Part shown: positions 1 through 64,000 of the stretch, one piece after another
Position numbering within the stretch: position 1 is the stretch's first letter
How the letters are laid out: every line of letters begins with the position of its first letter
IMG/VR virus record: IMGVR_UViG_3300047471_000616
Span: 1 to 64,000 of that record
DNA length: 64,000 bases
Strand: one strand, 5' to 3'
Origin: a virus
Made by a program: the position numbers and the translations under genes
The notes under the pieces: model-generated
The model's database searches: none
The model's input: the letters and a program-made list of their open reading frames with translations, nothing else
Told to the model about the DNA's origin: nothing

Positions 1-1921
1 TCGTGGCAACTGCTGTAGAAGCCCCAATCACCACAGACAGTGTCTGGGTTGGAGCCAGCCAAACTACTGCACCGGTAACTGCCGCCTGGGTAGTCGTAGC
101 TACTGCTGTAGTTGCGAAACTGGCTGTAGCATTGACATTAAGGGTTTGTGTGGGGGCAAGCCAGACAACCAGACCAGTCACAGCTGCCTGGGTAGTCGTA
201 ACTGCAACACTAATAAGCGAAACGGTGCCACTAACCGCTACCGACCCGCTGATAGACACCGATCCGGTATTCGTAACCGTGATCGTACCAGTTACAGTCG
301 TTGTAATAGTAGCAGTAACAGTGGCAGTAAGGCTGATCGTCTGGGTAGGTGCCAGCCAGACTACAGCCCCAGTAACAGCAGCCTGGGTAGTCGTAGCTAC
401 TGCTGTAGTTGCGAAACTGGCACCGCTGATAGAAACGGTACCACTAACCAAAACCGAACCAGAAATGGAAACAGAACCAGAAGTTGTTACGCTGACGGTG
501 ACGCCAACGGTAACAGTAATGGTAGAAACCGAAACAGTCCCACTGACAGTAATTGTCTGGGTTGGGGCCAGCCAGACTACAGCCCCAGTAACAGCAGCCT
601 GGGTAGTCGTGGCAACAGCGGTAGTTGCGAAGCTTGCCGTAGCATTAACGGTCATTGTCTGGGTAGGAGCAAGCCAGACAACCATACCAGTTACAGCGGC
701 CTGAGTGGTAGTCATCACCGGGCCTGACAAGGAAACAGTGCCAGTGCCCACTGTAACTGTGCCAGACACTACTGCAGAGACAGATGCTCCTTGCTGAATT
801 GTGACTGAAACACCACTGCTGACAGTAACGGTCCCACTGACAGCAGCGGATACTGTCTGCGTGGGGGCCAGCCAAACCAGCTGCCCAGTTACAGCTGTCT
901 GAGTGGTAGTATTTACTACTCCAGACTGCGTAATTGTACCCGATACAACTGCAGAAACCGAAGCGCCCTGCTGGATAGTGACTGAAACACCAGAACTGAC
1001 GGTAACTGTACCAGATACTACAGCAGAAACTGTCTGAGTTGGGGCCAACCAGACTATTGCGCCGGTTACCGCAGCCTGAGTAGTTGTGGCTACTGCAGTC
1101 GTAGCGAAACTGGCACCGCTGATAGAAACAGTGCCGGAAATGACAACTGTATTGCTGATAGAAACTGTACCACTAACAGCAGGCATACTGCTAATGGAAA
1201 CCGTGCCAGTTCCTATAGTAACCGTCCCGCTGACAACAGCAGAAACAGAAGCTCCCTGTTGAATAGTGACAGAAACACCAGAACTGACAGTTACGGTTCC
1301 ACTGACAGCAGCAGATACTGTCTGCGTAGGTGCCAGCCAAACCAGCTGTCCAGTGGCTGCTACCTGGGTAGTAGTATTTCCTATTCCTGATACGGATACT
1401 GTACCAGACACTACAGCAGATACTGAAGCACCCTGCTGGATGGTAACTGAGACACCAGAACTGACAGTAACGGTCCCACTGACAGCGGGCATAGAACTGA
1501 CAGAAACAACGCCAGTGCTTACCGTTATTGTTCCACTGACAGCAGCGGATACTGTCTGCGTGGGGGCCAGCCAGACTACCGCGCCTGTGACAGCAGCCTG
1601 AGTAGTCGTAGCTACAGCAGTAGTTGCGAAGCTTGCACCACTGATTGAGACTGTACCTGAAACCCCAACTGAACCAGTGACAACTGGTGTCCCTGAGACG
1701 CTGACAGTGCCACTAACCGGGTTTGTAGCAGTAACACTGACGGTGATCCCCAAAGAGCCAGTAACTGGCAATGGGTTAGTAACAGTAACTACACCTCCGT
1801 CAACACCGCTAGTTCCAAGTTGAATTTTGACAGGCTGAAAGATAGCACCACCAACCACGTCGACTGCCATGGTGGCGGTGGCTGATATACCAGTCGACGG
1901 TACGAGGACTATGTCGCCCAT
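1..1921 (-). CDS. Ser/Thr/Val-rich repetitive surface or virion protein, C-terminus beyond the left edge
   Basis: On the minus strand a frame opens at an ATG at 1921 and has no stop down to the window edge, giving 640 residues of an incomplete protein. An in-frame TAA lies three codons before the ATG, so the start is fixed, though no clear Shine-Dalgarno is seen. After a non-repeated head the protein consists of two interleaved repeats: TTQAAVTGAVVWLAPTQT, often preceded by SFATTAVAT (nine WLAPTQT copies counted), and short beta-like units such as SVSGTVSIS and SSGVSVTIQQGASVS. It is extremely rich in Thr, Ser, Val and Ala. Such arrays are typical of phage tail or decoration proteins. It is the last visible gene of the sugar-modification operon, so it is a possible glycan acceptor (inference). 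The repeats also create long mirror frames on the plus strand. Confidence 0.75.
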   Translation of the reverse strand, partial: MGDIVLVPSTGISATATMAVDVVGGAIFQPVKIQLGTSGVDGGVVTVTNPLPVTGSLGITVSVTATNPVSGTVSVSGTPVVTGSVGVSGTVSISGASFATTAVATTTQAAVTGAVVWLAPTQTVSAAVSGTITVSTGVVSVSSMPAVSGTVTVSSGVSVTIQQGASVSAVVSGTVSVSGIGNTTTQVAATGQLVWLAPTQTVSAAVSGTVTVSSGVSVTIQQGASVSAVVSGTVTIGTGTVSISSMPAVSGTVSISNTVVISGTVSISGASFATTAVATTTQAAVTGAIVWLAPTQTVSAVVSGTVTVSSGVSVTIQQGASVSAVVSGTITQSGVVNTTTQTAVTGQLVWLAPTQTVSAAVSGTVTVSSGVSVTIQQGASVSAVVSGTVTVGTGTVSLSGPVMTTTQAAVTGMVVWLAPTQTMTVNATASFATTAVATTTQAAVTGAVVWLAPTQTITVSGTVSVSTITVTVGVTVSVTTSGSVSISGSVLVSGTVSISGASFATTAVATTTQAAVTGAVVWLAPTQTISLTATVTATITTTVTGTITVTNTGSVSISGSVAVSGTVSLISVAVTTTQAAVTGLVVWLAPTQTLNVNATASFATTAVATTTQAAVTGAVVWLAPTQTLSVVIGASTAVAT

Positions 1922-1974
1922 AAAGGATTACTTTTTAAGAGGTATGAGGCCCTCCACGCCCGCAAACAAAATAA

Positions 1975-3696
1975 TCACGACTGCAAATGTGGCCACATAT
2001 CATCAAGGCGAGCAGGCAGGAACTTGCCGTTTTCTATGCGTGACTTCACCCGTGGCATCAATAATTGATCTTCAGGGGAATGAACTTCGCAGAGCACCGG
2101 CCCTTCATTCATCAGTACGTTGGTAACCCCCTGCACCAGATTAGATTCGCCGGTCAGCCGCATCGCCGGGATACCAAACGCCGGAGCTGCCTCAAAGAAG
2201 TTGGCACAGGTCAGATCAGAATTTACACCGGCTATGGACTCACGGCCAAAATGGGTGTTCTGCGTGAACCGCATGGTCAGGTAACCCTTGTTGCAGAACA
2301 CGAAGATTTTGACCGGTATCTGGTGGTGGGCAACGGTCTGCAGTTCCTGCAGGTTCATCATCAGGCCACCATCGCCGTTCAGGCTGATGGTCTGCCGCCC
2401 AGCGCCGCCCAGACAGGCCCCTATGGCACCGGGGAGGCCTATACCCATGGCTGACACGCCACCTGAATGCAGCAGCCTTTGTCGGCCATTGAGGGGCATG
2501 GACTGCATGGCTGACAGCACGGCCACCCCGACGTCAGCCACGATTATGGCGTCCTGGTCCATGAGTTTGGCCAGCACTTCCATGAAATAGTAAGAATTGA
2601 CCCCCTTGCTGGTGTCGCGGTACTCAGCCTGCATCACCGGGTATTTTGCCTTCCAATGCCTGCATGTCGCCAGCCACACTGGGCAGGTAAAGTTTGGACT
2701 TTCATCCAGAAGTGCAGTCAGAAAATCCTTGGCGTCGGCAACAATTGGCAGATCAGTCCTGATGGTTTTCTTGGTGGTCTCAGCCGAGTCAATATCCACT
2801 ACAATCAACTTGGCTTTCGGCGCAAACAGCTCCTTGGTGTGACCAATAACCGGGATGGTCAGCCTGCTGCCAATGACCAGCAGCACATCAGCTTCTTGAA
2901 CCGCGAAGTTACCGGCCCGGTCCCCCATCAGGCCAACACGGCCGATGTAGTTGGGGTGATTCGTCGGGACCAGGTCAGTACCGCCCCACGCAGTCACAAC
3001 CGGCAGCCCGCCACGGGCAATCAGAGAAATAAGTTCGTTCTCAGCCCCAGCTAGATGGACACCATTACCTGCCAGGATCAGTGGTCTCTCTGCTTTATTT
3101 AGCATTTCCAGGCAACGGGTCACCCCACTGACCGGCGTAGGGTAGAAATTGGGTGTGAATCCTTTTAATTTATCAGGGTCAACTTCTGCGTTTTGTACAT
3201 CAAGAGGAATTTCCACAAATACCGGGCCTTTGCGCCCTGTCGTGGCCAGGTAAACCGCAAATTCCAGTATATGCCGGATTGCATCCTTGTGCCGCACCGT
3301 ATCTGCGTACTTGGTTATGGGCTTGACGATACTGACCAAATCCAGTTCATTGGGGCCTATTTGCCGGGTACCGGTGCCGTCGATCATGGTGTGACTGGCC
3401 ACCTGACCGGCTATAATGAGCATCGGTACGCTGTCGACGTAGGCCCCTGCTACCCCGGTGAGTGCATTCGTGCCACCTGGGCCGGTGGTAACGTGCACGC
3501 AGGCCATTTTCCCGGTGACCCTGGCGTCCATCTCGGCAGCCATGGCCCCGGCCTGTTCATGATGGACTGCTATTACTTCCAAGCCGGGTTGGTGACAAAT
3601 TGCATCGTTAAGATGCATAGCCCCAGCACCACAGACAGCATAAACACGAGTAACATGCTCATTTAGGAACCTCGCTACGTACTCACTGACTTTCAT
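1975..3696 (-). CDS. Acetolactate-synthase-like ThDP-dependent enzyme of the polysaccharide-locus type
   Basis: This 573-residue protein has the full length and three-domain plan of the acetolactate synthase/pyruvate decarboxylase family. The catalytic Glu47 lies in the segment VHHEQAGAMAA, and the ThDP/Mg motif runs from GDG at 441-443 to NK at 469-470. The C-terminal segment ending near LDDMWPHL resembles ThDP enzymes encoded in O-antigen and capsule loci rather than those for branched-chain amino acids. Related flavo-ThDP enzymes such as YerE add a two-carbon branch to a nucleotide-linked keto sugar; a role of that kind is inferred from the neighbours. No small regulatory subunit is seen. 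Its ATG overlaps the stop of the radical SAM gene (ATGA), so the two are probably translationally coupled. Confidence 0.85.
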   Translation of the reverse strand: MKVSEYVARFLNEHVTRVYAVCGAGAMHLNDAICHQPGLEVIAVHHEQAGAMAAEMDARVTGKMACVHVTTGPGGTNALTGVAGAYVDSVPMLIIAGQVASHTMIDGTGTRQIGPNELDLVSIVKPITKYADTVRHKDAIRHILEFAVYLATTGRKGPVFVEIPLDVQNAEVDPDKLKGFTPNFYPTPVSGVTRCLEMLNKAERPLILAGNGVHLAGAENELISLIARGGLPVVTAWGGTDLVPTNHPNYIGRVGLMGDRAGNFAVQEADVLLVIGSRLTIPVIGHTKELFAPKAKLIVVDIDSAETTKKTIRTDLPIVADAKDFLTALLDESPNFTCPVWLATCRHWKAKYPVMQAEYRDTSKGVNSYYFMEVLAKLMDQDAIIVADVGVAVLSAMQSMPLNGRQRLLHSGGVSAMGIGLPGAIGACLGGAGRQTISLNGDGGLMMNLQELQTVAHHQIPVKIFVFCNKGYLTMRFTQNTHFGRESIAGVNSDLTCANFFEAAPAFGIPAMRLTGESNLVQGVTNVLMNEGPVLCEVHSPEDQLLMPRVKSRIENGKFLPARLDDMWPHLQS

Positions 3697-4850
3697 AGGA
3701 ACCCCATGTGCGGGGGCGGGGGCGTATCCTGGAACGCAACCTGACCCTTTACGAACTTGTCCAGCCAGGAATTGGAGTTGGTCTGCAGGCAGTTTTCCCC
3801 GCAGTCGGTGGAAGCATCAAACTCGTCGCTGGCAAGGTAGTTCAGCACTTCCCAGTAGCGGTCGCTCTGGTAAATGTCGCGGAAGCGGTCACGGGTGATG
3901 TTGCCGATGTGAAACTTGGAGTAGCGGGAATTGAACTTCTGCCCGCAGGGGGCAATCAGGCCGTTGCCGGACATTTGCAGGATGAAGGGCGGGCCATAGC
4001 AGCGTTGGTAGTCGCGCTTGCCTTCGTCCTGGATGCGTGACCATTTCACTGCCACCCTGAAGCTGTCATCACTGAGGGCTTCAGCTTCCTGGAACAGCGG
4101 GTATAGCTTGCTGTACTGCCGGTAATCAACGTCCAAGTCACCATCAACGGAGTTAGCACAATGCTTCATGATCGCATAGTCTGGCCTGATTTCTTTAGCG
4201 AGACGGGCGAAGGGTACGATCTGATCACCATCCTTTGGCATCACGACAAACTGCATGTTGATGTTCACCGGCAGGTTGTCCCGCCGCTTGATTTCTATAG
4301 CCGCTTTTATATTGTTAACCACCCGGTCGAATAGAGGCTGTTTCAGCCCCATGATTTGTGCCCAGCGAGCCTTATCACCACCGCTAAAATTAAAGCGGAG
4401 GTAAGTAAGACCAGGAAGTATTTGCTCCAAAACTGCTGGAGTGAGTTTAAGACCATTCGAGCTCGTGCCGATTTCAAGGCCACGCTTTGCTCCATATTCA
4501 ACCGATTCGGCGAAGTAGGGAACTTCAGTACTTTCCCCGTCACTGATGAGGCTGACACCCTTGACTCCTATTTCTGCTGCATCGTCAAGATAATCAAAGG
4601 CATTTTGTCGCGTGATGACGGTATCTTCACTAGCCTGTAAGGAGGCGTAGCAGAAGTTACAGGCGGCGGCGCACTTTCTGGTCCAAGCCACGTCCATGGT
4701 AATAGGGGCGATGCGGTCGCCTCGTTGCCATGCCAGGACGCGATCCCGGTACCAACCGATCTTAGTCCCATCGAGTTGCAGGGAATAAACCTCTCCTGCG
4801 GGTTTACCAGAAACGACATGATTGAAAAACTCCGGGATTGGTGTGCTCAT
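3693..4850 (-). CDS. Radical SAM protein with SPASM/twitch-like C-terminus
   Basis: The 385-residue protein carries the radical SAM cluster motif CX3CX2C at Cys60, Cys64 and Cys67 (CAAACNFCYA), followed by a glycine-rich segment (ISDGEST) that would contact S-adenosylmethionine. The last third has further cysteines (RCYGPP, APCGQKF and DCGENC) in the spacing of a SPASM or twitch domain holding an auxiliary Fe-S cluster. The reaction cannot be read from the sequence. Given the ThDP enzyme, sugar kinase/nucleotidyltransferase and methyltransferase beside it, a radical step on a nucleotide sugar is more likely than peptide maturation, although I cannot exclude the latter. It overlaps both neighbours by ATGA. 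Confidence 0.85.
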   Translation of the reverse strand: MSTPIPEFFNHVVSGKPAGEVYSLQLDGTKIGWYRDRVLAWQRGDRIAPITMDVAWTRKCAAACNFCYASLQASEDTVITRQNAFDYLDDAAEIGVKGVSLISDGESTEVPYFAESVEYGAKRGLEIGTSSNGLKLTPAVLEQILPGLTYLRFNFSGGDKARWAQIMGLKQPLFDRVVNNIKAAIEIKRRDNLPVNINMQFVVMPKDGDQIVPFARLAKEIRPDYAIMKHCANSVDGDLDVDYRQYSKLYPLFQEAEALSDDSFRVAVKWSRIQDEGKRDYQRCYGPPFILQMSGNGLIAPCGQKFNSRYSKFHIGNITRDRFRDIYQSDRYWEVLNYLASDEFDASTDCGENCLQTNSNSWLDKFVKGQVAFQDTPPPPHMGFL

Positions 4851-5047
4851 AGTTTGGCTCGTTGTTCTGTGGTCATGGCGTTGCGCAGCTTGCTGTCGTC
4901 GCCACGCTTTTCCTGAAACACTTCTATGCGCAAGCCGGTCAACCGGCGCAACGTGCGTTCAAAATCCAGCATTGCGGCATTACGGGCAGCGACGGGTACG
5001 TCGGCACCAAACCTTATAAGGGCATGCAGCGCCGGGATTTCAACCAT
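4847..5047 (-). CDS. Small protein of the sugar operon, unknown function
   Basis: This 66-residue frame lies between the glycosyltransferase and the radical SAM gene. Its ATG at 5047 overlaps the end of the glycosyltransferase by 8 bases, and its TGA overlaps the radical SAM start by ATGA. This tight coupling is the main evidence that it is real. The product has a short hydrophobic-amphipathic N-terminal half (MVEIPALHALIRFG) and a charged C-terminal half rich in Arg and Lys. There is no signal peptide, cysteine motif or recognisable domain. It might be an accessory subunit of a flanking enzyme (inference). Confidence 0.6.
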   Translation of the reverse strand: MVEIPALHALIRFGADVPVAARNAAMLDFERTLRRLTGLRIEVFQEKRGDDSKLRNAMTTEQRAKL

Positions 5048-6179
5048 CCTTGAGGTCCTTCAGTATCTTGGCAGCTCGATGTTCCCACAAATGCCTGGAC
5101 TGCACTACCTTGAAAGCCTCAGCAGTTGCCTTTTCCCGTGCTTCGTGATTGTCCAGCCAGTACTGCGCCTTCGCCTTGAAGTCCTCAGGAGTGAACACAC
5201 CATAGTGGACGTCAGGCTCAAAGCTCTCAGTCAGCTGCCCGACACAATTTCTGGGCGTGGTATGGCTCATGATAAAGCAGCCCATGGCCATGCAGTCCAG
5301 TACCCGTGAATGAATGCCAAACCCCGTTATGTTGACGTGCAGGTTGATCCTTGCCCGTTGGAAGGCGTTATACAACACTTCCGTGTCATTGGTGTGTGGT
5401 TGAACCCACTCAGCAAATTCAGGGTAGTGTTCCCAATTGCCGCCACGGATCTCACACTCTTTGGAAACTTCAAGCATCTTCCTGGCAATGGCCAGCCGGT
5501 CCAGCAGTCTTGAATATTGTACCACCATCCATTTGACTTCCTGGGATCTGTTCTTGAAATGCCCAGCCCAGTCAAATCCCAGGTCCTCCCGCTCAAGCAA
5601 CTCTTTAATGCGGGCGTACATCCCCAGCGGGTCCAATTCGCCACGCAATGGGGTGTAATACTCCCTAAGCAGCCGCTTCACTACTGCCGACCAATAACCT
5701 TCCAGGCCCTCTATCTGATCAACAGGCGGGGGTATGTAAGTGCACAGTGAAAGGTCCAAACCGGGTGTCTTGCGTGGCCTGTTCAGCAGCAAGGGGTCAA
5801 CGGCGTCTGCCAGTGAGCCACGCCAGTGTGGGCCTGACTCGTCTACCCCAACGCTGCGCCCATCCCCAAGGGTATAAATGATGTCGCCGTCCAGGGATTG
5901 TGCTTCGTAGGCGTCAAGCCTGGGGACTTTGTTACCGTGCGGCCAGCTGATCAGGTCTTGGACCCAGGTAATATACCTGACTTCTGGTGCCAGGTACTCG
6001 GGGCGGGCTATGTCAACCCCCAACACTACATCTGCCTGGTTCAGCCGATCATCGTGACCAGACATCATGTAGACGATGTACTCCTCCTTTGAAGCCTTTA
6101 CTACCCCACTAGCCAATGCTGCCAGCATCCTGGCCCGGTAATGGGTCATCATGTCAGTAATTAGGAAGAACCTACGCAT
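5040..6179 (-). CDS. CgeB-like family 1 glycosyltransferase
   Basis: The 379-residue protein has the two-part look of a GT-B glycosyltransferase. The C-terminal half contains the segment NAFQRARINLHVNITGFGIH followed by SRVLDCMAMGCFIMSH, which matches the nucleotide-sugar binding region of CgeB and GT1-type transferases. The N-terminal half starts with a beta strand and short helix (MRRFFLITD). I chose the ATG at 6179, which has GGTGGGG upstream, over a GTG at 6185. The donor is not known; the adjacent HldE-like and GmhA-like genes suggest a heptose or related nucleotide sugar (inference). The acceptor could be host lipopolysaccharide or a virion protein. Confidence 0.75.
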   Translation of the reverse strand: MRRFFLITDMMTHYRARMLAALASGVVKASKEEYIVYMMSGHDDRLNQADVVLGVDIARPEYLAPEVRYITWVQDLISWPHGNKVPRLDAYEAQSLDGDIIYTLGDGRSVGVDESGPHWRGSLADAVDPLLLNRPRKTPGLDLSLCTYIPPPVDQIEGLEGYWSAVVKRLLREYYTPLRGELDPLGMYARIKELLEREDLGFDWAGHFKNRSQEVKWMVVQYSRLLDRLAIARKMLEVSKECEIRGGNWEHYPEFAEWVQPHTNDTEVLYNAFQRARINLHVNITGFGIHSRVLDCMAMGCFIMSHTTPRNCVGQLTESFEPDVHYGVFTPEDFKAKAQYWLDNHEAREKATAEAFKVVQSRHLWEHRAAKILKDLKDG

Positions 6180-6196
6180 GCACACACCCCACCGAG

Positions 6197-7366
6197 TTAG
6201 TCTACATACTTTGACGGGTTATCGGCCTGGTACTGCTTGACGGTCCTGCTCGCTTCGCAATCCACCATGTCAGCCAGTGCCACCATTTCCTTCGGCATCC
6301 AATCATGCGCAAATACGGTTTTGCTGTTGAGTACCGTTTCCATGAACCATTGAATAGCTTTCTTTGTTGGGGTTTGCCGCACCAAATCCAATCCTTCAAG
6401 GAAGGTGGCATGGGTCAGAGCACGGCCACGATGCACCGACCAGGTGCTGAGGTCCCCCCTGCAGGGCGTTTTCTGGTACAGAGCCTGCAGGAAATGCCGC
6501 TGCGGGCACATGATCCGGATAACAGCAGGGTTCAGTTCCAAAAGCTTGGTTGCCCACTCCATACTGGGGCGCGGCCCCCACCAGCACCGGCTCTCCCCAA
6601 GTTCCTTGATCGGTTGTGCTGCATAATTGAGCGAGTAGAAATATTCATGCGGATGCACATCCAGCCAAGTCATGTAGCGGGTAATCCATGCATCGTTCAT
6701 TTCCTGCATGGACCCAATGCTGAGTACGACGTCGCTTACTCCCCATACCCTTTCTAGCTTCTCGGCGGGCACCAGCAGTATCTTGGCATCTGGGGGTACG
6801 GTATCAATGCAATAAGCAACCTTATCACCAAATATCGCCCGCAGATTTACCTCAGAAAAGTACAGGGACTCAGGCAAGTCAATGATTACGTAGTGATCCA
6901 CCGGGAAGTAGAGGCACCAAAGCCGGGCCATGGCCCCGTCACCACCACCGATCTCAATTACGTTCCTGGCATTTGGCACATGGCTGCGAATGGTAAAAAG
7001 TGAATAAAGATGCCAGAAAAACATGTCGCTGACTTGAATTTTGCCGTCATTCGCCAGCGTTTCAGGCAGCGACTTGGGATTATCGGTCATTATGTCAAGA
7101 AAATCATTGAACCAGGGGAATTCATGACGAAGAATGCCGAGACAGGCACCAAGCAGTTGTGGGTCTGCCTTTTCCCGGTGTGAGAATGGTAAGGCCCTGG
7201 AGTTTTGAGCGAAGTGCAGTACCTGGGTGGTGTCGGTGAAACTGCCGATCACCCTGCGCATTTCCCTGGCCCACTCATACCAGCGGCCATAGTCGGGGAT
7301 TTCCTTGCCGTCGGTGGCGGCATGAAAATGGGCAGCTGCCAGTTCAAGAATGCTCTGTTCACTCAT
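6197..7366 (-). CDS. Putative sugar O-methyltransferase, SAM-dependent
   Basis: The 389-residue protein has a Rossmann-type SAM site in its middle (NVIEIGGGDGAMARL), followed by the acidic strand end VIIDLPE that would hold the ribose hydroxyls. The helical N-terminal region and overall length fit the family of putative sugar O-methyltransferases found in surface polysaccharide loci. It overlaps the end of the SIS isomerase gene by 8 bases and sits 17 bases upstream of the glycosyltransferase start, so it belongs to the same transcript. It would methylate a hydroxyl of the operon's sugar, which often caps or disguises a glycan. The substrate is inferred from context only. Confidence 0.75.
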   Translation of the reverse strand: MSEQSILELAAAHFHAATDGKEIPDYGRWYEWAREMRRVIGSFTDTTQVLHFAQNSRALPFSHREKADPQLLGACLGILRHEFPWFNDFLDIMTDNPKSLPETLANDGKIQVSDMFFWHLYSLFTIRSHVPNARNVIEIGGGDGAMARLWCLYFPVDHYVIIDLPESLYFSEVNLRAIFGDKVAYCIDTVPPDAKILLVPAEKLERVWGVSDVVLSIGSMQEMNDAWITRYMTWLDVHPHEYFYSLNYAAQPIKELGESRCWWGPRPSMEWATKLLELNPAVIRIMCPQRHFLQALYQKTPCRGDLSTWSVHRGRALTHATFLEGLDLVRQTPTKKAIQWFMETVLNSKTVFAHDWMPKEMVALADMVDCEASRTVKQYQADNPSKYVD

Positions 7367-7949
7367 TCAATGCCTGCACACCCGACTCAACACGCGCACG
7401 CTCCATGGTTAATTCATCAACAATCTGGTGCAGAATGATCTGATGGGTCAGTTCGACAAAGCCGTACCGGTGTGACGGCACCCAGAAGTTGATATCGCCG
7501 CAGCCACGCAGTCGGTTGTTATGGTCAAAGCCGCTGAAGGTAAAGACCTGAACCCTGCCAACGTGTCTGGCTGCCTCAACTGCATTGATGATATTTGCAG
7601 ACTCACCGGAACTTGAGATTGCCACTAGAATATCACCCGGCATGCCATAATACTGTATCTGTTTGGCATAGACCTGAGAGTAACCGAAATCATTCGCCAA
7701 ACAAGTCAGTACAGAAGGGTCATTGCATGCCGTGGCGGCAACGTGAGCGTTCTTTGACAGGTCTATGGCCATATGACTGGCAATCGCGGCTGAGCCACCG
7801 TTGCCAACCAGCATGATCTTGCGCCCTTCGTAACGGGCCGCCTTGAAACGCGAGCAGACGTACGCAATGACGTCCTGGCAGGCACAACCGTCGTAGTTAG
7901 TTACCTCGGTCCTGTGGTGTGCCGCAGCAAGCTGCCCGAAATACGTCAT
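7359..7949 (-). CDS. gmhA: SIS-domain phosphosugar isomerase, GmhA-like
   Basis: The protein of about 196 residues is a single SIS domain. The phosphate-binding segment GNGGSAAIASH and the second motif AISSSGES are both present, and the length matches sedoheptulose-7-phosphate isomerase GmhA (about 190 residues). GmhA converts sedoheptulose 7-phosphate to D-glycero-D-manno-heptose 7-phosphate in the cytoplasm. I chose the ATG at 7949, which overlaps the stop of the kinase gene as ATGA; an in-frame GTG at 7961 is the alternative. Its pairing with an HldE-like gene supports the heptose assignment, but related SIS proteins act on other phosphosugars, so the symbol is by similarity only. Confidence 0.75.
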   Translation of the reverse strand: MTYFGQLAAAHHRTEVTNYDGCACQDVIAYVCSRFKAARYEGRKIMLVGNGGSAAIASHMAIDLSKNAHVAATACNDPSVLTCLANDFGYSQVYAKQIQYYGMPGDILVAISSSGESANIINAVEAARHVGRVQVFTFSGFDHNNRLRGCGDINFWVPSHRYGFVELTHQIILHQIVDELTMERARVESGVQALNE

Positions 7950-9307
7950 TTCAGCAGCCACTCAAGGTTCTTGATGATGTCGTTGCGGCCGACGTGCTGG
8001 CGGTGGCCTAGGATGGCAGTTTTAAGTCCCCCAGCCACGTTACCAACGAAAGCTGCCATTTCTACATCAAGACCAGCAGCTATTAGAGGTGATGCCACAG
8101 CAAGGAAAGCATCTCCAGCCCCCATAGTATCAAAACCGCTGTCAGCAAAAGCGGGAATATCCTTAGGAGGGCCAAGAGAAGGCGCATAACTGACTGAACC
8201 ATAGCGGCCTCTGGTGACTGTGACGGTCTTGGCCTTGGTATACTGTGATAGTTTGGTCATGACACCAAGTAAAGGCCCGTCCTGGTCACCAGCAGCCATC
8301 CTGGCCTCGGGTTCGTCAACACACACGTAGTCGGCGCGTTCGTATTTCTTGACTGAATTGAAACCCCAGTTACCGGCGTTGGACTGCGCGGTGACCGCTA
8401 AGAACTTGGCCTGGGAAAGCGCCTTGCGGTCCACTGCATTCAGCAAGCCATGACCAAAATCGTACACAATGGCCACATCACAGGCTTGGATGGCACCGTT
8501 CCGCCTGGCTGCCCACAGTGCCGGGTCTGACTTGGGGGGCAGTTCCCGTGCTGAGTAGATTTCAAACAGCTTGCGTGAGAAGTCAGCGTCCACATACCGG
8601 GTTTTAGTTATAGCATCATCGCTGGTCGTAATGTTTACCAGGGGCCAATCCCCATGCTTGGCCGCCGCCATCACCCCGCCTTCAAACCGCTCCTCGGTCA
8701 CAGCCACGGTGGCAAGGATGAACTCCTTAGAAGGCTTTGCCAGGGGCTTGACATACCGATATTCGTCAATAATGGTTTCACCAACGAAGGCGATCCGGAG
8801 TTTGTCGGCTTTTTCAAAGGCAGCCAGCACAGAATCCAGGAAACCACGGCGTCTGGCGGTTTCCAGGTAGGCAAGAGTAGCCTCAGGCAAGCGGACATTG
8901 CGCAATAACCTGGTGCTGGACCACTTTTCACTGGTGGTGATGTAAAATCTACCTCCCACACCCTCAATGGCAGCTATTTCGCTGAGCAAACCGGGGTCAT
9001 TGGAGCCGACGTAGTCACCACCCTTGGCGTAGACAGCAGGTTTGACCTGAGAAATGATCTCAGCGGCGGTTCCTGACTCGCTGATTATGACAGCGTCAAC
9101 GCAGGCCAAGGCCAGCAACGCTTCCCTGCGTTGTTCGGCGCTGAATTGTGGCCGACCGTGACCCTTGTTGACGTGTTTATCGGCTGTGATGCTGACGACC
9201 AGCCGATCACCCAGCGAGCGAGCCTCCTGAAGGTGCCGGATGTGGCCCAAATGCAGAAGATCGAAGCAACCATGGGCCAAAACAGTTCGCGAAGCAGCTT
9301 GCAGCAT
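7946..9307 (-). CDS. hldE: Bifunctional sugar nucleotidyltransferase / PfkB kinase, HldE-like with swapped domain order
   Basis: The 453-residue protein contains two domains. Residues 5-140 form a cytidylyltransferase-like fold with GCFDLLHLGH (HxGH at 19-22) and the downstream segment VYAKGGDY typical of RfaE/HldE adenylyltransferases. Residues 165-453 are a PfkB sugar kinase with the signature DTMGAGDAF at 393-401, where the Asp is the catalytic base. In Escherichia coli HldE the kinase comes first, so the order here is reversed. The expected products are a sugar bisphosphate and then an ADP- or other NDP-sugar. The phosphatase (GmhB) and epimerase (HldD) of the pathway are not in the window and may come from the host. 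It starts 3 bases after the coiled-coil gene. Confidence 0.8.
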   Translation of the reverse strand: MLQAASRTVLAHGCFDLLHLGHIRHLQEARSLGDRLVVSITADKHVNKGHGRPQFSAEQRREALLALACVDAVIISESGTAAEIISQVKPAVYAKGGDYVGSNDPGLLSEIAAIEGVGGRFYITTSEKWSSTRLLRNVRLPEATLAYLETARRRGFLDSVLAAFEKADKLRIAFVGETIIDEYRYVKPLAKPSKEFILATVAVTEERFEGGVMAAAKHGDWPLVNITTSDDAITKTRYVDADFSRKLFEIYSARELPPKSDPALWAARRNGAIQACDVAIVYDFGHGLLNAVDRKALSQAKFLAVTAQSNAGNWGFNSVKKYERADYVCVDEPEARMAAGDQDGPLLGVMTKLSQYTKAKTVTVTRGRYGSVSYAPSLGPPKDIPAFADSGFDTMGAGDAFLAVASPLIAAGLDVEMAAFVGNVAGGLKTAILGHRQHVGRNDIIKNLEWLLK

Positions 9308-9310
9308 TGC

Positions 9311-9946
9311 TCAACCAGCCATGACTGACTTGATTTTGTCCAATTTTTCCTTGAGAGCGGCTTTCGTAGCCTCAACTTCTTTGAGATTTGCTATAAGTTT
9401 GGATTCTCCCTTCCGCACATCGGCCTCTCGGCTGGCAAGTTTGGCCTCGGTATCCCTCTTGTAGACATCAAACTCATGAGCTCTAGCATCGCGATCAGCC
9501 TGTACGGCCTCAAAATCCTTTACCCTAGCCAAAAGCTTCTGTTCCTTGGCCGCAACTTCCTTCTCGCGGGCAATGAAGGCATCACGCAAGTGCTGGCGGT
9601 GGCCTTCCAGTTCAGCCTCGGCCTGCTGCTGAAAGGCAGCGTGCTGGGTAACCATGTCGCGCTCACGCTTGACGGCATCGGCAACCTGGCGATCAGCTTC
9701 GTCCTTCAGCTGCCTGGCTTCGACCAGCTGCTTCTCGGCCTTAGCCGCCATGTCAGCGGTGAATTTCTTGATCTCTTCGTTTTTGGCAGTGATCTCGACA
9801 ATGTGCTTCTCGGCAGCCTTGGTTTCATTAAGCCGGTTGCCAATCTCACGCAGCTTGGTTTGGTAGCTGGGTTCGTCCTTGAGCATGCCAATGACGTCGA
9901 CGAAGCTCATTTCGCCGCCGCCGCCGGTTGGCGCTGATCCCATCAT
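9311..9946 (-). CDS. Coiled-coil protein, unknown function
   Basis: The 211-residue product is almost entirely a charged coiled coil from about residue 25 to 205, rich in Lys, Glu and Ala. A short glycine-rich head (SAPTGGGGEMSF) precedes it. No transmembrane segment or enzyme motif is seen. The start has a strong Shine-Dalgarno (GGAGGT, about 8 bases upstream), better than most genes of the operon, so it may be made in quantity. It could be a structural or scaffold-like protein or a glycosylation partner. It lies between structural-type small genes and the sugar cassette. Confidence 0.7.
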   Translation of the reverse strand: MMGSAPTGGGGEMSFVDVIGMLKDEPSYQTKLREIGNRLNETKAAEKHIVEITAKNEEIKKFTADMAAKAEKQLVEARQLKDEADRQVADAVKRERDMVTQHAAFQQQAEAELEGHRQHLRDAFIAREKEVAAKEQKLLARVKDFEAVQADRDARAHEFDVYKRDTEAKLASREADVRKGESKLIANLKEVEATKAALKEKLDKIKSVMAG

Positions 9947-9958
9947 GGTGGTAACCTC

Positions 9959-10048
9959 CTATTTAACTAAATGTAGAAGAAAGCTGACGACAAACGGGGC
10001 CAGTATCAGCGCGATCAGTGGGGCGGAGAAGAACCAAACATACCACAT
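9959..10048 (-). CDS. Small membrane protein of 29 residues
   Basis: Between the beta-rich protein and the coiled-coil gene, a frame starts with ATG at 10048, four bases after a TAG stop, and ends in TAG at 9959. It encodes one hydrophobic helix, starting MWYVWFFSAPLIALILAP and ending in a Lys. The frame fills the gap between its neighbours almost exactly, and its end overlaps the Shine-Dalgarno of the next gene, so translation may be coupled. A second small membrane frame at 60026-60211 also starts MWYV. The function is unknown; small phage membrane peptides may act in lysis or exclusion. Confidence 0.5.
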   Translation of the reverse strand: MWYVWFFSAPLIALILAPFVVSFLLHLVK

Positions 10049-10049
10049 A

Positions 10050-10358
10050 CTAGGTGTTGGCTATCACCGCAACGACCTGCCCAGGCACCACGGTGTAGTA
10101 TTCGGTCTGGTTCTGGATCATGCGGGCATTGTTGACGGTAGCAGTGACAGTGACACCGATGTTGACTGAGCAGGTAGCGTCCACATTGATCCGTACCAGC
10201 GACGTATTGGCACCAAAAGCCACCGCACTGGTGGTGGTAGAGGTAAAGGTGACCGGCGAACCGGCGTTCTCACGCCAGCTACCGGCATTGCCAACCGGGA
10301 CCACGCCGCCATGGGCGACACCGGGGCCAACAAATTCGGTGATGTAGGCTTTACCCAT
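10050..10358 (-). CDS. Small beta-rich phage structural-type protein
   Basis: The 102-residue product starts MGKAYITEFVGPG and is composed of short alternating Thr/Val/Ala strands with no signal peptide and one cysteine. Proteins of this size and start are common in phage structural regions and are often head-associated or decoration proteins. That role is a family-style inference here; no catalytic motif is present. GAGGG lies upstream of the ATG. It is the fourth gene of the operon headed by the RfaH-like protein. Confidence 0.6.
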   Translation of the reverse strand: MGKAYITEFVGPGVAHGGVVPVGNAGSWRENAGSPVTFTSTTTSAVAFGANTSLVRINVDATCSVNIGVTVTATVNNARMIQNQTEYYTVVPGQVVAVIANT

Positions 10359-10363
10359 GATCG

Positions 10364-10567
10364 TTACCCTCTCTTGGCCAACCTGCTGGTGATACCGGCA
10401 CCTTCCACTATGTGAGAAATGTGGAAGCCGTCAGGGTCAAAGTTTTCATCCAGGAGAAGCAGCCATTCCCCGTCGATCTCAACCGAGACCTTGATGTTGC
10501 CCAGGACGCGGTCGCTGGTCTTGGCCGCGTCAAGATGAACCGCAGTGATCACAACGGGGGTTTTCAT
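10364..10567 (-). CDS. Small conserved-type phage protein, unknown function
   Basis: The 67-residue product is a compact alpha/beta protein without cysteines (MKTPVVITAVHLDAAKTSD at the start, a strand EWLLLLDE in the middle). The ATG is preceded by AAGGAG and overlaps the stop of the cold-shock gene by ATGA. I do not recognise a family. Confidence 0.6.
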   Translation of the reverse strand: MKTPVVITAVHLDAAKTSDRVLGNIKVSVEIDGEWLLLLDENFDPDGFHISHIVEGAGITSRLAKRG

Positions 10568-10806
10568 GACGGCTCCTTGGACTCAACAAGGCTGATGTCT
10601 ATGGCAAACTTGCCCTTCTGGCCGGTGTCTATACGGAACTTCACCTTCTCTCCCTCCAGCAGGCAGCGGTTGATCCCTGACTTGCGCAGCTGGTTGGCAT
10701 GCACAAAAACGTCCATTCCGCCCTCGGGCAAGCTGATGAAACCAAAGGCTTTCTGAGCATTGAACCATTTAACTGAACCGGTAGAAAAGCTGTTGTCTGC
10801 ACTCAT
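10564..10806 (-). CDS. Cold-shock domain protein, CspA-like
   Basis: The 80-residue protein is a single cold-shock domain. It starts the OB fold with GSVKWFNAQKAFGFISL, which contains RNP1 (KAFGFI), and continues with RNP2 (VFVHANQL). Such proteins bind single-stranded RNA or DNA, melt mRNA structure and can act as antiterminators. Its place in a transcript that already begins with an RfaH-like antiterminator suggests help with expression of the long operon (inference). The Shine-Dalgarno AGGAG precedes the ATG. Confidence 0.85.
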   Translation of the reverse strand: MSADNSFSTGSVKWFNAQKAFGFISLPEGGMDVFVHANQLRKSGINRCLLEGEKVKFRIDTGQKGKFAIDISLVESKEPS

Positions 10807-10815
10807 TCAGCACTC

Positions 10816-11661
10816 CTAAGGATTGGCAATCACCTGGCCCAGCTTGGTGGTCACATCGGCCAGCGTACCAACCACGTAGTACACCACCCACGAATGACGG
10901 CCAGCCGCTATTGGGGCAGCGCCAAAGACGTTTGCATCCCACTTGTTGCTGTTGCCGCCAGCGCCCATCCAGGCGTTGTAGCCCCCAGTCGGGCTGTAAA
11001 CTCCTATGGCGTGGGCAAGGCTGGCATCAGCCAGGACCAGCGGCTTGAAACTGCTGACGATCTTGCTGGGGTCGTAAGGGGCCGAAGGGGTATAAGGCAG
11101 CACCGTCAAGGAGCCGTTGTCCCAGGCGTAGAGCTTGTTCAGGCCAAGTGCCACGTAGCCGGTCAACCCCTCAACTCCGGCAGTAGCGTGTGCCGCCGCC
11201 AGCGTGACCGTCACATCGTGGCGCACCAGATTGACCACCCCGTGGTAGTCCACTTCTATGCGCTTATCAATTTGATCGGCTGAGTAAGTCTGCCCGTTAA
11301 AGGGCACCCAATAGGCCGGGCTGACCGATGTAGACAACACCTTGCCGCTGACCGTGGCACCCAGCACCTTGCTGGGGGTACCCTTGGACGAACCGGCTTC
11401 GGTGGGGTTGTTACCCTCACCACCACCATCCAGCTGATAGGCAGTCTGCAGTTCGCGGCCCAAATCACTGGCATTGATGTATTCAAGACCACCCCAAACA
11501 AGAGAATAAACCGAACCGCCGTGGCTGCTGCTGGTTTTTATGGTCAGAGCAGAACCATTGACTTGCCACACCGTATCCGCTGGCGGGCAGACCGACAACG
11601 CCAGCTTGCGGGTGGCGTGCCACGCTTTTCCTAGTTTAGAATGACGTGCAATTTTTACCAT
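10816..11661 (-). CDS. Beta-rich protein of unknown function directly behind the ops element
   Basis: From the ATG at 11661 the product is 281 residues; an ATG at 11718 would add 19 residues. I favour 11661 because the ops element occupies 11669-11680, which the longer form would read through. Neither start has a Shine-Dalgarno. The N-terminus is basic and the rest is rich in Gly, Ser, Thr and Val. A segment around GGLEYINASDLGRELQTA and NNPTEAGSS recalls a bacterial exported family with galactose-mutarotase-like folds, but I cannot name it with certainty. No cysteine pair or catalytic triad is evident. A carbohydrate-binding or virion role would suit the operon (inference). Confidence 0.6.
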   Translation of the reverse strand: MVKIARHSKLGKAWHATRKLALSVCPPADTVWQVNGSALTIKTSSSHGGSVYSLVWGGLEYINASDLGRELQTAYQLDGGGEGNNPTEAGSSKGTPSKVLGATVSGKVLSTSVSPAYWVPFNGQTYSADQIDKRIEVDYHGVVNLVRHDVTVTLAAAHATAGVEGLTGYVALGLNKLYAWDNGSLTVLPYTPSAPYDPSKIVSSFKPLVLADASLAHAIGVYSPTGGYNAWMGAGGNSNKWDANVFGAAPIAAGRHSWVVYYVVGTLADVTTKLGQVIANP

Positions 11662-11668
11662 CAGACGA

Positions 11669-11680
11669 CACGCTACCGCC
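11669..11680 (-). promoter_or_regulatory. ops element (RfaH recruitment site)
   Basis: The minus strand reads GGCGGTAGCGTG, identical to the operon polarity suppressor sequence that recruits RfaH to paused RNA polymerase in enterobacterial surface-glycan operons. The core GCGGTAGC can form the small non-template hairpin known for ops. It lies 60 bases after the stop of the RfaH-like gene and 7 bases before an ATG that lacks a Shine-Dalgarno. One exact 12-base match is expected about 0.008 times in 128 kb of two-strand sequence at equal base frequencies, so its position is unlikely to be accidental. Confidence 0.65.
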
Positions 11681-11740
11681 GCTAGGACACTTGGAAAAGA
11701 TATCCTACCGGCGGCCATTTATCTGGTTTACGCACCCCAC

Positions 11741-12220
11741 TCAGGCCGCTGTGAGCAGCCTTTCCTCTATTTCTACCATACAAGAACGGCCCAGCAATTC
11801 AGCCAGGACCTTTACCCGGTCATGCACCGATTGACCCTCATAGCAAAGCAAAAGCCCCGCCAGGGGGCCTTCTTGGCATTTGACTTTGGAACCTTTACGG
11901 AAGCGTGGCGGTGCCACCAGCTGGTACAGCCCGTTTTTGTCTTCCCTGGCTTGTATTGTTTCTATGACCTGATCAGGTAATAGTTGCGGGCCAGAGTCAG
12001 CCATCAGCAGGTAACTGATCCCACGGGTGCCGCACAATGAATGCCACACCTGCTCCAGCTTCACGAAGATGTAACGGGGAAACAAGGGACGGACTACCGC
12101 AGCAACACCGGGTTTCTTGTGCTCGTATTTTGGGTAGTAAAAGGTAAAGCCCTGACGCTGCAGATTGACTGCGGCGATGCCCTCATGGTTGGGCTTTGTC
12201 ATTGCTACGAACCAAGACAT
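11741..12220 (-). CDS. RfaH/NusG-like transcription antiterminator
   Basis: The 159-residue protein has the NusG N-terminal domain, with MSWFVAMTKPNHE, then PLFPRYIFVKL and TRGISYLL, which match the conserved NGN segments of RfaH. A KOW-type C-terminal domain follows (KGSKVKCQEGPLAGLL). RfaH binds the beta-prime clamp helices at ops sites, prevents pausing and Rho termination, and brings ribosomes to messages lacking Shine-Dalgarno sites. The ATG at 12220 is preceded by AAGGGTG. It heads a minus-strand block of more than 12 kb and is divergent from the plus-strand early genes. A specialised RfaH-type protein is more likely than a general NusG because of the ops site beside it. Confidence 0.85.
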   Translation of the reverse strand: MSWFVAMTKPNHEGIAAVNLQRQGFTFYYPKYEHKKPGVAAVVRPLFPRYIFVKLEQVWHSLCGTRGISYLLMADSGPQLLPDQVIETIQAREDKNGLYQLVAPPRFRKGSKVKCQEGPLAGLLLCYEGQSVHDRVKVLAELLGRSCMVEIEERLLTAA

Positions 12221-12289
12221 CAAGACACCCTTCGCACGAAGCCAGAACCGCTAACTGATTTGCCCAATAGTGTCAAGGAGCCTAGACCC

Positions 12290-12517
12290 ATGAAGATCCC
12301 CATCTGGTTCAAAGGTAGAGACGGGGTTTGGAAAGTTTTCCCGGCTGAGATCAGCCGCCACCTGCAAACCTTCCAAGATGGAAAACAAGGGGTCAGCCAT
12401 GTTGTCATGAGAGAAGCTGATTTCTTTGTGAACGAAGTGTCGACAGAAGACTTTTGGGAGATATTCGACCACTATGACCCCAGGTATATCTTGAGGGAGG
12501 AACCAGCATGCAAGTAG
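12290..12517 (+). CDS. MKLPLW-family small protein, copy 1
   Basis: The 75-residue product starts MKIPIWFKGRDGVWKVFP and ends with YDPRYILRE. It is the first of five related small proteins in the next 1.4 kb. AAGGAG lies upstream of the ATG. The family pattern is M(K)[IL]P[ILV]WxKxxGK[WY] near the start, a central DGKxG, and a C-terminal aromatic-Asp...Y-L-[RK] segment. No enzyme motif is visible. It is the first gene of the plus-strand block and is divergent from the RfaH-like gene, with only 69 bases between them for both promoters. Confidence 0.7.
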   Translation: MKIPIWFKGRDGVWKVFPAEISRHLQTFQDGKQGVSHVVMREADFFVNEVSTEDFWEIFDHYDPRYILREEPACK

Positions 12518-12726
12518 AACTGGAACTGAAGAGGATCAGGCCCGGCAGCATCAGGTGGGACCCGCTGCAGAACATCACCACTCAAGAACTGGCCCTGGCC
12601 CTGCCAGTTGTCATTCTGCTGCTGGCCAAGCCCCATTTCACCGAACATGACCAGGCAGCCAGATGTCTGGAACAATTGCCAGAAACTGCCAAAAGACACT
12701 TCAGCTACCGGTGGGGAAAACCATGA
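12508..12726 (+). CDS. Small early-region protein, unknown
   Basis: The 72-residue product is unlike its paralogous neighbours. It is mostly helical with a hydrophobic stretch LALALPVVILLLAKP that might be a buried helix or membrane segment. The ATG follows GGGAGG and overlaps the previous gene by 10 bases; its stop overlaps the next ATG as ATGA. The function is unknown. Confidence 0.6.
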   Translation: MQVELELKRIRPGSIRWDPLQNITTQELALALPVVILLLAKPHFTEHDQAARCLEQLPETAKRHFSYRWGKP

Positions 12727-12956
12727 AGCTGCCGCTATGGGTCAAGGGTAGGGATGGGAAATGGCACCGGTTCCCCTACGAAACCCTAACCTGGGAAAAC
12801 GGCAGGTATGTCATTCACCACGACGATATAGGCCCGCTCCTCAAGCTATGCGACGCAACAGGTTGGCCTTTGCACCAGTTCTGTAGCTACGACAACGACC
12901 ATGGCCAACCTTGGGGGTACCTGGTACTCAAAGAGAAAGCCGGGGAAGACAAATGA
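12723..12956 (+). CDS. MKLPLW-family small protein, copy 2
   Basis: The 77-residue product starts MKLPLWVKGRDGKWHRFPYE and ends in a YLVLKE segment, following the same plan as its neighbours. It overlaps genes on both sides by ATGA, so it is translated as part of a coupled series. The central part has the aromatic/acidic residues seen in the family but is otherwise divergent. The function is unknown. Confidence 0.65.
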   Translation: MKLPLWVKGRDGKWHRFPYETLTWENGRYVIHHDDIGPLLKLCDATGWPLHQFCSYDNDHGQPWGYLVLKEKAGEDK

Positions 12957-13186
12957 TCCCAGTTTGGGCCAAGGTAGATGGAAAATGGGTAACCTTCCCC
13001 ACCCACCTGCTGCAAACCCTGGAAGACGGTTCTACCGGCTTCAGGTTTCATACCGACCGCAACGAACACGAAAAAGTAGTAGCCTTCAAGCAATTCAGGG
13101 AGCACTTCTGCCACAACCCGGTCAACTGGTACGAAGACCAAAAGACGCCAACCTACTATGAATACCGGCTGAGAAAACAGCCTTAA
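12953..13186 (+). CDS. MKLPLW-family small protein, copy 3
   Basis: From the ATG at 12953, which overlaps the previous stop as ATGA, the product is 77 residues and begins MIPVWAKVDGKWVTFP, one residue shorter at the N-terminus than its paralogues. It ends YYEYRLRKQP. Starting at an upstream in-frame codon would add unrelated residues, so the ATG is preferred. The function is unknown. Confidence 0.65.
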   Translation: MIPVWAKVDGKWVTFPTHLLQTLEDGSTGFRFHTDRNEHEKVVAFKQFREHFCHNPVNWYEDQKTPTYYEYRLRKQP

Positions 13187-13245
13187 GACCGAATAAATGC
13201 TAGAAAAAATCCAGGTAATTCTGGGGCAAATCCAAGGAACCAACC

Positions 13246-13461
13246 ATGAAGCTGCCGCTGTGGTACAAAGATCAGTTTGGCAAGTACATCACCCTGGAGT
13301 ATTACCCAGATGGAAAAGTGGGGATCAGCCATGACCGGCTGCTGTCCCACGACAGATCAGGCAGTATCCTGAGATTCGCGGACTTCAGCTATGACAGGTC
13401 CCAGGACCGTTACCTGCTACGGCACCACGTTCGCAACCCAATGAAGGGGCAGCAAGAATGA
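13246..13461 (+). CDS. MKLPLW-family small protein, copy 4
   Basis: The 71-residue product starts MKLPLWYKDQFGKYITLEYY and contains the central DGKVG and the C-terminal DRYLLR of the family. AAGGA precedes the ATG. The 59 bases upstream hold no convincing gene. It overlaps the next copy by ATGA. Confidence 0.65.
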   Translation: MKLPLWYKDQFGKYITLEYYPDGKVGISHDRLLSHDRSGSILRFADFSYDRSQDRYLLRHHVRNPMKGQQE

Positions 13462-13673
13462 AACTACCGCTATGGATCAAGAACAAAGAAGGAAAATACG
13501 CAGCGTTCCCCTACGCCGACAGGTTCACCACCTTCAGCGACGGGAAGTGCGGGGTTGAAGCCAAACACGTCAGGTACTCGGACTTGCGGTTATTTTGGCA
13601 ACATGTGTTTATTTACGACATAAGAAATGACCGGTTTCTGCTGAGGGAAACCAGGCGTAAATATAAACGATAA
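13458..13673 (+). CDS. MKLPLW-family small protein, copy 5
   Basis: The 71-residue product starts MKLPLWIKNKEGKYAAFPY, has DGKCG in the middle and ends with NDRFLLRETRRKYKR. It is the last member of the tandem array, after which coding stops for about 200 bases. The conserved ends and variable middles suggest a shared fold with diversified contact surfaces (inference). Confidence 0.65.
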   Translation: MKLPLWIKNKEGKYAAFPYADRFTTFSDGKCGVEAKHVRYSDLRLFWQHVFIYDIRNDRFLLRETRRKYKR

Positions 13674-13742
13674 ATTGCTAAATCTTGGTGCGGGTCGCAG
13701 GGGCACCACGCCCGCCGACGGGGAGGGAGGGGTGACCATTTT

Positions 13743-13786
13743 GTCAAATCACAAGTTGTTACACCCCTGTAACAATACGTTACTTG
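13743..13786. repeat. Left copy of a composite inverted repeat flanking a two-gene cassette
   Basis: This stretch contains GTCAAATCACA (13743-13753), the palindrome TGTTACA-CCCC-TGTAACA (13757-13774) and GTTACTTG (13779-13786). The same three parts occur in the same order on the opposite strand at 14905-14947. The pair therefore faces inward around the genes at 13876-14684. The palindrome could be a repressor operator, the whole a terminal inverted repeat of a mobile unit, or both. Confidence 0.6.
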
Positions 13787-13795
13787 ACAAGGCTA

Positions 13796-13823
13796 GCGTG
13801 TGGCACAGTCAAGTGCCACACGC
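13796..13823. repeat. Perfect 11-bp inverted repeat
   Basis: GCGTGTGGCAC and GTGCCACACGC are separated by six bases. The structure would form a strong hairpin about 50 bases beyond the end of the minus-strand gene at 13876, but no run of T follows on either strand. It may be a terminator without a U tract or a protein site. The flanking word GGCTAGCGTGT recurs at 13841. Confidence 0.5.
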
Positions 13824-13875
13824 TGCAAGCTAACGGGTGAGGCTAGCGTGTACTAACGTTTCATTGCAACCCCCT

Positions 13876-14091
13876 TCAAAAGGTTGCGGGCTTACCGCGC
13901 CGCAACCATTGTTCAAGTTGATAGTGTTCAGCCGCCGTGAGCGGCAGCTGCGGTTCACCGTCAAAGTCAGCGTCAAGTAGCGTGACCTTGGCGGCATTGA
14001 ACTTGCGGGCTTGCCATGCGGCAAGCGGGGCAAGTTGACGGTCACGGCGCGCTAACCTACGCGCCGCAACCCTGTTGTAGTGTGTGCGCAT
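13876..14091 (-). CDS. Small basic protein, unknown
   Basis: The 71-residue product is rich in Arg and Ala (MRTHYNRVAARRLARRDRQL at the start) with an acidic middle (LLDADFDGE). Its ATG overlaps the TAA of the upstream gene by one base (TAATG), so the two are coupled. The basic N-terminus would suit nucleic-acid binding, but I recognise no domain. A competing minus-strand frame overlapping it looks like a shadow. Confidence 0.5.
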   Translation of the reverse strand: MRTHYNRVAARRLARRDRQLAPLAAWQARKFNAAKVTLLDADFDGEPQLPLTAAEHYQLEQWLRRGKPATF

Positions 14092-14684
14092 TAGCTATTG
14101 AAATGCGCGGCCAAGTCAGTCAACGCAGTTTCAGTAACCGGCGCGTCAACTGGCGCGTCAGTAACCGGCGCGTCAACTGGCGCGTCAGTAACCGGCGCTT
14201 CAACCGGCGCGGGCTTGGCGTTGCGCTTGCGCGCCACCTTGACCGCACCGGCCTTAACCTTTGGCGCGGCCTTGAAGCCGTGAACAATGAGCAGCCGCTC
14301 AATTTCAGCGGCGCCCTTGCTGGTGAGTTCAGCGCGCTTAACCTTGGCGCCGCGCTCAATTGGGCTGAACAAGCCCGCGTTGACCAGCGCTTTCAGGTGG
14401 TTGTGCGCCGCGCCTTCAGCACCGGCCGCGTTCAGGTATTGTGAAACCTGAACACCATCAGGCCGCAGTGCCATTGCCACGTTCACGGCTTCAATACCAG
14501 GGGTTTTTTTGCAGGTCACCGTTGCCACGGTGATCATTGCCGGGGTTGGCAACGTGCCCACCCGTTCAACGCCCCACCGTTCAAAGTTGGCCACGTATTG
14601 ATTGAACCAACCCAGTTTGGGGTGATCAGCCGCAACCTTGATAGCGGCCAGCGCCTTTTCATGATCAGTTAACTTTTTAGCCAT
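14091..14684 (-). CDS. Winged-helix-like DNA-binding protein with a repetitive C-terminal linker
   Basis: From the ATG at 14684 the product is 197 residues; an ATG at 14702 is an alternative and neither has a strong Shine-Dalgarno. The middle (HLKALVNAGLFSPIERGAKV, then RAELTSKGAAEIERLL) resembles a winged helix of MarR/ArsR type, with helices followed by a beta wing. A basic segment comes next, then a tandem linker of APVTDAPVD units encoded by near-identical DNA repeats. It may regulate itself through the palindrome at 14915-14935 upstream (inference). Base use with many GCGCC and GGCGC words differs from the surrounding plus-strand genes. Confidence 0.6.
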   Translation of the reverse strand: MAKKLTDHEKALAAIKVAADHPKLGWFNQYVANFERWGVERVGTLPTPAMITVATVTCKKTPGIEAVNVAMALRPDGVQVSQYLNAAGAEGAAHNHLKALVNAGLFSPIERGAKVKRAELTSKGAAEIERLLIVHGFKAAPKVKAGAVKVARKRNAKPAPVEAPVTDAPVDAPVTDAPVDAPVTETALTDLAAHFNS

Positions 14685-14904
14685 TGTAGTTTTGCCTTTC
14701 ATTGTGAAAGCGGCCCTTGAGGCGTGCCGCATTGCCTTTGAATTTTGGTAAGCCCGTTGATTGCACGCCTTACCCAACGCGGCATTTTTGCCTTGGCGTC
14801 AGCGCATGGTTACCGGGCTACACCACAGGGCTAGCCGCCGGGCGTACCTGCTAGGTTATAAGCCAACCCAGCACTCACCATAAAGCACGCCACACACAAT
14901 TAAA

Positions 14905-14947
14905 CAAGTAAACAAATGTTACACGTTGTAACATTATGTGATTTGAC
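14905..14947. repeat. Right copy of the composite inverted repeat
   Basis: On the minus strand this reads GTCAAATCACA, then a 9-bp palindrome AATGTTACA-ACG-TGTAACATT, then GTTTACTTG, matching the left copy at 13743-13786. It lies about 220 bases upstream of the minus-strand regulator gene and could hold its operator. The inward-facing arrangement around two genes also fits a mobile-element terminus. Confidence 0.6.
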
Positions 14948-15091
14948 TTGAGGCGCGTGGTGACGCAGCTGCGGCTGATCACGAAGTGTTACAATTGAAA
15001 TATTGCGTGATCAGACGAAGCGCGGCCTGGACGAAGCGGGCGGCCGCTTGGCATTTCTTGCGGCCAGCGCCCAGGGCGTCGTCGTCGAGGA

Positions 15092-15178
15092 CTCATCCGA
15101 AGGGCTCATCCGACAAGAGCTCATCCGACAAGAGCTCATCCGACAGGTCATCCGACAGGTCATCTAGCTCATCTTAAG
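15092..15178. repeat. Iteron-like tandem repeats CTCATCCGACA
   Basis: Consecutive units are 13, 15, 15, 12 and 12 bases long and share [CG]TCATCCGA, followed by two decayed copies (GTCATCTAG and CTCATCTTAAG). The two 15-base units are identical. A short plus-strand frame through the array reads as a Ser/Lys/Asp repeat but has no start signal, so I treat the array as non-coding. Confidence 0.6.
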
Positions 15179-15310
15179 AATATCCTGGCGTCGTCGTCGA
15201 TCACGAACGGGCGTGGAAACCGTAGGATTTAGGCCTCATCTGGCTCATCCGCCGCAAATTACTTAGTTTCCTAAGTATCCTCAATTCAACGAGTTCGCGA
15301 AGTAACGAAG

Positions 15311-15338
15311 TGCCCCGCAGCAATTGTGCTACGGGGCA
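15311..15338 (-). terminator. Hairpin behind the minus-strand gene at 15356
   Basis: TGCCCCG and CGGGGCA enclose a one-base mismatch and an inner AGCA/TGCT stem with loop ATTG, giving an 11-pair hairpin starting about 18 bases beyond the TAG at 15356. No T run follows, so it may stabilise the message end or need Rho. Confidence 0.45.
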
Positions 15339-15355
15339 ATTATGCTGGATTGGCT

Positions 15356-15733
15356 CTAGGCAACTTCTTTGCGCTTACCTTTCAGCCACACCTCAAAATC
15401 TGCCATGAAACACCCCTCATATACCTCATGATACATACTGTTGACGCGGGCCTGTAGCATTTCTTGCACCATCACCTCATTCACTATTGGCCCGTAGCGG
15501 TATTCCAGTGACTTGCGCCAGTTGTTTGCCCGTTCAGTGGCAAGTTCGTGTGCCCGCTGCCTTGGGCTACGGCTGTCAGTCTCAACACTCACCCGCCAGG
15601 TTCTTGGCATGCCTGGGGTGTGGTGATGCAGCTTCTTTGCCGCCCTGACCGCTGCTTCTTCATTCACTGCCTTGACACAGTACGGCCACTGAGATTTGCT
15701 GCTGTTGGTCAAGATGACTACATAATCTTTCAT
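15356..15733 (-). CDS. Small protein of unknown function
   Basis: The 125-residue product starts MKDYVVILTNSSKSQWPYCV and has an amphipathic alpha/beta N-terminal half followed by a basic helical half ending LKGKRKEVA. The N-terminal plan (short strand, then A-A-K helix) resembles small phage proteins at 20983 and 54982 in this window that begin with a hydrophobic strand and a 'KAVxxxAAxxAAKK' type helix. CAGGT lies upstream of the ATG. The 230 bases further upstream hold no gene and may contain its promoter. Confidence 0.6.
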   Translation of the reverse strand: MKDYVVILTNSSKSQWPYCVKAVNEEAAVRAAKKLHHHTPGMPRTWRVSVETDSRSPRQRAHELATERANNWRKSLEYRYGPIVNEVMVQEMLQARVNSMYHEVYEGCFMADFEVWLKGKRKEVA

Positions 15734-15963
15734 GATCTTTTACCTGTTGGGTTTGGGTTTCAAGCATGCTGATACTAGCATTTTGGGCTAGAAATTGCAC
15801 TAACTTCCTTTTGCTCGGCTGTAGACAAAATGCTGGTAACAGCGCCCGTTTCTTCCCCGAATCAGGCATCTATCACAATGTGCCTGATAACAGCCATGCA
15901 ATGATCCAGGCCGTGCTTCTATTGTAGTTGTCGTAAGTGTAATCATCAATACCAGGAGTCCTG

Positions 15964-16290
15964 TCATTTCTCACTTCCTTCCTGTTTCCTGATTCTCAGG
16001 ATGAACCCATTATCATCCATCAATATATGCTGGCCACACTTCCTGCACCGGTAACTTCCCAAATGTACGTTATCCTGGTAGTTTTCCCCGCCATCTATGC
16101 ACACGAAGTTGATATTAAGTTGGCTAAGTGACGAGATGTTATACCATACTTCGCCAGGTCCCAACCTGAAGGGTCTTATGACTAAAAGACAAGGATGATC
16201 GTTGCCGCAGACTACTACATCCCACATCTTAGCCCTGATTTCTGGTACTACCTTGAATCTTTCCTCTGATTTTACTGGTTTCTGCATCAT
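15964..16290 (-). CDS. Zinc-ribbon-type small protein, tandem paralogue A
   Basis: The 108-residue product contains WDVVVCGNDHPCLLVI and a C-terminal CRKCGQHIL, giving two cysteine pairs that could bind zinc. It begins immediately after the TAG of its upstream paralogue at 16291-16536, with which it shares the WDVVVC.N.HPCLLV motif and a similar ending. The function is unknown. The two arose by duplication, as shown by a 33-base near-identical stretch at the start of each. Confidence 0.65.
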   Translation of the reverse strand: MMQKPVKSEERFKVVPEIRAKMWDVVVCGNDHPCLLVIRPFRLGPGEVWYNISSLSQLNINFVCIDGGENYQDNVHLGSYRCRKCGQHILMDDNGFILRIRKQEGSEK

Positions 16291-16297
16291 CTAAGTT
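16265..16297. repeat. 33-base direct repeat, copy 1
   Basis: The stretch covers the start region of the downstream zinc-protein gene. It matches 16536-16568 at all but one of 33 positions, which marks the boundary of a tandem duplication. Confidence 0.7.
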
Positions 16298-16536
16298 TCC
16301 CGTTTCTGCAGTTTGAAAATCTTCCCTACGGTGAATAGGCATTCCCCGCATTCCGGGCAGTTTGTCGCACTGAGTCTTTGGCCCCGCTCAAGCTTCATCT
16401 TGCCCAGGGTACGGAACGCTTTTTCAGTGATGGGGTCGCCTACCCTGACTTCCTTGAGTACCAGCAGGCACGGATGCTTATTCGGACAGACTACTACATC
16501 CCAGGCTTTGGCTAGCAGCAGTTTTTCATCTTGCAT
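16291..16536 (-). CDS. Zinc-ribbon-type small protein, tandem paralogue B
   Basis: The 81-residue product contains WDVVVCPNKHPCLLVL and CPECGECLF. Compared with its neighbour it lacks the first residues: in the duplicated 33-base stretch upstream, the codon matching the third residue of paralogue A has become TAG, so translation must begin at the later ATG at 16536. The two proteins keep the same cysteine and histidine positions, which suggests both still fold around metal. Confidence 0.65.
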   Translation of the reverse strand: MQDEKLLLAKAWDVVVCPNKHPCLLVLKEVRVGDPITEKAFRTLGKMKLERGQRLSATNCPECGECLFTVGKIFKLQKRET

Positions 16537-16568
16537 CTGATTTTACTGGTTTCTACATCATCTAAGTT
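16536..16568. repeat. 33-base direct repeat, copy 2
   Basis: The copy differs from 16265-16297 by a single base that turns a CAG codon into TAG on the minus strand. It is therefore a former 5' coding end, now leader sequence of paralogue B. Confidence 0.7.
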
Positions 16569-16618
16569 ATCTGAGTTAGGGCTATTGTTATCGTTTATAC
16601 CGTGCTAGGGTACTGGCT

Positions 16619-16801
16619 ATGTGGCACCAGGGCTTAGGCTTTAGTTCTCCACACCTCAGCATGGCGGGGCGCTTCTTTGTGGCCGGTGACCGTGACAGGG
16701 TTGCACAGCCAGTCATGCCAAAGACTATAGGGCAGTTTGAACTGCCGCCACAAGCCGGTACTAAGAACGGCAACACTGCACTTGACGGGGTACACTTCTG
16801 A
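16619..16801 (+). CDS. Small protein of unknown function
   Basis: The 60-residue frame ends in TGA overlapping the ATG of the next gene (TGATG), the main sign that it is translated. A later ATG at residue 15 (MAGRFFVAGDRDRVAQPV) is an alternative start. There is no clear Shine-Dalgarno and no known domain. Longer minus-strand frames across this stretch are arginine- and cysteine-rich and look like shadows. Confidence 0.4.
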   Translation: MWHQGLGFSSPHLSMAGRFFVAGDRDRVAQPVMPKTIGQFELPPQAGTKNGNTALDGVHF

Positions 16802-17139
16802 TGCGCTCACCCTACGGCAAAAAGGGCAAGGCAATTCTTGCCCCTGATGCGGCCTACGCTTTGCGTGGGCTGCGTTTTGACGCAGGCGTGAAGGCCCGCA
16901 TTGAACCCAGTATGTGGGGTTCGCGGGCCGTAGGTTTGCATGGGCCAAATGCGGCCGTTGCAGGCAAGCGCATCCGCTACCTTGAACCCAAAACCGTAGT
17001 ATATTCTGACGGTACACGCGGGGCAGCGGTGCTGCTCAACATGCATTCCAAGTCAGGCTATATGGGTTTGAAAGTTGAGGGGCAGCGTAAACGAAGGATG
17101 CCCACGGTCACTAAGCGGTATGCGGTAGCAAACAAGTAG
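16801..17139 (+). CDS. Basic protein of unknown function
   Basis: The 112-residue product is rich in Lys, Arg, Gly and Ala (MRSPYGKKGKAILAPDAAYA at the start and GQRKRRMPTVTKRYAVANK at the end). It is coupled to the preceding small frame by TGATG. A nucleic-acid-binding role would suit the composition, but no motif confirms it. A short hairpin follows at 17200. Confidence 0.5.
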   Translation: MRSPYGKKGKAILAPDAAYALRGLRFDAGVKARIEPSMWGSRAVGLHGPNAAVAGKRIRYLEPKTVVYSDGTRGAAVLLNMHSKSGYMGLKVEGQRKRRMPTVTKRYAVANK

Positions 17140-17729
17140 GCACAGAAGACGCAGGGGGTACACCCTGCATTCTGAAGCCGGTGACCCGTGATTAACAATC
17201 CGTGACGCCCGTCACGGTGTGCTGCGCTTACCCGGTGGTATTCTTTTGCTGCCATGCTGGCCGCGCAGCCATCACGCCTGAAACCAGGGTCAATTCCCCA
17301 AGGTTACCAAGCCTTGACCGCTTGTAAGTATAATTCCGTTGCAGTTACAACGGGTAAGCACAATCCCTCAACTGGCAGTGCAACAACAAACTTCTTGCTA
17401 CAAAAAACTACAACAGCAAATCTGTGCAACCTAGCAACGGCCAAACCCGCAAGGGCAATTGCGAGGACTCAAGTGGTTCAATGGTTTCAGGTCAATGTCA
17501 CTTCTTGCCACGTTTGGTACGGCAAGGATTGACCGTGATGGCTACGCTTTGCTGGCAGCAGGCTTCGTTTATAGCCTGTTGGCATTGCGCCCCGGTACTT
17601 AGTGCAGCAAAACGCCGTAGATTAATGGGCAGTGACACGGCAATACCAACTTCTTTTGCATGAATTTGTTTGTGGGGTGGGCAATCTGGCTCACCCCTGT
17701 TAGGCAATTTGCCAACTGGAGGACTTCTC
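17140..17729. other. Largely non-coding stretch before the early gene series
   Basis: No frame here has convincing composition plus a start signal. A perfect -10-like TATAAT lies at 17329-17334 without a matching -35. A frame at 17495-17602 (35 residues, MSLLATFGTARIDRDGYALL at the start) reads like a real peptide but has its only AGGT too close to the ATG. The right end holds the hairpin GGGGTG/CACCCC (17674-17679 and 17692-17697) and the palindromic GGCAATTTGCC leader of the next gene. Confidence 0.4.
17200..17217. terminator. Short hairpin after the gene ending at 17139
   Basis: CCGTGAC and GTCACGG form a perfect 7-bp stem with loop GCCC. No T run follows, so this is only a possible terminator. 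Confidence 0.35.
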
Positions 17730-17909
17730 ATGAAAATGAGCTTTGATGAATGGAAGAAGCGTGTTGACCTTGAGATTCAGGCCAAATGCGGGATGACCGC
17801 TGATGACCTGGATGATTGGCACTACAGCGACGACTGGCGTGACGGCCTGTCGCCCAAGCGGTGCGCTGCGCGTGCCATCAAAAATGCAAAGGAAGCCTGT
17901 GGGCTGTAA
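17730..17909 (+). CDS. Small phage protein, DUF5419-like
   Basis: The 59-residue product starts MKMSFDEWKKRVDLEIQAKC and has the pattern GMTADDLDDW...DGLSPKRCAARAIK common to a family of very small phage proteins of unknown function. TGGAGGA precedes the ATG. Its last codons fall in a perfect 23-base tandem repeat. Confidence 0.65.
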   Translation: MKMSFDEWKKRVDLEIQAKCGMTADDLDDWHYSDDWRDGLSPKRCAARAIKNAKEACGL

Positions 17910-17933
17910 GAAAGGAAGCCTGTGGGCTGTAAG
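17888..17933. repeat. Perfect 23-base tandem direct repeat
   Basis: AAAGGAAGCCTGTGGGCTG-TAAG occurs twice in a row, spanning the stop codon of the gene ending at 17909. The second copy lies in the leader of the next gene and looks like a recent slippage or duplication event. Confidence 0.8.
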
Positions 17934-17946
17934 AAGGGACTTGTTA

Positions 17947-18261
17947 ATGGGCTACAACGAAGAAATCAGCAGCGTTTGGTGGGCTGCGTTCCGCAACCTG
18001 CCACAACGCAAAGGAAAACACTTGGACGGCCGCTATGCCAGCATGGCCAGACTTCTTGGCTACAAACTCTACAGCACTGGCGGCCACTTCTGCGGCCACA
18101 ATACAATCTACCACAATGCGTGCCGTGGCAGCGTGCCTAAAGACCCTAAAATGCGTGAGAAACTGTTCAAGCTGGCTGGCCCGCATGGCAAACTCATCGC
18201 TTGGCTGGCCTTGGAAAAGCTGGGCATTTCTCACCGCTACATCAAACCCGCAACTTGGTGA
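17947..18261 (+). CDS. Small early-region protein, unknown
   Basis: From the ATG at 17947, preceded by AAGGGAC, the product is 104 residues (MGYNEEISSVWWAAFRNLPQ at the start). It ends with a helical segment KLFKLAGPHGKLIAWLALEK that is echoed in the gene at 20983 (KLLIKLAGPYGTRIAAKLL), so the two share a C-terminal domain. There is no cysteine motif or enzyme signature. Confidence 0.65.
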   Translation: MGYNEEISSVWWAAFRNLPQRKGKHLDGRYASMARLLGYKLYSTGGHFCGHNTIYHNACRGSVPKDPKMREKLFKLAGPHGKLIAWLALEKLGISHRYIKPATW

Positions 18262-18275
18262 AGGAGGACTTGAAC

Positions 18276-18563
18276 ATGGGTGTGAACATCTTTGCGCCGG
18301 TGAACAGTGAACACGACGCTGACGCCATGGTCGAATTTGCCAATGCCAAGGCCAAAGGCAGGTTCGACTGGTGTGACAAGTTCGAAGGCCCTGGCGGCTG
18401 CTGCTTGAGCATCATAGACGCCTTGGCTTTCAGCGAAAAGGAAGCACCGTGGTGGGTGCTGACCAAGGGGAAAATGGTGAAAACCAAGACCCGCAGGCAG
18501 TGGCAGCGTTTGCTCATCGATAGCGGCTGCCACCACGTCATCTTTTTGAAGGCCAGGCTGTAA
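18276..18563 (+). CDS. Small early-region protein, unknown
   Basis: The 95-residue product follows a strong AAGGAGG. It starts MGVNIFAPVNSEHDADAMVE and contains three cysteines (one single and one CC pair) and many Trp and Lys residues. I recognise no family. Confidence 0.65.
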   Translation: MGVNIFAPVNSEHDADAMVEFANAKAKGRFDWCDKFEGPGGCCLSIIDALAFSEKEAPWWVLTKGKMVKTKTRRQWQRLLIDSGCHHVIFLKARL

Positions 18564-18619
18564 TTCATCTATTGGGGGCGCGAATGCCCCCGTTTGGCAA
18601 TTTGCCACAGGAGGAAGTG
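18564..18619 (+). promoter_or_regulatory. Hairpin-palindrome leader, copy at 18.6 kb
   Basis: The gap holds AATTCATCTATTG, the hairpin GGGGGC-gcgaat-GCCCCC (18574-18591), the palindrome TGGCAATTTGCCA (18595-18607) and then CAGGAGGA before the ATG. The same arrangement with different stem sequences recurs at 17.67, 19.76 and 24.82 kb. It may be an RNA processing or attenuation signal. Confidence 0.55.
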
Positions 18620-18817
18620 ATGATTACTCAGATTGACAGGCGTGAGAATAAAGTAGTGCAGAAGGTGACCAAGCCCGACGGCACGGTCATCGCCTATCAG
18701 TCCGGCACCCCCGGTGATGAGGCGACGATGGAACGGTTCACAACACTGGTTGAGGCGCGGGCCGCCGTTGGCATCTACGCCAAGGGCGTGCTGGCCAATG
18801 GAGGGGCGAATGGTTGA
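18620..18817 (+). CDS. Small early-region protein, unknown
   Basis: The 65-residue product starts MITQIDRRENKVVQKVTKPD, a beta-hairpin-like head, and ends in an Ala/Gly-rich helix. AGGAGG lies upstream. It overlaps the next gene by 8 bases. Confidence 0.65.
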   Translation: MITQIDRRENKVVQKVTKPDGTVIAYQSGTPGDEATMERFTTLVEARAAVGIYAKGVLANGGANG

Positions 18818-18944
18818 ATGGGAAGAGCTAAGACTACTGTGGTTGAAGGACTTGATCAGTGATGATGAGTTCATCGACCGGGCACGCGGCATGGACATGT
18901 GTGACGACGCTGAAAAATTGGTGTGGGAATGCAAGGAGGACTAA
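18810..18944 (+). CDS. Small acidic protein of 44 residues
   Basis: The frame starts at the ATG at 18810, after GAGGGG, and encodes an acidic helical peptide (MVEWEELRLLWLKDLISDDE at the start). Its stop is directly followed by the ATG of the next gene. The placement between two well-initiated genes supports it. Confidence 0.55.
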   Translation: MVEWEELRLLWLKDLISDDEFIDRARGMDMCDDAEKLVWECKED

Positions 18945-19187
18945 ATGGTAAAGCTAACTAAAGCACAACGGAAGGCGCTGTTCGCAGTGTTTCAGCGTGA
19001 CTTCCCTGGTTGGGTCACACCGTTCATGCGCCATGACACCAGGGATGTGATAGTCCAGGTGCCGTCCCTGCAGTGGCGTCGCTTCCGCAAAACCGTGACG
19101 CCCTACTTCGACGGCAGCGGCTGCGTCATGGTGCCGTGGCACGGAATGATGCTGGGGATTGAAACAGATGGGTACACGCATTCTTGA
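18945..19187 (+). CDS. Small early-region protein, unknown
   Basis: The 80-residue product follows AAGGAGG and starts MVKLTKAQRKALFAVFQRDF, a pattern common at the start of small phage proteins. There is no recognisable motif. Its 3' end overlaps the next gene by about 20 bases. Confidence 0.65.
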   Translation: MVKLTKAQRKALFAVFQRDFPGWVTPFMRHDTRDVIVQVPSLQWRRFRKTVTPYFDGSGCVMVPWHGMMLGIETDGYTHS

Positions 19188-19467
19188 CGCTGAAAGACTG
19201 GCGGCAATACCCGGCTGCATATCATCGGCTGAGTTGTTCTCACAGGCGGTGAAAACCGGGAAGAAAGTCAAATACTACGTCCTGCAGCGTCAAAGCCACA
19301 GGATCATGATCAGGTATGTGACCCCAAACGGGAGTATCACCAACGGCAAAGGAGGAACGTTCCCCAACTTCGCATTTGGGATACCACGATTCACCAACTA
19401 CTGGTACGCCTATGCCTACAAGTGCAAAGTCGATAAACAACGGGAGAAGAAAAATGGTAGTCATTAA
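19168..19467 (+). CDS. NYWHAYAY-family small protein, copy 1
   Basis: From the ATG at 19168 the product is 99 residues; a TTG at 19159 would add three. It has the family's two marks, a KTGKKVKYYVL strand near residue 30 and a C-terminal RFTNYWYAYAYKCKV. Further members lie at 29890, 30209, 31857, 32177 and 37253. It overlaps both neighbours. The function is unknown. Confidence 0.65.
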   Translation: MGTRILDAERLAAIPGCISSAELFSQAVKTGKKVKYYVLQRQSHRIMIRYVTPNGSITNGKGGTFPNFAFGIPRFTNYWYAYAYKCKVDKQREKKNGSH

Positions 19468-19756
19468 AGGCAAGTTCGGCCCGCGTGCAGCAACCAAGCA
19501 GGAGACGAAAATGGACAGCACCGAAAAGATGATGAAGGACCTGGGCCTGGACAACCTGGTGGTTGTCGGCAGGGGTGAACGCGGCACGGTCGTCGCCTAC
19601 TACAACACCTATGAAGGCCAGGACTACTTCCACATTCGCAATGTGTACAGCAAGCGCGGCACCTGGATGCACGGCAAGGGGTTGTCGGTCAGCCCCAGCA
19701 TGGCCAAGGAACTGCTGGCTAACCTTGGCGAACTGGGTGGCAAGCTGGAATCATAA
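19454..19756 (+). CDS. Small early-region protein, unknown
   Basis: From the ATG at 19454, after GGGAG, the product is 100 residues. An internal ATG at 19511 has an even better AGGAG and would give 81 residues starting MDSTEKMMKDLGLDNLVVVG. The core is a beta-rich domain with VVAYYNTYEGQDYFHIRNVY. No family is recognised. Confidence 0.6.
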   Translation: MVVIKGKFGPRAATKQETKMDSTEKMMKDLGLDNLVVVGRGERGTVVAYYNTYEGQDYFHIRNVYSKRGTWMHGKGLSVSPSMAKELLANLGELGGKLES

Positions 19757-19814
19757 TTCATCTATTGCGGGTGGTGCGATCACCCGCGTTTGTCAATTTT
19801 GAGAGGGGACTAAC
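19757..19814 (+). promoter_or_regulatory. Hairpin leader, copy at 19.8 kb
   Basis: After AATTCATCTATTG (shared with the 18.6-kb leader) comes the hairpin GCGGGTG-gtgcgat-CACCCGC (19767-19787), then GTTTGTCAATTTT and GAGGGG before the ATG. The stem differs in sequence from the other copies while the layout is kept. Confidence 0.5.
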
Positions 19815-20369
19815 ATGACTGAACCTAATCTGGTGCCATACATAGGCCGCCTCAGCCAAAAGGAAAAGGCGGTGCTGCTGCGGTGGATCAGGCAAATACC
19901 GGGCGAAGAACACCACTTTGAGGGCACGTTGCCGTTTGTGTCGGTGAGCAAAGTCTTGGGTGTTCTTGAAATGGTGAAAACGAGTGTATACCCAGCAGCG
20001 GGAGGGCACCCAGCCTCGCAACGTATTGCCAAGGAAATATTGGTGAAGCTGAGCGAAGCGCTTGATGATCGCAAAGGCCAAGCCAGCTTCTTAATGCGCC
20101 TCAACGACAAAAAGGTGTATAGGCACTTCGGCAGGCAGCCTGAGAAGGGCAAGCCGCTGAACTTCTTGCCCAAAGAAAAGGTGACGGTGGGTGTGAAGTA
20201 TCATCTGCCGTCAAAGGACTACATACCTGACAAGGACGTGCTGGTAGCACCCTGTGTCAAGCTCAAGCCGATGGAAAAGGGACGTATTCTTGCCCGGTCG
20301 TGGCAGGTCACCGTGCTCAACCGCTGCCGCCCGGCCGTCGAGCTGTGGTTGCAGCAGAATTGTCAGTAA
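19815..20369 (+). CDS. Conserved-type phage protein, unknown
   Basis: The 184-residue product starts MTEPNLVPYIGRLSQKEKAV and is mainly helical in the first 100 residues, with a basic beta-rich second half. GAGGGG precedes the ATG. No catalytic motif is seen. It is the last plus-strand gene before a bidirectional hairpin. Confidence 0.6.
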   Translation: MTEPNLVPYIGRLSQKEKAVLLRWIRQIPGEEHHFEGTLPFVSVSKVLGVLEMVKTSVYPAAGGHPASQRIAKEILVKLSEALDDRKGQASFLMRLNDKKVYRHFGRQPEKGKPLNFLPKEKVTVGVKYHLPSKDYIPDKDVLVAPCVKLKPMEKGRILARSWQVTVLNRCRPAVELWLQQNCQ

Positions 20370-20400
20370 GGGGTCTGCGGGCTTCACTGGTAAGACTGAA

Positions 20401-20428
20401 GGGCCGCCCGCTAGGGTGAGGGCGGCCC
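20401..20428. terminator. Bidirectional hairpin between convergent genes
   Basis: GGGCCGCCC and GGGCGGCCC form a perfect 9-bp stem around a 10-base loop. It lies between the plus-strand gene ending at 20369 and the minus-strand gene ending at 20474, where a terminator for both is expected. Confidence 0.6.
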
Positions 20429-20473
20429 AAGAATCGCTTACCAGCGGGCATTTGTGGGGCAGAGCGGGGGCTC

Positions 20474-20881
20474 TTAGCGTTTTGGCCCGCGTGCCTGCAT
20501 CGCCGGGGTATTGGCAGCCACGGCGTCGGCTACGGTCTGGTCGTTGGCAGTCAGTTTGGCCACCAGATCATCAAGCGCGGCCTGGGTGACCGGATCGGTT
20601 GACGGCGGGATGGCTTGAATAAGCGCGGTAAGCTGTTGAAGAAGCGTGACCACGGAACCGGTCACGGTAGTGTTCTTTGCAACTTCTGCCGTTACGGCAG
20701 CCAAGTCAATGGCCATTTTGGCCTCCTGTTTCATGAGAGATCGCAACATCACCAACATCGATAGTTGGTTGGCGTGGATGATTGGCAACAGCGCCAGCCA
20801 ATCATCTTGCCAGAACCATTGCAGTTTGGCACTAACTTTAGAAACTTTGGGCTTACGCGGGCGCGAACGTGGTTTCTTCAT
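20474..20881 (-). CDS. Lone minus-strand phage protein with Ala/Thr helical C-terminus
   Basis: The full frame is 135 residues, with a very basic head (MKKPRSRPRKPKVSK), a hydrophobic stretch and then a domain starting MAIDLAAVTAEVAKNTTVTG. An internal ATG at 20716 has a much stronger Shine-Dalgarno (CAGGAGG), so an 80-residue form of the second domain alone is likely made as well or instead. Small proteins of that second type occur in many phages and are of unknown, possibly virion-associated, role. It is the only minus-strand gene between 17 and 52 kb. Confidence 0.6.
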   Translation of the reverse strand: MKKPRSRPRKPKVSKVSAKLQWFWQDDWLALLPIIHANQLSMLVMLRSLMKQEAKMAIDLAAVTAEVAKNTTVTGSVVTLLQQLTALIQAIPPSTDPVTQAALDDLVAKLTANDQTVADAVAANTPAMQARGPKR

Positions 20882-20982
20882 TGTTCCCTACCCGTCTGTG
20901 CTGATTGCACACTTGGAATATAGTGTGTGTTTGTGACATTTGTTAGTACCCCGCCTCATCTATTCACCACAGGAGGAACCAG

Positions 20983-21603
20983 GTGCCTGAATATTCGGTG
21001 ACGTTGATGGAGCGAAACGCACCCCACCCGCAATGGGCCAGGACTACCTTGCGGGTGAAGGCAGTTTCTGCCAAACACGCCATGAAGAAGGCTGAGAAGA
21101 AAATAAACAGATACCCAAACGGGATCTTCGACGCCAAAAGTGCCCGCCTGGTTCCTAAAATATACCAGGACAGCAACTACTGGCACAAAATATGGAAACG
21201 GGCATATGACAATATGCCAACCAGAATGCATATCAGTATGCTCGAAGCCTGGGTGCCACAGGAACCTGGCAAGACCCAGCTGCCGGAATACATCAAGCAA
21301 AGTGCCAAAGGCACAATGCGGCAGGATTCGAGCGGGGCCATTCTTCAAAAGAAAGTCGACAGACGTGCCTACAGGATGGGGGCGCAGGCGGCGCTGACCC
21401 GGCTTCTTGAATATGCCAAATGGAGCCGGCAGCATTCCCAGGCGCATTTGGCCGTGGCGAATGCAATGGCCAGAGGCAGCAGGCCATCAACTGAGAAGCG
21501 ACGGAAATTGCTAATCAAGCTGGCCGGACCTTACGGCACCAGGATTGCTGCTAAGCTACTGGGACGCCGGTTTCAGCCCGTAAAGATCAAAGGTGGAAAA
21601 TGA
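20983..21603 (+). CDS. Basic early-region protein, GTG start
   Basis: The 206-residue product starts at GTG, eight bases after AGGAGG. It begins with a beta strand and a helix (TLRVKAVSAKHAMKKAEKKI), continues with a basic middle and ends with KLLIKLAGPYGTRIAAKLLG, which resembles the end of the 17947 gene. DNA or RNA binding is plausible from charge only. Confidence 0.65.
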   Translation: MPEYSVTLMERNAPHPQWARTTLRVKAVSAKHAMKKAEKKINRYPNGIFDAKSARLVPKIYQDSNYWHKIWKRAYDNMPTRMHISMLEAWVPQEPGKTQLPEYIKQSAKGTMRQDSSGAILQKKVDRRAYRMGAQAALTRLLEYAKWSRQHSQAHLAVANAMARGSRPSTEKRRKLLIKLAGPYGTRIAAKLLGRRFQPVKIKGGK

Positions 21604-21628
21604 TGGTAGCTGAGTACAAGGAGGACAA

Positions 21629-21781
21629 ATGAATGCCTTTGACAGGGAATTCATCAAATTTCTAGATGAAATTTGGGATGAGTACGACCCAGTAATTACT
21701 GAACGGAAGTGGCGTGAGTTCAAACTGGTTCACCGCATGAAAAAGTTCTTGAAAGTGGGTGAATACGAGGAAAACAAATGA
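21629..21781 (+). CDS. Small helical protein of 50 residues
   Basis: AAGGAGG lies just before the ATG at 21629, and the TGA overlaps the next ATG as ATGA. The peptide is charged and helical (MNAFDREFIKFLDEIWDEYD at the start). The strong start signal and coupling support expression. The function is unknown. Confidence 0.6.
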   Translation: MNAFDREFIKFLDEIWDEYDPVITERKWREFKLVHRMKKFLKVGEYEENK

Positions 21782-22026
21782 AGTGCCCACATTGCGACGC
21801 TGATATTCTTTACGTTGTGGACAGCCGTATGACTGAGATTGACGGCTACAAAACAGTGCGTCGTCGCCGTGTGTGCAGAAAATGCAAATACCGGTGGTCC
21901 ACCATCGAAGTTCCTTTGGGTGAACGCCGCAGGCACGACGCCGTAAAAATACTGAGCAACATCAGGGACAACCTGAGCAAGACACTGATACTCATCGATG
22001 AACTCAACCAGAAGGGGGAGAAGTGA
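21778..22026 (+). CDS. NrdR-type zinc-ribbon protein without ATP-cone
   Basis: The 82-residue product starts MKCPHCDADILYVVDSRMTE and continues with TVRRRRVCRKCKYRWSTIEV. These are the CxxC...CxxC ribbon and the VxDSR and RRRRxC signatures of the DNA-binding N-terminus of NrdR, the repressor of ribonucleotide reductase genes. NrdR is about 150 residues with an ATP-cone; that domain is absent here and replaced by a short helix. It could bind NrdR boxes of the host without nucleotide control (inference). Confidence 0.75.
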   Translation: MKCPHCDADILYVVDSRMTEIDGYKTVRRRRVCRKCKYRWSTIEVPLGERRRHDAVKILSNIRDNLSKTLILIDELNQKGEK

Positions 22027-22027
22027 A

Positions 22028-22243
22028 ATGAGAAATCCTAACTACTACTACGAACCAGCCAGGTTTGGCAGCGAAGATGGTTGGTCAATAAAGATGGCCG
22101 ACATAATTGTGTGGGGCAAGACCAAGGCCGCCACACGTTCCAGACTGAAGCGGGTGTTGCGTGAGAGGTTCAAGAACAAGACCACTGAGGAGATCTACGT
22201 GTTTCTAAAGGGCAACACAGGAGGAACTAATGACCAGTCTTAA
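22028..22243 (+). CDS. Small early-region protein, unknown
   Basis: The 71-residue product starts at the ATG at 22028 after GGGGGAG. It begins with a Tyr-rich segment (MRNPNYYYEPARFGSEDGWS) and contains a basic helix (KAATRSRLKRVLRERFKNKT). It overlaps the DUF3150-like gene by 14 bases. Confidence 0.6.
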   Translation: MRNPNYYYEPARFGSEDGWSIKMADIIVWGKTKAATRSRLKRVLRERFKNKTTEEIYVFLKGNTGGTNDQS

Positions 22244-23105
22244 TGAAAGAACAGTGCTGACGTGCTTACATATTGGAAGTTACAATGGCAAGGCAGTCGA
22301 CCGTGAGATCACTGAAGAGGTCAGTGAGCATCACCACGCTGATCTCAAGGACGCGGGTCGATACAGCAAACAGCTGATTGCCACCAAGTTCTTGAAGCCG
22401 GTGACCAGCAAGATCAGCAATGCCAGGCGCATCCACCGGCTGCTGACGCTGCCGTGGGACGATGATGCCCGCATTCTCAGCAATACGGGCTTCAACCAAT
22501 ACAGCGAAACCATGAGACTGCAGCGGCTGGGCGTCGAAGCAGCGGCTGCGGAGTTCACCGCGCACTGGGCGGACTTCATTCAGGAAGCCAGAACGCGGCT
22601 GGGCAATATGTTTGATTACGAAGACTACCCGGTTGCGGAAGTTGTTGGCAGGAAGTTCTACGTGGACGTTGAAATCAAGCCGGTGCCCTGTGCCGGTGAC
22701 TTCCGCGCTGAACTGAGCGATGCGTCGGTCAAGGCCATCACCAAAGACATTGAACGGCGCACCGAAGAGCGGCTGGGCAAGGCAATGGATGACGTGTTTG
22801 AGCGCATTGCCGACGCCACTGGCAAGATGGTGGAAAAGCTGCGGGCGTACAAGCCGGGCGGGATCGGTGAGGCCAACGAAGGTACGTTCAGGGACTCACT
22901 GGTGTACAACCTGCGTGAGTTGACTGACCTGATCCCGGCGTTGAACATCAATAACGACAAAAGGCTTGACGAACTGCACACCAGGCTGCTGGCCGACTGC
23001 ACCAAGCATGAGCCGGGGCAGCTGCGTGACGACGCGAAGCTGCGCCAGCAGACTGCAGCCGCAGCCGAGAAGATCCTGAAGAAAGTCAACAGCTACTTGG
23101 CATAG
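22230..23105 (+). CDS. DUF3150-like protein
   Basis: The 291-residue protein is largely helical and matches the layout of the DUF3150 family of phage and plasmid proteins, which are habitually encoded beside a MoxR-type AAA+ ATPase and a von Willebrand/DUF2201 metallopeptidase-like protein. All three occur here within 5 kb. The biochemical role of the family is not established. AGGAGG precedes the ATG. Confidence 0.65.
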   Translation: MTSLNERTVLTCLHIGSYNGKAVDREITEEVSEHHHADLKDAGRYSKQLIATKFLKPVTSKISNARRIHRLLTLPWDDDARILSNTGFNQYSETMRLQRLGVEAAAAEFTAHWADFIQEARTRLGNMFDYEDYPVAEVVGRKFYVDVEIKPVPCAGDFRAELSDASVKAITKDIERRTEERLGKAMDDVFERIADATGKMVEKLRAYKPGGIGEANEGTFRDSLVYNLRELTDLIPALNINNDKRLDELHTRLLADCTKHEPGQLRDDAKLRQQTAAAAEKILKKVNSYLA

Positions 23106-23114
23106 GAGACGAAC

Positions 23115-23312
23115 GTGACACAGTTTGGCAAATCAATGTTTCGATTGCAGGATGCAATAAAACGCGCTGACGAACGATGCAAGCAGGACGACGACGGTTT
23201 TGTTGTCTTGGAAGACATGATCAGCGGAGAGTGGATTGTCCAAACCTTTGTCGCGGTTAGGCCACCTTGTACCCGAAAGGTCTATGAGATCTGGCCTCAA
23301 GAGAATGAATAA
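23115..23312 (+). CDS. Small early-region protein, GTG start
   Basis: The 65-residue product starts at GTG after GGAGACG and reads MTQFGKSMFRLQDAIKRADE, with a short beta-rich C-terminus. It overlaps the kinase-like gene that follows. The function is unknown. Confidence 0.55.
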   Translation: MTQFGKSMFRLQDAIKRADERCKQDDDGFVVLEDMISGEWIVQTFVAVRPPCTRKVYEIWPQENE

Positions 23313-23727
23313 GCGCCGCATCGTCATTGTGGGCGGACCGCGTTGTGGGAAGTCCACAATGGCGCGGCGGCTGCGTGAACAAGGTATCCCCACGTATTGT
23401 GGGGATACCGTTAGCTTCGTGAAGCAGCCTGAAGAAGGCGTCATCTACCTGCCTGAATACCTTAGCTGGACTACTGCACCAGATTATGTGGCCAGGGAAT
23501 GGCTGACGATGCCAGCTCCTTGGTGCTGTGAAGGTGTGGTGATGGCACGGGCGCTTCGCAAGTTGATGCGACAGAACCAGGGCCACCTGCTAAAAGGGAC
23601 TGAAGTTATCTACCTTTCAGTGCCAATGGAGCCACGCACTCCGGGCCAGGGCAACATGGCCAAAGGTATTTCCACGGTGTGGTTTGAAATAGAATCTTTC
23701 GTTAGGCAATTTGCCACAGTGAAATAG
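23305..23727 (+). CDS. P-loop NTPase, small nucleotide-kinase-like
   Basis: From the ATG at 23305 the product is 140 residues, beginning with a strand and Walker A (RIVIVGGPRCGKSTMARRL). A short acidic or substrate segment and a strand VIYLSVPME follow, as in small nucleoside or polynucleotide kinases. The protein is shorter than most kinases and lacks a clear lid, so the substrate is open. The end of the gene contains the word GTTAGGCAATTTGCCACAG, the same element found in several leaders. Confidence 0.6.
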   Translation: MNKRRIVIVGGPRCGKSTMARRLREQGIPTYCGDTVSFVKQPEEGVIYLPEYLSWTTAPDYVAREWLTMPAPWCCEGVVMARALRKLMRQNQGHLLKGTEVIYLSVPMEPRTPGQGNMAKGISTVWFEIESFVRQFATVK

Positions 23728-23749
23728 GCTTAACAGGAGGAGAAGACTA

Positions 23750-24742
23750 ATGTCTGAGACCATCAAAACGGCAAAGGACCTGGCGCTCAGGTACTACAAG
23801 CGACGCAAGCCCTGTTACGTGGAGGGACCGCCCGGCGTAGGCAAGTCCGAAATGTGGGCGCAAATTGCCGATGAACTGGGTATTGGGTTCATCGATATAC
23901 GGTTAGCGCAGATGGACCCGGTTGACCTGCGCGGCTTGCCCAAGCATCAGGGAGAACTGGTGGTGTGGGGCAGGCCGGACTTCCTGCCCATTATTGAGCG
24001 CGACGGCCCCAACGGCATCATCCTGTTTGATGAGTTGGGGGACTGCGGCAAGGCCATGCAGTCGGCGGCGTATCAGCCGATCTTGAACGGGCGCGTTGGG
24101 CCGCACATCATCGCACCGGGCTGGTACCGATGCGCTGCTGGCAACAGCCAGCGGCACCGAGCCGGGGCACAGGCCATGTCCTCGGCGTTGGCCAACCGCT
24201 TTGCCTGGATTGAGGTTGAAGCGGACGTTGAGTGCTTTGTTGAACATGGCACCAAAATCGGCGTGCATCACTACGTCCTGGGCTTCATCAGGTTCAGGCC
24301 GGAGTTGCTGCATAAGATGGATGAATCCATGCTGAAGGCGTTCCCCACGCCTAGGTCATGGGTTTCGGCGGCTGAGTACTGTGAGGAAGCCGCTGACGTG
24401 CGTGGCCGGTTGATCGCCGGTTGCGTGGGGCCGGGAGCGGCTGGAGAGTTCGAAGCGTATATGCGTACCATGGACCTGCCTGAACTGGCAGACATCCTGG
24501 CTGACCCCAAGCGTTGCCGCATCCCCACTGAACCGGCGCACAAGTATGCGCTGAGTTCGATGTTGGCGCGGTATGCCGAGCGAAGCACGCTTGACAAGAT
24601 CATGATCTACATCAAGCGCGCTGAATTTGGCCGTGACTTTGAGATCTGTACGGTACTGGACGCCACCAAGCGTGAGCCTACGTTGACTGAGACCAAGGCG
24701 TTCACTGAGTTTGCGTCGAGGAACCAGGACCTTACCCTGTAA
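23750..24742 (+). CDS. MoxR-type AAA+ ATPase
   Basis: The 330-residue protein has Walker A GPPGVGKS at residues 26-33, Walker B IILFDELGD near 90 and a sensor-1-like AAGNSQRHRAG. MoxR-class ATPases act as chaperones that remodel partner proteins carrying a von Willebrand domain. The partner is the gene at 25765. Together with the DUF3150 gene this forms a known phage/plasmid module whose target is undefined. AGGAGG lies upstream. Confidence 0.85.
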   Translation: MSETIKTAKDLALRYYKRRKPCYVEGPPGVGKSEMWAQIADELGIGFIDIRLAQMDPVDLRGLPKHQGELVVWGRPDFLPIIERDGPNGIILFDELGDCGKAMQSAAYQPILNGRVGPHIIAPGWYRCAAGNSQRHRAGAQAMSSALANRFAWIEVEADVECFVEHGTKIGVHHYVLGFIRFRPELLHKMDESMLKAFPTPRSWVSAAEYCEEAADVRGRLIAGCVGPGAAGEFEAYMRTMDLPELADILADPKRCRIPTEPAHKYALSSMLARYAERSTLDKIMIYIKRAEFGRDFEICTVLDATKREPTLTETKAFTEFASRNQDLTL

Positions 24743-24750
24743 AGGAGGTG

Positions 24751-24786
24751 ATGCCACATACCAAAGACCCCATTCCCAAAAAATAG
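24751..24786 (+). CDS. Eleven-codon leader-type frame
   Basis: Directly after the MoxR gene an AAGGAGGTG precedes ATG at 24751 and a frame MPHTKDPIPKK ending in TAG, followed by a GC-rich hairpin at 24819. The very strong ribosome site on so short a frame suggests a leader peptide or a trapped ribosome-binding site rather than a functional protein. Confidence 0.3.
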   Translation: MPHTKDPIPKK

Positions 24787-24818
24787 GGTTGAAGGATCTT
24801 CTCCCGAAAATGAGTATT

Positions 24819-24870
24819 GGGGGGCGGGTGCGACGCCCCCCGTTAGCCAATTTAGCCACAGGAGGATACT
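24819..24870 (+). promoter_or_regulatory. Hairpin leader, copy at 24.8 kb
   Basis: GGGGGGCG and CGCCCCCC (24819-24826 and 24834-24841) form an 8-bp stem around GGTGCGA. GTTAGCCAATTTAGCCACAGGAGGA follows, in the same layout as the leaders at 17.7, 18.6 and 19.8 kb. The GC stem directly in front of an AT-rich spacer may act as terminator, RNase site or 5' stabiliser. Confidence 0.55.
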
Positions 24871-25179
24871 ATGACTGAAGAAACCGATCAAACCAACTTT
24901 TTCAATTCTATCAGCTTTATCGACGGCTTGTTGAATGAGATAGCTGACCGTGTGCTCAAGAAACTAACGGACAGCAACAGCAACATGCTCAACACGATTC
25001 AGTACAAAGTCAGGGCTGAGAACATTGAGGGCCAGATTAAGGCCACCCAGATTGATGGCCTGGACGACATGGTTGAAGATGCAGTCAGCAGCGCCGTGAG
25101 GGATATGGCCACTGAGGCCGGTGCCGACGCTGCTGAGAAGTATGTCAGGGGCCTTGAATTCGAAGTCAACGTGCGCTGA
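24871..25179 (+). CDS. Acidic small protein, unknown
   Basis: The 102-residue product is helical and acidic (MTEETDQTNFFNSISFIDGL at the start), with a central segment VEDAVSSAVRDMATEAGADA. AGGAGGA precedes the ATG. It lies between the MoxR ATPase and its likely partner, which hints at the same pathway. Confidence 0.6.
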   Translation: MTEETDQTNFFNSISFIDGLLNEIADRVLKKLTDSNSNMLNTIQYKVRAENIEGQIKATQIDGLDDMVEDAVSSAVRDMATEAGADAAEKYVRGLEFEVNVR

Positions 25180-25188
25180 GGAGGTACC

Positions 25189-25533
25189 ATGAACGACGCA
25201 GTAAAGACTGACCTGGCAGACCTGCAAGACGCTATGGAAAGCCTGCAAAAGCAGTTTTTCAGAATGCCGCAGGCAGTCAAGGTGGACGTAGCCGCGAGGC
25301 TGCGTGCACTAGTCAAGACCGCTGACCTGATCGACGCCATGGCCAAGGAAGATATGAAGACGGCGTTGAAAGGCAAACCCGGTGTGGTGGTTGGTGAGAT
25401 GTTCAGAGCCAACGTAGCCTACGTTCCGACCACCCGCCTGAACCAAAAGAAGTTGGAAGCCGAGAACCCTAAGGTCTACGCCAAGTACCTTGAGACCAAA
25501 GACCAGGCGCGTGTAACATTCGAAGTGAGGTAA
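25189..25533 (+). CDS. Early-region protein, unknown
   Basis: The 114-residue product starts MNDAVKTDLADLQDAMESLQ with a coiled-coil-like N-terminal half and a mixed C-terminal half. GAGGAGG lies upstream. No known domain is seen. It is one of three small genes between the MoxR-like ATPase and the VWA-like gene. Confidence 0.6.
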   Translation: MNDAVKTDLADLQDAMESLQKQFFRMPQAVKVDVAARLRALVKTADLIDAMAKEDMKTALKGKPGVVVGEMFRANVAYVPTTRLNQKKLEAENPKVYAKYLETKDQARVTFEVR

Positions 25534-25536
25534 ACC

Positions 25537-25755
25537 ATGTTCAAAATAGAACGCGACATCCCAATACCAGACTCTATCAACAGACATCGAACCAAGTATC
25601 CATGGGTTAGCTTGGGGGTGGGAGAGTCCTTCTTTGTACCTAATGGAAATATAGCCAACCTGCGCTCCAGTGCCAGCGTGGCCAGCGCCAGGCTCAAAAA
25701 GAAGTTCTTTGCTGGCATTGTCAAAGGCGGCGTGCGAATTTGGCGAGAGGGGTAG
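25537..25755 (+). CDS. Small phage protein, DUF7303-like
   Basis: The 72-residue product has the pattern IPIPDS...TKYPWVSLGVGESFFVP and ends GGVRIWREG. This is a common phage micro-domain with a conserved VGxSFFVP strand and a C-terminal GxR[IV]WR. The biochemical role is not established. Confidence 0.65.
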   Translation: MFKIERDIPIPDSINRHRTKYPWVSLGVGESFFVPNGNIANLRSSASVASARLKKKFFAGIVKGGVRIWREG

Positions 25756-25764
25756 GAGCGAACA

Positions 25765-26985
25765 ATGCAAAAGTACACTGACAAAAAGGCATACGACAAG
25801 GTGGTCAAGGCCAGAACCGTGTTGCTGGTGGGGCAGCCATTCTTTGGCTGCCTTGCCCTGCACATGGACCTGGTTGAAGTCACCAACGCAGACATGGTGC
25901 CAACCATGGCTGTGGATGGTACCAATATATACTACCACCCGCCGTTCGTGCTGAGCCTCAGTGAGCAGGAACTGGTTGGGGTGGTGGCGCACGAAGTGAT
26001 GCACTGCGCCTACAAGCATTTCAGCCGACGCAGCCACCGCAACCCAATCATCTGGAACTGGGCCGGGGACTACGTGATCAATGCTGATCTGTTGAAGGCC
26101 AAGTTTACGCTGCCCAAAGAGCGGCTGCATGACTCCAAGTATGACGGCTTCAGCACTGAGGAAGTATATGAGAAGCTGAAGCAGGAAGTGAAGAAACAGA
26201 TCCAGGAGGCCACACGGTACAGTGGTGGTGGTCACCTGGACCCCATGGCTGACAAAGGACGCTGCGGCGGCGTCATAGACGCTGGCAGCCTGGGCAAGAA
26301 ACCGGGCAGCAGCAGCAAGGCTGAACAAGAAGCAGCCGAACGTAAGTGGGATACTACGGTACGGATTGCCGTCAACGTGGCCAAGCGTACGAACGCTGGT
26401 CAGGTGCCTGGGTATCTTGAGCGGCTGGTCAAACAGCTGCGCGAACCAAGGGTCTCATGGCGTGAGTTGACCCGGCAGTTCATAGACCAGTCAATGACCA
26501 AGGACTACAGCTGGCAGCGGCCCAACAAGCGGTATCTTGGCCAGGGCCTGATCCTGCCGGGCTTCATTAGCGACGCCCTGCATGAAATGAACTTCGGTAT
26601 TGACGTGTCAGGCAGCATCACCCATGAGATGGCCGAGTTCATGCTGGGCGAAGTGGCGGGGGCGTTGAACGACGGCACCGCTGACAAAATGAACGTGATC
26701 TACTTTGACACTGCGGTACGTCACGTTGACACCTACGTGCCAGGCGACCTGGTGCAGTGCAAAGTCATCGCCGGGGGTGGCACCGACTTTGATGATACGT
26801 TCAAGTGGATCAGTGAAAATGCCGCCGATGCCCAGTGCACGGTGGTGCTCACCGACATGATGACAATGTCGTTTGGCAAAGACCCCGGCCACCCGGTGTT
26901 GTGGGGCGCGTATCTGCCCAGCGCCATGCTGGCTTCTGTCAAGCCGCCGTTTGGCGACATCATCCAAGTTGACAGTTCTGAGTGA
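25765..26985 (+). CDS. DUF2201/von Willebrand-type putative metallopeptidase, partner of the MoxR ATPase
   Basis: The 406-residue protein begins with a metallopeptidase-like domain that has the zinc motif HEVMHCAYKH near residue 75. After a charged low-complexity linker (about 160-195) it ends with a VWA-like domain in which GIDVSGSI forms the metal-ion-dependent adhesion site. This is the DUF2201 layout that goes with MoxR ATPases. Whether the HExxH is catalytic is not known for the family. It is the last gene of the DUF3150-MoxR-VWA module. Confidence 0.8.
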   Translation: MQKYTDKKAYDKVVKARTVLLVGQPFFGCLALHMDLVEVTNADMVPTMAVDGTNIYYHPPFVLSLSEQELVGVVAHEVMHCAYKHFSRRSHRNPIIWNWAGDYVINADLLKAKFTLPKERLHDSKYDGFSTEEVYEKLKQEVKKQIQEATRYSGGGHLDPMADKGRCGGVIDAGSLGKKPGSSSKAEQEAAERKWDTTVRIAVNVAKRTNAGQVPGYLERLVKQLREPRVSWRELTRQFIDQSMTKDYSWQRPNKRYLGQGLILPGFISDALHEMNFGIDVSGSITHEMAEFMLGEVAGALNDGTADKMNVIYFDTAVRHVDTYVPGDLVQCKVIAGGGTDFDDTFKWISENAADAQCTVVLTDMMTMSFGKDPGHPVLWGAYLPSAMLASVKPPFGDIIQVDSSE

Positions 26986-26992
26986 GGCAGTC

Positions 26993-27196
26993 ATGACAGT
27001 GGAAGAATTTATGCGTGCACCAATGACGAAGGGTTGTTCGTGCTGGTGGTGTATCCAAGGGATGAAAGTACGACGTATCATTAAAACAAATGGTAAGATC
27101 ACCCCAGAACTAATGCGTTCAATAACACACACTACGTGCAAGGAAGTATTGATACAGTGGGTCTGCCTGCGCACATTAAACGCAAAGGAGGATTGA
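26993..27196 (+). CDS. Cysteine-containing small protein, unknown
   Basis: From the ATG at 26993 the product is 67 residues with CSCWWC near residue 15 and two further cysteines. It might bind metal. GAGG lies upstream, and the next gene starts directly after its stop. Confidence 0.5.
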   Translation: MTVEEFMRAPMTKGCSCWWCIQGMKVRRIIKTNGKITPELMRSITHTTCKEVLIQWVCLRTLNAKED

Positions 27197-27448
27197 ATGG
27201 ATATAGATGAAGAGGTCAAAAGGGATCAGGCTCAGGACAAACTGGAGCGATATGAGGAAGCGCTCCGGTCAATTGTTAGGTGGGGTGAAGCGTACCCACT
27301 CAGCGTGTTTCCCGAGCCTGATCTTGATAAGGCACATGACCTCCTAAAGGCTGGCGGCATAACGCTCGATGCAGTCAGTGCCAGTGCCATGCGCCACGTC
27401 GTAACCATGGTCGCAGCAATCGCCAAAGAGGCGTTGAAGGAGGACTGA
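27197..27448 (+). CDS. Small helical protein, unknown
   Basis: The 83-residue product is acidic and helical (MDIDEEVKRDQAQDKLERYE at the start). AAAGGAGG precedes the ATG, and the stop is followed directly by the next ATG. The function is unknown. Confidence 0.6.
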   Translation: MDIDEEVKRDQAQDKLERYEEALRSIVRWGEAYPLSVFPEPDLDKAHDLLKAGGITLDAVSASAMRHVVTMVAAIAKEALKED

Positions 27449-27793
27449 ATGTTTGAAGTAAGAATCATCGTTGAGGACAGCAAGCTGCACAAAGCCCTGT
27501 GGGCCTTGGATGGCTTGATCGTAGGCCAGCCGCAGCTGCTCCCGGTACGTAATGCCGTGGCCAGCAAAGACAAGAAGCAGGTCAAGGAAAAGACACCAAG
27601 CAAGGGTGGCAAGCAAGTCGAGCTCCACAGTAAATTGCTTTCGCGGGGTGAGACAAACTTCAGTTGGGAAGATGCAGCCAACATCATAGAATCACTTGGT
27701 ATGTCCAGGACAACCACCAGCGCCTATCTGACCAGGCTGATTGCGGAAGGCAAAATCAAACGTGTAGATAAAGGCAAGTACGAAGTGAAGTGA
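27449..27793 (+). CDS. Winged-helix-type DNA-binding protein
   Basis: The 114-residue product has a strand-rich head (MFEVRIIVEDSKLHKALWAL), a basic linker, and a C-terminal winged helix visible in WEDAANIIESLGMSRTTTSA followed by RLIAEGKIKRVDKGKY. The last part is a typical recognition helix plus wing. A regulatory role is likely. It directly precedes an HTH gene. Confidence 0.65.
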   Translation: MFEVRIIVEDSKLHKALWALDGLIVGQPQLLPVRNAVASKDKKQVKEKTPSKGGKQVELHSKLLSRGETNFSWEDAANIIESLGMSRTTTSAYLTRLIAEGKIKRVDKGKYEVK

Positions 27794-27823
27794 GTGCGTA
27801 ACTGCAACCAGAGGAGCCATGAT

Positions 27824-28102
27824 ATGGCAAAAGGAAAGCGTGGTTTTCTACGGTACAAGAGCTACAGCTTCGTTGAGAAAGACCCGGTGATTGACGCGCT
27901 ACGGACAGCGGTGAGTGCTTCCAAGAAGAAGTACAGCACCATTCACCAGGACTCGGGGGTCGCAGCTTCCACCATCCACAACTGGTTCCATGGCAACACG
28001 CGGCGTCCGCAGTTTGCCACGGTAGCGGCTGTGGCACGGGCGCTGGGAAAGAACTCAATTGTGTTTGCCAGCAACTCGGGCAATCCTCGGCTGGTCGATT
28101 AA
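27824..28102 (+). CDS. Helix-turn-helix (XRE/Cro-like) regulator
   Basis: From the ATG at 27824, preceded by GAGGAG, the product is 92 residues. The segment TIHQDSGVAASTIHNWFHGN followed by RPQFATVAAVARALG is a Cro/C1-type helix-turn-helix. The start at 27824 is preferred over an upstream GTG at 27794. A promoter-like TTGACA with an overlapping short palindrome lies just downstream, a possible target (inference). Confidence 0.7.
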   Translation: MAKGKRGFLRYKSYSFVEKDPVIDALRTAVSASKKKYSTIHQDSGVAASTIHNWFHGNTRRPQFATVAAVARALGKNSIVFASNSGNPRLVD

Positions 28103-28120
28103 TAATTTCGGGGCAAACTA

Positions 28121-28149
28121 TTGACATCCAGGGAAGGTGTCCCTTAGTA
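28121..28149 (+). promoter_or_regulatory. Candidate promoter before the basic protein gene
   Basis: A perfect -35 box TTGACA (28121-28126) is followed after 17 bases by a weak -10 (TTAGTA). The spacer contains GGGA-AGGTG-TCCC, a small palindrome that could be an operator. The box lies 53 bases upstream of the next ATG, in a gap after the HTH gene. Confidence 0.4.
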
Positions 28150-28178
28150 CATCTCTACCGCAACCCCCGGAGTGTGTA

Positions 28179-28643
28179 ATGATCAACGAAAGTGACGTGA
28201 GTACCGCTGGCAATGGCCAAGACGCTGAGGCCATGCCCATGCCGAAGCGGCGTGCCCGCAAGGTACGTACTTCGCCCAGCGGCCCTGTACTGAAGGCAAT
28301 TGCCCGCAAAGCGGCCCAAAACAAGCCCGGCAAAGCCCCTGTAAAGGCCAAGGGTGCGGCCAAAGTAAAGGCCAAGGGTGCGGCCAAGCCGCGCAAAGCC
28401 CGCACCGCTGACCCCGCCAAGCAGGACCAGTTCGGCCTGCGCAAGGGCAGCATCAAGTCCCGTGCAGCGGCGATGTACGCCGCCAAGAAGGGGGCTACCC
28501 TCAACGAAGTGAAGGAGGCCCTTGAGAGCACCCAGTTCAACGTGCTGACCGAGCTGGAGGGGAAGGGCTTCAAAGTGACTCGTACCCTGGTGTCTGGGAT
28601 TGGTGCCCGTCAGGCTACCAAGTACCATTTGAGTGCGAAATAA
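28179..28643 (+). CDS. Basic Lys/Ala-rich protein with a conserved C-terminal domain
   Basis: From the ATG at 28179 the product is 154 residues. Residues 20-85 are a histone-H1-like Lys/Ala/Pro tract (APVKAKGAAKVKAKGAAK). The last 70 residues form a small domain (FGLRKGSIKSRAAAMYAAKK, then TQFNVLTELEGKGFKV) that recurs at the end of the 37534 gene. DNA binding or compaction is likely from the charge. The tract is encoded by imperfect DNA repeats. Confidence 0.65.
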   Translation: MINESDVSTAGNGQDAEAMPMPKRRARKVRTSPSGPVLKAIARKAAQNKPGKAPVKAKGAAKVKAKGAAKPRKARTADPAKQDQFGLRKGSIKSRAAAMYAAKKGATLNEVKEALESTQFNVLTELEGKGFKVTRTLVSGIGARQATKYHLSAK

Positions 28644-28686
28644 TACTGCGCCCTAATCTGGTCCCCCCGTCCCGTAGGGGCGCAGT

Positions 28687-28720
28687 GGCCCAAGGAGCCC
28701 CCAGGTTCCTTGGGCCTTTT
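28687..28720 (+). terminator. Rho-independent terminator
   Basis: GGCCCAAGGA and TCCTTGGGCC form a perfect 10-bp stem followed by TTTT. It lies 44 bases beyond the stop at 28643. A second hairpin (CTGCGCCC/GGGCGCAG) lies just upstream. Confidence 0.8.
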
Positions 28721-28749
28721 CATTTGTCAATTTTCAAGAGGAGCAAAGC

Positions 28750-29022
28750 ATGACTGACATTCCGTTCATCCCTGAGTTCAGCAAGGCTGACGCACGCAAC
28801 AAATGGATCATGGAAAATGCGCAGTACTGGACCGTGATCAGAAAGCGCAAGCGCCGCTACGAGCGCGATGAGTGCTGGTCACTTGAAGACGCGGTGAAAC
28901 TGGCGCAGCGTCGGCTGGCCAATGACCCGCACAAGCAACCCCTGCTAATCTATGCGGTGGCCGGTGGGCACGATGCCCTGGCGGCCACCGTTCACCCTGA
29001 CGGAGTGAGGGCAGTAGAATGA
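28750..29022 (+). CDS. Small early-region protein, unknown
   Basis: The 90-residue product follows AAGAGGAG and starts MTDIPFIPEFSKADARNKWI. It contains a basic helix-turn segment (VIRKRKRRYERDECWSLEDA) and overlaps the next gene by ATGA. The function is unknown. Confidence 0.6.
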   Translation: MTDIPFIPEFSKADARNKWIMENAQYWTVIRKRKRRYERDECWSLEDAVKLAQRRLANDPHKQPLLIYAVAGGHDALAATVHPDGVRAVE

Positions 29023-29231
29023 CTTCACAGATCAAGCTGCTCACCAGCCAGGATGCGTTTCATGCGATGCACCAGGCCATCGACAGCAAGAAGCAAACGC
29101 TCAAGATACCAAACCAAATGTTGACTAATCTGCTGGTAGACTACAGCGTGATGCTGGCGGCGTTGAGCAAGGTCAGCGGCTTCGTGATCAAGGACCCAAG
29201 GGAGCGCCCGCAGCTGACCAAAGTAGATTAA
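29019..29231 (+). CDS. Small helical protein, unknown
   Basis: The 70-residue product starts MTSQIKLLTSQDAFHAMHQA and is mostly helical. It is coupled to the preceding gene by ATGA and followed by a structured non-coding stretch. Confidence 0.6.
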   Translation: MTSQIKLLTSQDAFHAMHQAIDSKKQTLKIPNQMLTNLLVDYSVMLAALSKVSGFVIKDPRERPQLTKVD

Positions 29232-29426
29232 AAGTTCCCCATGGGGGTATTGCCCCCGCAGCCGTGGAGGTCAACGGGCGAGCGTGAATACCGGCAGGTT
29301 TCCTCCTGTAAGTCCATTGCCTGCCGGGGCTAGGCGCGACAAGGATCAGTTGGGTTCCCCCACTGGGGTGGTATTCATGGCCCTGAAACTGATCAAGACC
29401 TCACTTCATCCAACCAAGGAAACACA
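29232..29426 (+). ncRNA. Structured leader with mutually exclusive stems (riboswitch-like)
   Basis: The 195 bases between genes have no frame. A hairpin GGGGG/CCCCC lies at 29243-29257. An outer stem GAATACC/GGTATTC (29286-29292 and 29370-29376) then encloses GGCAGG/CCTGCC (29293-29298 and 29320-29325) and a CAGT/ACTG arm, forming a three-way junction. An alternative 8-bp stem GATCAGTT/AACTGATC (29344-29351 and 29387-29394) would break that junction. The switch between two folds shortly before an SD and ATG is what a regulatory RNA would look like. No tRNA features are present. Confidence 0.4.
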
Positions 29427-29927
29427 ATGAAGAAACGAGTTACCACTACCCATGAAGACCTGCTCAATCACATGGCCAACATGATCGCCAAATCAAAGCG
29501 GGTGACCTTGGCCATTAACGGCACCAGGAAAGAACCAAGCTTTTTCTACACCATTGGCAACCAGGAAAAGCAATTGCCCGAGCTGCTGGTCATTGGCAAT
29601 TTCAAGGCCGACGCCATGAGTTGGCTGCTCAACGAGCTAAGTAACAAGATGTTGGCAGGGGAAACCATGCTGGATGGCGAACTGATTGGCGTAGGCGGCG
29701 AGTACCCCATACTCATCTATAAGGCATCCAACGAGGCCAAGGAAAAATACACTTTTCAGGCCGGTCAATTCTACGGCAATGAAGACTATGACGTGATGCA
29801 GGTAGTGCTGCCCGACACCAAAGGCTGCTACCCGCCCGACCCCAAGTGTCACAAGGACTTTCAGGTGCCAGTATTGAAGGAGGTCAAGGATGGACAAACA
29901 CCCGCCAGGGGCACTGAGAACGATTGA
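29427..29927 (+). CDS. DUF4262-like protein
   Basis: The 166-residue protein shows the DUF4262 pattern: FFYTIGNQEKQLPELLVIGN, then a conserved EYPILIYKAS and VMQVVLPDTKGCYPPDP. The family is widespread in bacteria and phages and of unknown function. AAGGAAA precedes the ATG. It follows a structured leader that may control it. Confidence 0.7.
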   Translation: MKKRVTTTHEDLLNHMANMIAKSKRVTLAINGTRKEPSFFYTIGNQEKQLPELLVIGNFKADAMSWLLNELSNKMLAGETMLDGELIGVGGEYPILIYKASNEAKEKYTFQAGQFYGNEDYDVMQVVLPDTKGCYPPDPKCHKDFQVPVLKEVKDGQTPARGTEND

Positions 29928-30231
29928 GGAAGTACAAACACTTATACAACGTGTAAATGCCGGTGAGACAGTCAAGGTCTACCCGGTGACTTTTGGCAGT
30001 GGGACCCCGGCAGTACCTGATCTAACCCCAACACAACTGCTAGGACTTAGTGGGTTAAGGTGCTTAGTGTTTAAATGTGACAACCGAGCACAAGGAGAAT
30101 TTGATTTGGCTTGGCGTGGGATAGGCAACAGCCTCAGCGAAAAGGACTGTTATGGCTATCTGTTTGAAAACTATTGGCACGCCTACGCCTACAGCCTGAG
30201 GGTCAACCATGACAGAAAAAGAGATAGTTGA
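29890..30231 (+). CDS. NYWHAYAY-family small protein, copy 2
   Basis: The 113-residue product begins MDKHPPGALRTIEEVQTLIQ, continues NAGETVKVYPV and ends with FENYWHAYAYSLRV. These three marks define a family of six in the window. AAGGAGG lies upstream, and the gene overlaps the previous one by 38 bases. It contains no enzyme motif. Confidence 0.7.
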   Translation: MDKHPPGALRTIEEVQTLIQRVNAGETVKVYPVTFGSGTPAVPDLTPTQLLGLSGLRCLVFKCDNRAQGEFDLAWRGIGNSLSEKDCYGYLFENYWHAYAYSLRVNHDRKRDS

Positions 30232-30487
30232 GAAGCTGATGGCCGGGGAAACGGTAACCCTGTACTACCCCATGAGGGGTGTCCTGGACGTAGGAAAGCG
30301 CATCCTCAAGCCCCACCCCAGCGACCCGGAGAAATTTAATGTTCATTATGGTGACAACGCCGGTTCATTAGTTGTGCCCTTTGTCTTCAAGGGCAATCTT
30401 TTAAGAACTATTGTCCTGGATCAGGAAGCAGAACCCAATTGGTGGCTGGCCTGGGCCAGATCCCTGCGTCTGCAAAAAGGCGGCTAA
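30209..30487 (+). CDS. NYWHAYAY-family small protein, divergent copy 3
   Basis: The 92-residue product starts MTEKEIVEKLMAGETVTLYY, matching the GETVKxY part of the family, and ends with NWWLAWARSLRLQKGG, a weakened form of the C-terminal signature. It overlaps copy 2 by 23 bases. The function is unknown. Confidence 0.65.
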   Translation: MTEKEIVEKLMAGETVTLYYPMRGVLDVGKRILKPHPSDPEKFNVHYGDNAGSLVVPFVFKGNLLRTIVLDQEAEPNWWLAWARSLRLQKGG

Positions 30488-30493
30488 AGCAGC

Positions 30494-30523
30494 TTGACAG
30501 TCCCATGAAAGTTTTGGCATGCT
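30494..30523 (+). promoter_or_regulatory. Candidate promoter for the structured RNA region
   Basis: TTGACA at 30494-30499 is followed after 18 bases by CATGCT, preceded by TG as in extended -10 promoters. Transcription would start close to 30530, right at the first large hairpin of the following non-coding stretch. Confidence 0.35.
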
Positions 30524-30529
30524 CAAAAA

Positions 30530-30975
30530 GTTGCCCGGTAGGAAGAGTCACTTTCCTACCGGGCGAATCCGCTAAGGCTTGGAAGGCTACAAGCGGATCA
30601 GGGAACTGGGTAGACATAGTTCAGAGTCCCCCCTCAGTCAACCCTAACAAGTAGCCAGCCCGGACTTAGCTCCGTAGCGCCGCCTGACACCCCGAAGTGA
30701 CAGTGGGCTGGCACCCTCCCAGCGTCGAAGCGAACGGTAGACCGTTACACCCGACCGCAATGACCCTGCCAGAAGGGAAGTTGGCATCCTAGGCTTTTTG
30801 GCACACTAACTATGCCAGTGGTCTGGCCCGCCACGCGTCTTACCCGGTCGGTAGGGCGTGGGAAACAGGGCACCTAGGGTATATTCGCTGTTAGCTCTGG
30901 CTCCTCAATACCCGTAGGCAGGGGGTCGCCCTGCCTGGGATAGCGGGTGACCATACCTATGCCTGTAGCCCAGAA
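30530..30975 (+). ncRNA. Large structured non-coding RNA candidate of about 450 nt
   Basis: No gene-like frame crosses this stretch, but it holds a series of strong stems: GCCCGGTAGGAA/TTCCTACCGGGC (30533-30544 and 30553-30564), ATCCGCT/AGCGGAT (30567 and 30592), GCCAGCCC/GGGCTGGC (30654 and 30705), a bulged 12-bp hairpin starting CCACGC (30831-30861), GGGTAT/ATACCC (30877 and 30908), ACCCG/CGGGT and, inside it, GGCAGGG/CCCTGCC (30917-30935). ACAGG at 30865 can pair with CCTGT at 30962. It is bounded by a possible promoter and by the ribosome site of the next gene. It could be a stand-alone RNA or a long 5' leader; the class is unknown to me. Confidence 0.45.
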
Positions 30976-30987
30976 GTAGGATAGAAA

Positions 30988-31413
30988 ATGATTAAGATCA
31001 CCAAGTTACCGCCAGGGGAAGCAATAGGAGCCAGGGACTTACAGCTTTGGCAACAAAGGAGAACTGTAGGCAGAGGGGGAATTTACAAGAAGCATGCTGA
31101 TACAAGAAGGGTATACATCAGATGCAAGGTTTGCAGATTCCTCAACGAGTTGGAAGTGTACTGGAAAAACATAGAAACATTGAAATTCAAGTGTATGAAG
31201 TGTGATTCCAAAGACGTGGAAGTAGGCCGACGTAAGAAGGATTCCCATGGGAAATGGCGAACAGAGTACCCAGCAGAAACCCTCAAGCGCAACAGGGCCA
31301 GTTACAGTAAAAGCAAATATGAGAAGGTTCCTGCAAAGGTCACAACTTTTGCAGAGGATGAATGCTGCAATTACAAGCCAGACCCTGATGAAAAGGCCCC
31401 CTGGGAAGATTGA
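30988..31413 (+). CDS. Zinc-ribbon protein, unknown
   Basis: The 141-residue product has CKVC and CMKC about 35 residues apart (from near residue 46), forming a probable zinc ribbon. Basic flanks (GRRKKDSHGKW, KRNRASYSKSKY) and an acidic tail EKAPWED follow. AGGATAG precedes the ATG. Nucleic-acid binding is likely from the ribbon and charge. Confidence 0.65.
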   Translation: MIKITKLPPGEAIGARDLQLWQQRRTVGRGGIYKKHADTRRVYIRCKVCRFLNELEVYWKNIETLKFKCMKCDSKDVEVGRRKKDSHGKWRTEYPAETLKRNRASYSKSKYEKVPAKVTTFAEDECCNYKPDPDEKAPWED

Positions 31414-31416
31414 ACC

Positions 31417-31860
31417 ATGAAGAACATCTTGTCACAACTCCCCAAACTGTCTCAGCAGGAACTAGCTACCATAAGAGCAGCCTGTGATCATCTACTGGAC
31501 AAGAAACAAGAAACACCAGTTCTGTACACTTCTATGCTCGACATACTTGGCCAGAAAGGTCCCAGTTACAACAGTTTCCAACGTACTGCTTCCTGGAAAC
31601 AGTGGCAGAAAAACCTCCACGAAGTTGAGTCCTTCTATGAGAAGTTATTTCCCAACATGACCAAGGTACAGGAAGCAGCTGTCAACAGCCTGCTTCTACA
31701 GCTGCTGGTTGATGATCTAAAGTACCTGAAGGTAGCTATTACCATAGGTATTGTTTCTAGCAATTTGGGTAGAGTTCCTGAAGTGTTTGACCGTGCCTTC
31801 CCCGGTTACCGGCAGAGCGGAATGGCTGGGAAGTTGCTTGAAGCCATGGTGAGAAAATGA
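31417..31860 (+). CDS. Helical protein, unknown
   Basis: The 147-residue product starts MKNILSQLPKLSQQELATIR and is helical throughout, with a leucine-rich stretch LLLQLLVDDLKYLKVAITIG. It starts four bases after the previous stop and overlaps the next gene by ATGA. I recognise no family. Confidence 0.6.
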   Translation: MKNILSQLPKLSQQELATIRAACDHLLDKKQETPVLYTSMLDILGQKGPSYNSFQRTASWKQWQKNLHEVESFYEKLFPNMTKVQEAAVNSLLLQLLVDDLKYLKVAITIGIVSSNLGRVPEVFDRAFPGYRQSGMAGKLLEAMVRK

Positions 31861-32180
31861 GGTACCCAACGGGGGCTATCAGGTGTTATGAAGAAATGCA
31901 GGCCCTCATAGGGGGGCATGTCTATATTGTCGTGCCAGCAGAGCTCCTCGTGGAGAGGGTACCATATGTTGCGCCTAATATAGGAAAATTGCACCCGTTG
32001 AGGATAAGCGGTAGCCTGCTCCTTGTTAAGGAAACAGTGTATGCCGCAGCTACCCACTCCATTGCCATCGAAAAGGATTGGACCGTGAGGTGGGTGCATT
32101 CAGGCCCACTATATTTCTTCAGCAATTTCTGGTTTGCCCATGCCCACGTACAGCACCGTAACGATCTGGTGCAGTCATGA
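31857..32180 (+). CDS. NYWHAYAY-family small protein, copy 4
   Basis: The 107-residue product starts MRYPTGAIRCYEEMQALIGG and ends with FFSNFWFAHAHVQHRNDLVQ, a variant of the family signature. It is coupled by ATGA to the genes on both sides, including the next family member, so the pair probably arose by duplication. Confidence 0.65.
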   Translation: MRYPTGAIRCYEEMQALIGGHVYIVVPAELLVERVPYVAPNIGKLHPLRISGSLLLVKETVYAAATHSIAIEKDWTVRWVHSGPLYFFSNFWFAHAHVQHRNDLVQS

Positions 32181-32431
32181 AACCGCTGACCCAAGATGAA
32201 CTGTGGTTGCTGGATCAAAAGGTGGCTGAAGGTGAGACCGTAAAGTTGTGGCTGGTTTGGGATGGACCGGACGGTTACATAACGGCTCTTCGTTTGGTGG
32301 CACCGCAATTGGCGTATGTGAATGATAACCCTAAACCGATGGCCAATGTAACCCTAGAAAGTCTTACTGGTTATTATAGTTTCTTTACCAATTACTGGCA
32401 CGCCTATGCTCATAACCTGAAGCAGTCATGA
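32177..32431 (+). CDS. NYWHAYAY-family small protein, copy 5
   Basis: The 84-residue product has KVAEGETVKLWLVWDGPDGY and ends FFTNYWHAYAHNLKQS, the clearest match to copy 2. It precedes the replicative helicase gene by 9 bases. Confidence 0.7.
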   Translation: MKPLTQDELWLLDQKVAEGETVKLWLVWDGPDGYITALRLVAPQLAYVNDNPKPMANVTLESLTGYYSFFTNYWHAYAHNLKQS

Positions 32432-32440
32432 GGGAGTCAG

Positions 32441-33841
32441 ATGCTACTAACCTCCTTGGCTGAAAATCTGCTCACAGTGCTTGCCTTTGACCCCGAAAGG
32501 GCACCCATTGTCCGTGCGGTGATTGGCCCTGAACTGTTTGGTGGACCCTACAGATTATTGGCAGCCCGCATCTATGACTACCTGGACACTTTCAAGAAAC
32601 CGCCTGGGGATCATCTACCTGATTTGCTCAGTGACAAGCTTGAGGGCAAGGCTGCAGAAGCAGGCTATTACGCTGAGATCATTGAAAGCCTGCATGCTTC
32701 CAGGGAGCACATCAACGCTGCCTATGTCATGGCGTCGCTGGAAACTTTTGTCAAAAGACAATCCATGCGCAGCATCGCCATTGACCTGCAAAAGGCTTTG
32801 CAGCGGGACACTGAAGAGGGGCTTGAGGAAGCTGAGCGGCTGATAGCCGGTGCCAACCACGTCAGCCTGAGTGTCTTTGACCCCGGTACCCGTCTGTCAG
32901 ACAAGAAAAAGGCACTGGAGTTCCTGGACATAGGTGACGACTCATTTCCCACCGGGATCAAGGAGCTGGATGATCGTGGCTTCGGCCCGGTGCGCAAGGA
33001 GCTATGGCTGTTCATAGGCAATGCCAAGGCCGGGAAGTCATGGGCGTTGGGGCAATTGGCCAAGTCGGCTTTAAGGCACCGCTACCGGGTAGTGCATATC
33101 ACCCTGGAAATGAGTGAGAAGCGCACTTCGCAACGCTACTTCCAGTCGTTGTTTGCCATGGCCAAGCGCAAGGATGAATTTGAAATCACCAGGTTTCAGC
33201 GTGACAGCCTCAACCGGATCAACGGCTTTGACAGTAAAAAATCCAAGCCTGCGCTGTCCATGGATGACCCTCACATCCGCAAGAAACTGGAACGCAGGAT
33301 TGACCGCTGGTCCGCCAGGTTGCTGGACAACATCATAGTCAAGGAATTTCCTACCGGTCACCTGACCGTGCTGCAGCTTCGCGCCTACCTGGACAATCTT
33401 GAGGCCAGTGAGAAGTTTGTACCTGACCTGCTAATTGTGGATTACCCCGACCTGATGAAGCTGGACAAGGACAATTACAGATTGGCCCTGGATGAAGTGT
33501 TCAAGGAGCTGCGCGGGCTGGCGAAGCAGCGTAACATAGCCCTGGCAGTGGTCAGCCAATCCCATAGAAGTGCGGCCAAATCCAAGCAGGTAGGCATAGA
33601 AAATGTGGCTGAAGCCTACAGCAAAATAGCCCACGCCGACGTGGTGCTCACCTATAGCCAGACCCCGGCCGAGAACAAGCTGGGGCTGGCACGGCTGCAT
33701 GTGGCAGCGGGTAGAAATGATCGTGATAAATTTACTATCGTGATCTCACAGGCGTACAATACGGGACAGTTCGTTGTAGATTCCAGCCTCATGAGAGGCA
33801 CATATTGGCAGAACCTGCCAGCTGGAGAGGAGGAACCATGA
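32441..33841 (+). CDS. Replicative DNA helicase, DnaB-like
   Basis: The 466-residue protein has a helical N-terminal domain (about 1-140) and a RecA-fold ATPase with Walker A GNAKAGKS at 193-200, Walker B LLIVDYPDL and a sensor-like VVSQSHRS. This is the DnaB family that unwinds the fork ahead of the polymerase. The Walker A is slightly unusual in its internal residues but keeps Gly, Lys and Ser. GAGGGAG precedes the ATG. It starts the replication block with the SNF2-like helicase and primase. Confidence 0.85.
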   Translation: MLLTSLAENLLTVLAFDPERAPIVRAVIGPELFGGPYRLLAARIYDYLDTFKKPPGDHLPDLLSDKLEGKAAEAGYYAEIIESLHASREHINAAYVMASLETFVKRQSMRSIAIDLQKALQRDTEEGLEEAERLIAGANHVSLSVFDPGTRLSDKKKALEFLDIGDDSFPTGIKELDDRGFGPVRKELWLFIGNAKAGKSWALGQLAKSALRHRYRVVHITLEMSEKRTSQRYFQSLFAMAKRKDEFEITRFQRDSLNRINGFDSKKSKPALSMDDPHIRKKLERRIDRWSARLLDNIIVKEFPTGHLTVLQLRAYLDNLEASEKFVPDLLIVDYPDLMKLDKDNYRLALDEVFKELRGLAKQRNIALAVVSQSHRSAAKSKQVGIENVAEAYSKIAHADVVLTYSQTPAENKLGLARLHVAAGRNDRDKFTIVISQAYNTGQFVVDSSLMRGTYWQNLPAGEEEP

Positions 33842-34236
33842 GCGACATTGTGGAGCGGCTGCGTGACTCAAACATGCCGGATGTTCACGTTTGGATACGT
33901 CGGGGCTTGGAGGCCGCCGACGAGATCGAGCGGCTACGGGCGGCAATCAGGGACTGTGCCCATAACTTGGGAAATGAGTTGTCGGCGACCTACGAGAGCA
34001 CTGATGCTGTTATGAATAAGGTGGCCGCCGAGATCGTACACCTGCGGCGAAGGGTGCACTCAGCAGAGGCCGAGATCGAGCGTTGGAAAAATCTATACGA
34101 CGCGGAAATCAACCGCGTGCTTGCTATGGAAATCGAGACCGAGCGGCTGAAGGAGGCGCTTAAACAGCGGGACGAAGATCACGCCATCATAACTCGCGAC
34201 TTACGCTCCGAGATCGAGCGGCTGCGGGGAAAATAA
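33838..34236 (+). CDS. Coiled-coil protein, unknown
   Basis: From the ATG at 33838, in AGGAGGAACCATG and overlapping the helicase stop, the product is 132 residues. It starts MSDIVERLRDSNMPDVHVWI and then becomes a coiled coil with repeated EIERL words. Repeats of GAGATCGAGCGGCT in the DNA mark internal duplication. It could be a helicase accessory protein (inference). Confidence 0.6.
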   Translation: MSDIVERLRDSNMPDVHVWIRRGLEAADEIERLRAAIRDCAHNLGNELSATYESTDAVMNKVAAEIVHLRRRVHSAEAEIERWKNLYDAEINRVLAMEIETERLKEALKQRDEDHAIITRDLRSEIERLRGK

Positions 34237-34237
34237 C

Positions 34238-35785
34238 ATGATCTCTAAGCAGGCAGTCAGGGAGTTTCTAGCCAGGGACTTGGGATCCCACGACTGGCTT
34301 AAAACCATACCGATTGAGAAGCTTGACGCTGAATTGAAGATGCTCAAGCCCAGGCCGAACTTCAACGGTATCAATCTTTGGGCACATCAAAAAGCAGGAC
34401 TTTTATTGGCCCTGGAACTCAAGCGGTTCATGTATTTCTGGGACATGGGCGGCGGTAAGACCCTGCTATCCTTGGCCCTGCTGAAGTACCTGAAGCAGCG
34501 TGGTGAGCGACCCAGGGCCATTGTCTTTGTACCCTACATCACCAGTGTTGACACCTGGGTTGAGGAAGTGGCCAAACACGCCCCCGACCTGCATTGTGTA
34601 GCATTGTTGGGTAGTACCGCCGAAAACCTTGACCGCTTGCAAAATAGAGACGCCGACCTGTTTGTGATCTGCTATCAATCGGCCGTGGCCATGGTCAGTT
34701 ACCCGGTGAAGACCAAAAAGGGCAAAGGGAAGTGGGACATCAATGCTACCCAGATCAGGGATTACTTCAAAGGTTTCAATATCCTGATCTGTGACGAAAT
34801 CCACCGCTGCAAGAACCACACGGCGCTGACCTACCGTATGTGCAGGGCCATTTCCTCTACCAGTGAATACGTTCTGGGGCTGACCGGGACGCCGTTTGGC
34901 CGCGACATGCAGGACCTCTGGCCGCAGTTCAACCTGATTGACTTTGGTGAGACACTAGGCCCGACGCTTGGGCTGTACCGCAGTGCTTTCTTCACTGAGA
35001 AGAAAAACTATTGGGGTGGCTTTGATTACATCTTCAAGAAACAGCTAATGCCGGACCTGCAGCGCATCATCAAGCATAGGAGCATCAGGTACACCATCGA
35101 TGAATTTGCCGACATGCCCAGCAAGGAGTACTGTCGGCGCTTGCTTAGCCTCCCTGCTGACAGTGCAGGCTACGTGGCCAAGGCCCTGGTTAATCTACGG
35201 GATGCCGTGAAGGGCAAACAGTACCGGCAGGTTGAGTCCAGCTACCTGCAGCTTCGCCAGCTATCATCAGGCTTTATGACACTAAAGGGGGAAGACAATG
35301 ACAAGATACAGGTCCAGTTTGACGACAACCCAAAGCTTGAGGCGGTTGTCCAGCATATTGAAGATATGCCACATGGCAGCAAGGCAGTTATCTTCCATCA
35401 TTTTGTTTATAGTAACGGTGTCCTTGCTGACCGCCTTTCTAGAATGGGGGTTCCGTGCGCCCGCATCTGGAGCGGTCAAAAAGACCCTATTGGTGAACTA
35501 CGAAGGTTCAGGGAAGACCCTGACTGTAAGGTGATGGTGCTGAACTGGCGCAGTGGGTCCAGTTCGCTGAACCTGCAACACGCCAACTACATGATTGTCT
35601 ATGAGCAGCCGGACTCACCCATTGACCGCAAACAGGGCGAAGCCAGGCTGTGGCGGCCAGGGCAGGCCCAACGGGTGTGGATTTATGATCTACTGGTCAA
35701 GTACACGGCGGATCAGCGCATGCACGCTGCCAACTTGGCAGGCAAAAGTTTGCTGGAAGAACTACTCAACGGAGGTGAACTATGA
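34238..35785 (+). CDS. SNF2/UvsW-type superfamily 2 helicase
   Basis: The 515-residue protein has motif I DMGGGKT at 69-75, motif II CDEIH near 187, motif III LTGTPF and, in the second half, motif VI-like KQGEARLWRPGQAQRVWIYD. The last is characteristic of SWI2/SNF2 proteins. In phages such enzymes remodel forks and recombination intermediates. It sits between helicase and primase genes, and its stop overlaps the next small gene. Confidence 0.85.
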   Translation: MISKQAVREFLARDLGSHDWLKTIPIEKLDAELKMLKPRPNFNGINLWAHQKAGLLLALELKRFMYFWDMGGGKTLLSLALLKYLKQRGERPRAIVFVPYITSVDTWVEEVAKHAPDLHCVALLGSTAENLDRLQNRDADLFVICYQSAVAMVSYPVKTKKGKGKWDINATQIRDYFKGFNILICDEIHRCKNHTALTYRMCRAISSTSEYVLGLTGTPFGRDMQDLWPQFNLIDFGETLGPTLGLYRSAFFTEKKNYWGGFDYIFKKQLMPDLQRIIKHRSIRYTIDEFADMPSKEYCRRLLSLPADSAGYVAKALVNLRDAVKGKQYRQVESSYLQLRQLSSGFMTLKGEDNDKIQVQFDDNPKLEAVVQHIEDMPHGSKAVIFHHFVYSNGVLADRLSRMGVPCARIWSGQKDPIGELRRFREDPDCKVMVLNWRSGSSSLNLQHANYMIVYEQPDSPIDRKQGEARLWRPGQAQRVWIYDLLVKYTADQRMHAANLAGKSLLEELLNGGEL

Positions 35786-35940
35786 AGATAGACATCTACA
35801 TGGACCATGTGATCATCGAAGGCCAAACCATCAGGCGGCCCAGCTACATCAGCAGGGGACATTGGATGCAGTGGTGGGAAACTACCACTGCTTTCAAGCA
35901 GAAGTACTGCAAATACTGCGGGATGACGGCTAAGGCATGA
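35782..35940 (+). CDS. Small protein with CxxC knuckle
   Basis: The 52-residue frame starts at ATG 35782, overlapping the helicase stop as ATGA with GGAGGTG just upstream. It ends YCKYCGMTAKA, a single CxxC, and has an aromatic segment RGHWMQWWETTTAFK. The signals and packing support it. The function is unknown. Confidence 0.55.
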   Translation: MKIDIYMDHVIIEGQTIRRPSYISRGHWMQWWETTTAFKQKYCKYCGMTAKA

Positions 35941-35944
35941 GCAC

Positions 35945-36316
35945 ATGAGAAGAGATATATCAAGGGTCAGGGCACTCAACTGTCTACTTCATGATAACTT
36001 TGTCATAAAAGAAAATAAGAGCAAATTGAGTGTATTCGAAGAGAGTGGTATCAACTACGGACATGATCAGTGGTATGATTTTATCTCAGAAAATTACATT
36101 GATTGGAAAAGGGTTTCAGAGGCCACAGATGCAGAGCTGTTGTGCATACCAAACTTTGGCGGGAAAAGCCTTATGTATATACAAAAAGTGCTAAGGCAGA
36201 AGGGGTACGAGACAGCCCCTGTACCGGCAAAACGCAAACCCCACTACCAGAAACTGGGGCGCATATTCTGCCCTCACTGTGGCGAACATATCAACCTACA
36301 CACCTACCACTCATGA
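35945..36316 (+). CDS. RNA-polymerase alpha-CTD-like helix-hairpin-helix protein with zinc knuckle
   Basis: The 123-residue product contains LLCIPNFGGKSLMYIQKVLR, which resembles the helix-hairpin-helix of the RNA polymerase alpha C-terminal domain (pattern LxxxPNxGxKSLxEI). A C-terminal CPHCGEHINLHTYH follows and may bind zinc. Such domains bind DNA minor grooves or polymerase partners. It is coupled to the primase gene by ATGA. A host RNA polymerase-directed role is possible but unproven. Confidence 0.6.
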   Translation: MRRDISRVRALNCLLHDNFVIKENKSKLSVFEESGINYGHDQWYDFISENYIDWKRVSEATDAELLCIPNFGGKSLMYIQKVLRQKGYETAPVPAKRKPHYQKLGRIFCPHCGEHINLHTYHS

Positions 36317-37266
36317 ACTGGCAAGACTTCCTCACTGACAATCAGATAGAATGGGTTTCACGCGGGCCTAATACGGCCCGTGGTGAGATCAGCATTCAGT
36401 GTCCGTGGTGCGGCGATGAAGACCCCAGCCAACACCTGGGCATCAATCTGTCCAAGGGAAGCTGGGGTTGCCTGCGCAACCCTGAGCATCGCGGCCATTC
36501 AGCCACCTACCTGATTGGCACCCTGCTCAGGTGTTCGCAACACCAGGCCAGAATCATAGTCGATCAGTACAGTAGAAGCGATCCGGACCAGATTGACACC
36601 AGTGACATACCAGAAGTTGGTGAGGACTGGTTCAAGAAAGCTAAATTGGTTGAACCACCTGAAGTGCTACCAACTCTACGCGCGATTGAGGCTACAGGGA
36701 GCACGGCCAAGTTCTGGCAATATTTGCTGGTCAGGGGCTTTAACCCAGATGCCGTAATCAGGCAGTACAAGCTCCAATGCTGTATGGTGGACCGCTACAA
36801 GGACCGGCTGATCATACCGCTGTATCAGCGCAAGGCACTGATTGCCTGGACCGGCCGTGCTCTTGGTACCCCAGTAACCGCACCACGCTACCTCAGCTCC
36901 AAGCGGGTCAAGGAGACCATTTTCAATGAGGACGACCTGATGCAGGGCGGCAGGTTGTTGTTCATCACTGAGGGGCCGTTCGACGCCATGAAGCTGGACT
37001 ATCACGGCCTTGAACAGGGGGTGCGGGCCACCTGCACCTTCGGCACCAGCATACCCATTGAACAGCTGGTGCTGTTGAACAGCCGAAGAGCCCGCTTCGA
37101 TAAAACCGTTATACTGTTCGACCGTGATGCGGTAGAGCCTGCTTTCATAGCCAAGGAGTGGCTGCCGTCATCTACTGTGACGGTAGGGCAGCTGCCTGAG
37201 GGGGTCAAAGACCCAGGGGAACTATCCAGGGAGCAAATTCAGGAGTTGATCAATGGACAGACCTGA
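36313..37266 (+). CDS. DNA primase (zinc-binding plus TOPRIM)
   Basis: From the ATG at 36313 the product is 317 residues. An N-terminal CHC2-type zinc domain (Cys30, Cys33, Cys53 and a nearby His) precedes a TOPRIM core with LLFITEGPFDAMKL and VILFDRDAVEP, the Glu and Asp-x-Asp metal ligands. It would make RNA primers with the adjacent DnaB-like helicase. An upstream frame can extend it, but that part overlaps the preceding gene and reads as a shadow. Confidence 0.85.
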   Translation: MNWQDFLTDNQIEWVSRGPNTARGEISIQCPWCGDEDPSQHLGINLSKGSWGCLRNPEHRGHSATYLIGTLLRCSQHQARIIVDQYSRSDPDQIDTSDIPEVGEDWFKKAKLVEPPEVLPTLRAIEATGSTAKFWQYLLVRGFNPDAVIRQYKLQCCMVDRYKDRLIIPLYQRKALIAWTGRALGTPVTAPRYLSSKRVKETIFNEDDLMQGGRLLFITEGPFDAMKLDYHGLEQGVRATCTFGTSIPIEQLVLLNSRRARFDKTVILFDRDAVEPAFIAKEWLPSSTVTVGQLPEGVKDPGELSREQIQELINGQT

Positions 37267-37537
37267 AGGTGCTGTGACGCCTGAAGAGCTTGAGGCTTTG
37301 TTGGATAAGCACAACAAGGTAAGGGTCTATATGGTGTACCCCCGTGAAATATGGGATTACTTTTGTAAGGACCCTGGTCGCCACCCCAAGTATTGGTGCA
37401 TTGGGCCTGAAGGAGTAGAATATAATTTGGATTGGAATGGCGTGTGTTATGGAATGAAGCATTGGCCCGATCACCACATATTCGTAAACTACTGGCATTT
37501 CTATGCATACGAACTCAAACAGAGGAGAGCAAAGTGA
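37253..37537 (+). CDS. NYWHAYAY-family small protein, copy 6
   Basis: The 94-residue product starts MDRPEGAVTPEELEALLDKH, continues NKVRVYMVYP and ends FVNYWHFYAYELKQRRAK. It overlaps the primase end by 14 bases and the next GTG start by GTGA. It is the most distant genomic copy of the family. Confidence 0.7.
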   Translation: MDRPEGAVTPEELEALLDKHNKVRVYMVYPREIWDYFCKDPGRHPKYWCIGPEGVEYNLDWNGVCYGMKHWPDHHIFVNYWHFYAYELKQRRAK

Positions 37538-38343
37538 GTGAGATTGAGGCAGAACTGGTCAAGCTTTTGAAGTTCAAGAAACACCCTGATGACTACGAGG
37601 ACCGGCAGGAGTACCTGACGGCATTAGCCGAAGCCGTGGATGGGGTTAAGGACGACACTACATTTGATAAGATGACTGAGCCTACCTATGACTGGCTGCA
37701 GGACGCAGTTGAGGCCAGGAACAAGAAACGGGAGATAGAGGATTTCCCTGACGCAGAACCGGAGGAGGTTGAGGATGCCAGCGAGGACGATGGAGCAGTT
37801 GAGGATGCTGAAGGTAGCGAACCCACCGAAGTGGATGCGGAAACGCCTGAAGAAACGCCTGAAGAAACACCTGAGGAAGGAGTTGCAGAGGGAGAGGAGA
37901 CAGAACAACAACTTGAAGAAGTTGGTGAGGAACCAACTTCAGAAGATGTTCAGCCTGGCGATGGACAACCAGTATCTGATGCGCCACCTGCAACAAAGAA
38001 GCACAAAAACCCCAGGAAAGGGTCGGGCGGCAGGTACCTCAGGAAGAAAAAGGGTAAACCGGACATCCAGCCGAAGCACAAGCCGGGCCACGAGCCGGAC
38101 TACACGAAAATAACCGGCAAGAAAGACCGCTACGGCGTCACCGAGGGCACCAAGGTCAGCATGGCTCTGAAGATGCTGGAAAAGGGCTGTACCATGCGCG
38201 ACGTGCAGCTTGAACTGGGCGACACCCAGTACAACATGCTGCGGAAGCTGCACAAGCAAGGGCACCGGATTGACAAGCTGGAGAACAAAGTCCTCAAACT
38301 TATTCACAAGGACGATGTGGGAAAGAAGGTGAAGGGCAAATGA
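37534..38343 (+). CDS. Acidic/basic low-complexity protein with conserved C-terminal domain, GTG start
   Basis: From GTG at 37534 the product is 269 residues. A helical head is followed by a very acidic tract (about 65-145, with repeated EETPEETPEE), a basic tract rich in Lys and Gly, and a C-terminal domain (YGVTEGTKVSMALKMLEKGC then TQYNMLRKLHKQGHRI) shared with the 28179 gene. GAGGAG lies upstream. The charge switch suggests nucleic-acid or histone-like interactions (inference). Confidence 0.65.
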   Translation: MSEIEAELVKLLKFKKHPDDYEDRQEYLTALAEAVDGVKDDTTFDKMTEPTYDWLQDAVEARNKKREIEDFPDAEPEEVEDASEDDGAVEDAEGSEPTEVDAETPEETPEETPEEGVAEGEETEQQLEEVGEEPTSEDVQPGDGQPVSDAPPATKKHKNPRKGSGGRYLRKKKGKPDIQPKHKPGHEPDYTKITGKKDRYGVTEGTKVSMALKMLEKGCTMRDVQLELGDTQYNMLRKLHKQGHRIDKLENKVLKLIHKDDVGKKVKGK

Positions 38344-38558
38344 CCGACCCCTTTGACTTGAAAGCACCACTGGTCACGGCCCTGTCGGCGAACGTTTACT
38401 CCGATGGGGTGAGGCTTAGCTTTGGTGAAGCCCTCCCTGCCGCTGGTAAGTCAACTTATCATACAGCAGTCTTCATACCTGCCAGGCTCTTTGTGGAGCT
38501 CAGGAAGCTGATCACCAACATAGAGCCCAAATTGGCTGAGATGAAAGATGCTGTATAA
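38340..38558 (+). CDS. Small protein, unknown
   Basis: The 72-residue product starts MTDPFDLKAPLVTALSANVY and overlaps both neighbours, by ATGA upstream and 11 bases downstream. It has a beta-rich head and a helical tail (RLFVELRKLITNIEPKLAEM). No family is recognised. Confidence 0.6.
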   Translation: MTDPFDLKAPLVTALSANVYSDGVRLSFGEALPAAGKSTYHTAVFIPARLFVELRKLITNIEPKLAEMKDAV

Positions 38559-39462
38559 AACCAAAGGCCCGTCAGGGAAAGTTATGCATAGAACCAGGCC
38601 CCTCCTTATCTCCGCTAAGGAGGGGTATTCACGTCCGGCACCGGGCAAAGCTTGGTTTCAGACTACCACCACTGTCTGGCGCGTGGATGAACTGATCCGC
38701 AGGCGGGTCAGGGACTGGCGCAGGTTGCTGGGGGAAACCGGCCATACCGGCACCCGCACTGAAACCATGAGAGCAGATCATGATAGTGTTTATACCGGTA
38801 CTCACAGCGTATTCCCTGCTCCTTTGGTTGAGTGGGTACTGCTTCGCTACGGACCACCCGGCGGTCGCATTCTTGATGCTTTTGCTGGCGGCCCTCCTCG
38901 GGCCGTTGTGTCGGCCATTATGGGCTACGAGTACGTCGGCTTCGAAATCAGGCAGGAGCAGATAGATGAAAACAAGTCCACGCTTGCTGATCTGCACCTT
39001 AGTGGTGGCAGCTTTATTCTCGGTGACGGCTGCGTACTCGGCAAAGATGTTGGCCTATTTGATATGGCATTGACTTGCCCACCTTACTGGAACTTGGAAA
39101 CGTACAGTGATCTGCCCAACGACCTCAGCAACCTGAAGACTTACAGTAGGTTTAATTCAGCCATGTTAGATTGCGCTCACGCACATCGTAAGCACATGAA
39201 GCCGGGTGCCTTTGTCTGCATCGTGGTTGGACCGTTCAGGGATAAGAAAACTGGTGAGTTGATTGATTTCCCGGCGCACACAGTCCAGAACTTTCAGGCT
39301 GCCGATTTCATCTATTGGCAGCAGATTGTGCTGTCAAAGAATTTTGCTTCAGCTGCTAAACGCTCTACCAATGCCTGGCGCGGATTGAAGTTAGTACCGG
39401 CGCACGAATTCTTATTGGTGTTCAAAACTCCTGGTGAGAAATCAAATGTCAGAAGCAAATGA
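38548..39462 (+). CDS. DNA methyltransferase, N4-cytosine/N6-adenine type
   Basis: The 304-residue protein has the SAM motif LDAFAGG at 109-115 and the catalytic motif TCPPYW at 176-181. Motif I precedes motif IV, the reverse of the order in CcrM, so it is not a simple CcrM copy. N4/N6 enzymes of this layout protect phage DNA or alter host methylation. The target sequence cannot be read from the gene. A GcrA-like regulator is encoded at 52148, which makes an effect on methylation-linked control worth considering. Confidence 0.8.
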   Translation: MLYKTKGPSGKVMHRTRPLLISAKEGYSRPAPGKAWFQTTTTVWRVDELIRRRVRDWRRLLGETGHTGTRTETMRADHDSVYTGTHSVFPAPLVEWVLLRYGPPGGRILDAFAGGPPRAVVSAIMGYEYVGFEIRQEQIDENKSTLADLHLSGGSFILGDGCVLGKDVGLFDMALTCPPYWNLETYSDLPNDLSNLKTYSRFNSAMLDCAHAHRKHMKPGAFVCIVVGPFRDKKTGELIDFPAHTVQNFQAADFIYWQQIVLSKNFASAAKRSTNAWRGLKLVPAHEFLLVFKTPGEKSNVRSK

Positions 39463-40007
39463 CGCTATCTCCTCCTCGTATTCAGGACACCCCAATGAGC
39501 CGTAAAAACAAGGAGGATTGGGGGCCAGGCCCCTGGCAGAATGAACCTGACGATAAGGATTGGGTTGACCCAGCCACCATGCTGGATTGTAAAATACTAC
39601 GCGGCCCGTTTGGGGCTCTCTGCGGGTACGTTGGCGTACCGAAAGAGCACCCGGCTTATGGAATGAGCTACAGTTTTTATATAGAGGGCTATGTCGACGA
39701 AAATGTTGAGTGGTGGCGTAGGCACATCACCCATCGGGTAGAATACAAAATCATGGACATTGACGTGCACGGAGGGCTGACTTTCTCAGGCCCACACACA
39801 GACAGTGATCTTCACTGGTTCGGCTTTGATTGTTCACATGCCTTTGACTTTACCCCAGGATTACTTGACGGTGAGACTTTACAGCATATCCGCATGAAGG
39901 ATGAAATTTACCGCGATATTGAATATGTCACCACGCAAGTCGAATCCTTGGCGAAGCAGCTGGCAGCAATAAAGAGGTTAGATGATGGACAGACAGGAAC
40001 TAGTTAA
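39459..40007 (+). CDS. Conserved-type phage protein, unknown
   Basis: The 182-residue frame starts at ATG 39459 with ATGA coupling; ATG 39495 after AGGA is an alternative. The core has GPFGALCGYVGVPKEHPAYG and DVHGGLTFSGP, features of a phage family of unknown function. Several His, Asp and Cys residues in the second half could bind metal. It overlaps the clamp gene by 26 bases. Confidence 0.65.
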   Translation: MTLSPPRIQDTPMSRKNKEDWGPGPWQNEPDDKDWVDPATMLDCKILRGPFGALCGYVGVPKEHPAYGMSYSFYIEGYVDENVEWWRRHITHRVEYKIMDIDVHGGLTFSGPHTDSDLHWFGFDCSHAFDFTPGLLDGETLQHIRMKDEIYRDIEYVTTQVESLAKQLAAIKRLDDGQTGTS

Positions 40008-41010
40008 GAAGCTTGGGCTGGTCAGCTTGGCGCTGGCCGACAATGACCTGATACCGATCCTTAAATGCTTCGCCTTCACCGGCGAAGATGTCATTGCCTG
40101 CAATGACACCTTGGGGGTAACCACCCCCTGCCCCACCGAAGAAGCATTTTGTGTGCATGGGAAAACGCTCAAGGAGCTGCTTGAGAACAGTCATGCAGAA
40201 ACGGTGGTCTTCAAGATTGAGGGTGACGACCTGGTGGTCAGGACCGGCAAATCCACCTTCAAGCTACCCTGGTTCCCGATTGAGGACTTTCTCTGGCTGG
40301 TGCCGGTTGACCTTGAGCCAATCATGGAGCTTAATGAAGACCTTCTCATTGGGCTTGGTCAATGTTTGTCGACAGTCAGCAAGGACTACACACAACTGAA
40401 AATGATGGGGGTGCGCCTGCACCAAGGCACTCTATACTCCAGTGATGGGGATGCTTTCACAAGGTATGTTACCGACACCAAGGTGACGGCAAAGGTGGAC
40501 CGCCTGCTGCCAAACGATTTCTGTGCTTCGTTGATTAAAATAACAGAGCAGTCCGAGGCCAGTTCGGGTGAGATTTCCATCAATGACGAATGGGCAGCGG
40601 TAGAGTTGGACAGCGAATTCAGCATCTACGGTAGGCTGCTGGAAATTGACAACCCGCTTGACCACGAGGCGTTGATCAAGCGTACTCTGAAGGCCAAGCC
40701 ACAATTCACCAAGGTGCCGGAGGGGCTGGATCACGCCCTTAGCAGGGCCAGGGTAGTGGCCGACCCTGAGTCCGCCAAAACCGTATTCACCATCAAAGGC
40801 GGCCGGTTGGGACTGCTGACAACTGCCTCTATGGGTATCATAAAGGATAACTTGCCATTCAACGGCCATAGTGATGTGCAAGCTAACGTCTCGGCAGCAC
40901 GTATCCAACGCTGCATCAGCCTGTGTGATGAAATGTCGGTCGCTGAGAACTGCTGCACGTTCCGCTCAGGCAGCAAGTTGTTTATCCTGGCATCAAATCT
41001 GGGAGAATAA
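39982..41010 (+). CDS. DNA polymerase sliding clamp, DnaN-like
   Basis: The 342-residue protein has the length and repeated alpha/beta layout of the bacterial beta clamp. Recognisable points are VVRTGKSTFKLPWFPIEDF in the first third and GTLYSSDGDAFTRYVTDTKV, which corresponds to the beta-clamp segment around its TDSHRL motif. Similarity is modest, so the call rests on plan and context. A DnaX-like loader is encoded at 44672, completing a bacterial-style processivity system. Confidence 0.7.
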   Translation: MMDRQELVKKLGLVSLALADNDLIPILKCFAFTGEDVIACNDTLGVTTPCPTEEAFCVHGKTLKELLENSHAETVVFKIEGDDLVVRTGKSTFKLPWFPIEDFLWLVPVDLEPIMELNEDLLIGLGQCLSTVSKDYTQLKMMGVRLHQGTLYSSDGDAFTRYVTDTKVTAKVDRLLPNDFCASLIKITEQSEASSGEISINDEWAAVELDSEFSIYGRLLEIDNPLDHEALIKRTLKAKPQFTKVPEGLDHALSRARVVADPESAKTVFTIKGGRLGLLTTASMGIIKDNLPFNGHSDVQANVSAARIQRCISLCDEMSVAENCCTFRSGSKLFILASNLGE

Positions 41011-41011
41011 A

Positions 41012-41257
41012 ATGCAGGACAGATTGAGGAATGCAAGACTGCATACATTCCAACAGCCTAAGGGGGCGTGCGCTGAATGCGGCGGGCGCGTTGTCTGCGA
41101 TAGAACAACTAATTTGAATGGTGGCAGGACAATAGTTTCAAAAAAGTACTGTCTTGATTGTGGCATCCATCCAATTCCCTGGTGGAAACGGCTGAGCCCA
41201 ACTGAAAGGATGATGCATTTCTTGCGTGTTGGTAAGTACGACCCAAGCAGGAGGTAG
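41012..41257 (+). CDS. Zinc-ribbon small protein
   Basis: From the ATG at 41012 the product is 81 residues with CAECGGRVVC and CLDCGIHPIPWW, two cysteine pairs in ribbon spacing, and a basic tail KYDPSRR. GGGAG precedes the ATG. It ends at 41257, inside the spacer between the polymerase gene's Shine-Dalgarno and its apparent start codon. Confidence 0.6.
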   Translation: MQDRLRNARLHTFQQPKGACAECGGRVVCDRTTNLNGGRTIVSKKYCLDCGIHPIPWWKRLSPTERMMHFLRVGKYDPSRR

Positions 41258-41259
41258 CC

Positions 41260-43938
41260 ATTTCATTTTACTTCGCTAAGCAAGCCCGCAAGGCTGCAAA
41301 GCCTGCTGGCAAAGCCCCTTTGGGCACGCCCCGCAATGCCCGCGCCAGTGTGCAGGCGTTGCGTAGGCTTGGCTGCAAAGCCTGCCCCTTGAATAAGGCT
41401 GACGTGCAAACGCCCAAAATGTTGCCTACGCTGGCACGCCAAACTGAAGTGTATTTTCTAGCTGAAGCACCAGGGAGGGATGAAGATGAAAACACGGGGA
41501 AACCGCTCACAGGTCCCAGTGGTACTCTTTTACGGCAGTGCATTCCTAACGGCTTTGTACCTGTATGCTCTTTTGACAACGTGTGCAACTGTCGACCCAC
41601 CGATGCCAAAGGGAACCGCGCACCAACTTGGCAGGAAGTAGAATGTTGCCAGCCCAGACGGGTCAAATTCATAGAACAGGCCAAGCCCAAGCTGATTGTC
41701 GGCCTGGGGGCAGTGCCGTTGCAGGCCATACTGGGATCAGGTGACCTGGCCGGGATGCGCGGCAGGCTGTTCGCAGTCAAAATAGGCAGCCACGAATGCT
41801 GGTTCATGCCTACCTATCATCCATCCTTCATCCTGAGGACCGCCTATGACAAGAAAAAGCCCCTCCAATCCAAACTCGGCCACTGCTTCAGGATGGATGT
41901 CCGTCGTGCTTGCGAAATGGCCGCAGAACTCAAACCCTGCAAAATTGATAGCGAAAGCGAAATCAGATCAGGAGTGCAGTGCTTTGACGGATCAGATCCC
42001 TCCCATTACGGAAAATTATGTGCGCTACTTGATCATGCTGGCCAGGCTGACACCCAGGCTGACACCATCGCAGTCGATATCGAGACCAGGGGACTCAGAC
42101 CCTTCAGCGACGGCGCAGCCATCATGTCTATCGCCATATCAACTGCAACATCTAATTTCAGCTTTGCAGTTGAACATCCAGCATCAGCATTTTCAGTTGA
42201 TCAACGAAAAATCATTAGTGAGTTATGTGCAAGGATACTTGGAAGCAGCGGGCCGACTAAAGCCGCACATAACGCACCATTTGAGCTCGAGTGGTTTATC
42301 TGGCTATTTGGACGCGAGATCGTGGACCACGCGACTTGGGAATGCACTCAGATGCAAGCCCATTTTCTGGATGAAAGGCGTGGCAAGCAGGGTCATGGGG
42401 AGGATAACTTCCGGGCTCCATACCAAAGTCTAGACTTCCTGGTGAAGCAGCACTTCGGCATAAAATATAAGTCCATGTTCAAGCTGAACAAAAAGGACAT
42501 GTCAAAGTCCGACCTAGGCGAGATGCTGATTTACAACGCCCTGGATACGAAGTATACGCTCAAGCTCCACCACGCCCAGACCAAGCTGCTGAAGGAGCGC
42601 GGGCTGCATGACGCCTACCTTGAGGCACTGCCACGGCAGTCTTCAGTAGCCTTGATGCAGACCCTTGGGGTGCTGGTGGACCAGGCTGAAGTCAAACGCA
42701 ATCAGGCCAAACTAGGTAAGGAAATAGCTGGTATTGAGGCTGAGATGGACGCCCTGCCGGTTGTGCGTGAGTACAAGGCAGATCACCGTGAAGTCAACTT
42801 CGCAGCTGGCCCAGACTCCCTTGACATCTTCAAGGACTACTTGAAATGCCCAGAAGTGAGGGTCAATCCTGAACATCACGAAGTGCACGACTACAACATT
42901 GCATCCAAGGCTAAGCGCAAGTTTGATGAAGCACCAGGGAAACCCAAATATTCGGTGGATAAAAATGTGCTTGATAAGATTGACCATCCCCTCGCCAAAC
43001 TTATCGGTGACTTGCGTAACAAAACCAAACTCAAATCAACATACTGTGATGGTTTGGAATTCGGAAGGGGTGCTTTGGTGTACCCTGACGGTAGATTACA
43101 CTGTAACTTCAACACCACCTTCGCAGAAACCGGGCGAACGAGTAGTGATGCTCCAAACATGCAAAATTTCCCCCAACGCAAAGACTCCTGGATCAGAAAG
43201 CAAATCGTGGCCCCAAAGGGTCATGTCTTTGTTGCGTTTGATTATGGTCAGCTAGAGGGTTGTACTGCTGCCATGTGCAGCAAGGACAAAGTGTTGGTGA
43301 AAGCCCTGTGGGAGGACTATGACATTCACATGGAGTGGGCACAGAAGCTGGCTGCCAGGTACCCTGAGATTGGCGTAGCGGACAAAGCCCTGAGGGCACG
43401 GGTCAAAAACAAGCTAGTGTTCCCGGCCATCTTTGGGGCCAAGAATAGCTCAATTGCCGACTACCTGAAGGTGCCTGAAGACGTTATTGACGACATTATG
43501 GATTCTTTCTGGGAGACATTCGATGGCTTAGCCGAATGGCAAGATCGAATTATGAAATTTTACTACGAAGAGGGATATGTTGAAAGCCCAACTGGTAGGA
43601 GGCATCATTACCCCCTAACAAGGAACCAAGCTATCAACTTCCCCATACAAAGTGTAGCCTGTGATCTGGTCTGCTGTGCCATGAACGAGTTATCACACAA
43701 AGCAGTGTCGTCCGGCAATTGGCATCTGCATCCTATACTAAACATACATGACGATTTATCGTTCTCGATACCTGACAATGACCAAATTCTTGAGAAATCA
43801 ATTGAAACTATCTACAGGGCCATGCTAGACCAACCATATGATTTTATCAATGTGCCTCTTTCCGTGAAGGCGTCGATTGGTAAGAATTGGTTTGATATGC
43901 AGGATATAGGGGCATTCTGGAGTCACAAGGATCTGTAA
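41260..43938 (+). CDS. Uracil-DNA-glycosylase / DNA polymerase I (family A) fusion with apparent ATT start
   Basis: The frame has no ATG or GTG near its 5' end. A perfect AGGAGG at 41249-41254 is followed after five bases by ATT at 41260, giving a natural start MSFYFAKQARKAAKPAG and 892 residues; a TTG at 41320 is the next choice. Residues 20-220 are a family 4 uracil-DNA-glycosylase with CKAC, EAPGRDED, VCNCRP, ECCQP and HPSFILR, so all Fe-S cysteines seem present. A 3'-5' exonuclease follows (DIETRG, then YNALDTKYT). The family A polymerase then has motif A VAFDYGQLEG, motif B around NKLVFPAIFGA and motif C NIHDDLSF. This is the replicative polymerase of the phage. Confidence 0.85.
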   Translation: MSFYFAKQARKAAKPAGKAPLGTPRNARASVQALRRLGCKACPLNKADVQTPKMLPTLARQTEVYFLAEAPGRDEDENTGKPLTGPSGTLLRQCIPNGFVPVCSFDNVCNCRPTDAKGNRAPTWQEVECCQPRRVKFIEQAKPKLIVGLGAVPLQAILGSGDLAGMRGRLFAVKIGSHECWFMPTYHPSFILRTAYDKKKPLQSKLGHCFRMDVRRACEMAAELKPCKIDSESEIRSGVQCFDGSDPSHYGKLCALLDHAGQADTQADTIAVDIETRGLRPFSDGAAIMSIAISTATSNFSFAVEHPASAFSVDQRKIISELCARILGSSGPTKAAHNAPFELEWFIWLFGREIVDHATWECTQMQAHFLDERRGKQGHGEDNFRAPYQSLDFLVKQHFGIKYKSMFKLNKKDMSKSDLGEMLIYNALDTKYTLKLHHAQTKLLKERGLHDAYLEALPRQSSVALMQTLGVLVDQAEVKRNQAKLGKEIAGIEAEMDALPVVREYKADHREVNFAAGPDSLDIFKDYLKCPEVRVNPEHHEVHDYNIASKAKRKFDEAPGKPKYSVDKNVLDKIDHPLAKLIGDLRNKTKLKSTYCDGLEFGRGALVYPDGRLHCNFNTTFAETGRTSSDAPNMQNFPQRKDSWIRKQIVAPKGHVFVAFDYGQLEGCTAAMCSKDKVLVKALWEDYDIHMEWAQKLAARYPEIGVADKALRARVKNKLVFPAIFGAKNSSIADYLKVPEDVIDDIMDSFWETFDGLAEWQDRIMKFYYEEGYVESPTGRRHHYPLTRNQAINFPIQSVACDLVCCAMNELSHKAVSSGNWHLHPILNIHDDLSFSIPDNDQILEKSIETIYRAMLDQPYDFINVPLSVKASIGKNWFDMQDIGAFWSHKDL

Positions 43939-44435
43939 TGGATACTAAACAGCTAGTAACAAGGCTTAAACGTGACTATCTTTATAATCAGGAAACTGGA
44001 GATTTCTATCATCTCAAAAGAGGTAGTACTGCTGGTTACCGGCGCAAGGATGGGTACGTTGAATTGTATGTAGGAGGGATGCCATATCTGGCCCACCGCA
44101 TGGCGTGGCTGTACACAACTGGGCAGTTGCCGCATGAGGTAGATCACAAGAATGGGGTCAGATCAGATAATAGATGGTCTAATCTTCGTGAAGCTTCAAG
44201 AAGCCAGAATAATGGCAACAGCAACGGTTGGTCCAAATCAAAAAGGAAGAATAATTTGCCAAGAGGGGTGTACATCAATAAGGCCCTACCTCACAGGTTT
44301 TTGGCAAGGATAGAAATAGGCCGTAGGTGCATAAGCCTGGGAAGTTTTGACACTGTGGCTGAGGCAGAAACAGCCTACAAAGAGGCGGCGCACAAACACT
44401 TCGGTGTGTTTGTCAGGAGTAATCGTGATGTATGA
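43938..44435 (+). CDS. HNH homing-type endonuclease with AP2-like domain
   Basis: The 165-residue protein has the HNH core LPHEVDHKNGVRSDNRWSNL (His-Asp-His and Asn) and a C-terminal AP2-like DNA-binding segment (RGVYINKALPHRFLARIEIG). Its ATG overlaps the polymerase TAA by one base (TAATG). Codon use is more AT-rich than its neighbours. Free-standing endonucleases of this kind often lie beside conserved replication genes that they target. Confidence 0.85.
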   Translation: MDTKQLVTRLKRDYLYNQETGDFYHLKRGSTAGYRRKDGYVELYVGGMPYLAHRMAWLYTTGQLPHEVDHKNGVRSDNRWSNLREASRSQNNGNSNGWSKSKRKNNLPRGVYINKALPHRFLARIEIGRRCISLGSFDTVAEAETAYKEAAHKHFGVFVRSNRDV

Positions 44436-44685
44436 GGACGTAGGGGCAATTGCTTGGGTGATCTTCATCATATTGCTTGCCTGGTTGATGTTCTGCGCCT
44501 GGCGCACGTCTAGGCAACAACGTGCTCTGATAAATGCCCTGCTTATGGTTGAAAAATCAAGGATCAGAGCCGGGTTTAAGTACAATGAAGCCTTTTTGCT
44601 TCCGTTGAGGCGTGTTGGCTTTGGTAAGCACTTCTGGCATCTGTTCACCTTCCGCAACGCAGCAGGCCTCTATGACCGCAAATAG
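44428..44685 (+). CDS. Small membrane-anchored protein
   Basis: From the ATG at 44428, after AGGAG, the product is 85 residues with one clear N-terminal transmembrane helix (AIAWVIFIILLAWLMFCAW), followed by a basic cytoplasmic tail. It overlaps the endonuclease by 8 bases and the clamp-loader gene by 14. The function is unknown. Confidence 0.6.
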   Translation: MYEDVGAIAWVIFIILLAWLMFCAWRTSRQQRALINALLMVEKSRIRAGFKYNEAFLLPLRRVGFGKHFWHLFTFRNAAGLYDRK

Positions 44686-45634
44686 CTTGCATACCCGGTA
44701 CCGTCCCTTGAGTTTTGATGAAGTTCTCGGCCAAGATAATACAGTCGCTTCACTCAAACAGGCAATCAAAGGAAACCGCGCTCACAGCTACATCTTCACC
44801 GGCCCGTCCGGGACTGGTAAAACCACCCTGGCCCGCATCCTGGCCAATGAGTTTGCCGGGGTTGAGGCAACCATAGCAAACGTGGAGGAGATCGATGCAG
44901 CAACGAACTCTGGTGCTGACGCTATGCGGAGCGTTGTCACTCGTTCAATGTACCGGGCCATTGGAGCTGGAGACGGTATCAAAAATATCATCATCGATGA
45001 AGCACACCGTCTGTCAGCAGCAGCCTGGACCATCCTCCTCAAACCGATAGAGGAACCGCCCAAGCACGTGTATTGGATGCTGTGCACTACCGAACCTGGG
45101 AGGATACCCAAAACCATTCAGACCCGTTGTCTCAAGTATGATCTAAAACCGGTAGGGGAGGAATTGATATATGAGCTACTACAATCTGTGGTCGAGGTTG
45201 AGGGGTTTGGAACCACCGACGAAGTCATTGCGGCCATTGCCGAAGATGCAAGTGGTAGCCCTCGTCAGGCGTTGGTATGGCTGGAGGCCTGCATCCATGC
45301 GAAAAATGCCCAAGAAGCCCGTCAAATCATACGCAGTGCAACGCAAAGCCGTGAGGCGGTTGATCTGGCTAGATGGCTCCTCGGCGGGCGTGGCCAGACA
45401 TGGGCTGAGGCCGTTAAGCTTGTTAAGGCCCTGGAAGGCACCGACCCTGAGAGCGTGAGAATCATGCTGATGAACTACTTCGGCAACGTGCTGCTCAATA
45501 CCACTGGCGACGACAAGGCACGGCAAGTGCTGGCACTCATAGAACCGTTCAGGGCTTCTTACAATGCCAGTGACCGCATGACCCCACTGCTGTACAGTAT
45601 TGCGATGGCCATCAACCTGGACTATCGTCCATGA
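44672..45634 (+). CDS. Clamp loader subunit, DnaX/HolB-like AAA+ ATPase
   Basis: From the ATG at 44672 the product is 320 residues, starting MTANSLHTRYRPLSFDEVLG, the classic DnaX opening. Walker A GPSGTGKT lies at 44-51, Walker B IIIDEAH near 105, and the sensor TRCLKYDLKP replaces the usual SRC. The zinc cysteines of DnaX are absent. It would load the DnaN-like clamp encoded at 39982. Confidence 0.85.
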   Translation: MTANSLHTRYRPLSFDEVLGQDNTVASLKQAIKGNRAHSYIFTGPSGTGKTTLARILANEFAGVEATIANVEEIDAATNSGADAMRSVVTRSMYRAIGAGDGIKNIIIDEAHRLSAAAWTILLKPIEEPPKHVYWMLCTTEPGRIPKTIQTRCLKYDLKPVGEELIYELLQSVVEVEGFGTTDEVIAAIAEDASGSPRQALVWLEACIHAKNAQEARQIIRSATQSREAVDLARWLLGGRGQTWAEAVKLVKALEGTDPESVRIMLMNYFGNVLLNTTGDDKARQVLALIEPFRASYNASDRMTPLLYSIAMAINLDYRP

Positions 45635-46116
45635 CCGTAGACATTGACGAATTCAGAAAGTACCTGAAAATAGACAAGCAGGCGCTGGATGATGAAGTCA
45701 TGCAGCAGCCATCCCTGTTTTTCGAGGTGTCTGAGGCTTATACTCAGGCAGTAGCAGAACGCGACGCTTTGAAGGAGGAACTGGCACTAGTTGATGGCAG
45801 CCTTTTTGGTGGGTATCGTAAACAAGATCCCAAAGCTACTGATACCCTCATTAAGAGCAAGATTAGTATTGAGAAAGGCCACCGGGCAGCATTTACTGAA
45901 TACCTGGAAGCCAAGGAATATGCAGATAAGTTGGGTGCGTTGAAGGATGCGTTTAACCAGAGGAGTGAAATGCTAAAAGCACTAGGTAGACTATACGCAA
46001 GCAACTACTTCGAGCAAATGGCACTGAAGCCAACGCAAAGCACTGATGCAATGGTCTACCGTCGTCAACGTGAACGTCTGACTTTACAACGGAAAGGAAA
46101 AGGAAATGAACGATAG
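45631..46116 (+). CDS. Coiled-coil protein beside the SSB gene
   Basis: The 161-residue product is helical with coiled-coil stretches (AYTQAVAERDALKEELALVD and later KIS...EYLEAKEYADKLGALK). It lies between the clamp loader and the single-strand-binding protein, overlapping both, a place where phages keep a helicase loader or recombination mediator. That role is inferred only from position. Confidence 0.6.
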   Translation: MTVDIDEFRKYLKIDKQALDDEVMQQPSLFFEVSEAYTQAVAERDALKEELALVDGSLFGGYRKQDPKATDTLIKSKISIEKGHRAAFTEYLEAKEYADKLGALKDAFNQRSEMLKALGRLYASNYFEQMALKPTQSTDAMVYRRQRERLTLQRKGKGNER

Positions 46117-47023
46117 AAGCTTTAGATACCAGTCCCGCTCCAAAGAAGATTGGCGTGAACGTGCCAACATGAAGGGCGGGCAGTTCGACAGCTACATCAA
46201 GCCTGCCTACAAGATGTACAAAGTCAAGGATGGCAAGAACCTGTTGCGCATCCTGCCGCCTACTTGGCCCAAGGCCAAGCATTACGGCTACGACATCTAC
46301 GTCAACTTCGGTATTGGCCCGGACAATCAGGCTTACTTGTCATTGTCCAAGATGCAGGGCCAAGCCGACCCTATCGCTGAGGCAAGGCAGGTGGCTGAAG
46401 CCGAAGGCGATGAGACGGTGGTCAAGGCATTGCGCCCTACCTACCGGGTTCTGATGTGGGTCATTGACCGCAATGACGAGGAAGAAGGGCCGTTGCTATG
46501 GCCTTCCCCGTTCACAGTGGACAAAGCCTTCATCAACTTGGCACGGGACCAGGATACGGGTGCCATCGTGGAGATTGATCACCCTGAGGAGGGGTGTGAT
46601 ATCCGCTTCTACCGTGAAGGCACTGGCATGACCACCAAGTATGATGCCAGCAAGATGCGCCTCATGGAGGCCGGGCCAATTGCAGACAATGAGAAGCAGC
46701 AGGCGAAGTGGCTGCAATACATTGCCGAAAACCCGGTGCCTGACTGCCTGCAGTTCTATGACTACGACCACATCAACAAGGTGTTCAGTGGCACTGCGCC
46801 GCGCCCCAAGGATGAGGAGCCGGAGCCTGCGCCACGCAAGGCGGCCAAGCCGGTTGATCCTGATCCTGAGGAGGAGTCTGACCCGGAGCCTGCACCCCGT
46901 CGCGCTAGGCCACGGGTAGCTGAGTCTGAGGAGACTGCCGATCCAGGCCCCAAAAGCGGGAGCATCAGGGACCGTATCAGGCGACGGCACCAGACGGCTA
47001 GTCAGCCCGCAGAGGAAGACTGA
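46106..47023 (+). CDS. Single-stranded DNA-binding protein, T4 gp32-like
   Basis: The 305-residue protein starts MNDRSFRYQSRSKEDWRERA. It contains DGKNLLRILPPTWPKAKHYG and YDIYVNFGIGPDNQAYLSL, typical of phage gp32-type OB folds. The zinc cysteines of T4 gp32 are absent. The last 80 residues are Pro/Glu-rich and the end is acidic (QPAEED), as expected for a protein that recruits partners through its tail. It is the last gene before a terminator. Confidence 0.8.
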   Translation: MNDRSFRYQSRSKEDWRERANMKGGQFDSYIKPAYKMYKVKDGKNLLRILPPTWPKAKHYGYDIYVNFGIGPDNQAYLSLSKMQGQADPIAEARQVAEAEGDETVVKALRPTYRVLMWVIDRNDEEEGPLLWPSPFTVDKAFINLARDQDTGAIVEIDHPEEGCDIRFYREGTGMTTKYDASKMRLMEAGPIADNEKQQAKWLQYIAENPVPDCLQFYDYDHINKVFSGTAPRPKDEEPEPAPRKAAKPVDPDPEEESDPEPAPRRARPRVAESEETADPGPKSGSIRDRIRRRHQTASQPAEED

Positions 47024-47034
47024 GCTACTAAAAA

Positions 47035-47076
47035 GGGGCGGCATCGACCCGTTACGGGGGGATCGCCGCCCCCTTT
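47035..47076 (+). terminator. Rho-independent terminator after the SSB gene
   Basis: GGGGCGGC (47035-47042) and GCCGCCCC (47065-47072) form an 8-bp stem with an A tract in front and CTTTCT behind. It lies 12 bases after the SSB stop. Confidence 0.75.
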
Positions 47077-47120
47077 CTCAAATCCTCAATGACCACATCC
47101 CCTATGAAAGGTGGAATAAA

Positions 47121-47336
47121 ATGAGTGCTTTCAAACAGTACCGAAGGAAGCAGATAGCTGAGTTGCGGCCCTATGTGGCAGGGGAGCCGCTTGATGGGGT
47201 CAGCATAAGCGCTCCTGACAAGGAAGCTGGTTCCCCTAAGAAAGGCGACATGATAGCCCGCAACCCAAAGAATCACGCTGACCAGTGGCTGGTGGCGGCA
47301 CAGTATTTCGCTGACAATTTTGAGCCAGTATCATGA
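47121..47336 (+). CDS. Small conserved phage protein
   Basis: The 71-residue product reads MSAFKQYRRKQIAELRPYVA at the start and contains MIARNPKNHADQWLVAAQYF. This pattern is frequent in phage genomes, with no known function. AAAGGTGG precedes the ATG. Confidence 0.7.
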   Translation: MSAFKQYRRKQIAELRPYVAGEPLDGVSISAPDKEAGSPKKGDMIARNPKNHADQWLVAAQYFADNFEPVS

Positions 47337-47536
47337 AGAAAATCATCACCTTGGCAGCTCTATCCGTATGTGTCTGCTTATTGCCCCCTGCTGCTGAAGC
47401 CAAGAAAATGAAGGAGTGGTGTTATGGGAACGGCTGCCTCAGCGGCGGCGGCATGGCAGACAGGTCCGGCTGGCATGAGTGCCATAAGGGGGAACTCAAC
47501 GTCTGCCGCCAAAAGGCGGCTGAGAAGCCCCAATGA
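47333..47536 (+). CDS. Small secreted cysteine-containing protein
   Basis: The 67-residue product has a signal peptide (KKIITLAALSVCVCLLPPAA then EAKK) and a mature part with four cysteines (WCYGNGC, HECHKG, NVCRQK), suggesting two disulphides in the periplasm. It sits, unusually, between DNA-replication genes. It might be a superinfection or envelope-directed factor (inference). Confidence 0.65.
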   Translation: MKKIITLAALSVCVCLLPPAAEAKKMKEWCYGNGCLSGGGMADRSGWHECHKGELNVCRQKAAEKPQ

Positions 47537-48537
47537 TGGCAAAGCGTGAGCGCCCCAAGATAACCAAAACGTCGTACTTCGTAGGTGATAAGCCAGGGAT
47601 CAACTTCGTAAGTTCCGGCTGCACGCTGCTGGATTGTGCCCTGGGCGGCGGCTATGCCATCGGCCGCATCGTCAACATTGTCGGTGACAGGTCCACTGCC
47701 AAAACCGCCCTGGCCGCTGAAGCCATGATCAACTTCTTGCTGAAGTACCCCGAGGGGGCGGTGCGCTACTGTGAGACCGAAGCTGCATTTGACTCTAGCT
47801 ATGCTGCTGCCATGGGCCTGCAAATTGACAAAGTCGACTTTGGTGACAAGAACAAGCCAATCACCACAGTTGAAGAATTTGCCCGTGATTTTGACAAGTT
47901 CCTGGACGCCCAGATCAAAGCCAAGCTGCCGGGCATCTACGTAGTGGACAGCCTTGACGCCCTCAGTGACGAAGCTGAGATGGAGCGTGACGTGGGCGAA
48001 GCCAGTTACGGTATGGCCAAGGCCAAGATGTTGAGTGAATTCTTCAGGAAAACAGCCAGGAGAATTGAGCAGAGCCAGGTGTTGCTGGTAGTGGTCAGTC
48101 AGGTGCGTGAGAACATAGGGGTCACGTTTGGTGAGAAGTACCGCCGTGCAGGCGGGAAGGCCCTTGATTTCTATGCCTCGCAGATTTTCTGGCTCTCAGC
48201 TGTCAAACCGCTGAAACGCACCATCAGTAAGATTGAGCGAACCTATGGTGTGCTGATCCTAGCTAAGGTCAAGAAGAACAAGGTCGGGCTGCAATTCAGG
48301 GAGGCATCATTTGCCTTTATCTTTGGGTTTGGGGTTGACAATGTCGGTGCTTCGATAGGTTGGCTAAAGGATATTGGTGAATTGACTACTGAAGAGGCCA
48401 AAAATCTTATAATTGAATTTGGGGAGATGGATGATAAAGACTACAAGATTGAGCAACAAAAGCTAGATCAGCTAGTCAAGGAAAAATGGGCTACCGTAGA
48501 AACTAGCTTTTTGCCGACGCGGAGCAAGTATGCGTAA
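47533..48537 (+). CDS. RecA/UvsX-like recombinase
   Basis: The 334-residue protein has a RecA fold with Walker A GDRSTAKT at 51-58 and Walker B GIYVVDSLDAL. The Walker A has Ala where Gly normally precedes Lys. The segment VVSQVRENIGVTFGEKYRRA matches the L1/L2 region of phage recombinases. It would carry out strand exchange with the nuclease and SbcCD-like genes downstream. Confidence 0.8.
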   Translation: MMAKRERPKITKTSYFVGDKPGINFVSSGCTLLDCALGGGYAIGRIVNIVGDRSTAKTALAAEAMINFLLKYPEGAVRYCETEAAFDSSYAAAMGLQIDKVDFGDKNKPITTVEEFARDFDKFLDAQIKAKLPGIYVVDSLDALSDEAEMERDVGEASYGMAKAKMLSEFFRKTARRIEQSQVLLVVVSQVRENIGVTFGEKYRRAGGKALDFYASQIFWLSAVKPLKRTISKIERTYGVLILAKVKKNKVGLQFREASFAFIFGFGVDNVGASIGWLKDIGELTTEEAKNLIIEFGEMDDKDYKIEQQKLDQLVKEKWATVETSFLPTRSKYA

Positions 48538-49039
48538 AGGTGGGGGCAAGCAGAAAGGCGCGCAGTTTGAGAGGGACGTATGCCGTGAATTGTCGTTGTG
48601 GGTCAGTCACGGCAAACAGGAAGATGTGTACTGGCGTTCAGCTATGAGCGGAGGCAGGTCCACCGTTGCAGCCCTCAAAGGCAAGCGGCTGGCAGCCCAA
48701 TCTGGTGATCTTTCCTGCGTGCACGAAGTGGGATATGTCTTTGCCAGCAAATTTATTGTCGAGTGCAAGTTCTACGCTGACCTGAATTTCCTGGGCTTGC
48801 TGACCGGCAAAGGCAAGCTAATGGAATTTTGGGGGGAGTTACTGGTGCAGGCTGCCGCCTACAGCAAGCTTCCCATGCTTATTGCCAAGCAGAATCGCAT
48901 GCTGACCATGGTCTGCCTATGTAACATAGGGTCCAGGGAACTGAACCTTGAGAAACGGGCGCTGCTTATAGCGCCGCAACGCAGTTTGCGTATAATCCCC
49001 CTCCATGAGTTTACCCAGTATGCCACGAGGCCGACATGA
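48530..49039 (+). CDS. PD-(D/E)XK nuclease, putative Holliday junction resolvase
   Basis: The 169-residue protein has the nuclease pattern KGAQFERDVCREL, then SGDLSCVHEVGYVFASKFIV followed by ECKFY. These supply the Glu, Asp and Glu-x-Lys of a PD-(D/E)XK core. Its place after the recombinase suggests a resolvase or recombination nuclease. It overlaps both neighbours. Confidence 0.7.
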   Translation: MRKGGGKQKGAQFERDVCRELSLWVSHGKQEDVYWRSAMSGGRSTVAALKGKRLAAQSGDLSCVHEVGYVFASKFIVECKFYADLNFLGLLTGKGKLMEFWGELLVQAAAYSKLPMLIAKQNRMLTMVCLCNIGSRELNLEKRALLIAPQRSLRIIPLHEFTQYATRPT

Positions 49040-49599
49040 GCAAAGATAGAATCACCATCAACCAGCTGATCAGGATAGCCGAAGAAAGAACCTGGGAAGA
49101 TTTTGAAGCAATGCCGGATGGGCGGCTGATTCTTCAAGACCATGCCCAGACCCTGCTTCAGAGCGAGGAACCAGTAAGCCCACTATTGTGGATATTTGAA
49201 ATGCGAATTGGGCTTCACTTCGAACGGCCAATGCAGGCCATCATGTCGTGCGGGCACTTCATCAGGATGCGCAGTGCCGACATATCTTGGGGGGTTGAGA
49301 GCTTGAGAAAGCTGGATCCAGCTCGGCCCAACGATTGCTTATACACTCAAATGGGCCCCCTCAACGTGGGCCCCCTCAACTGGGGCTGGCGTCCTTACAT
49401 GTCCCAAGCAACGTCCAATACGCCGTCCACTGTCTTTGTGGGGGTACCACTACAAACAACTTGTGGTGGGGCCGGGCCATATGCTACCCAGAATACAACA
49501 TATCAACGCGCAGCCTTACAGGCGGCTCAACAAGCAATTAAGAGTGCCACCTCTTGGGGGCTGCAGACTCTTCAAGGCCATAGCAGCACCAAGATATGA
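49036..49599 (+). CDS. Protein of unknown function in the recombination block
   Basis: The 187-residue frame starts with ATGA coupling and ends overlapping the SbcD-like gene. The N-terminal half is helical. The C-terminal half is Gln/Ala/Thr-rich with repeats such as MGPLNVGPLNWG, encoded by direct DNA repeats (GGGCCCCCTCAACG). No motif is recognised. Confidence 0.55.
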   Translation: MSKDRITINQLIRIAEERTWEDFEAMPDGRLILQDHAQTLLQSEEPVSPLLWIFEMRIGLHFERPMQAIMSCGHFIRMRSADISWGVESLRKLDPARPNDCLYTQMGPLNVGPLNWGWRPYMSQATSNTPSTVFVGVPLQTTCGGAGPYATQNTTYQRAALQAAQQAIKSATSWGLQTLQGHSSTKI

Positions 49600-50606
49600 C
49601 GTGGCTTGTTTCTGCCGATTTACACCTGTCAGACCGGCCAAAAGACTCATACCGCTTTGCCATCTTTGACTGGCTGGCTAAGCAGCAGCAGAAACACAAC
49701 GTCAGCGCCACCTTCATTCTAGGTGACCTGACCGACCGCAAAGACAATCATTCATCGGCCCTGGTCAACCGGGTCATAGATGAACTGCTGAAGCTGCGGC
49801 CACCGGTCTACATACTTCGCGGCAACCATGACGGTATTGACCCCAACAACCCCTTTTTCCGCTTCCTGCAAACCATTGAGGGGCTGGACTTTGTGGTTGA
49901 GCCTGTAGTGATCAACGGGGTGGCTATGATCCCCCACCAGCCCGATCAGGCCGCCCTGGACCGCGCCTGTGGCATTGTTAGGCCCTCTATGGCCGGGGTC
50001 ATGATGCATCAGACCCTTGACGGGGCTATGGCTGAAACCGGCACCCGTTTGTCGGGCCTACGGTGCCCGCTGATTGAGGCAATGCAGCCCGCTATGGTAT
50101 GGCAGCGGTGGCTTAGCGGTGACGTACACAAGCCCCAACGGCTCAGTGGGGGGCTAACCTACGTAGGCGCGCCCTACCATGTGCGCTTTGGTGATGACTT
50201 TGAGCCTAGGGTGTTGCTAATTGGCAACACTATAAACTCTCAAACGGCCCTGCACTTCCCCTGCCTCAAGAAATGGGTGCTGCACACTAGGGGCATTGGT
50301 GAACTTGAATTAGTGCTTGGGCTCCCGAGGAAAGGGGATCATGTCAAAATCATCGTTACGCTATCGCCTGAGGAGGTTGTGGAGTGGGCTGCAATTAAAC
50401 GTAGGATACTTGACGCCTGCCGGGCGATGGAAGTACAGGTTTTCGGTGTCGAATTGGAAATTGCAGGCAAAAAGACAAAGGGAACTACTGACCAGCAACC
50501 TGTTGTACATGACCGAACGCCGAAGGAAATATTTGGACGATTTTGCCAAGCCGAACGGGTCCCAGTAGACATCAAACAGGTAGGGGAAGAGTTTGTTTCA
50601 AATTGA
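49596..50606 (+). CDS. SbcD/Mre11-like nuclease (T4 gp47 type)
   Basis: The 336-residue metallophosphoesterase has DLHLSD at 8-13, GDLTD near 45, RGNHDG near 75, a lone His segment MMHQ and SGDVHKPQ, the metal ligands of Mre11/SbcD in order. It would form the nuclease half of a complex with the next gene and resect DNA ends. Confidence 0.85.
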   Translation: MTWLVSADLHLSDRPKDSYRFAIFDWLAKQQQKHNVSATFILGDLTDRKDNHSSALVNRVIDELLKLRPPVYILRGNHDGIDPNNPFFRFLQTIEGLDFVVEPVVINGVAMIPHQPDQAALDRACGIVRPSMAGVMMHQTLDGAMAETGTRLSGLRCPLIEAMQPAMVWQRWLSGDVHKPQRLSGGLTYVGAPYHVRFGDDFEPRVLLIGNTINSQTALHFPCLKKWVLHTRGIGELELVLGLPRKGDHVKIIVTLSPEEVVEWAAIKRRILDACRAMEVQVFGVELEIAGKKTKGTTDQQPVVHDRTPKEIFGRFCQAERVPVDIKQVGEEFVSN

Positions 50607-52194
50607 GAGCGTTGAGTTAGAGAACTTCAGGTCCTACCGTGGCAAGCATAGTATCAAGCTACCAACTGAACCCGGCCTCTACCTGCTTACCGGCCGTAAT
50701 GAAGTTGAGCCACGTCTCGGAACGAATGATGTCGGCAAGAGTACTCTCCTAGATGCCATATTTTGGTGCCTGTACGGGCGTACTTCCCGTGGCCTGAAAG
50801 CTGCCGATGTGGTCAACTGGGATGAAACCAGTTGCAGCGTCACCGTAGGGATGTGGCTCAGCGACGTGCCGTTGATAGTCAAGCGCACGCAAAGCCCTAA
50901 CAGTCTGCAGCGCAGCAATGGAGCGGTGCCACTCCACCCAGTCAGCCAGGATGATCTACAGAAACGCCTAGGACTAGGCCCCGACGCCTTCCAATACGCA
51001 ATGATGCTGCCGCAGTTCGGTGAGAGCTTCTTTGACCTGGCACCAGCAGCCAAGCTGACCCTGTTCTCACAGATCATGGGCCTAGATTACTGGCTGGAAA
51101 AGAGCCAGGAAGCTGCAGAGACGGCTGGTGAAATCTGGGCTGAAATAGAAGAAGCCAATCACGAAGAGGGCAGGTGTGACGCGCAGATTGAGATGATAAA
51201 TGTTGATCTGCAGCTGCTTGGCGGGAAACAGAAGGAATTTGTCGAAGCACAAAAGCGCGTAATTGCGACATTGGGCAAAGACAAAAATGAATTAAAAGCC
51301 GCCCAACGTAAGACCGCTGAGGCCATTGATTTTGCAGAAAAGGCCCTGCTGAACGCAACCAACAAGCTGGCCAAGATAGAAAAAGGCACGAAGGTGTGCC
51401 CTACGTGCCAGCAGACCATACCAAACTCCAAAATGAAGGCTGACGAAGCAGCCCTTGAGAAAAACCGCGGGGACTTTGAGAGGCAGCTGGTCAGGCTAAG
51501 AAGTGACCAGGCTGTCGACAGTAGTAAACTCAGTCAGATTGAGAAACACATTGCAGGTGAAACCAGCCGCGCTAACCCCTACGGTGAACAAATCAGACAA
51601 AAACAGGCCAGTCTGGTTGCTTGTAAGAAGCAGCAGGCTGACCTGATTTCACAGATAGAAGCAGCTGAGCAGGATCACGCTGCAGTAGACTTTTGGGTAG
51701 GTGGCTTCAAGCGTGTCAGGCTGTTCATAGTGGAAGAAACGCTGCGCCAGCTAGAGCTGGAAGTGAACAACAACCTGAGCAATTTAGGGCTGACTGATTG
51801 GAGGATAGAATTTGATGTGGAGCGGGAAAACAAATCAGGCGGCATCACCAAGGGCTTTGTGGTGCTTGTCTACCCCCCTGGGAGACCCGAGCCGGTCAGG
51901 TTTGAAGCTTACTCTGGTGGGGCTACTCAGCGGCTGCGTATGGCCGGGGACCTTGGGCTGGCCAACCTGATCATGCTTCGCGCTGGGCTGACCAGCGCGG
52001 TTGAGTTCTTTGATGAACCCAGCAGGCACTTGAGTACAGAAGGGCAGCTGGACCTGGCTGAAACCCTGATGCAGCGTGCCCTAACTGATAAGAAGGTGAT
52101 CTATCTCTGCGACCACAATCTCATAGATTTTGGCTTCACCGGCACCCTTACGGTAGTAAAAACGGCTGCGGGTTCGCGGCTTTCCTACGGATAG
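50593..52194 (+). CDS. SbcC/Rad50-like ATPase (T4 gp46 type), TTG start
   Basis: The 533-residue protein starts at TTG, 14 bases inside the SbcD-like gene, with FQIESVELENFRSYRG. Walker A is GTNDVGKST, the ABC signature is AYSGGATQRLRMA and Walker B is VEFFDEPSRHL. The short coiled coil carries a zinc hook CPTC near residue 275. It partners the nuclease encoded just before. Its last 47 bases overlap the convergent GcrA-like gene. Confidence 0.85.
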   Translation: MFQIESVELENFRSYRGKHSIKLPTEPGLYLLTGRNEVEPRLGTNDVGKSTLLDAIFWCLYGRTSRGLKAADVVNWDETSCSVTVGMWLSDVPLIVKRTQSPNSLQRSNGAVPLHPVSQDDLQKRLGLGPDAFQYAMMLPQFGESFFDLAPAAKLTLFSQIMGLDYWLEKSQEAAETAGEIWAEIEEANHEEGRCDAQIEMINVDLQLLGGKQKEFVEAQKRVIATLGKDKNELKAAQRKTAEAIDFAEKALLNATNKLAKIEKGTKVCPTCQQTIPNSKMKADEAALEKNRGDFERQLVRLRSDQAVDSSKLSQIEKHIAGETSRANPYGEQIRQKQASLVACKKQQADLISQIEAAEQDHAAVDFWVGGFKRVRLFIVEETLRQLELEVNNNLSNLGLTDWRIEFDVERENKSGGITKGFVVLVYPPGRPEPVRFEAYSGGATQRLRMAGDLGLANLIMLRAGLTSAVEFFDEPSRHLSTEGQLDLAETLMQRALTDKKVIYLCDHNLIDFGFTGTLTVVKTAAGSRLSYG

Positions 52195-52645
52195 CCATAG
52201 CCGCAGTTGCATGTTCTTTGCAGTAGACCTTACCCGCAGATGGTGCCCCGCAATACTTCTTGTCCTTGGCGTCATGGTCATTCCACAGCGGCCAATGACA
52301 CGTTTGGGTGGTCAACCCCATGAGATCGCACGGATCACTGGTTGACACTTCCTTGGGTTGGGTTGCTTCGGCACACATATCATACTCTGGCGCAAAGGCC
52401 GCGTAGGTCCTGTAAATCATCAGCCTGGGGCGTACCCGTCTAGGATTGGTAATAGCTGGTGTATATGGCTCGCCACTCATTCGCCTGCCCAGGCGGTGAA
52501 CCTTGCCAACTACGGCGTTTCTGGTTGCCCCAAGGATAAGGGCTATCTGGTTGCCTGAATGCCCGGCGTCAATAAGTCGGTTCAATTCCTTTACTTTTTC
52601 TTCGGTCCACTGGTTTATACGTCCGTTTGCATGTGCTTCAGTCAT
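52148..52645 (-). CDS. GcrA-like transcriptional regulator
   Basis: The 165-residue protein has an N-terminal helix-turn-helix (QWTEEKVKELNRLI, then NQIALILGATRNAVVGKVHR). The C-terminal signature is QTCHWPLWND...KYCGAPSAGKVYCKEHATAAM, matching the cysteine/histidine end of GcrA. GcrA is an alphaproteobacterial cell-cycle factor that binds sigma70 RNA polymerase and methylated GANTC promoters. A phage copy could redirect host transcription. AGGGTAAG precedes the ATG. It is the last gene of the right-hand minus block and overlaps the SbcC gene tail to tail. Confidence 0.8.
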   Translation of the reverse strand: MTEAHANGRINQWTEEKVKELNRLIDAGHSGNQIALILGATRNAVVGKVHRLGRRMSGEPYTPAITNPRRVRPRLMIYRTYAAFAPEYDMCAEATQPKEVSTSDPCDLMGLTTQTCHWPLWNDHDAKDKKYCGAPSAGKVYCKEHATAAMAIRRKAANPQPFLLP

Positions 52646-52670
52646 TGTTTCTTACCCTGATTGGTTAAGC

Positions 52671-53324
52671 CTAATGCCCAATAAACCGCACACCAATGGA
52701 TGCTACAAGCACAATGATGGACCACACGGCTCCTATGGCCCAAATGCGCCCCTGGAAGTTGGAGCTGACATTTTCCAACGTGCTTATCCTAGTTTCCATC
52801 GAATTTCTCAGCTGATCCGTTGCTGTAATTCTATTGTGTTCAAGAGACGAGACCTTTTCGTCCAGATTGTTAACAATAGTGCCTAGCTCACGGCGAACCG
52901 AGTCAACGGCTGCCTGTCCTTCCTTAATGGTCCACATCAAACCAGAGAGATCAGATAGTGATTTTCTGAACTCGTTCTGCGCTTCGTTGCGAAGCTGTTG
53001 TGCACCTTCGGCTTTATCCACCGCCTTTTCAGCGGCGATCAGCGCGGCATTCACCGCTTTCTCAGCTGCTGCTAGGGCAGCTGTAACGCCTGTCTGTTGG
53101 GCTTCATATCGTTCGCGAAGTTGCAGCGACAGGTCGCCGAACCGCTGGTTAATATACTTCTCAAAGGTGGTGAAATTCCAACCACCGGCCTCCGACGGCA
53201 AGGAGACCGTAGGCTCTGACATCCGCCAGTGCCCACCACGGTCTTTTACCAAGTCAACAGCTTGCCGAAGCTCCTTGATATTTTTTCTCAGGTCGTCAAG
53301 ACCATTTTCCTTATCATCGCCCAT
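52671..53324 (-). CDS. Coiled-coil protein with C-terminal membrane anchor
   Basis: The 217-residue product has a helical charged body with repeated AAEKAV words (about 85-110) and a C-terminal hydrophobic helix (IWAIGAVWSIIVLVASIGV). A tail-anchored coiled coil near lysis genes could be a spanin-like or membrane-organising protein. No lipobox or signal peptide is present. Confidence 0.6.
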   Translation of the reverse strand: MGDDKENGLDDLRKNIKELRQAVDLVKDRGGHWRMSEPTVSLPSEAGGWNFTTFEKYINQRFGDLSLQLRERYEAQQTGVTAALAAAEKAVNAALIAAEKAVDKAEGAQQLRNEAQNEFRKSLSDLSGLMWTIKEGQAAVDSVRRELGTIVNNLDEKVSSLEHNRITATDQLRNSMETRISTLENVSSNFQGRIWAIGAVWSIIVLVASIGVRFIGH

Positions 53325-53353
53325 GGATGCTTCTCATGCTTCATTGGAGTTTC

Positions 53354-53641
53354 TCAACGCTTTAGATGATCCATAAGCTGTTGGTGCAACCAAACGTTCT
53401 GGTCGGCGGTGCCGGTGAACTTCCCCTGGAAGCCAAGCTGTTTCGCCATGGTTGCCCTGGCTTCAAGGCTGCTGTCCCGCCCCATGAGTTTGAGCAGGTC
53501 CACCGTAGAATTGCGCCAATTGAGATTGCCCCCGGTGGTAGCGGCCTTGTCGTCCAAGTACTTGGCTTTTTCTTCTGCGGTAGGAGTTTTCTCAAACAGC
53601 TTCTTGAAGAACGCCGCAATTTCAGCGAGAATGTCCATCAT
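53354..53641 (-). CDS. DUF3597-like protein
   Basis: The 95-residue product has the DUF3597 pattern: LNWRNSTVDLLKLMGRDSSL, then ARATMAKQLGF and NVWLHQQLMDHL. The family is found in proteobacteria and phages and often lies near cell-wall enzymes. Its function is unknown. A short amphipathic helix (AEIAAFFKKLFEK) leads. Confidence 0.7.
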   Translation of the reverse strand: MMDILAEIAAFFKKLFEKTPTAEEKAKYLDDKAATTGGNLNWRNSTVDLLKLMGRDSSLEARATMAKQLGFQGKFTGTADQNVWLHQQLMDHLKR

Positions 53642-53647
53642 AGCCTC

Positions 53648-54388
53648 CTATAGGGATGCTATGGCAGCATCCAGGTCTGCTTCCTTGACGCCTTCAGGCG
53701 AAGCACCATTGGCCAGCATGTACTCTTGGCTGAAGTAAGCCACACCACCAAGGAAGTACTTCTCCCAGAACTTGTTGGTAACGGCTTGCAACCGCCCCCA
53801 GGTCACCACAATCCTGAGGCCCTTGGAATTTCTTCCCACCAGAGGCACGTAGTGCCCACCAACGGGGGTCCCGGTAGTGGCCGACCACGGCTTTTCATTC
53901 TCAAACTCGGTCATTGCCGTGTCGGGTACATTGAACCCGCAACCACAGGCCCCAAAGATATAAGCAGCCAGGTCCAGGTCGGTGTTCCTGTCGATGCTGG
54001 CAAACGCCTTGACCTTGTGGAAGCTTCCACCAGAATCCTCAAGCCCAGTGGCAACCCGCCATTTGGCTACAGCTATAGGGTCCAGCCCCTTGTCCTCACC
54101 ACCGGTCAGGGTCATGTACTGACTTACAATCGTCTGGTTGTTGAAGTCTGGCATCGGCCTTTGTGTAGCCAACGCCCAGGTCATGATCTCATGAGCAGCA
54201 CCAGCCAGGACACAATCCCCGTACTGGTCATTGGCCAGCATCTGCCAGGGCACGTCGTTACCTTTGACGTGCCCATAAGTAGCGGGCACTTTAGGAAGCT
54301 GTTTCCGGTTGATGAAATCACCAAACTTCAGCTTGATGGCTTCTTCACGCCACTCCTTCATTCCCAGTCTTAGGGTCATGACACTCAA
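53648..54388 (-). CDS. Papain-like cysteine peptidase candidate
   Basis: The 246-residue product has NDQYGDCVLAGAAHEIMTWA with a candidate catalytic Cys59 and a later GGHYVPLVGRNS with a candidate His, followed by a Trp-rich segment. This is the order of a C1-type peptidase. Similar proteins occur in phage lysis and tail regions. Activity is inferred from these two motifs only. Confidence 0.6.
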   Translation of the reverse strand: MSVMTLRLGMKEWREEAIKLKFGDFINRKQLPKVPATYGHVKGNDVPWQMLANDQYGDCVLAGAAHEIMTWALATQRPMPDFNNQTIVSQYMTLTGGEDKGLDPIAVAKWRVATGLEDSGGSFHKVKAFASIDRNTDLDLAAYIFGACGCGFNVPDTAMTEFENEKPWSATTGTPVGGHYVPLVGRNSKGLRIVVTWGRLQAVTNKFWEKYFLGGVAYFSQEYMLANGASPEGVKEADLDAAIASL

Positions 54389-54654
54389 GTCCTTGTTTGG
54401 ACTGGTGGTTGACTTGGCGGAGGTGGGGGCGGTGGTGCGGCGTTGCGCACCTTTTCCGCAGCATTAAGTGCATCATCAACAATCTTGAGCAGGACTTGCC
54501 TGCCTTCTGGGGATTCAAGCTTCTGCTGGGCTTGTTCACGGTACATGCTGGCTGGCCACGTACCCATCCACATGTCGATCATCCTAGCAACATTGTCGTG
54601 CACAGACTTAGCAGCAGCGATCTGCTCAGCCTGAGTAGCCTGTCCCAGTCTCAT
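54385..54654 (-). CDS. Small helical protein with proline tail
   Basis: The 89-residue product is helical for 70 residues (MRLGQATQAEQIAAAKSVHD at the start) and ends in a run of eight prolines and QTRT. It is coupled by ATGA on both sides. The function is unknown. Confidence 0.6.
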   Translation of the reverse strand: MRLGQATQAEQIAAAKSVHDNVARMIDMWMGTWPASMYREQAQQKLESPEGRQVLLKIVDDALNAAEKVRNAAPPPPPPPSQPPVQTRT

Positions 54655-54980
54655 TGGACTGTTGCCTCCACATCCACCGGCTTGCCGTTCACGTAGACAA
54701 CAAAGTGCACGGTAGTACCCTTAGTGGGCTCTGCACCAAGCTTGCCCGCCGACTTGGCGGTTTGGTAACCAGAGCAAATCAGGCTGACGATGGCGCTGAT
54801 GCTCATGGTTGGGTCAAGCCCAACGATTGCAGCAATTGTTGCTGCGGTCACGGCAATGCCACAGGCAGTCTTGATGGCGTCCTGGACCTTTACCGGGTCA
54901 ATGGCACAGCCACCACCCATCCCCAGAACTGGAAGGGTAGCACCAGCTAAAAGCAATGCGCGTCTGTTGATGGGGGTCAT
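54651..54980 (-). CDS. Small lipoprotein
   Basis: The 109-residue product begins with a lipoprotein-type signal (NRRALLLAGATLPVLGMGGG then Cys) including a twin-arginine-like RR. The mature part is Ala/Ile-rich and ends in a beta segment (VHFVVYVNGKPVDVEATVQ). An envelope-located lysis or exclusion role, such as an outer-membrane spanin, is possible, but the C-terminal length is unusual for one. Confidence 0.65.
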   Translation of the reverse strand: MTPINRRALLLAGATLPVLGMGGGCAIDPVKVQDAIKTACGIAVTAATIAAIVGLDPTMSISAIVSLICSGYQTAKSAGKLGAEPTKGTTVHFVVYVNGKPVDVEATVQ

Positions 54981-54981
54981 T

Positions 54982-55164
54982 TCAGTCTCCTTTTAAGCGT
55001 CGTTCGACGCTATAAGTGGTCCACCATTGTGGGTGTTCACGCAGATGTTCTGCTGCATTAGTGGCATCTTCCTGGGTAGCGTAAGTCCCGAGTACCTTTG
55101 CGTAAGGCCAAGGCACCCTTTGGTAGGACACCACTACCCAGATCGTATTGTCTGGATCAGTCAT
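54982..55164 (-). CDS. Small protein, unknown
   Basis: The 60-residue product starts MTDPDNTIWVVVSYQRVPWP and has a strand-helix-strand plan (TYATQEDATNAAEHLRE). It resembles the N-terminal plans of the 15356 and 20983 genes. It overlaps the peptidase-like gene upstream by 8 bases. Confidence 0.55.
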   Translation of the reverse strand: MTDPDNTIWVVVSYQRVPWPYAKVLGTYATQEDATNAAEHLREHPQWWTTYSVERRLKGD

Positions 55165-55669
55165 TTAGAAACTCCTGTATGTTCTCGTGTGTCAGAAATG
55201 GGTTTAGAAGTAGCAGAGTATCAGCTGGGGTAATACGGTTCTTCGCTACAACCAACGAGTAAGGAAAGAAATTTGCTTGCTCAAGACAGTATACAATCAA
55301 TTCACTGCAAAACCAAGAATCTGTCTGACGCCAATCCCGGTCATGGGGTTGGTCACTTAGGAAGTCCCACAAAGCACCATTGTCAAACGGCTTGCCAATT
55401 TGCTTGTGCGCCACTTCCATGAAAGAAGTATAAATACTATCTGATACCTTGAGGCTGGCTATTTTTGGCGTCCCCTTGTACGGCCACGGTGGATTTGGCC
55501 GTATTCTTACCCCTCCTGGGTCATTTGATTTGTGATCCTCGCCGCTAACACCCAAAAGCCCCGTATCCAAGAAAATATCAACGTGGGAAAATGGTGAATG
55601 GCACAGTCTGCGGATGATGCTGCTGGCAAAAGCAGTGCTCGTAGAGTACTGAATAAGGATCTCAGCCAT
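55157..55669 (-). CDS. Permuted papain-fold (YiiX/NlpC-like) hydrolase
   Basis: The 170-residue product has a candidate catalytic His29 in CHSPFSHVDIFL and a later Cys in WFCSELIVYCLEQ. In this order (His before Cys) it matches the permuted NlpC/P60 or YiiX type. These enzymes cleave amide or ester bonds in the cell envelope or lipids. It lies directly behind the holin gene in the lysis cassette. Confidence 0.7.
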   Translation of the reverse strand: MAEILIQYSTSTAFASSIIRRLCHSPFSHVDIFLDTGLLGVSGEDHKSNDPGGVRIRPNPPWPYKGTPKIASLKVSDSIYTSFMEVAHKQIGKPFDNGALWDFLSDQPHDRDWRQTDSWFCSELIVYCLEQANFFPYSLVVAKNRITPADTLLLLNPFLTHENIQEFLND

Positions 55670-56023
55670 TTACCTACTATTGGCATATGGCTTGTATGGC
55701 TTAGGCCCTTCGTCCAGCTTAGTGACGTTTGGCACGTCGTCACTGTGCACCAAACTGGCAACAGCCTTGTTATACACCATCAGTTCCCTAGGAACCTGGA
55801 TCTGAATTTGCGGGTCAACATTCGCTGCTGATCTAAGCTTCGCTGCGTCGGTATGAGCTAGGAATGACCACACCACAGCAACGAGCCCAATAGCCACTGT
55901 TGTTACATCTGCAACCACCCCGGCGTCGCTGAATGCTGAAAAGCCTTTTGCTACCAGCCACGTACAGGCCATCGGGATGATTATGCGGAGAATGCCAATT
56001 ACCTGCTCTTGGTTTGGGTTCAT
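55670..56023 (-). CDS. Holin
   Basis: The 117-residue product has two hydrophobic helices (GILRIIIPMACTWLVAKGF and VTTVAIGLVAVVWSFLAHT) separated by a short turn, and a soluble C-terminal tail. The pattern matches holins of alphaproteobacterial phages. It sits between the alpha/beta hydrolase and a cysteine hydrolase, close to the endolysin. It would open the inner membrane at lysis. Confidence 0.75.
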   Translation of the reverse strand: MNPNQEQVIGILRIIIPMACTWLVAKGFSAFSDAGVVADVTTVAIGLVAVVWSFLAHTDAAKLRSAANVDPQIQIQVPRELMVYNKAVASLVHSDDVPNVTKLDEGPKPYKPYANSR

Positions 56024-56538
56024 GTGGTGTGCTCCATGATCCGCTTCATCTCGGCGAGGAACATATTTTGATCGTTCACGTCATAGTCGCCGGGGTGGGG
56101 AATGTGGTGTGGGGTTTTGTGGTAGCTGAGCGGGTTCATGGTCCCCAACGGCCATTTGTAAGCACCCAAGCCGGGAAACGGGAACGGGTTGTAGCTGTAG
56201 ATCAGGTGGGCAAATTTTATGTTCTTGTTTAGTGGGTAGCCCTTCGCACCGTAGATGCTTGCTTGGAAACCAAATGCCCCATCAATGGCCCGGTCGCCAA
56301 CATACTGACAGACAACTGCAACGTCACAACACCCCAAACTAGTACCACATACGAAAACACGACCAGCAGGAGGGAGCTTCTTGATAAGTACAGCAATGTT
56401 TGCGGCGTCGTAATCCTCGTAAGGGGAATCGTGCATGTTAATGCCGAGTTGTGCCATGCGCTGAGACATGACTCCTGCAGCTGGGTCGCTTCCCCATCTC
56501 CCCCACATGCCGCGCATATAGTAACCGTGCCAGTTCAT
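56020..56538 (-). CDS. Alpha/beta-hydrolase-like protein of the lysis cassette
   Basis: The 172-residue product has a nucleophile elbow GTSLG at 65-69 after a strand RVFVCG, as in alpha/beta hydrolases, but the protein is short. The aromatic- and proline-rich second half contains several His residues (HHIPHPGDYD) that might complete the triad. Being coupled to both the endolysin and holin genes, it may be an esterase aimed at the envelope, by analogy with mycobacteriophage LysB (inference). Confidence 0.55.
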   Translation of the reverse strand: MNWHGYYMRGMWGRWGSDPAAGVMSQRMAQLGINMHDSPYEDYDAANIAVLIKKLPPAGRVFVCGTSLGCCDVAVVCQYVGDRAIDGAFGFQASIYGAKGYPLNKNIKFAHLIYSYNPFPFPGLGAYKWPLGTMNPLSYHKTPHHIPHPGDYDVNDQNMFLAEMKRIMEHTT

Positions 56539-57155
56539 GGCTCAACCTCACTCCAGCCTTTGGCAAAGGCCAGGGGGATCAAAGGCTCTTTGCGCTCATG
56601 TCTACCCAGCTTGGCCACACTCGGCGGGGTCAGCAGGGTAATTGAATACTTCCTCAAATCCTGCACCCTGGCGGTCCAGCCCCTGCCAAACGTACCCCAA
56701 GTGCCCAAACCACGTAGGAAGGTCAATCGTGCATTGCACAATTGGTTGACGAATTGGGTCGGGTCCATACTGTTGATGGCTTTAAGGGACGTTGGGCCAA
56801 GTACACCATCAACTATGACATCTGCTATCTTTTGGGCGTATTTTACTGATCGTGACGGGCCTGAATTGACGCCAAAGTCAAATACCACGCAGTCACAGCC
56901 AGCATTCAGGGCGTCGAATTGGCAGGCAGTAGCGTACTTCTTCTTGTATATTTCGTCAGCCGTGGCCAGTGTCATGGCTTTAACTCTAGGTGCCCAGGCA
57001 GACATTGAACTCATTTTCTCACCAAGAAACTCGGCAAGATCGTAGCAAGTAATTCCGAAACGAGTTGGCCCTCCAGGATCGTTACGGATCCATCCGTAGT
57101 CTCCCTCGTAACGCATAATCATTCGTTGAACGAATGGCTGATAGTCTTGTTGCAC
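56535..57155 (-). CDS. Endolysin, glycoside hydrolase family 108
   Basis: From GTG at 57155, closely preceded by GGAGGT, the product is 206 residues. RMIMRYEGDYGWIRNDPGGP followed by TRFGIT is the GH108 signature, with the catalytic Glu in the EG pair. A C-terminal peptidoglycan-binding-like domain follows (ADVIVDGVLGPTSLKAINSM). No signal peptide is seen, so export would depend on the holin. An upstream extension to 57281 reads into the neighbouring gene and is rejected. Confidence 0.85.
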   Translation of the reverse strand: MQQDYQPFVQRMIMRYEGDYGWIRNDPGGPTRFGITCYDLAEFLGEKMSSMSAWAPRVKAMTLATADEIYKKKYATACQFDALNAGCDCVVFDFGVNSGPSRSVKYAQKIADVIVDGVLGPTSLKAINSMDPTQFVNQLCNARLTFLRGLGTWGTFGRGWTARVQDLRKYSITLLTPPSVAKLGRHERKEPLIPLAFAKGWSEVEP

Positions 57156-57156
57156 A

Positions 57157-57624
57157 CTAACCTCCAGCTCCGGGCATGAAACAACGGATAAAGACAGAGA
57201 TGACTTCTTCACCCTGATTGCGTGTCGGGGCAGCCCAAACCAACGCAGTGCCGGAAAGGTTCGGCCCTTGCACCACGGCACCGTCGTCTACGTTCCACCA
57301 TTTATTGTACAAGAACACCCGGTAGTGACATTTGCCATCAGTGCAGGTTGAGTCCCAATCCACGTCTGGGATGTGGTGCGCTTCTTCTCCGTCACAACAG
57401 GGACCCTTCGTGCTATACTGTTGCCTGAACCAACGGTCCAGGTCGGGCTGCTTGTGGTCATGAGCAGATGCAAACGCCACCATGCCAAGCAGGGCAAGCA
57501 CAACCAAAAACCCCAGGATCACATACCACCACCACTCACTATTGTCAGGTGGCCGTATGTTCCAGTGATCGTCTAGGTCATCAAGAGGTGCTTCTGGGTT
57601 TGTCATACCGTAGTTGCGTGACAT
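57157..57624 (-). CDS. Membrane-anchored protein with external cysteine domain
   Basis: From ATG 57624 the product is 155 residues. A short acidic head (MTNPEAPLDDLDDHWN) is followed by one transmembrane helix (YVILGFLVVLALLGMVAFAS) and an outside domain with four cysteines near CCDGEEAH and STCTDGKCH, ending before a final Cys. It could be an inner-membrane spanin-like or adaptor protein. It ends two bases before the endolysin start. Confidence 0.6.
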   Translation of the reverse strand: MSRNYGMTNPEAPLDDLDDHWNIRPPDNSEWWWYVILGFLVVLALLGMVAFASAHDHKQPDLDRWFRQQYSTKGPCCDGEEAHHIPDVDWDSTCTDGKCHYRVFLYNKWWNVDDGAVVQGPNLSGTALVWAAPTRNQGEEVISVFIRCFMPGAGG

Positions 57625-57628
57625 TTGA

Positions 57629-58012
57629 TCACCAGGTCGTTGTGGCAGCTGCCATGTAATAAGTGGTCGTACCAACTACCAATGGAACAATCCTGGTGGC
57701 ACTGAAATTGGACGCCGTAAGTGCCACAGTTACGCCGCTAGTCACTGCGACAACAACGCTGGTTACAGATACGACGATGCCGGTTGGGGCCACCGGTATT
57801 GAAGAAGCAAAATTCCCGCACCAATAATCCGGCTGCACCAGGGGCCAGGGATAGTTAACCGTCTGCGTACTGGCAGCGACCCCAGGTGATGCTGACCGGT
57901 ATGGTTGCTCTGGTGCTGGCGCATTGAAGGAACAGCCCAAGGCACCAACAGCTACCCCAGCACTGACAGGAACCGACCTCCCATAGACACAATTGGAACA
58001 CTGATCAACCAT
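57629..58012 (-). CDS. Small protein with CxxC and WCG metal-type motif
   Basis: The 127-residue product has QCSNCVYG at the N-terminus, a further Cys (GCSFNAPAP) and WPLVQPDYWCGNF, the four-cysteine pattern of a common bacterial/phage family thought to bind metal or a cluster. The second half is a Val/Thr-rich beta region. It follows the tail fibre gene. Confidence 0.65.
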   Translation of the reverse strand: MVDQCSNCVYGRSVPVSAGVAVGALGCSFNAPAPEQPYRSASPGVAASTQTVNYPWPLVQPDYWCGNFASSIPVAPTGIVVSVTSVVVAVTSGVTVALTASNFSATRIVPLVVGTTTYYMAAATTTW

Positions 58013-58013
58013 A

Positions 58014-59108
58014 CTAAGTCCCCATCATAATAACCCAGTTGGTCCCATCCGACTGCAGAGCCGCCCAATTCCCTGCCGTACCTGCCAAGATGGCAGTGCC
58101 CGCACCGCCACCAGCCTTCGGCACCACATTGCTGGCATTGCTAACGACGGTTTGTGCCTGGATTGTCTTAACATATAGCCATTGCCCTGGGTAGGAAGCA
58201 GCAGCCAACAATGTGATGGTGACCGTCCCAGCCCGGTTGGCGATCAGCGAACTGTCGGTGGCGCTCTGTGTCTCGCTGGCATTGGTCAGCGTCCTTGGTG
58301 CCTGAGAAGCTATCGCCCCCCGGACCGTGAGCGTTGAAGTAGGTGCGGTGTTGCTGCCAATGGCAAACGTCTGGTCGACCACACCATAGGTAAAGAACTC
58401 AAATGACTGATCGCGGTAGAGCGCAAGTGAGTTGGCAACATCGTTTTCACTGAAAGTACCAACCGGCTGCGTCTTGAATACCAACCGGCCTGGAAGTGAT
58501 GTTGCACTTGGCACACCATCAACGAAGCTCTCGATCATGGTGCCAACGCCCCAGGTACCGTTCCCCATGTCGCCGCCAGCACGAATCGAATTCAGTGGAT
58601 CACTGTTGTGGACTATCGCGGTACCGCTGGGTGACGTAGCCCGCGACTTGCCCATGCGCAGGTCGGGCGCGACAATATCATTGGACCACTGGGCCATGCC
58701 TAGGCTGAAGTTGACGAACAGATTTGGCACTTGGCCAGTGATAAAAGTGGTACCAGATGGAATCCCTTTGAGATTAGTGCACTGGTTTGTATCTATTTGC
58801 AAAGCGGTGACTTGAGATCCGGTCTTGAGGGCAATAGAATCGGTAGTACCAGCAATACTGGTACTCTCAAGCGTAAGTGTAGAACTGGCAAGCGAACCGC
58901 CTGCGACCAATGGAGTAGTAATTTTTGGGGTTACAACATTGGTAGGGGTAGTCGGTGCGGTTCCTATGACTTGGCCGACCGACGTGAGTGCAGTAGAAAT
59001 GTCCGTAAAAATGGCGTTCCAGACCAGGGACTGAATAAGGTCCCCCGGTGCCGCAGTTTCGGCACCGGCAGCTGGTGTGTAAACACCGGTTGTCGCATTG
59101 TAAGGCAT
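58014..59108 (-). CDS. Tail fibre protein
   Basis: The 364-residue product is rich in Thr, Ser, Gly and Ala with short beta repeats. Its opening MPYNATTGVYTPAAGAETAA resembles the start of the next upstream gene (MPRNGSGVYTLP), so the two may share an attachment motif. The end (AGTAGNWAALQSDGTNWVIM) is a typical fibre tip segment. It would take part in receptor binding. Confidence 0.7.
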   Translation of the reverse strand: MPYNATTGVYTPAAGAETAAPGDLIQSLVWNAIFTDISTALTSVGQVIGTAPTTPTNVVTPKITTPLVAGGSLASSTLTLESTSIAGTTDSIALKTGSQVTALQIDTNQCTNLKGIPSGTTFITGQVPNLFVNFSLGMAQWSNDIVAPDLRMGKSRATSPSGTAIVHNSDPLNSIRAGGDMGNGTWGVGTMIESFVDGVPSATSLPGRLVFKTQPVGTFSENDVANSLALYRDQSFEFFTYGVVDQTFAIGSNTAPTSTLTVRGAIASQAPRTLTNASETQSATDSSLIANRAGTVTITLLAAASYPGQWLYVKTIQAQTVVSNASNVVPKAGGGAGTAILAGTAGNWAALQSDGTNWVIMMGT

Positions 59109-59109
59109 C

Positions 59110-59997
59110 TTAAACCCCTGCGAAGATTATCTTATTGAAGATGATGGCGTTGGAGAGCGTGGGCAGAGCAGTGCCAGAACCACCTGTTGGCGTGGTCCCA
59201 GTCATTGCAGGTAGAGTATTATTTTGAAGTGTGACGGTGTTAACTGGACTTGGGGCAGCTGCCCCAGCACCCAAAACGAAACTTGCCGAGCTGGTGCCAC
59301 CAATGGTGGCTCCTGCACCTCCCGCAGCATGAGTATGGGACCCCTGTCCTGATCCTATTGATGTAGACAAAGTTACAGCAGGAAAATGGGCTTGCAGTAT
59401 TGTCTTGTTCTGCTGGCCGCCAGTACCACCCAGGACCGTACCGTCGAAGTTGCCCCCAGCTACCGTAATGAGACCGGCAGCAACACCACCCATATCATCC
59501 TTGCCAAAATCGGCCTTGCCACGGCAATCGGGCAGACTGAAATTGGGTCCAGAACCACCGTAAGTGTAAGCTATTGCAGTGAATAGAGCAGGATAGGTAG
59601 CAGTCGCCAACGACTGGCCAAAACACAGCAGCCAGCCAGAGGGGGCAGAAGTACCGGCAAAACTCGCTACAACCCCGATTGGAACACCATTGACAATGCC
59701 ATTGGATGTAATTTGTCCAACGGCAACCCCACCCACGGCAATGCCAATGATATCTGCCCCAGCACTATAGAAGCCGGTATTGGTGTCAGAACCAAAGGTG
59801 TAGCTGGGCGCGGCAGCAGTCCCGGATGCGGCCTTTACCGGCCCAGTCATAGTAGTCTGGCCGTCAGCTGCCAACGAATTGGTCATCTGCGCGGCAATGT
59901 CGCTGAAGTCCGAGTTGACTGCAGACGATGATATGGTGGTGTTGGGCGTAAACGCTGCCTGTGGAAGCGTGTACACTCCACTGCCATTCCTGGGCAT
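59110..59997 (-). CDS. Tail collar domain protein
   Basis: The 295-residue product starts MPRNGSGVYTLPQAAFTPNT. It contains the phage tail-collar domain: GVVASFAGTSAPSGWLLCFG, then YGGSGPNFSLPDCRGKADFG and a glycine-rich end with GSHTHAAGGAG. Such proteins form or cap receptor-binding tips. It pairs with the fibre gene that follows by one base. Confidence 0.85.
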   Translation of the reverse strand: MPRNGSGVYTLPQAAFTPNTTISSSAVNSDFSDIAAQMTNSLAADGQTTMTGPVKAASGTAAAPSYTFGSDTNTGFYSAGADIIGIAVGGVAVGQITSNGIVNGVPIGVVASFAGTSAPSGWLLCFGQSLATATYPALFTAIAYTYGGSGPNFSLPDCRGKADFGKDDMGGVAAGLITVAGGNFDGTVLGGTGGQQNKTILQAHFPAVTLSTSIGSGQGSHTHAAGGAGATIGGTSSASFVLGAGAAAPSPVNTVTLQNNTLPAMTGTTPTGGSGTALPTLSNAIIFNKIIFAGV

Positions 59998-60025
59998 CGT
60001 TTATCTTTCCTTAGAGGAGGTAAAA

Positions 60026-60211
60026 ATGTGGTATGTGCTACAGATAATTGTGTTCTTTACCGTTGTTATTTACTACCTTGCCAATGACATGCTGGATGGC
60101 ATTCCACTTGGGCACCTGGCGCTTTTTGCCGTGATAATTACTTTCTTAGTGACCGTAATCCTGTCCAAATTCCTGGATCTACTCCGTTGGCTCATTAGTT
60201 GGTGCGGGTAA
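60026..60211 (+). CDS. Small two-helix membrane protein, opposite to its neighbours
   Basis: The 61-residue frame lies on the plus strand inside the minus-strand late block and starts 8 bases after a near-perfect AGAGGAGG. It has two hydrophobic helices (LQIIVFFTVVIYYL and LALFAVIITFLVTVILSKF) and a short loop. It overlaps the end of the convergent minus gene by 33 bases and shares its MWYV start with the 29-residue frame at 9959. Its strand suggests a separate time of expression. The function is unknown. Confidence 0.5.
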   Translation: MWYVLQIIVFFTVVIYYLANDMLDGIPLGHLALFAVIITFLVTVILSKFLDLLRWLISWCG

Positions 60212-61621
60212 CCGTTTCGCACCTTCTAAGCCAGCAACCCATGATGCCGTTTCAGGGTCCATCTCAAGCCCTGGTGTTAATCTAGGGGTAGTGTTTTCTA
60301 GCCAAGGGCTTAATGCTCTGACTATGGGCCTTTGTGCGCCCCTTATTGCGCCAGTCGTAGCGCCCCCCAGGCCAGTAGCCCCGGCTAATTCCAGCGCAAT
60401 CGCCGATTCTGGGCCAAACCAGCCCAGATGATGCCCTGCATACGCCCCGGCAAGTTGGGCAAGCCCCGCAGCACCAGGGATCAACCATCCCCCACCTGTC
60501 ATAGCTGGCACATCCCTTGTTACTGGGATTGCATCCCTGGCAAACCCCTTGAGAGGGGTAGTCATGGTTGGACTGTAGCCCCTTAGAACATCCTCTGGGA
60601 CAATATGCTGTGCGCCGGTCGTAGCTGCGTGGCCTGTCGCTGCCTGCAAAGCATTTGCATCAGCTTCGGCTTGGTGCTGTGCCTGTGACGGGAATCTTGG
60701 TGCTAGATTCATCCTTTGAAGAGCAAGTCTGTTGGCAAGCTGGGCTGCTGCATCCTGAGGATGCACCCCCGGTGGGACGGTCAAGCCACCCTGCCTAAAC
60801 ATAGCTTCCTGAAGTGCTTCTGCCTGACGCGCAGGGGGGCCACCGGTAATGGACCTGAGCCAGGGGCTTTGTGTAGCCTGCTCAACCCCTACCGGGACCC
60901 CGGCAGCACGGACATTAGCTACTTGCTGTTCGTGTAATGGGCTTACTGAACTTGGTGCTATTGCTTTTCTAGCCATATTGGGCAACCCCCACCCAAAAGC
61001 ACCCCCCAACATTTCCGCTACCTGAGGCCCCCAACTCTGCATATAACTGGGCAGCAAACTCTCACCAGCGTGTCTGCCTGCTACCGATCCACCTGCAGCA
61101 GTCAAGGCCCTGACCATGTTGGGGATCAAGGAACCAGCCCCGGTAACTGTTGCTGCTGCGGCCGATGGAATTATGTTTTCAGCAGCCTGCGCTACTTCCC
61201 CACCAACGGAAGTGGGCTGGTAACCCAAATCAGCCCCTGGGAATTTTTCCTGGAGCTTTTCCATCCTAGCAGGAGACGTATAAGGCCGGTTTTGCTCCTG
61301 CATGAATTTTGCAGCACCAGCCAAATTCTCTGAACCGGTAGCCTCACCTAGTTTCTGTACACCTTTCAGTGCCAGATCACCAAGGTTCCCAAATGTTGAA
61401 CGTAGACCAGTAGCCGACTGGGCCGCCCACGGAATTAGCCCATGGCTGATGTCCTCAGCCGTGCTCTTCGGGGCTGGGGTGACCCCCTGCTGTTCATCAT
61501 ATACACGACGCTCTTCAGGCGTCATGTGCGCCAATAATTCAGGCGGGTACAGCTGTTCATTATAAGCACGACGCTCTTCTGGCGTCATGTACTTCAGCAA
61601 TTCGGGGTCGTATTTATCCAT
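60179..61621 (-). CDS. Internal virion or ejection-type protein
   Basis: The 480-residue product starts with two copies of an ELLxxMTPEERRxYxEQ repeat. The rest is Ala/Gly-rich with stretches of low complexity and amphipathic helices (SAAAATVTGAGSLIPNMVRA and LIPGAAGLAQLAGAYAGHHL). Proteins of this make-up next to a lysozyme-like virion protein are often ejected with the DNA. No enzyme motif is seen. Confidence 0.6.
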   Translation of the reverse strand: MDKYDPELLKYMTPEERRAYNEQLYPPELLAHMTPEERRVYDEQQGVTPAPKSTAEDISHGLIPWAAQSATGLRSTFGNLGDLALKGVQKLGEATGSENLAGAAKFMQEQNRPYTSPARMEKLQEKFPGADLGYQPTSVGGEVAQAAENIIPSAAAATVTGAGSLIPNMVRALTAAGGSVAGRHAGESLLPSYMQSWGPQVAEMLGGAFGWGLPNMARKAIAPSSVSPLHEQQVANVRAAGVPVGVEQATQSPWLRSITGGPPARQAEALQEAMFRQGGLTVPPGVHPQDAAAQLANRLALQRMNLAPRFPSQAQHQAEADANALQAATGHAATTGAQHIVPEDVLRGYSPTMTTPLKGFARDAIPVTRDVPAMTGGGWLIPGAAGLAQLAGAYAGHHLGWFGPESAIALELAGATGLGGATTGAIRGAQRPIVRALSPWLENTTPRLTPGLEMDPETASWVAGLEGAKRLPAPTNEPTE

Positions 61622-61635
61622 GAACGTCGTGCCGA

Positions 61636-63921
61636 TTATGGTGTGGGTGTCAATGCAGGCATCTTCTTTTCACTTTCAGTCTTGCGGCGCATCAACTCCT
61701 CAGGAGGTGGGAGGGCAACAGCTGGCTTGCCAGCTGTTCCTTTAGGTTTTGCAGCTGCCTCTTTTTCCAGCTCGATGTCTTTCTCAAACTTCTTAGCCGT
61801 TGCTTCGTCCATCAACGGCTTTTCCTTGTAAAGCTTCACTATCTTAGCCCTAATATTAGGGTCAACGGCACCAGTGATCGGATCCCTGTTCCTGTCAATC
61901 TCTTCGCCTGCTTCAATCAATCGATTATTCACAGCTTTCGCCATGGTTATCAACGCCTTGTTGGCAGCGACCGTGTTATTTCTGTTGGCGGATGCTGCGT
62001 TAATCATTTGGATTTCAGCTACACGGATCTGACCCAAACCACCCAACTTGGTCTTCAGTGCACTCAAATTAATATCACTGATCAGTTTATCGGCAGTATC
62101 AGCCTTTGACGCAGCGGCGTTTGCGTCTTTATTACCTGTAAGCCAAGCATAGCCTTTGGCCAATGCAGTCCGGGGTCCGGCGGCAAAACCACTGATAATG
62201 TCTGGTGCGTTGAAAATACGTTCCAGTTCGTCCAACGGCTGCAGCTGTTCGGCAGCGGACTTTGCATTTCCCTGAACTTCATCACCGTACTTGGCAGCAG
62301 CTTCTGCGGCCTTAGAAGCACCTTCTATTCTCCCTTTTACTTGGGCACCAAGTTCGCCCATATGATGTATAGCTTCGTCAGCTTGACGGGGGATCAGCGA
62401 ACTGCCGCCACCAGTTGGAGGCGGGCCAGCAAGTTTTGTACCTTCTGGTGTCCCCGCCGTACCTTCGGGGGGTGGTGTGCCCAACATACCGGGCGACGGT
62501 GCATCAGCTGCCGTGCCTGTCTCAAGCGCCGCTGTCTTTACCCCACCGGCTGTTGGGGCGGCTTCGCTACTCTTACCGGGGGCGGGCGCAGCAACCGGAG
62601 GTGTGGCACTGGGAATTGCTGGGGTAGGAGGTGTAGGCGAGGTTGATGCAGTCGCGCTACCAGGCGTGCCAGGTGTCCCACCAACAGTGGAAGGTACCGG
62701 TTCGCCCTCACCTCTTTTATCCGTCGGCTCAACAGGCCCCAGGATACGGTAGGTGCCATCAGCGTTGTACATCGCCTTGACCGGTATCTTGATGCCTTCA
62801 GGCCCGGCGTATTCCATTTGAAAGACGTCACCCTGGAAGACCTGGTGACCATTGGCAGTTTGGGTGATTGTCCCAAACGGCGTCTTGAATTGGACCGGTT
62901 GGCCCTGACTGTAAAAGGATTGATCAAGGTATTGCCTCAAACTCGGATCCATGTACGGATTGGCACCCCCCATGAATTGATGCGGGGTAACGTGCTGACG
63001 CTGGGTAAAGAGCCCAGGATCCATCCTGACACTCTCAGCAGTAGCAGGGCCTGGGACTGTAGCTGGGGCACCCAAACTGGGGGATGCTGGCGCTGCCGGG
63101 TGCAGACCCCCACCACCACCTGCCAAAGCCGTAGACATAGCCGCTGGTGCGTCAGCGGGACCGGGGGCTGCCGCAGTAGGCTCTTCAGCGTAAGCCGACG
63201 CTGAGCCGTCCCCAGGGCCTGTAGCTGGCAACCCAGGAGCATTGGAGGCCAGTTTCATGAAATTCTGGCCGTACTGCCCAACTGACGTCCCCAACTGATC
63301 CTTGCGCTCAGGATGATTGACCCCACCAGGACCGCCAAGCCAAGCCCGTGCAGCCCCTTCTGGGCCGTACTTCTGTTCATACTGGGCAAATTTACCTTTG
63401 CGGACTATTTCCTGTGCTTCTGGGCTGTTCAGGAACTCCCCTGGGGTCATACGGTGACCAAGAAACTCCTGAGTCCACACAGGGATGTTGGACCCCATTA
63501 CCTGATACTTGCCGTAGGCACGGTCACCAGCCATCGATCCCTTTTTGATGATCGGACCAAGCGCAGTGTACTTGCCGCCGCTCTCAAGTGAAGAAAGTGC
63601 TTTACCTTCCGGGTCAGTTGCATCACTAACAGGTACTAGTCCTCCTCCCCCTGAACTGGGGCCGCCAGGGTAACCACTCTCAAGGCCGGTGGCTCGGGCC
63701 TTGAGCATGGATGCTTTCTCACCGGCAGCAGCTTGATCCAACCCCATCCTGCCCATAAGGGCCTGGGTCATTTGTGTCCCTATGGCAAACGGGGAAACAG
63801 CCTCATGCTCCTTGCCAACAGGCGTGGTCATGCTCTGCTTCAGCAATGCTTCTGCCATTGCACGTTGGGCCAGTACTTGCCCAGGCGTGACAAAGTCCGA
63901 CATTGAATAGTCATCGGCCAT
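61636..63921 (-). CDS. Large virion protein with lytic-transglycosylase-like domain
   Basis: The 761-residue product has a helical head. A peptidoglycan-hydrolase domain follows near 110-225 (SLESGGKYTALGPIIKKG, then AYGKYQVMGSNIPVWTQEFL and ARAWLGGPGG), in which the Glu of ESGG is the likely catalyst. A long Pro/Gly/Ala/Thr-rich linker comes next, and then a charged helical end. This plan fits a tail- or internal-virion enzyme that digests a local hole in the wall during DNA entry. Confidence 0.75.
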   Translation of the reverse strand: MADDYSMSDFVTPGQVLAQRAMAEALLKQSMTTPVGKEHEAVSPFAIGTQMTQALMGRMGLDQAAAGEKASMLKARATGLESGYPGGPSSGGGGLVPVSDATDPEGKALSSLESGGKYTALGPIIKKGSMAGDRAYGKYQVMGSNIPVWTQEFLGHRMTPGEFLNSPEAQEIVRKGKFAQYEQKYGPEGAARAWLGGPGGVNHPERKDQLGTSVGQYGQNFMKLASNAPGLPATGPGDGSASAYAEEPTAAAPGPADAPAAMSTALAGGGGGLHPAAPASPSLGAPATVPGPATAESVRMDPGLFTQRQHVTPHQFMGGANPYMDPSLRQYLDQSFYSQGQPVQFKTPFGTITQTANGHQVFQGDVFQMEYAGPEGIKIPVKAMYNADGTYRILGPVEPTDKRGEGEPVPSTVGGTPGTPGSATASTSPTPPTPAIPSATPPVAAPAPGKSSEAAPTAGGVKTAALETGTAADAPSPGMLGTPPPEGTAGTPEGTKLAGPPPTGGGSSLIPRQADEAIHHMGELGAQVKGRIEGASKAAEAAAKYGDEVQGNAKSAAEQLQPLDELERIFNAPDIISGFAAGPRTALAKGYAWLTGNKDANAAASKADTADKLISDINLSALKTKLGGLGQIRVAEIQMINAASANRNNTVAANKALITMAKAVNNRLIEAGEEIDRNRDPITGAVDPNIRAKIVKLYKEKPLMDEATAKKFEKDIELEKEAAAKPKGTAGKPAVALPPPEELMRRKTESEKKMPALTPTP

Positions 63922-63931
63922 CGAAGTAGCC

Positions 63932-64000
63932 CTATAGCTGCATTTGGCTTAGCGGGTCTGGTCTTTGCGCAACTGCACTGGGTGGCAAGCCGCCCATGGG
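63932..64000 (-). CDS. C-terminal end of an upstream gene (partial)
   Basis: On the minus strand an open frame enters from the right edge and ends with TAG at 63932, reading PMGGLPPSAVAQRPDPLSQM then QL. It is proline-rich and of unknown type. The next gene starts 10 bases later. Since only 22 codons are visible, the call rests on spacing. Confidence 0.4.
   Translation of the reverse strand, partial: PMGGLPPSAVAQRPDPLSQMQL

Follow-up and report, generated by a model that had tools for sequence, protein, structure and literature searches.

How late genes are controlled has been worked out for a small number of phages, almost all cultured. The closest described system for the locus reported here is RfaH of E. 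coli with its ops element. The non-template strand of ops forms a hairpin in which the C3:G8 pair closes the loop G4-A7 (PMC5995543). G5 and T6 are contacted by K10, H20, R23, and R73 of RfaH, and Q24 lies in a pocket (PMC5995543). A double swap of C3:G8 partly restored recruitment in E. coli, and the central GCGGTAGC bases were unimportant for pausing, the pause bases being the flanking ones (PMC5995543).

An RfaH-type gene followed by an ops element was located in the window, the whole stretch of 64,000 nucleotides of viral DNA that was analysed (Table 1). The sequence-only reading had called the product an NGN-KOW protein closer to RfaH than to a housekeeping NusG, and profile searches bore this out. 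The protein matched Pfam NusG with 51.4 bits. The best NCBIfam model was RfaH (TIGR01955, 87.2 bits), against 36 bits for nusG (TIGR00922), and both scores were under the curated cut-offs of 144.5 and 135.7 bits, so that the RfaH equivalog level was not reached. The top chains in a phmmer search of the PDB were those of E. coli RfaH (E 2.7e-7), and ops-bound RfaH was among the top matches of a fold search. In the tree, the protein was placed with RfaH-type paralogues and apart from housekeeping NusG, with one E. coli NusG as the outgroup and modest deep support. It formed a phage-only clade with its five nearest relatives (support 99*), and the members shared 46-53% identity with it. K10, R23, Q24, T72, and R73 were kept, five of the six residues of the ops-contact set, and H20 was replaced by N. 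The NusG-like protein of a Microcystis phage was set aside, being without the ops residues.

The C-terminal domain, for which an alpha-hairpin or a beta-barrel had been envisaged, was predicted by AlphaFold2 with 81 homologues. The model comprised an NGN domain and a KOW domain in beta-barrel form, with a mean pLDDT of 92.8, by a method that may miss alternative folds. The position of the autoinhibition residue E48 was R, and an alpha-helical autoinhibited KOW with E48 was not found in this protein. Since a beta-barrel was predicted and E48 was absent, autoinhibited fold-switching is unlikely, and the protein is probably an open beta-barrel-KOW form and not a fold-switcher like E. coli RfaH. 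It should act like the open form of RfaH because of the same two features, and such a form should suit a factor encoded beside its own target (cf. PMC13015549).

The element GGCGGTAGCGTG begins 60 nt past the stop codon of the gene, as had been read from the sequence, and stands on the non-template strand of the operon behind it. It was letter-identical to E. coli ops, the 12-mer ops12 of PMC5995543, and was the sole exact copy on both strands of the window. From 4^12, a perfect 12-mer match at a given place in about 100 nt would have a chance of the order of 1e-5. The GCGGTAGC core was also present twice on the + strand of the phage genome. An exact 24-mer spanning ops gave no match in a search. 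The next ATG (11661) followed 7 nt on without a Shine-Dalgarno sequence, which agreed with the sequence-only reading; the same ORF could also begin at ATG 11718, in which case ops would fall within the coding sequence. The ORF therefore has two candidate starts. A database search returned no relative of it. No promoter was found upstream of the RfaH-type gene by simple scans, and a consensus scan for terminators and promoters was close to background.

The virus record holding the window has 96,020 bases. A 127-bp exact direct repeat was present at both ends (window position 1 and record position 96020), and the phage genome was taken as complete because of it. Replication genes were on the + strand at about 17 to 52 kb. 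Almost all remaining genes were on the minus strand, in a run that starts at 12,220, goes down to position 1 and, joined by the terminal repeat, goes on from 95,927 to 52,148. This late strand carried the terminase, portal, major head protein, tail, and amidase genes, and its part beyond the window (64001-96020) showed amidase, tail, major head protein, portal, and terminase. The RfaH-type gene and ops head a late module of about 56 kb, mostly on one strand. A sugar operon had been proposed as the target. Glycan genes did follow, and they were merely the first ~10 kb of this module, with no lasting strand change between them and the virion genes. The acetolactate-synthase-like TPP enzyme encoded among them had many relatives in IMG/VR (PHROG 11199). 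Small ORFs formed an array at 12290-13673(+), divergent from the RfaH-like gene and beginning 70 bases away; several of these ORFs resembled one another (MKLPLW.K...GK).

Table 1. Features of the RfaH-type locus and its late strand in window coordinates, with groups of related loci
Feature	Position	Strand	Remark
RfaH-type NGN-KOW antiterminator gene	11741..12220	(-)	159 aa; profiles, PDB, fold search
ops element GGCGGTAGCGTG	11669..11680	(-)	hairpin C3:G8, loop G4-A7
First ORF downstream of ops	10816..11718	(-)	start ATG 11718 or 11661
Cold-shock protein gene	10564..10806	(-)	
HldE-like (PfkB + cytidylyltransferase) gene	7946..9307	(-)	begins sugar block
SIS-domain (GmhA-like) gene	7359..7961	(-)	
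Glycosyltransferase-like gene	5040..6185	(-)	
Radical SAM/SPASM gene	3693..4850	(-)	
Acetolactate-synthase-like (TPP enzyme) gene	1975..3696	(-)	
Distal late strand, tail genes	52148..64000	(-)	
Terminase-linked ops loci, viral			L145, L146, L147, L148, L151, L164, L178, L191, L193, L208, L210, L211, L217
Distant-ops loci, bacterial			L241, L253, L259, L267, L275, L276

The element was then compared within the six-member phage clade. Loss of ops from phages that keep the gene was not what we found; the nearest relatives all kept the element, and an ops-like sequence was present 43-88 nt past the stop in 6/6 members. Its identity was 0.76, against 0.27-0.28 in the flanks, which were no more similar than random DNA (27%). 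The GGTA loop, G2, C9, and T11 were invariant. The conserved bases were those of the central GCGGTAGC, and the flanking pause bases varied. In the nearest homologous gene (phage record G012), GGTGGTAACGTG was located 60 nt past the stop and differed from ops only at C3 to T and G8 to A, with pairing kept. Two clade members, L144 and L145, which fall in different subclades of the tree, had T3:A8 in place of the hairpin-closing C3:G8, with the GGTA loop kept. This is a compensatory pair change. The element in L144 and L145 overlapped the start codon of the following gene, and it could partly reflect translation signals there. In L145, the ATG of a cold-shock-like gene seemed to lie within the element. 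A cold-shock-like gene was the first gene after ops in L144, L145, L146, and L148. Many relatives had a normal Shine-Dalgarno sequence just past ops, and the absence of one was not upheld as a general trait.

A wider survey was conducted in IMG/VR. A search with the window protein alone, which relied on narrow exact peptide seeds, gave no relative. A scan with a four-row alignment query gave 263 viral relatives, of which 80 were retrieved, and 61 non-redundant RfaH-like genes with 200 nt downstream formed the statistics set. The commonest of all 8-mers behind the gene was GCGGTAGC, found at 18/61 viral loci and behind 4/1287 control ORFs, an enrichment of about 95-fold. It was absent from the reverse strand, and Markov shuffles averaged 0.2. 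With the T:A form included, 20/61 loci bore the element; about two thirds of the viral RfaH-like genes were without an ops core in the 200 nt. The element definitions were fixed once the first matches had been seen, and a hold-out scan with a different query was run for this reason. It showed GCGGTAGC in 3/20 new loci, two of the three resembling a previously seen locus. The closest phage contigs (G019 and G035) were left out because the locus was not covered.

The residues of the protein were compared with the presence of ops. Q24 and T72 were present in 20/20 viral ops-bearing proteins, and K10 in 15/20 of them compared to 5/41 without ops. The bacterial proteins with no ops close by all had Q24 as well. 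An independent-pairs test of residues and ops had too few supported branches and was underpowered. Since the association was confounded by descent and Q24 occurred in ops-less bacterial proteins, it was consistent with recognition and did not prove it.

At 13 of the 19 other viral loci with ops, the gene for the terminase large subunit followed in the same orientation at a distance of 0.6-3.3 kb (Table 1). The first large gene after ops was, in other phages, the terminase and not a sugar gene. The terminases belonged to several PHROG families, which indicated a layout common to unrelated phages. Exact ops was also present in L175, where a sugar epimerase gene comes next, and in L176, whose protein matched plasmid-borne RfaH at 59-65%. 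Because of these features, the two loci may not be phage and were excluded from the terminase-linked count. Viral loci without ops were likewise terminase-rich, and Bradyrhizobium phage ppBjS10J-1 encoded an NGN gene, terminase, and portal consecutively without ops. Viral NusG paralogues thus commonly stood at the start of the late operon, and about one third of those in our sample were marked by ops. The phage relatives G009 and G010 had no NusG-family gene in records of 78 and 76 kb, which are perhaps incomplete; the module is therefore not general in the phage group of the window.

A second element, GCAGCGCGYT, was found 73-104 nt behind the RfaH-like stop at 12/61 viral loci, compared to 11/1287 controls (L152, L157, L158, L159, L161, L166, L167, L173, L174, L186, L188, and L212). 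This phage clade was without ops, had mostly E at position 10, and was mostly without Q24. Judging from these sequences, GCAGCGCGYT is a possible candidate for a second loading element and DNA specificity.

Chromosomal homologues were analysed in a set of 59 non-redundant bacterial genes, nearly all alphaproteobacterial (loci L224-L303). A core of the TGCGGTAGCGTG-type ops was found 45-94 nt behind the gene in 35/59 homologues and in 11/1560 controls; none was on the reverse strand or in the 500 nt upstream. The 8-mer CACCCGGA was likewise enriched behind these alphaproteobacterial genes. A separate bacterial clade was without ops near the gene; in several of its members an ops, perfect or nearly so, lay about 3.1-4.3 kb downstream (Table 1). 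The element with this core, being common beside these alphaproteobacterial genes, is not borrowed from enterobacteria.

We consider it quite likely that the late strand opens with a cis-acting, self-loading module for late-gene antitermination, made up of the gene and the element. Transcription would pass through the rfaH-like gene, and RNA polymerase would pause on reaching ops, 60 nt past the stop codon. The newly made protein would recognise the loop GGTA in the small hairpin of the non-template strand, bind the paused polymerase, and shut out NusG/Rho action. We infer that it could then stay on the polymerase through the sugar and virion genes, perhaps coupling translation. The result would be a delayed positive-feedback switch that resembles lambda Q in its logic and is built from an RfaH-type NusG paralogue.

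The same protein features would also allow a simpler loading mode, in which a monomorphic, constitutively open RfaH homologue loads in cis by proximity and ops is a strong pause aiding any NusG-like factor. The predicted beta-barrel KOW and the R at E48 agree with it, as do the many viral homologues without ops and the monomorphic RfaH homologues that act without ops and adjoin their operons (PMC13015549). However, it was the pausing-neutral central bases that were conserved while the flanking pause bases varied, the C3/G8 change was paired, and the ops-contacting residues were retained. We therefore regard proximity loading as unlikely. That the 12-mer is a chance match or functionless inherited filler has a negligible probability: a single 12-mer alone could arise by chance, and the core recurs on the + strand of this genome, but the enrichment over control ORFs with none on the reverse strand, the recurrence in bacteria and in the hold-out set, and the conserved footprint in the clade contradict it.

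Two other readings concern the host. The element might recruit a host RfaH homologue to the phage operon, with another or a redundant role for the phage protein. Ops often stands in cis at alphaproteobacterial chromosomal homologues, and G009, without a gene of its own, has CGCGGTAGCGTG ahead of its sugar genes on the late strand. This G009 site was not counted among the elements because it sits inside the end of a + strand gene. Yet in the viral set the element keeps a constant position right behind the phage's own gene, which makes host recruitment very improbable. We give equally little credence to a captured rfaH-ops-sugar cassette that serves the glycan genes only and has no late-gene role. 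Sugar genes do come directly after ops, and bacterial homologues are often beside envelope-glycan operons (PMC7593976), but the clade is phage-only, its other members have cold-shock and terminase genes there instead of sugars, and the strand does not switch lastingly between sugar and virion genes. The observation first made from the sequence was right, and its self-contained RfaH/ops circuit is likely right once the target is widened from a sugar operon to the late module and the mechanism is moved from an autoinhibited, trans-acting RfaH to an open, cis-loading form: the RfaH-type protein and exact ops stood, and autoinhibition in the style of E. coli was not supported.

The pair of gene and element is not confined to this phage. 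It recurs in many uncultured phages that are unrelated to one another, ahead of their packaging and virion genes, and so looks like an unrecognised late-gene switch. We lean slightly towards a widespread phage class of such switches, in which NusG paralogues would be paired with cognate cis DNA elements of at least two specificities, ops (GGTA, Q24) and GCAGCGCGYT. If this is true, a NusG paralogue that reads a DNA hairpin would be a new kind of late switch and would account for the escape of 50-kb phage operons from Rho. The C:G and T:A stems and the possible second element would offer a natural series of proteins and elements for testing how NusG paralogues gain specificity. Ops itself is not limited to enterobacteria, its core standing behind the chromosomal homologues of many Alphaproteobacteria. 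A search of the open-access literature, with subscription papers outside its reach, gave no report of phage-encoded RfaH or of ops outside Gammaproteobacteria.

Among known systems, E. coli RfaH/ops (TIGR01955; PDB 5ond, 8phk) shares the NGN-KOW architecture, the identical 12-nt ops, the same hairpin and loop, and most of the loop-contacting residues. In contrast to E. coli, the phage gene has ops in cis directly behind it and a late phage operon as the target, and its protein lacks E48, has a predicted beta-KOW instead of an alpha-hairpin, carries N for H20, and scores under the TIGR01955 cut-off. Monomorphic beta-RfaH (PMC13015549), TaA, UpxY, and LoaP resemble it in being encoded beside the target operon, and an open beta-KOW is expected. 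However, these are bacterial, and the monomorphic RfaHs act without ops (PMC13015549), which is conserved here. PHROG 6386 'transcription antiterminator' and WAX24484.1 of Bradyrhizobium phage ppBjS10J-1, annotated as a hypothetical protein, similarly offer an NGN-family gene that stands ahead of terminase and portal, but no ops lies behind that gene. Lambda Q and Xp10 p7 are also phage-encoded and act on host polymerase for read-through of long units, a function that the module described here would share. Unlike those unrelated proteins and loading signals, it would use a NusG paralogue and a non-template DNA hairpin.
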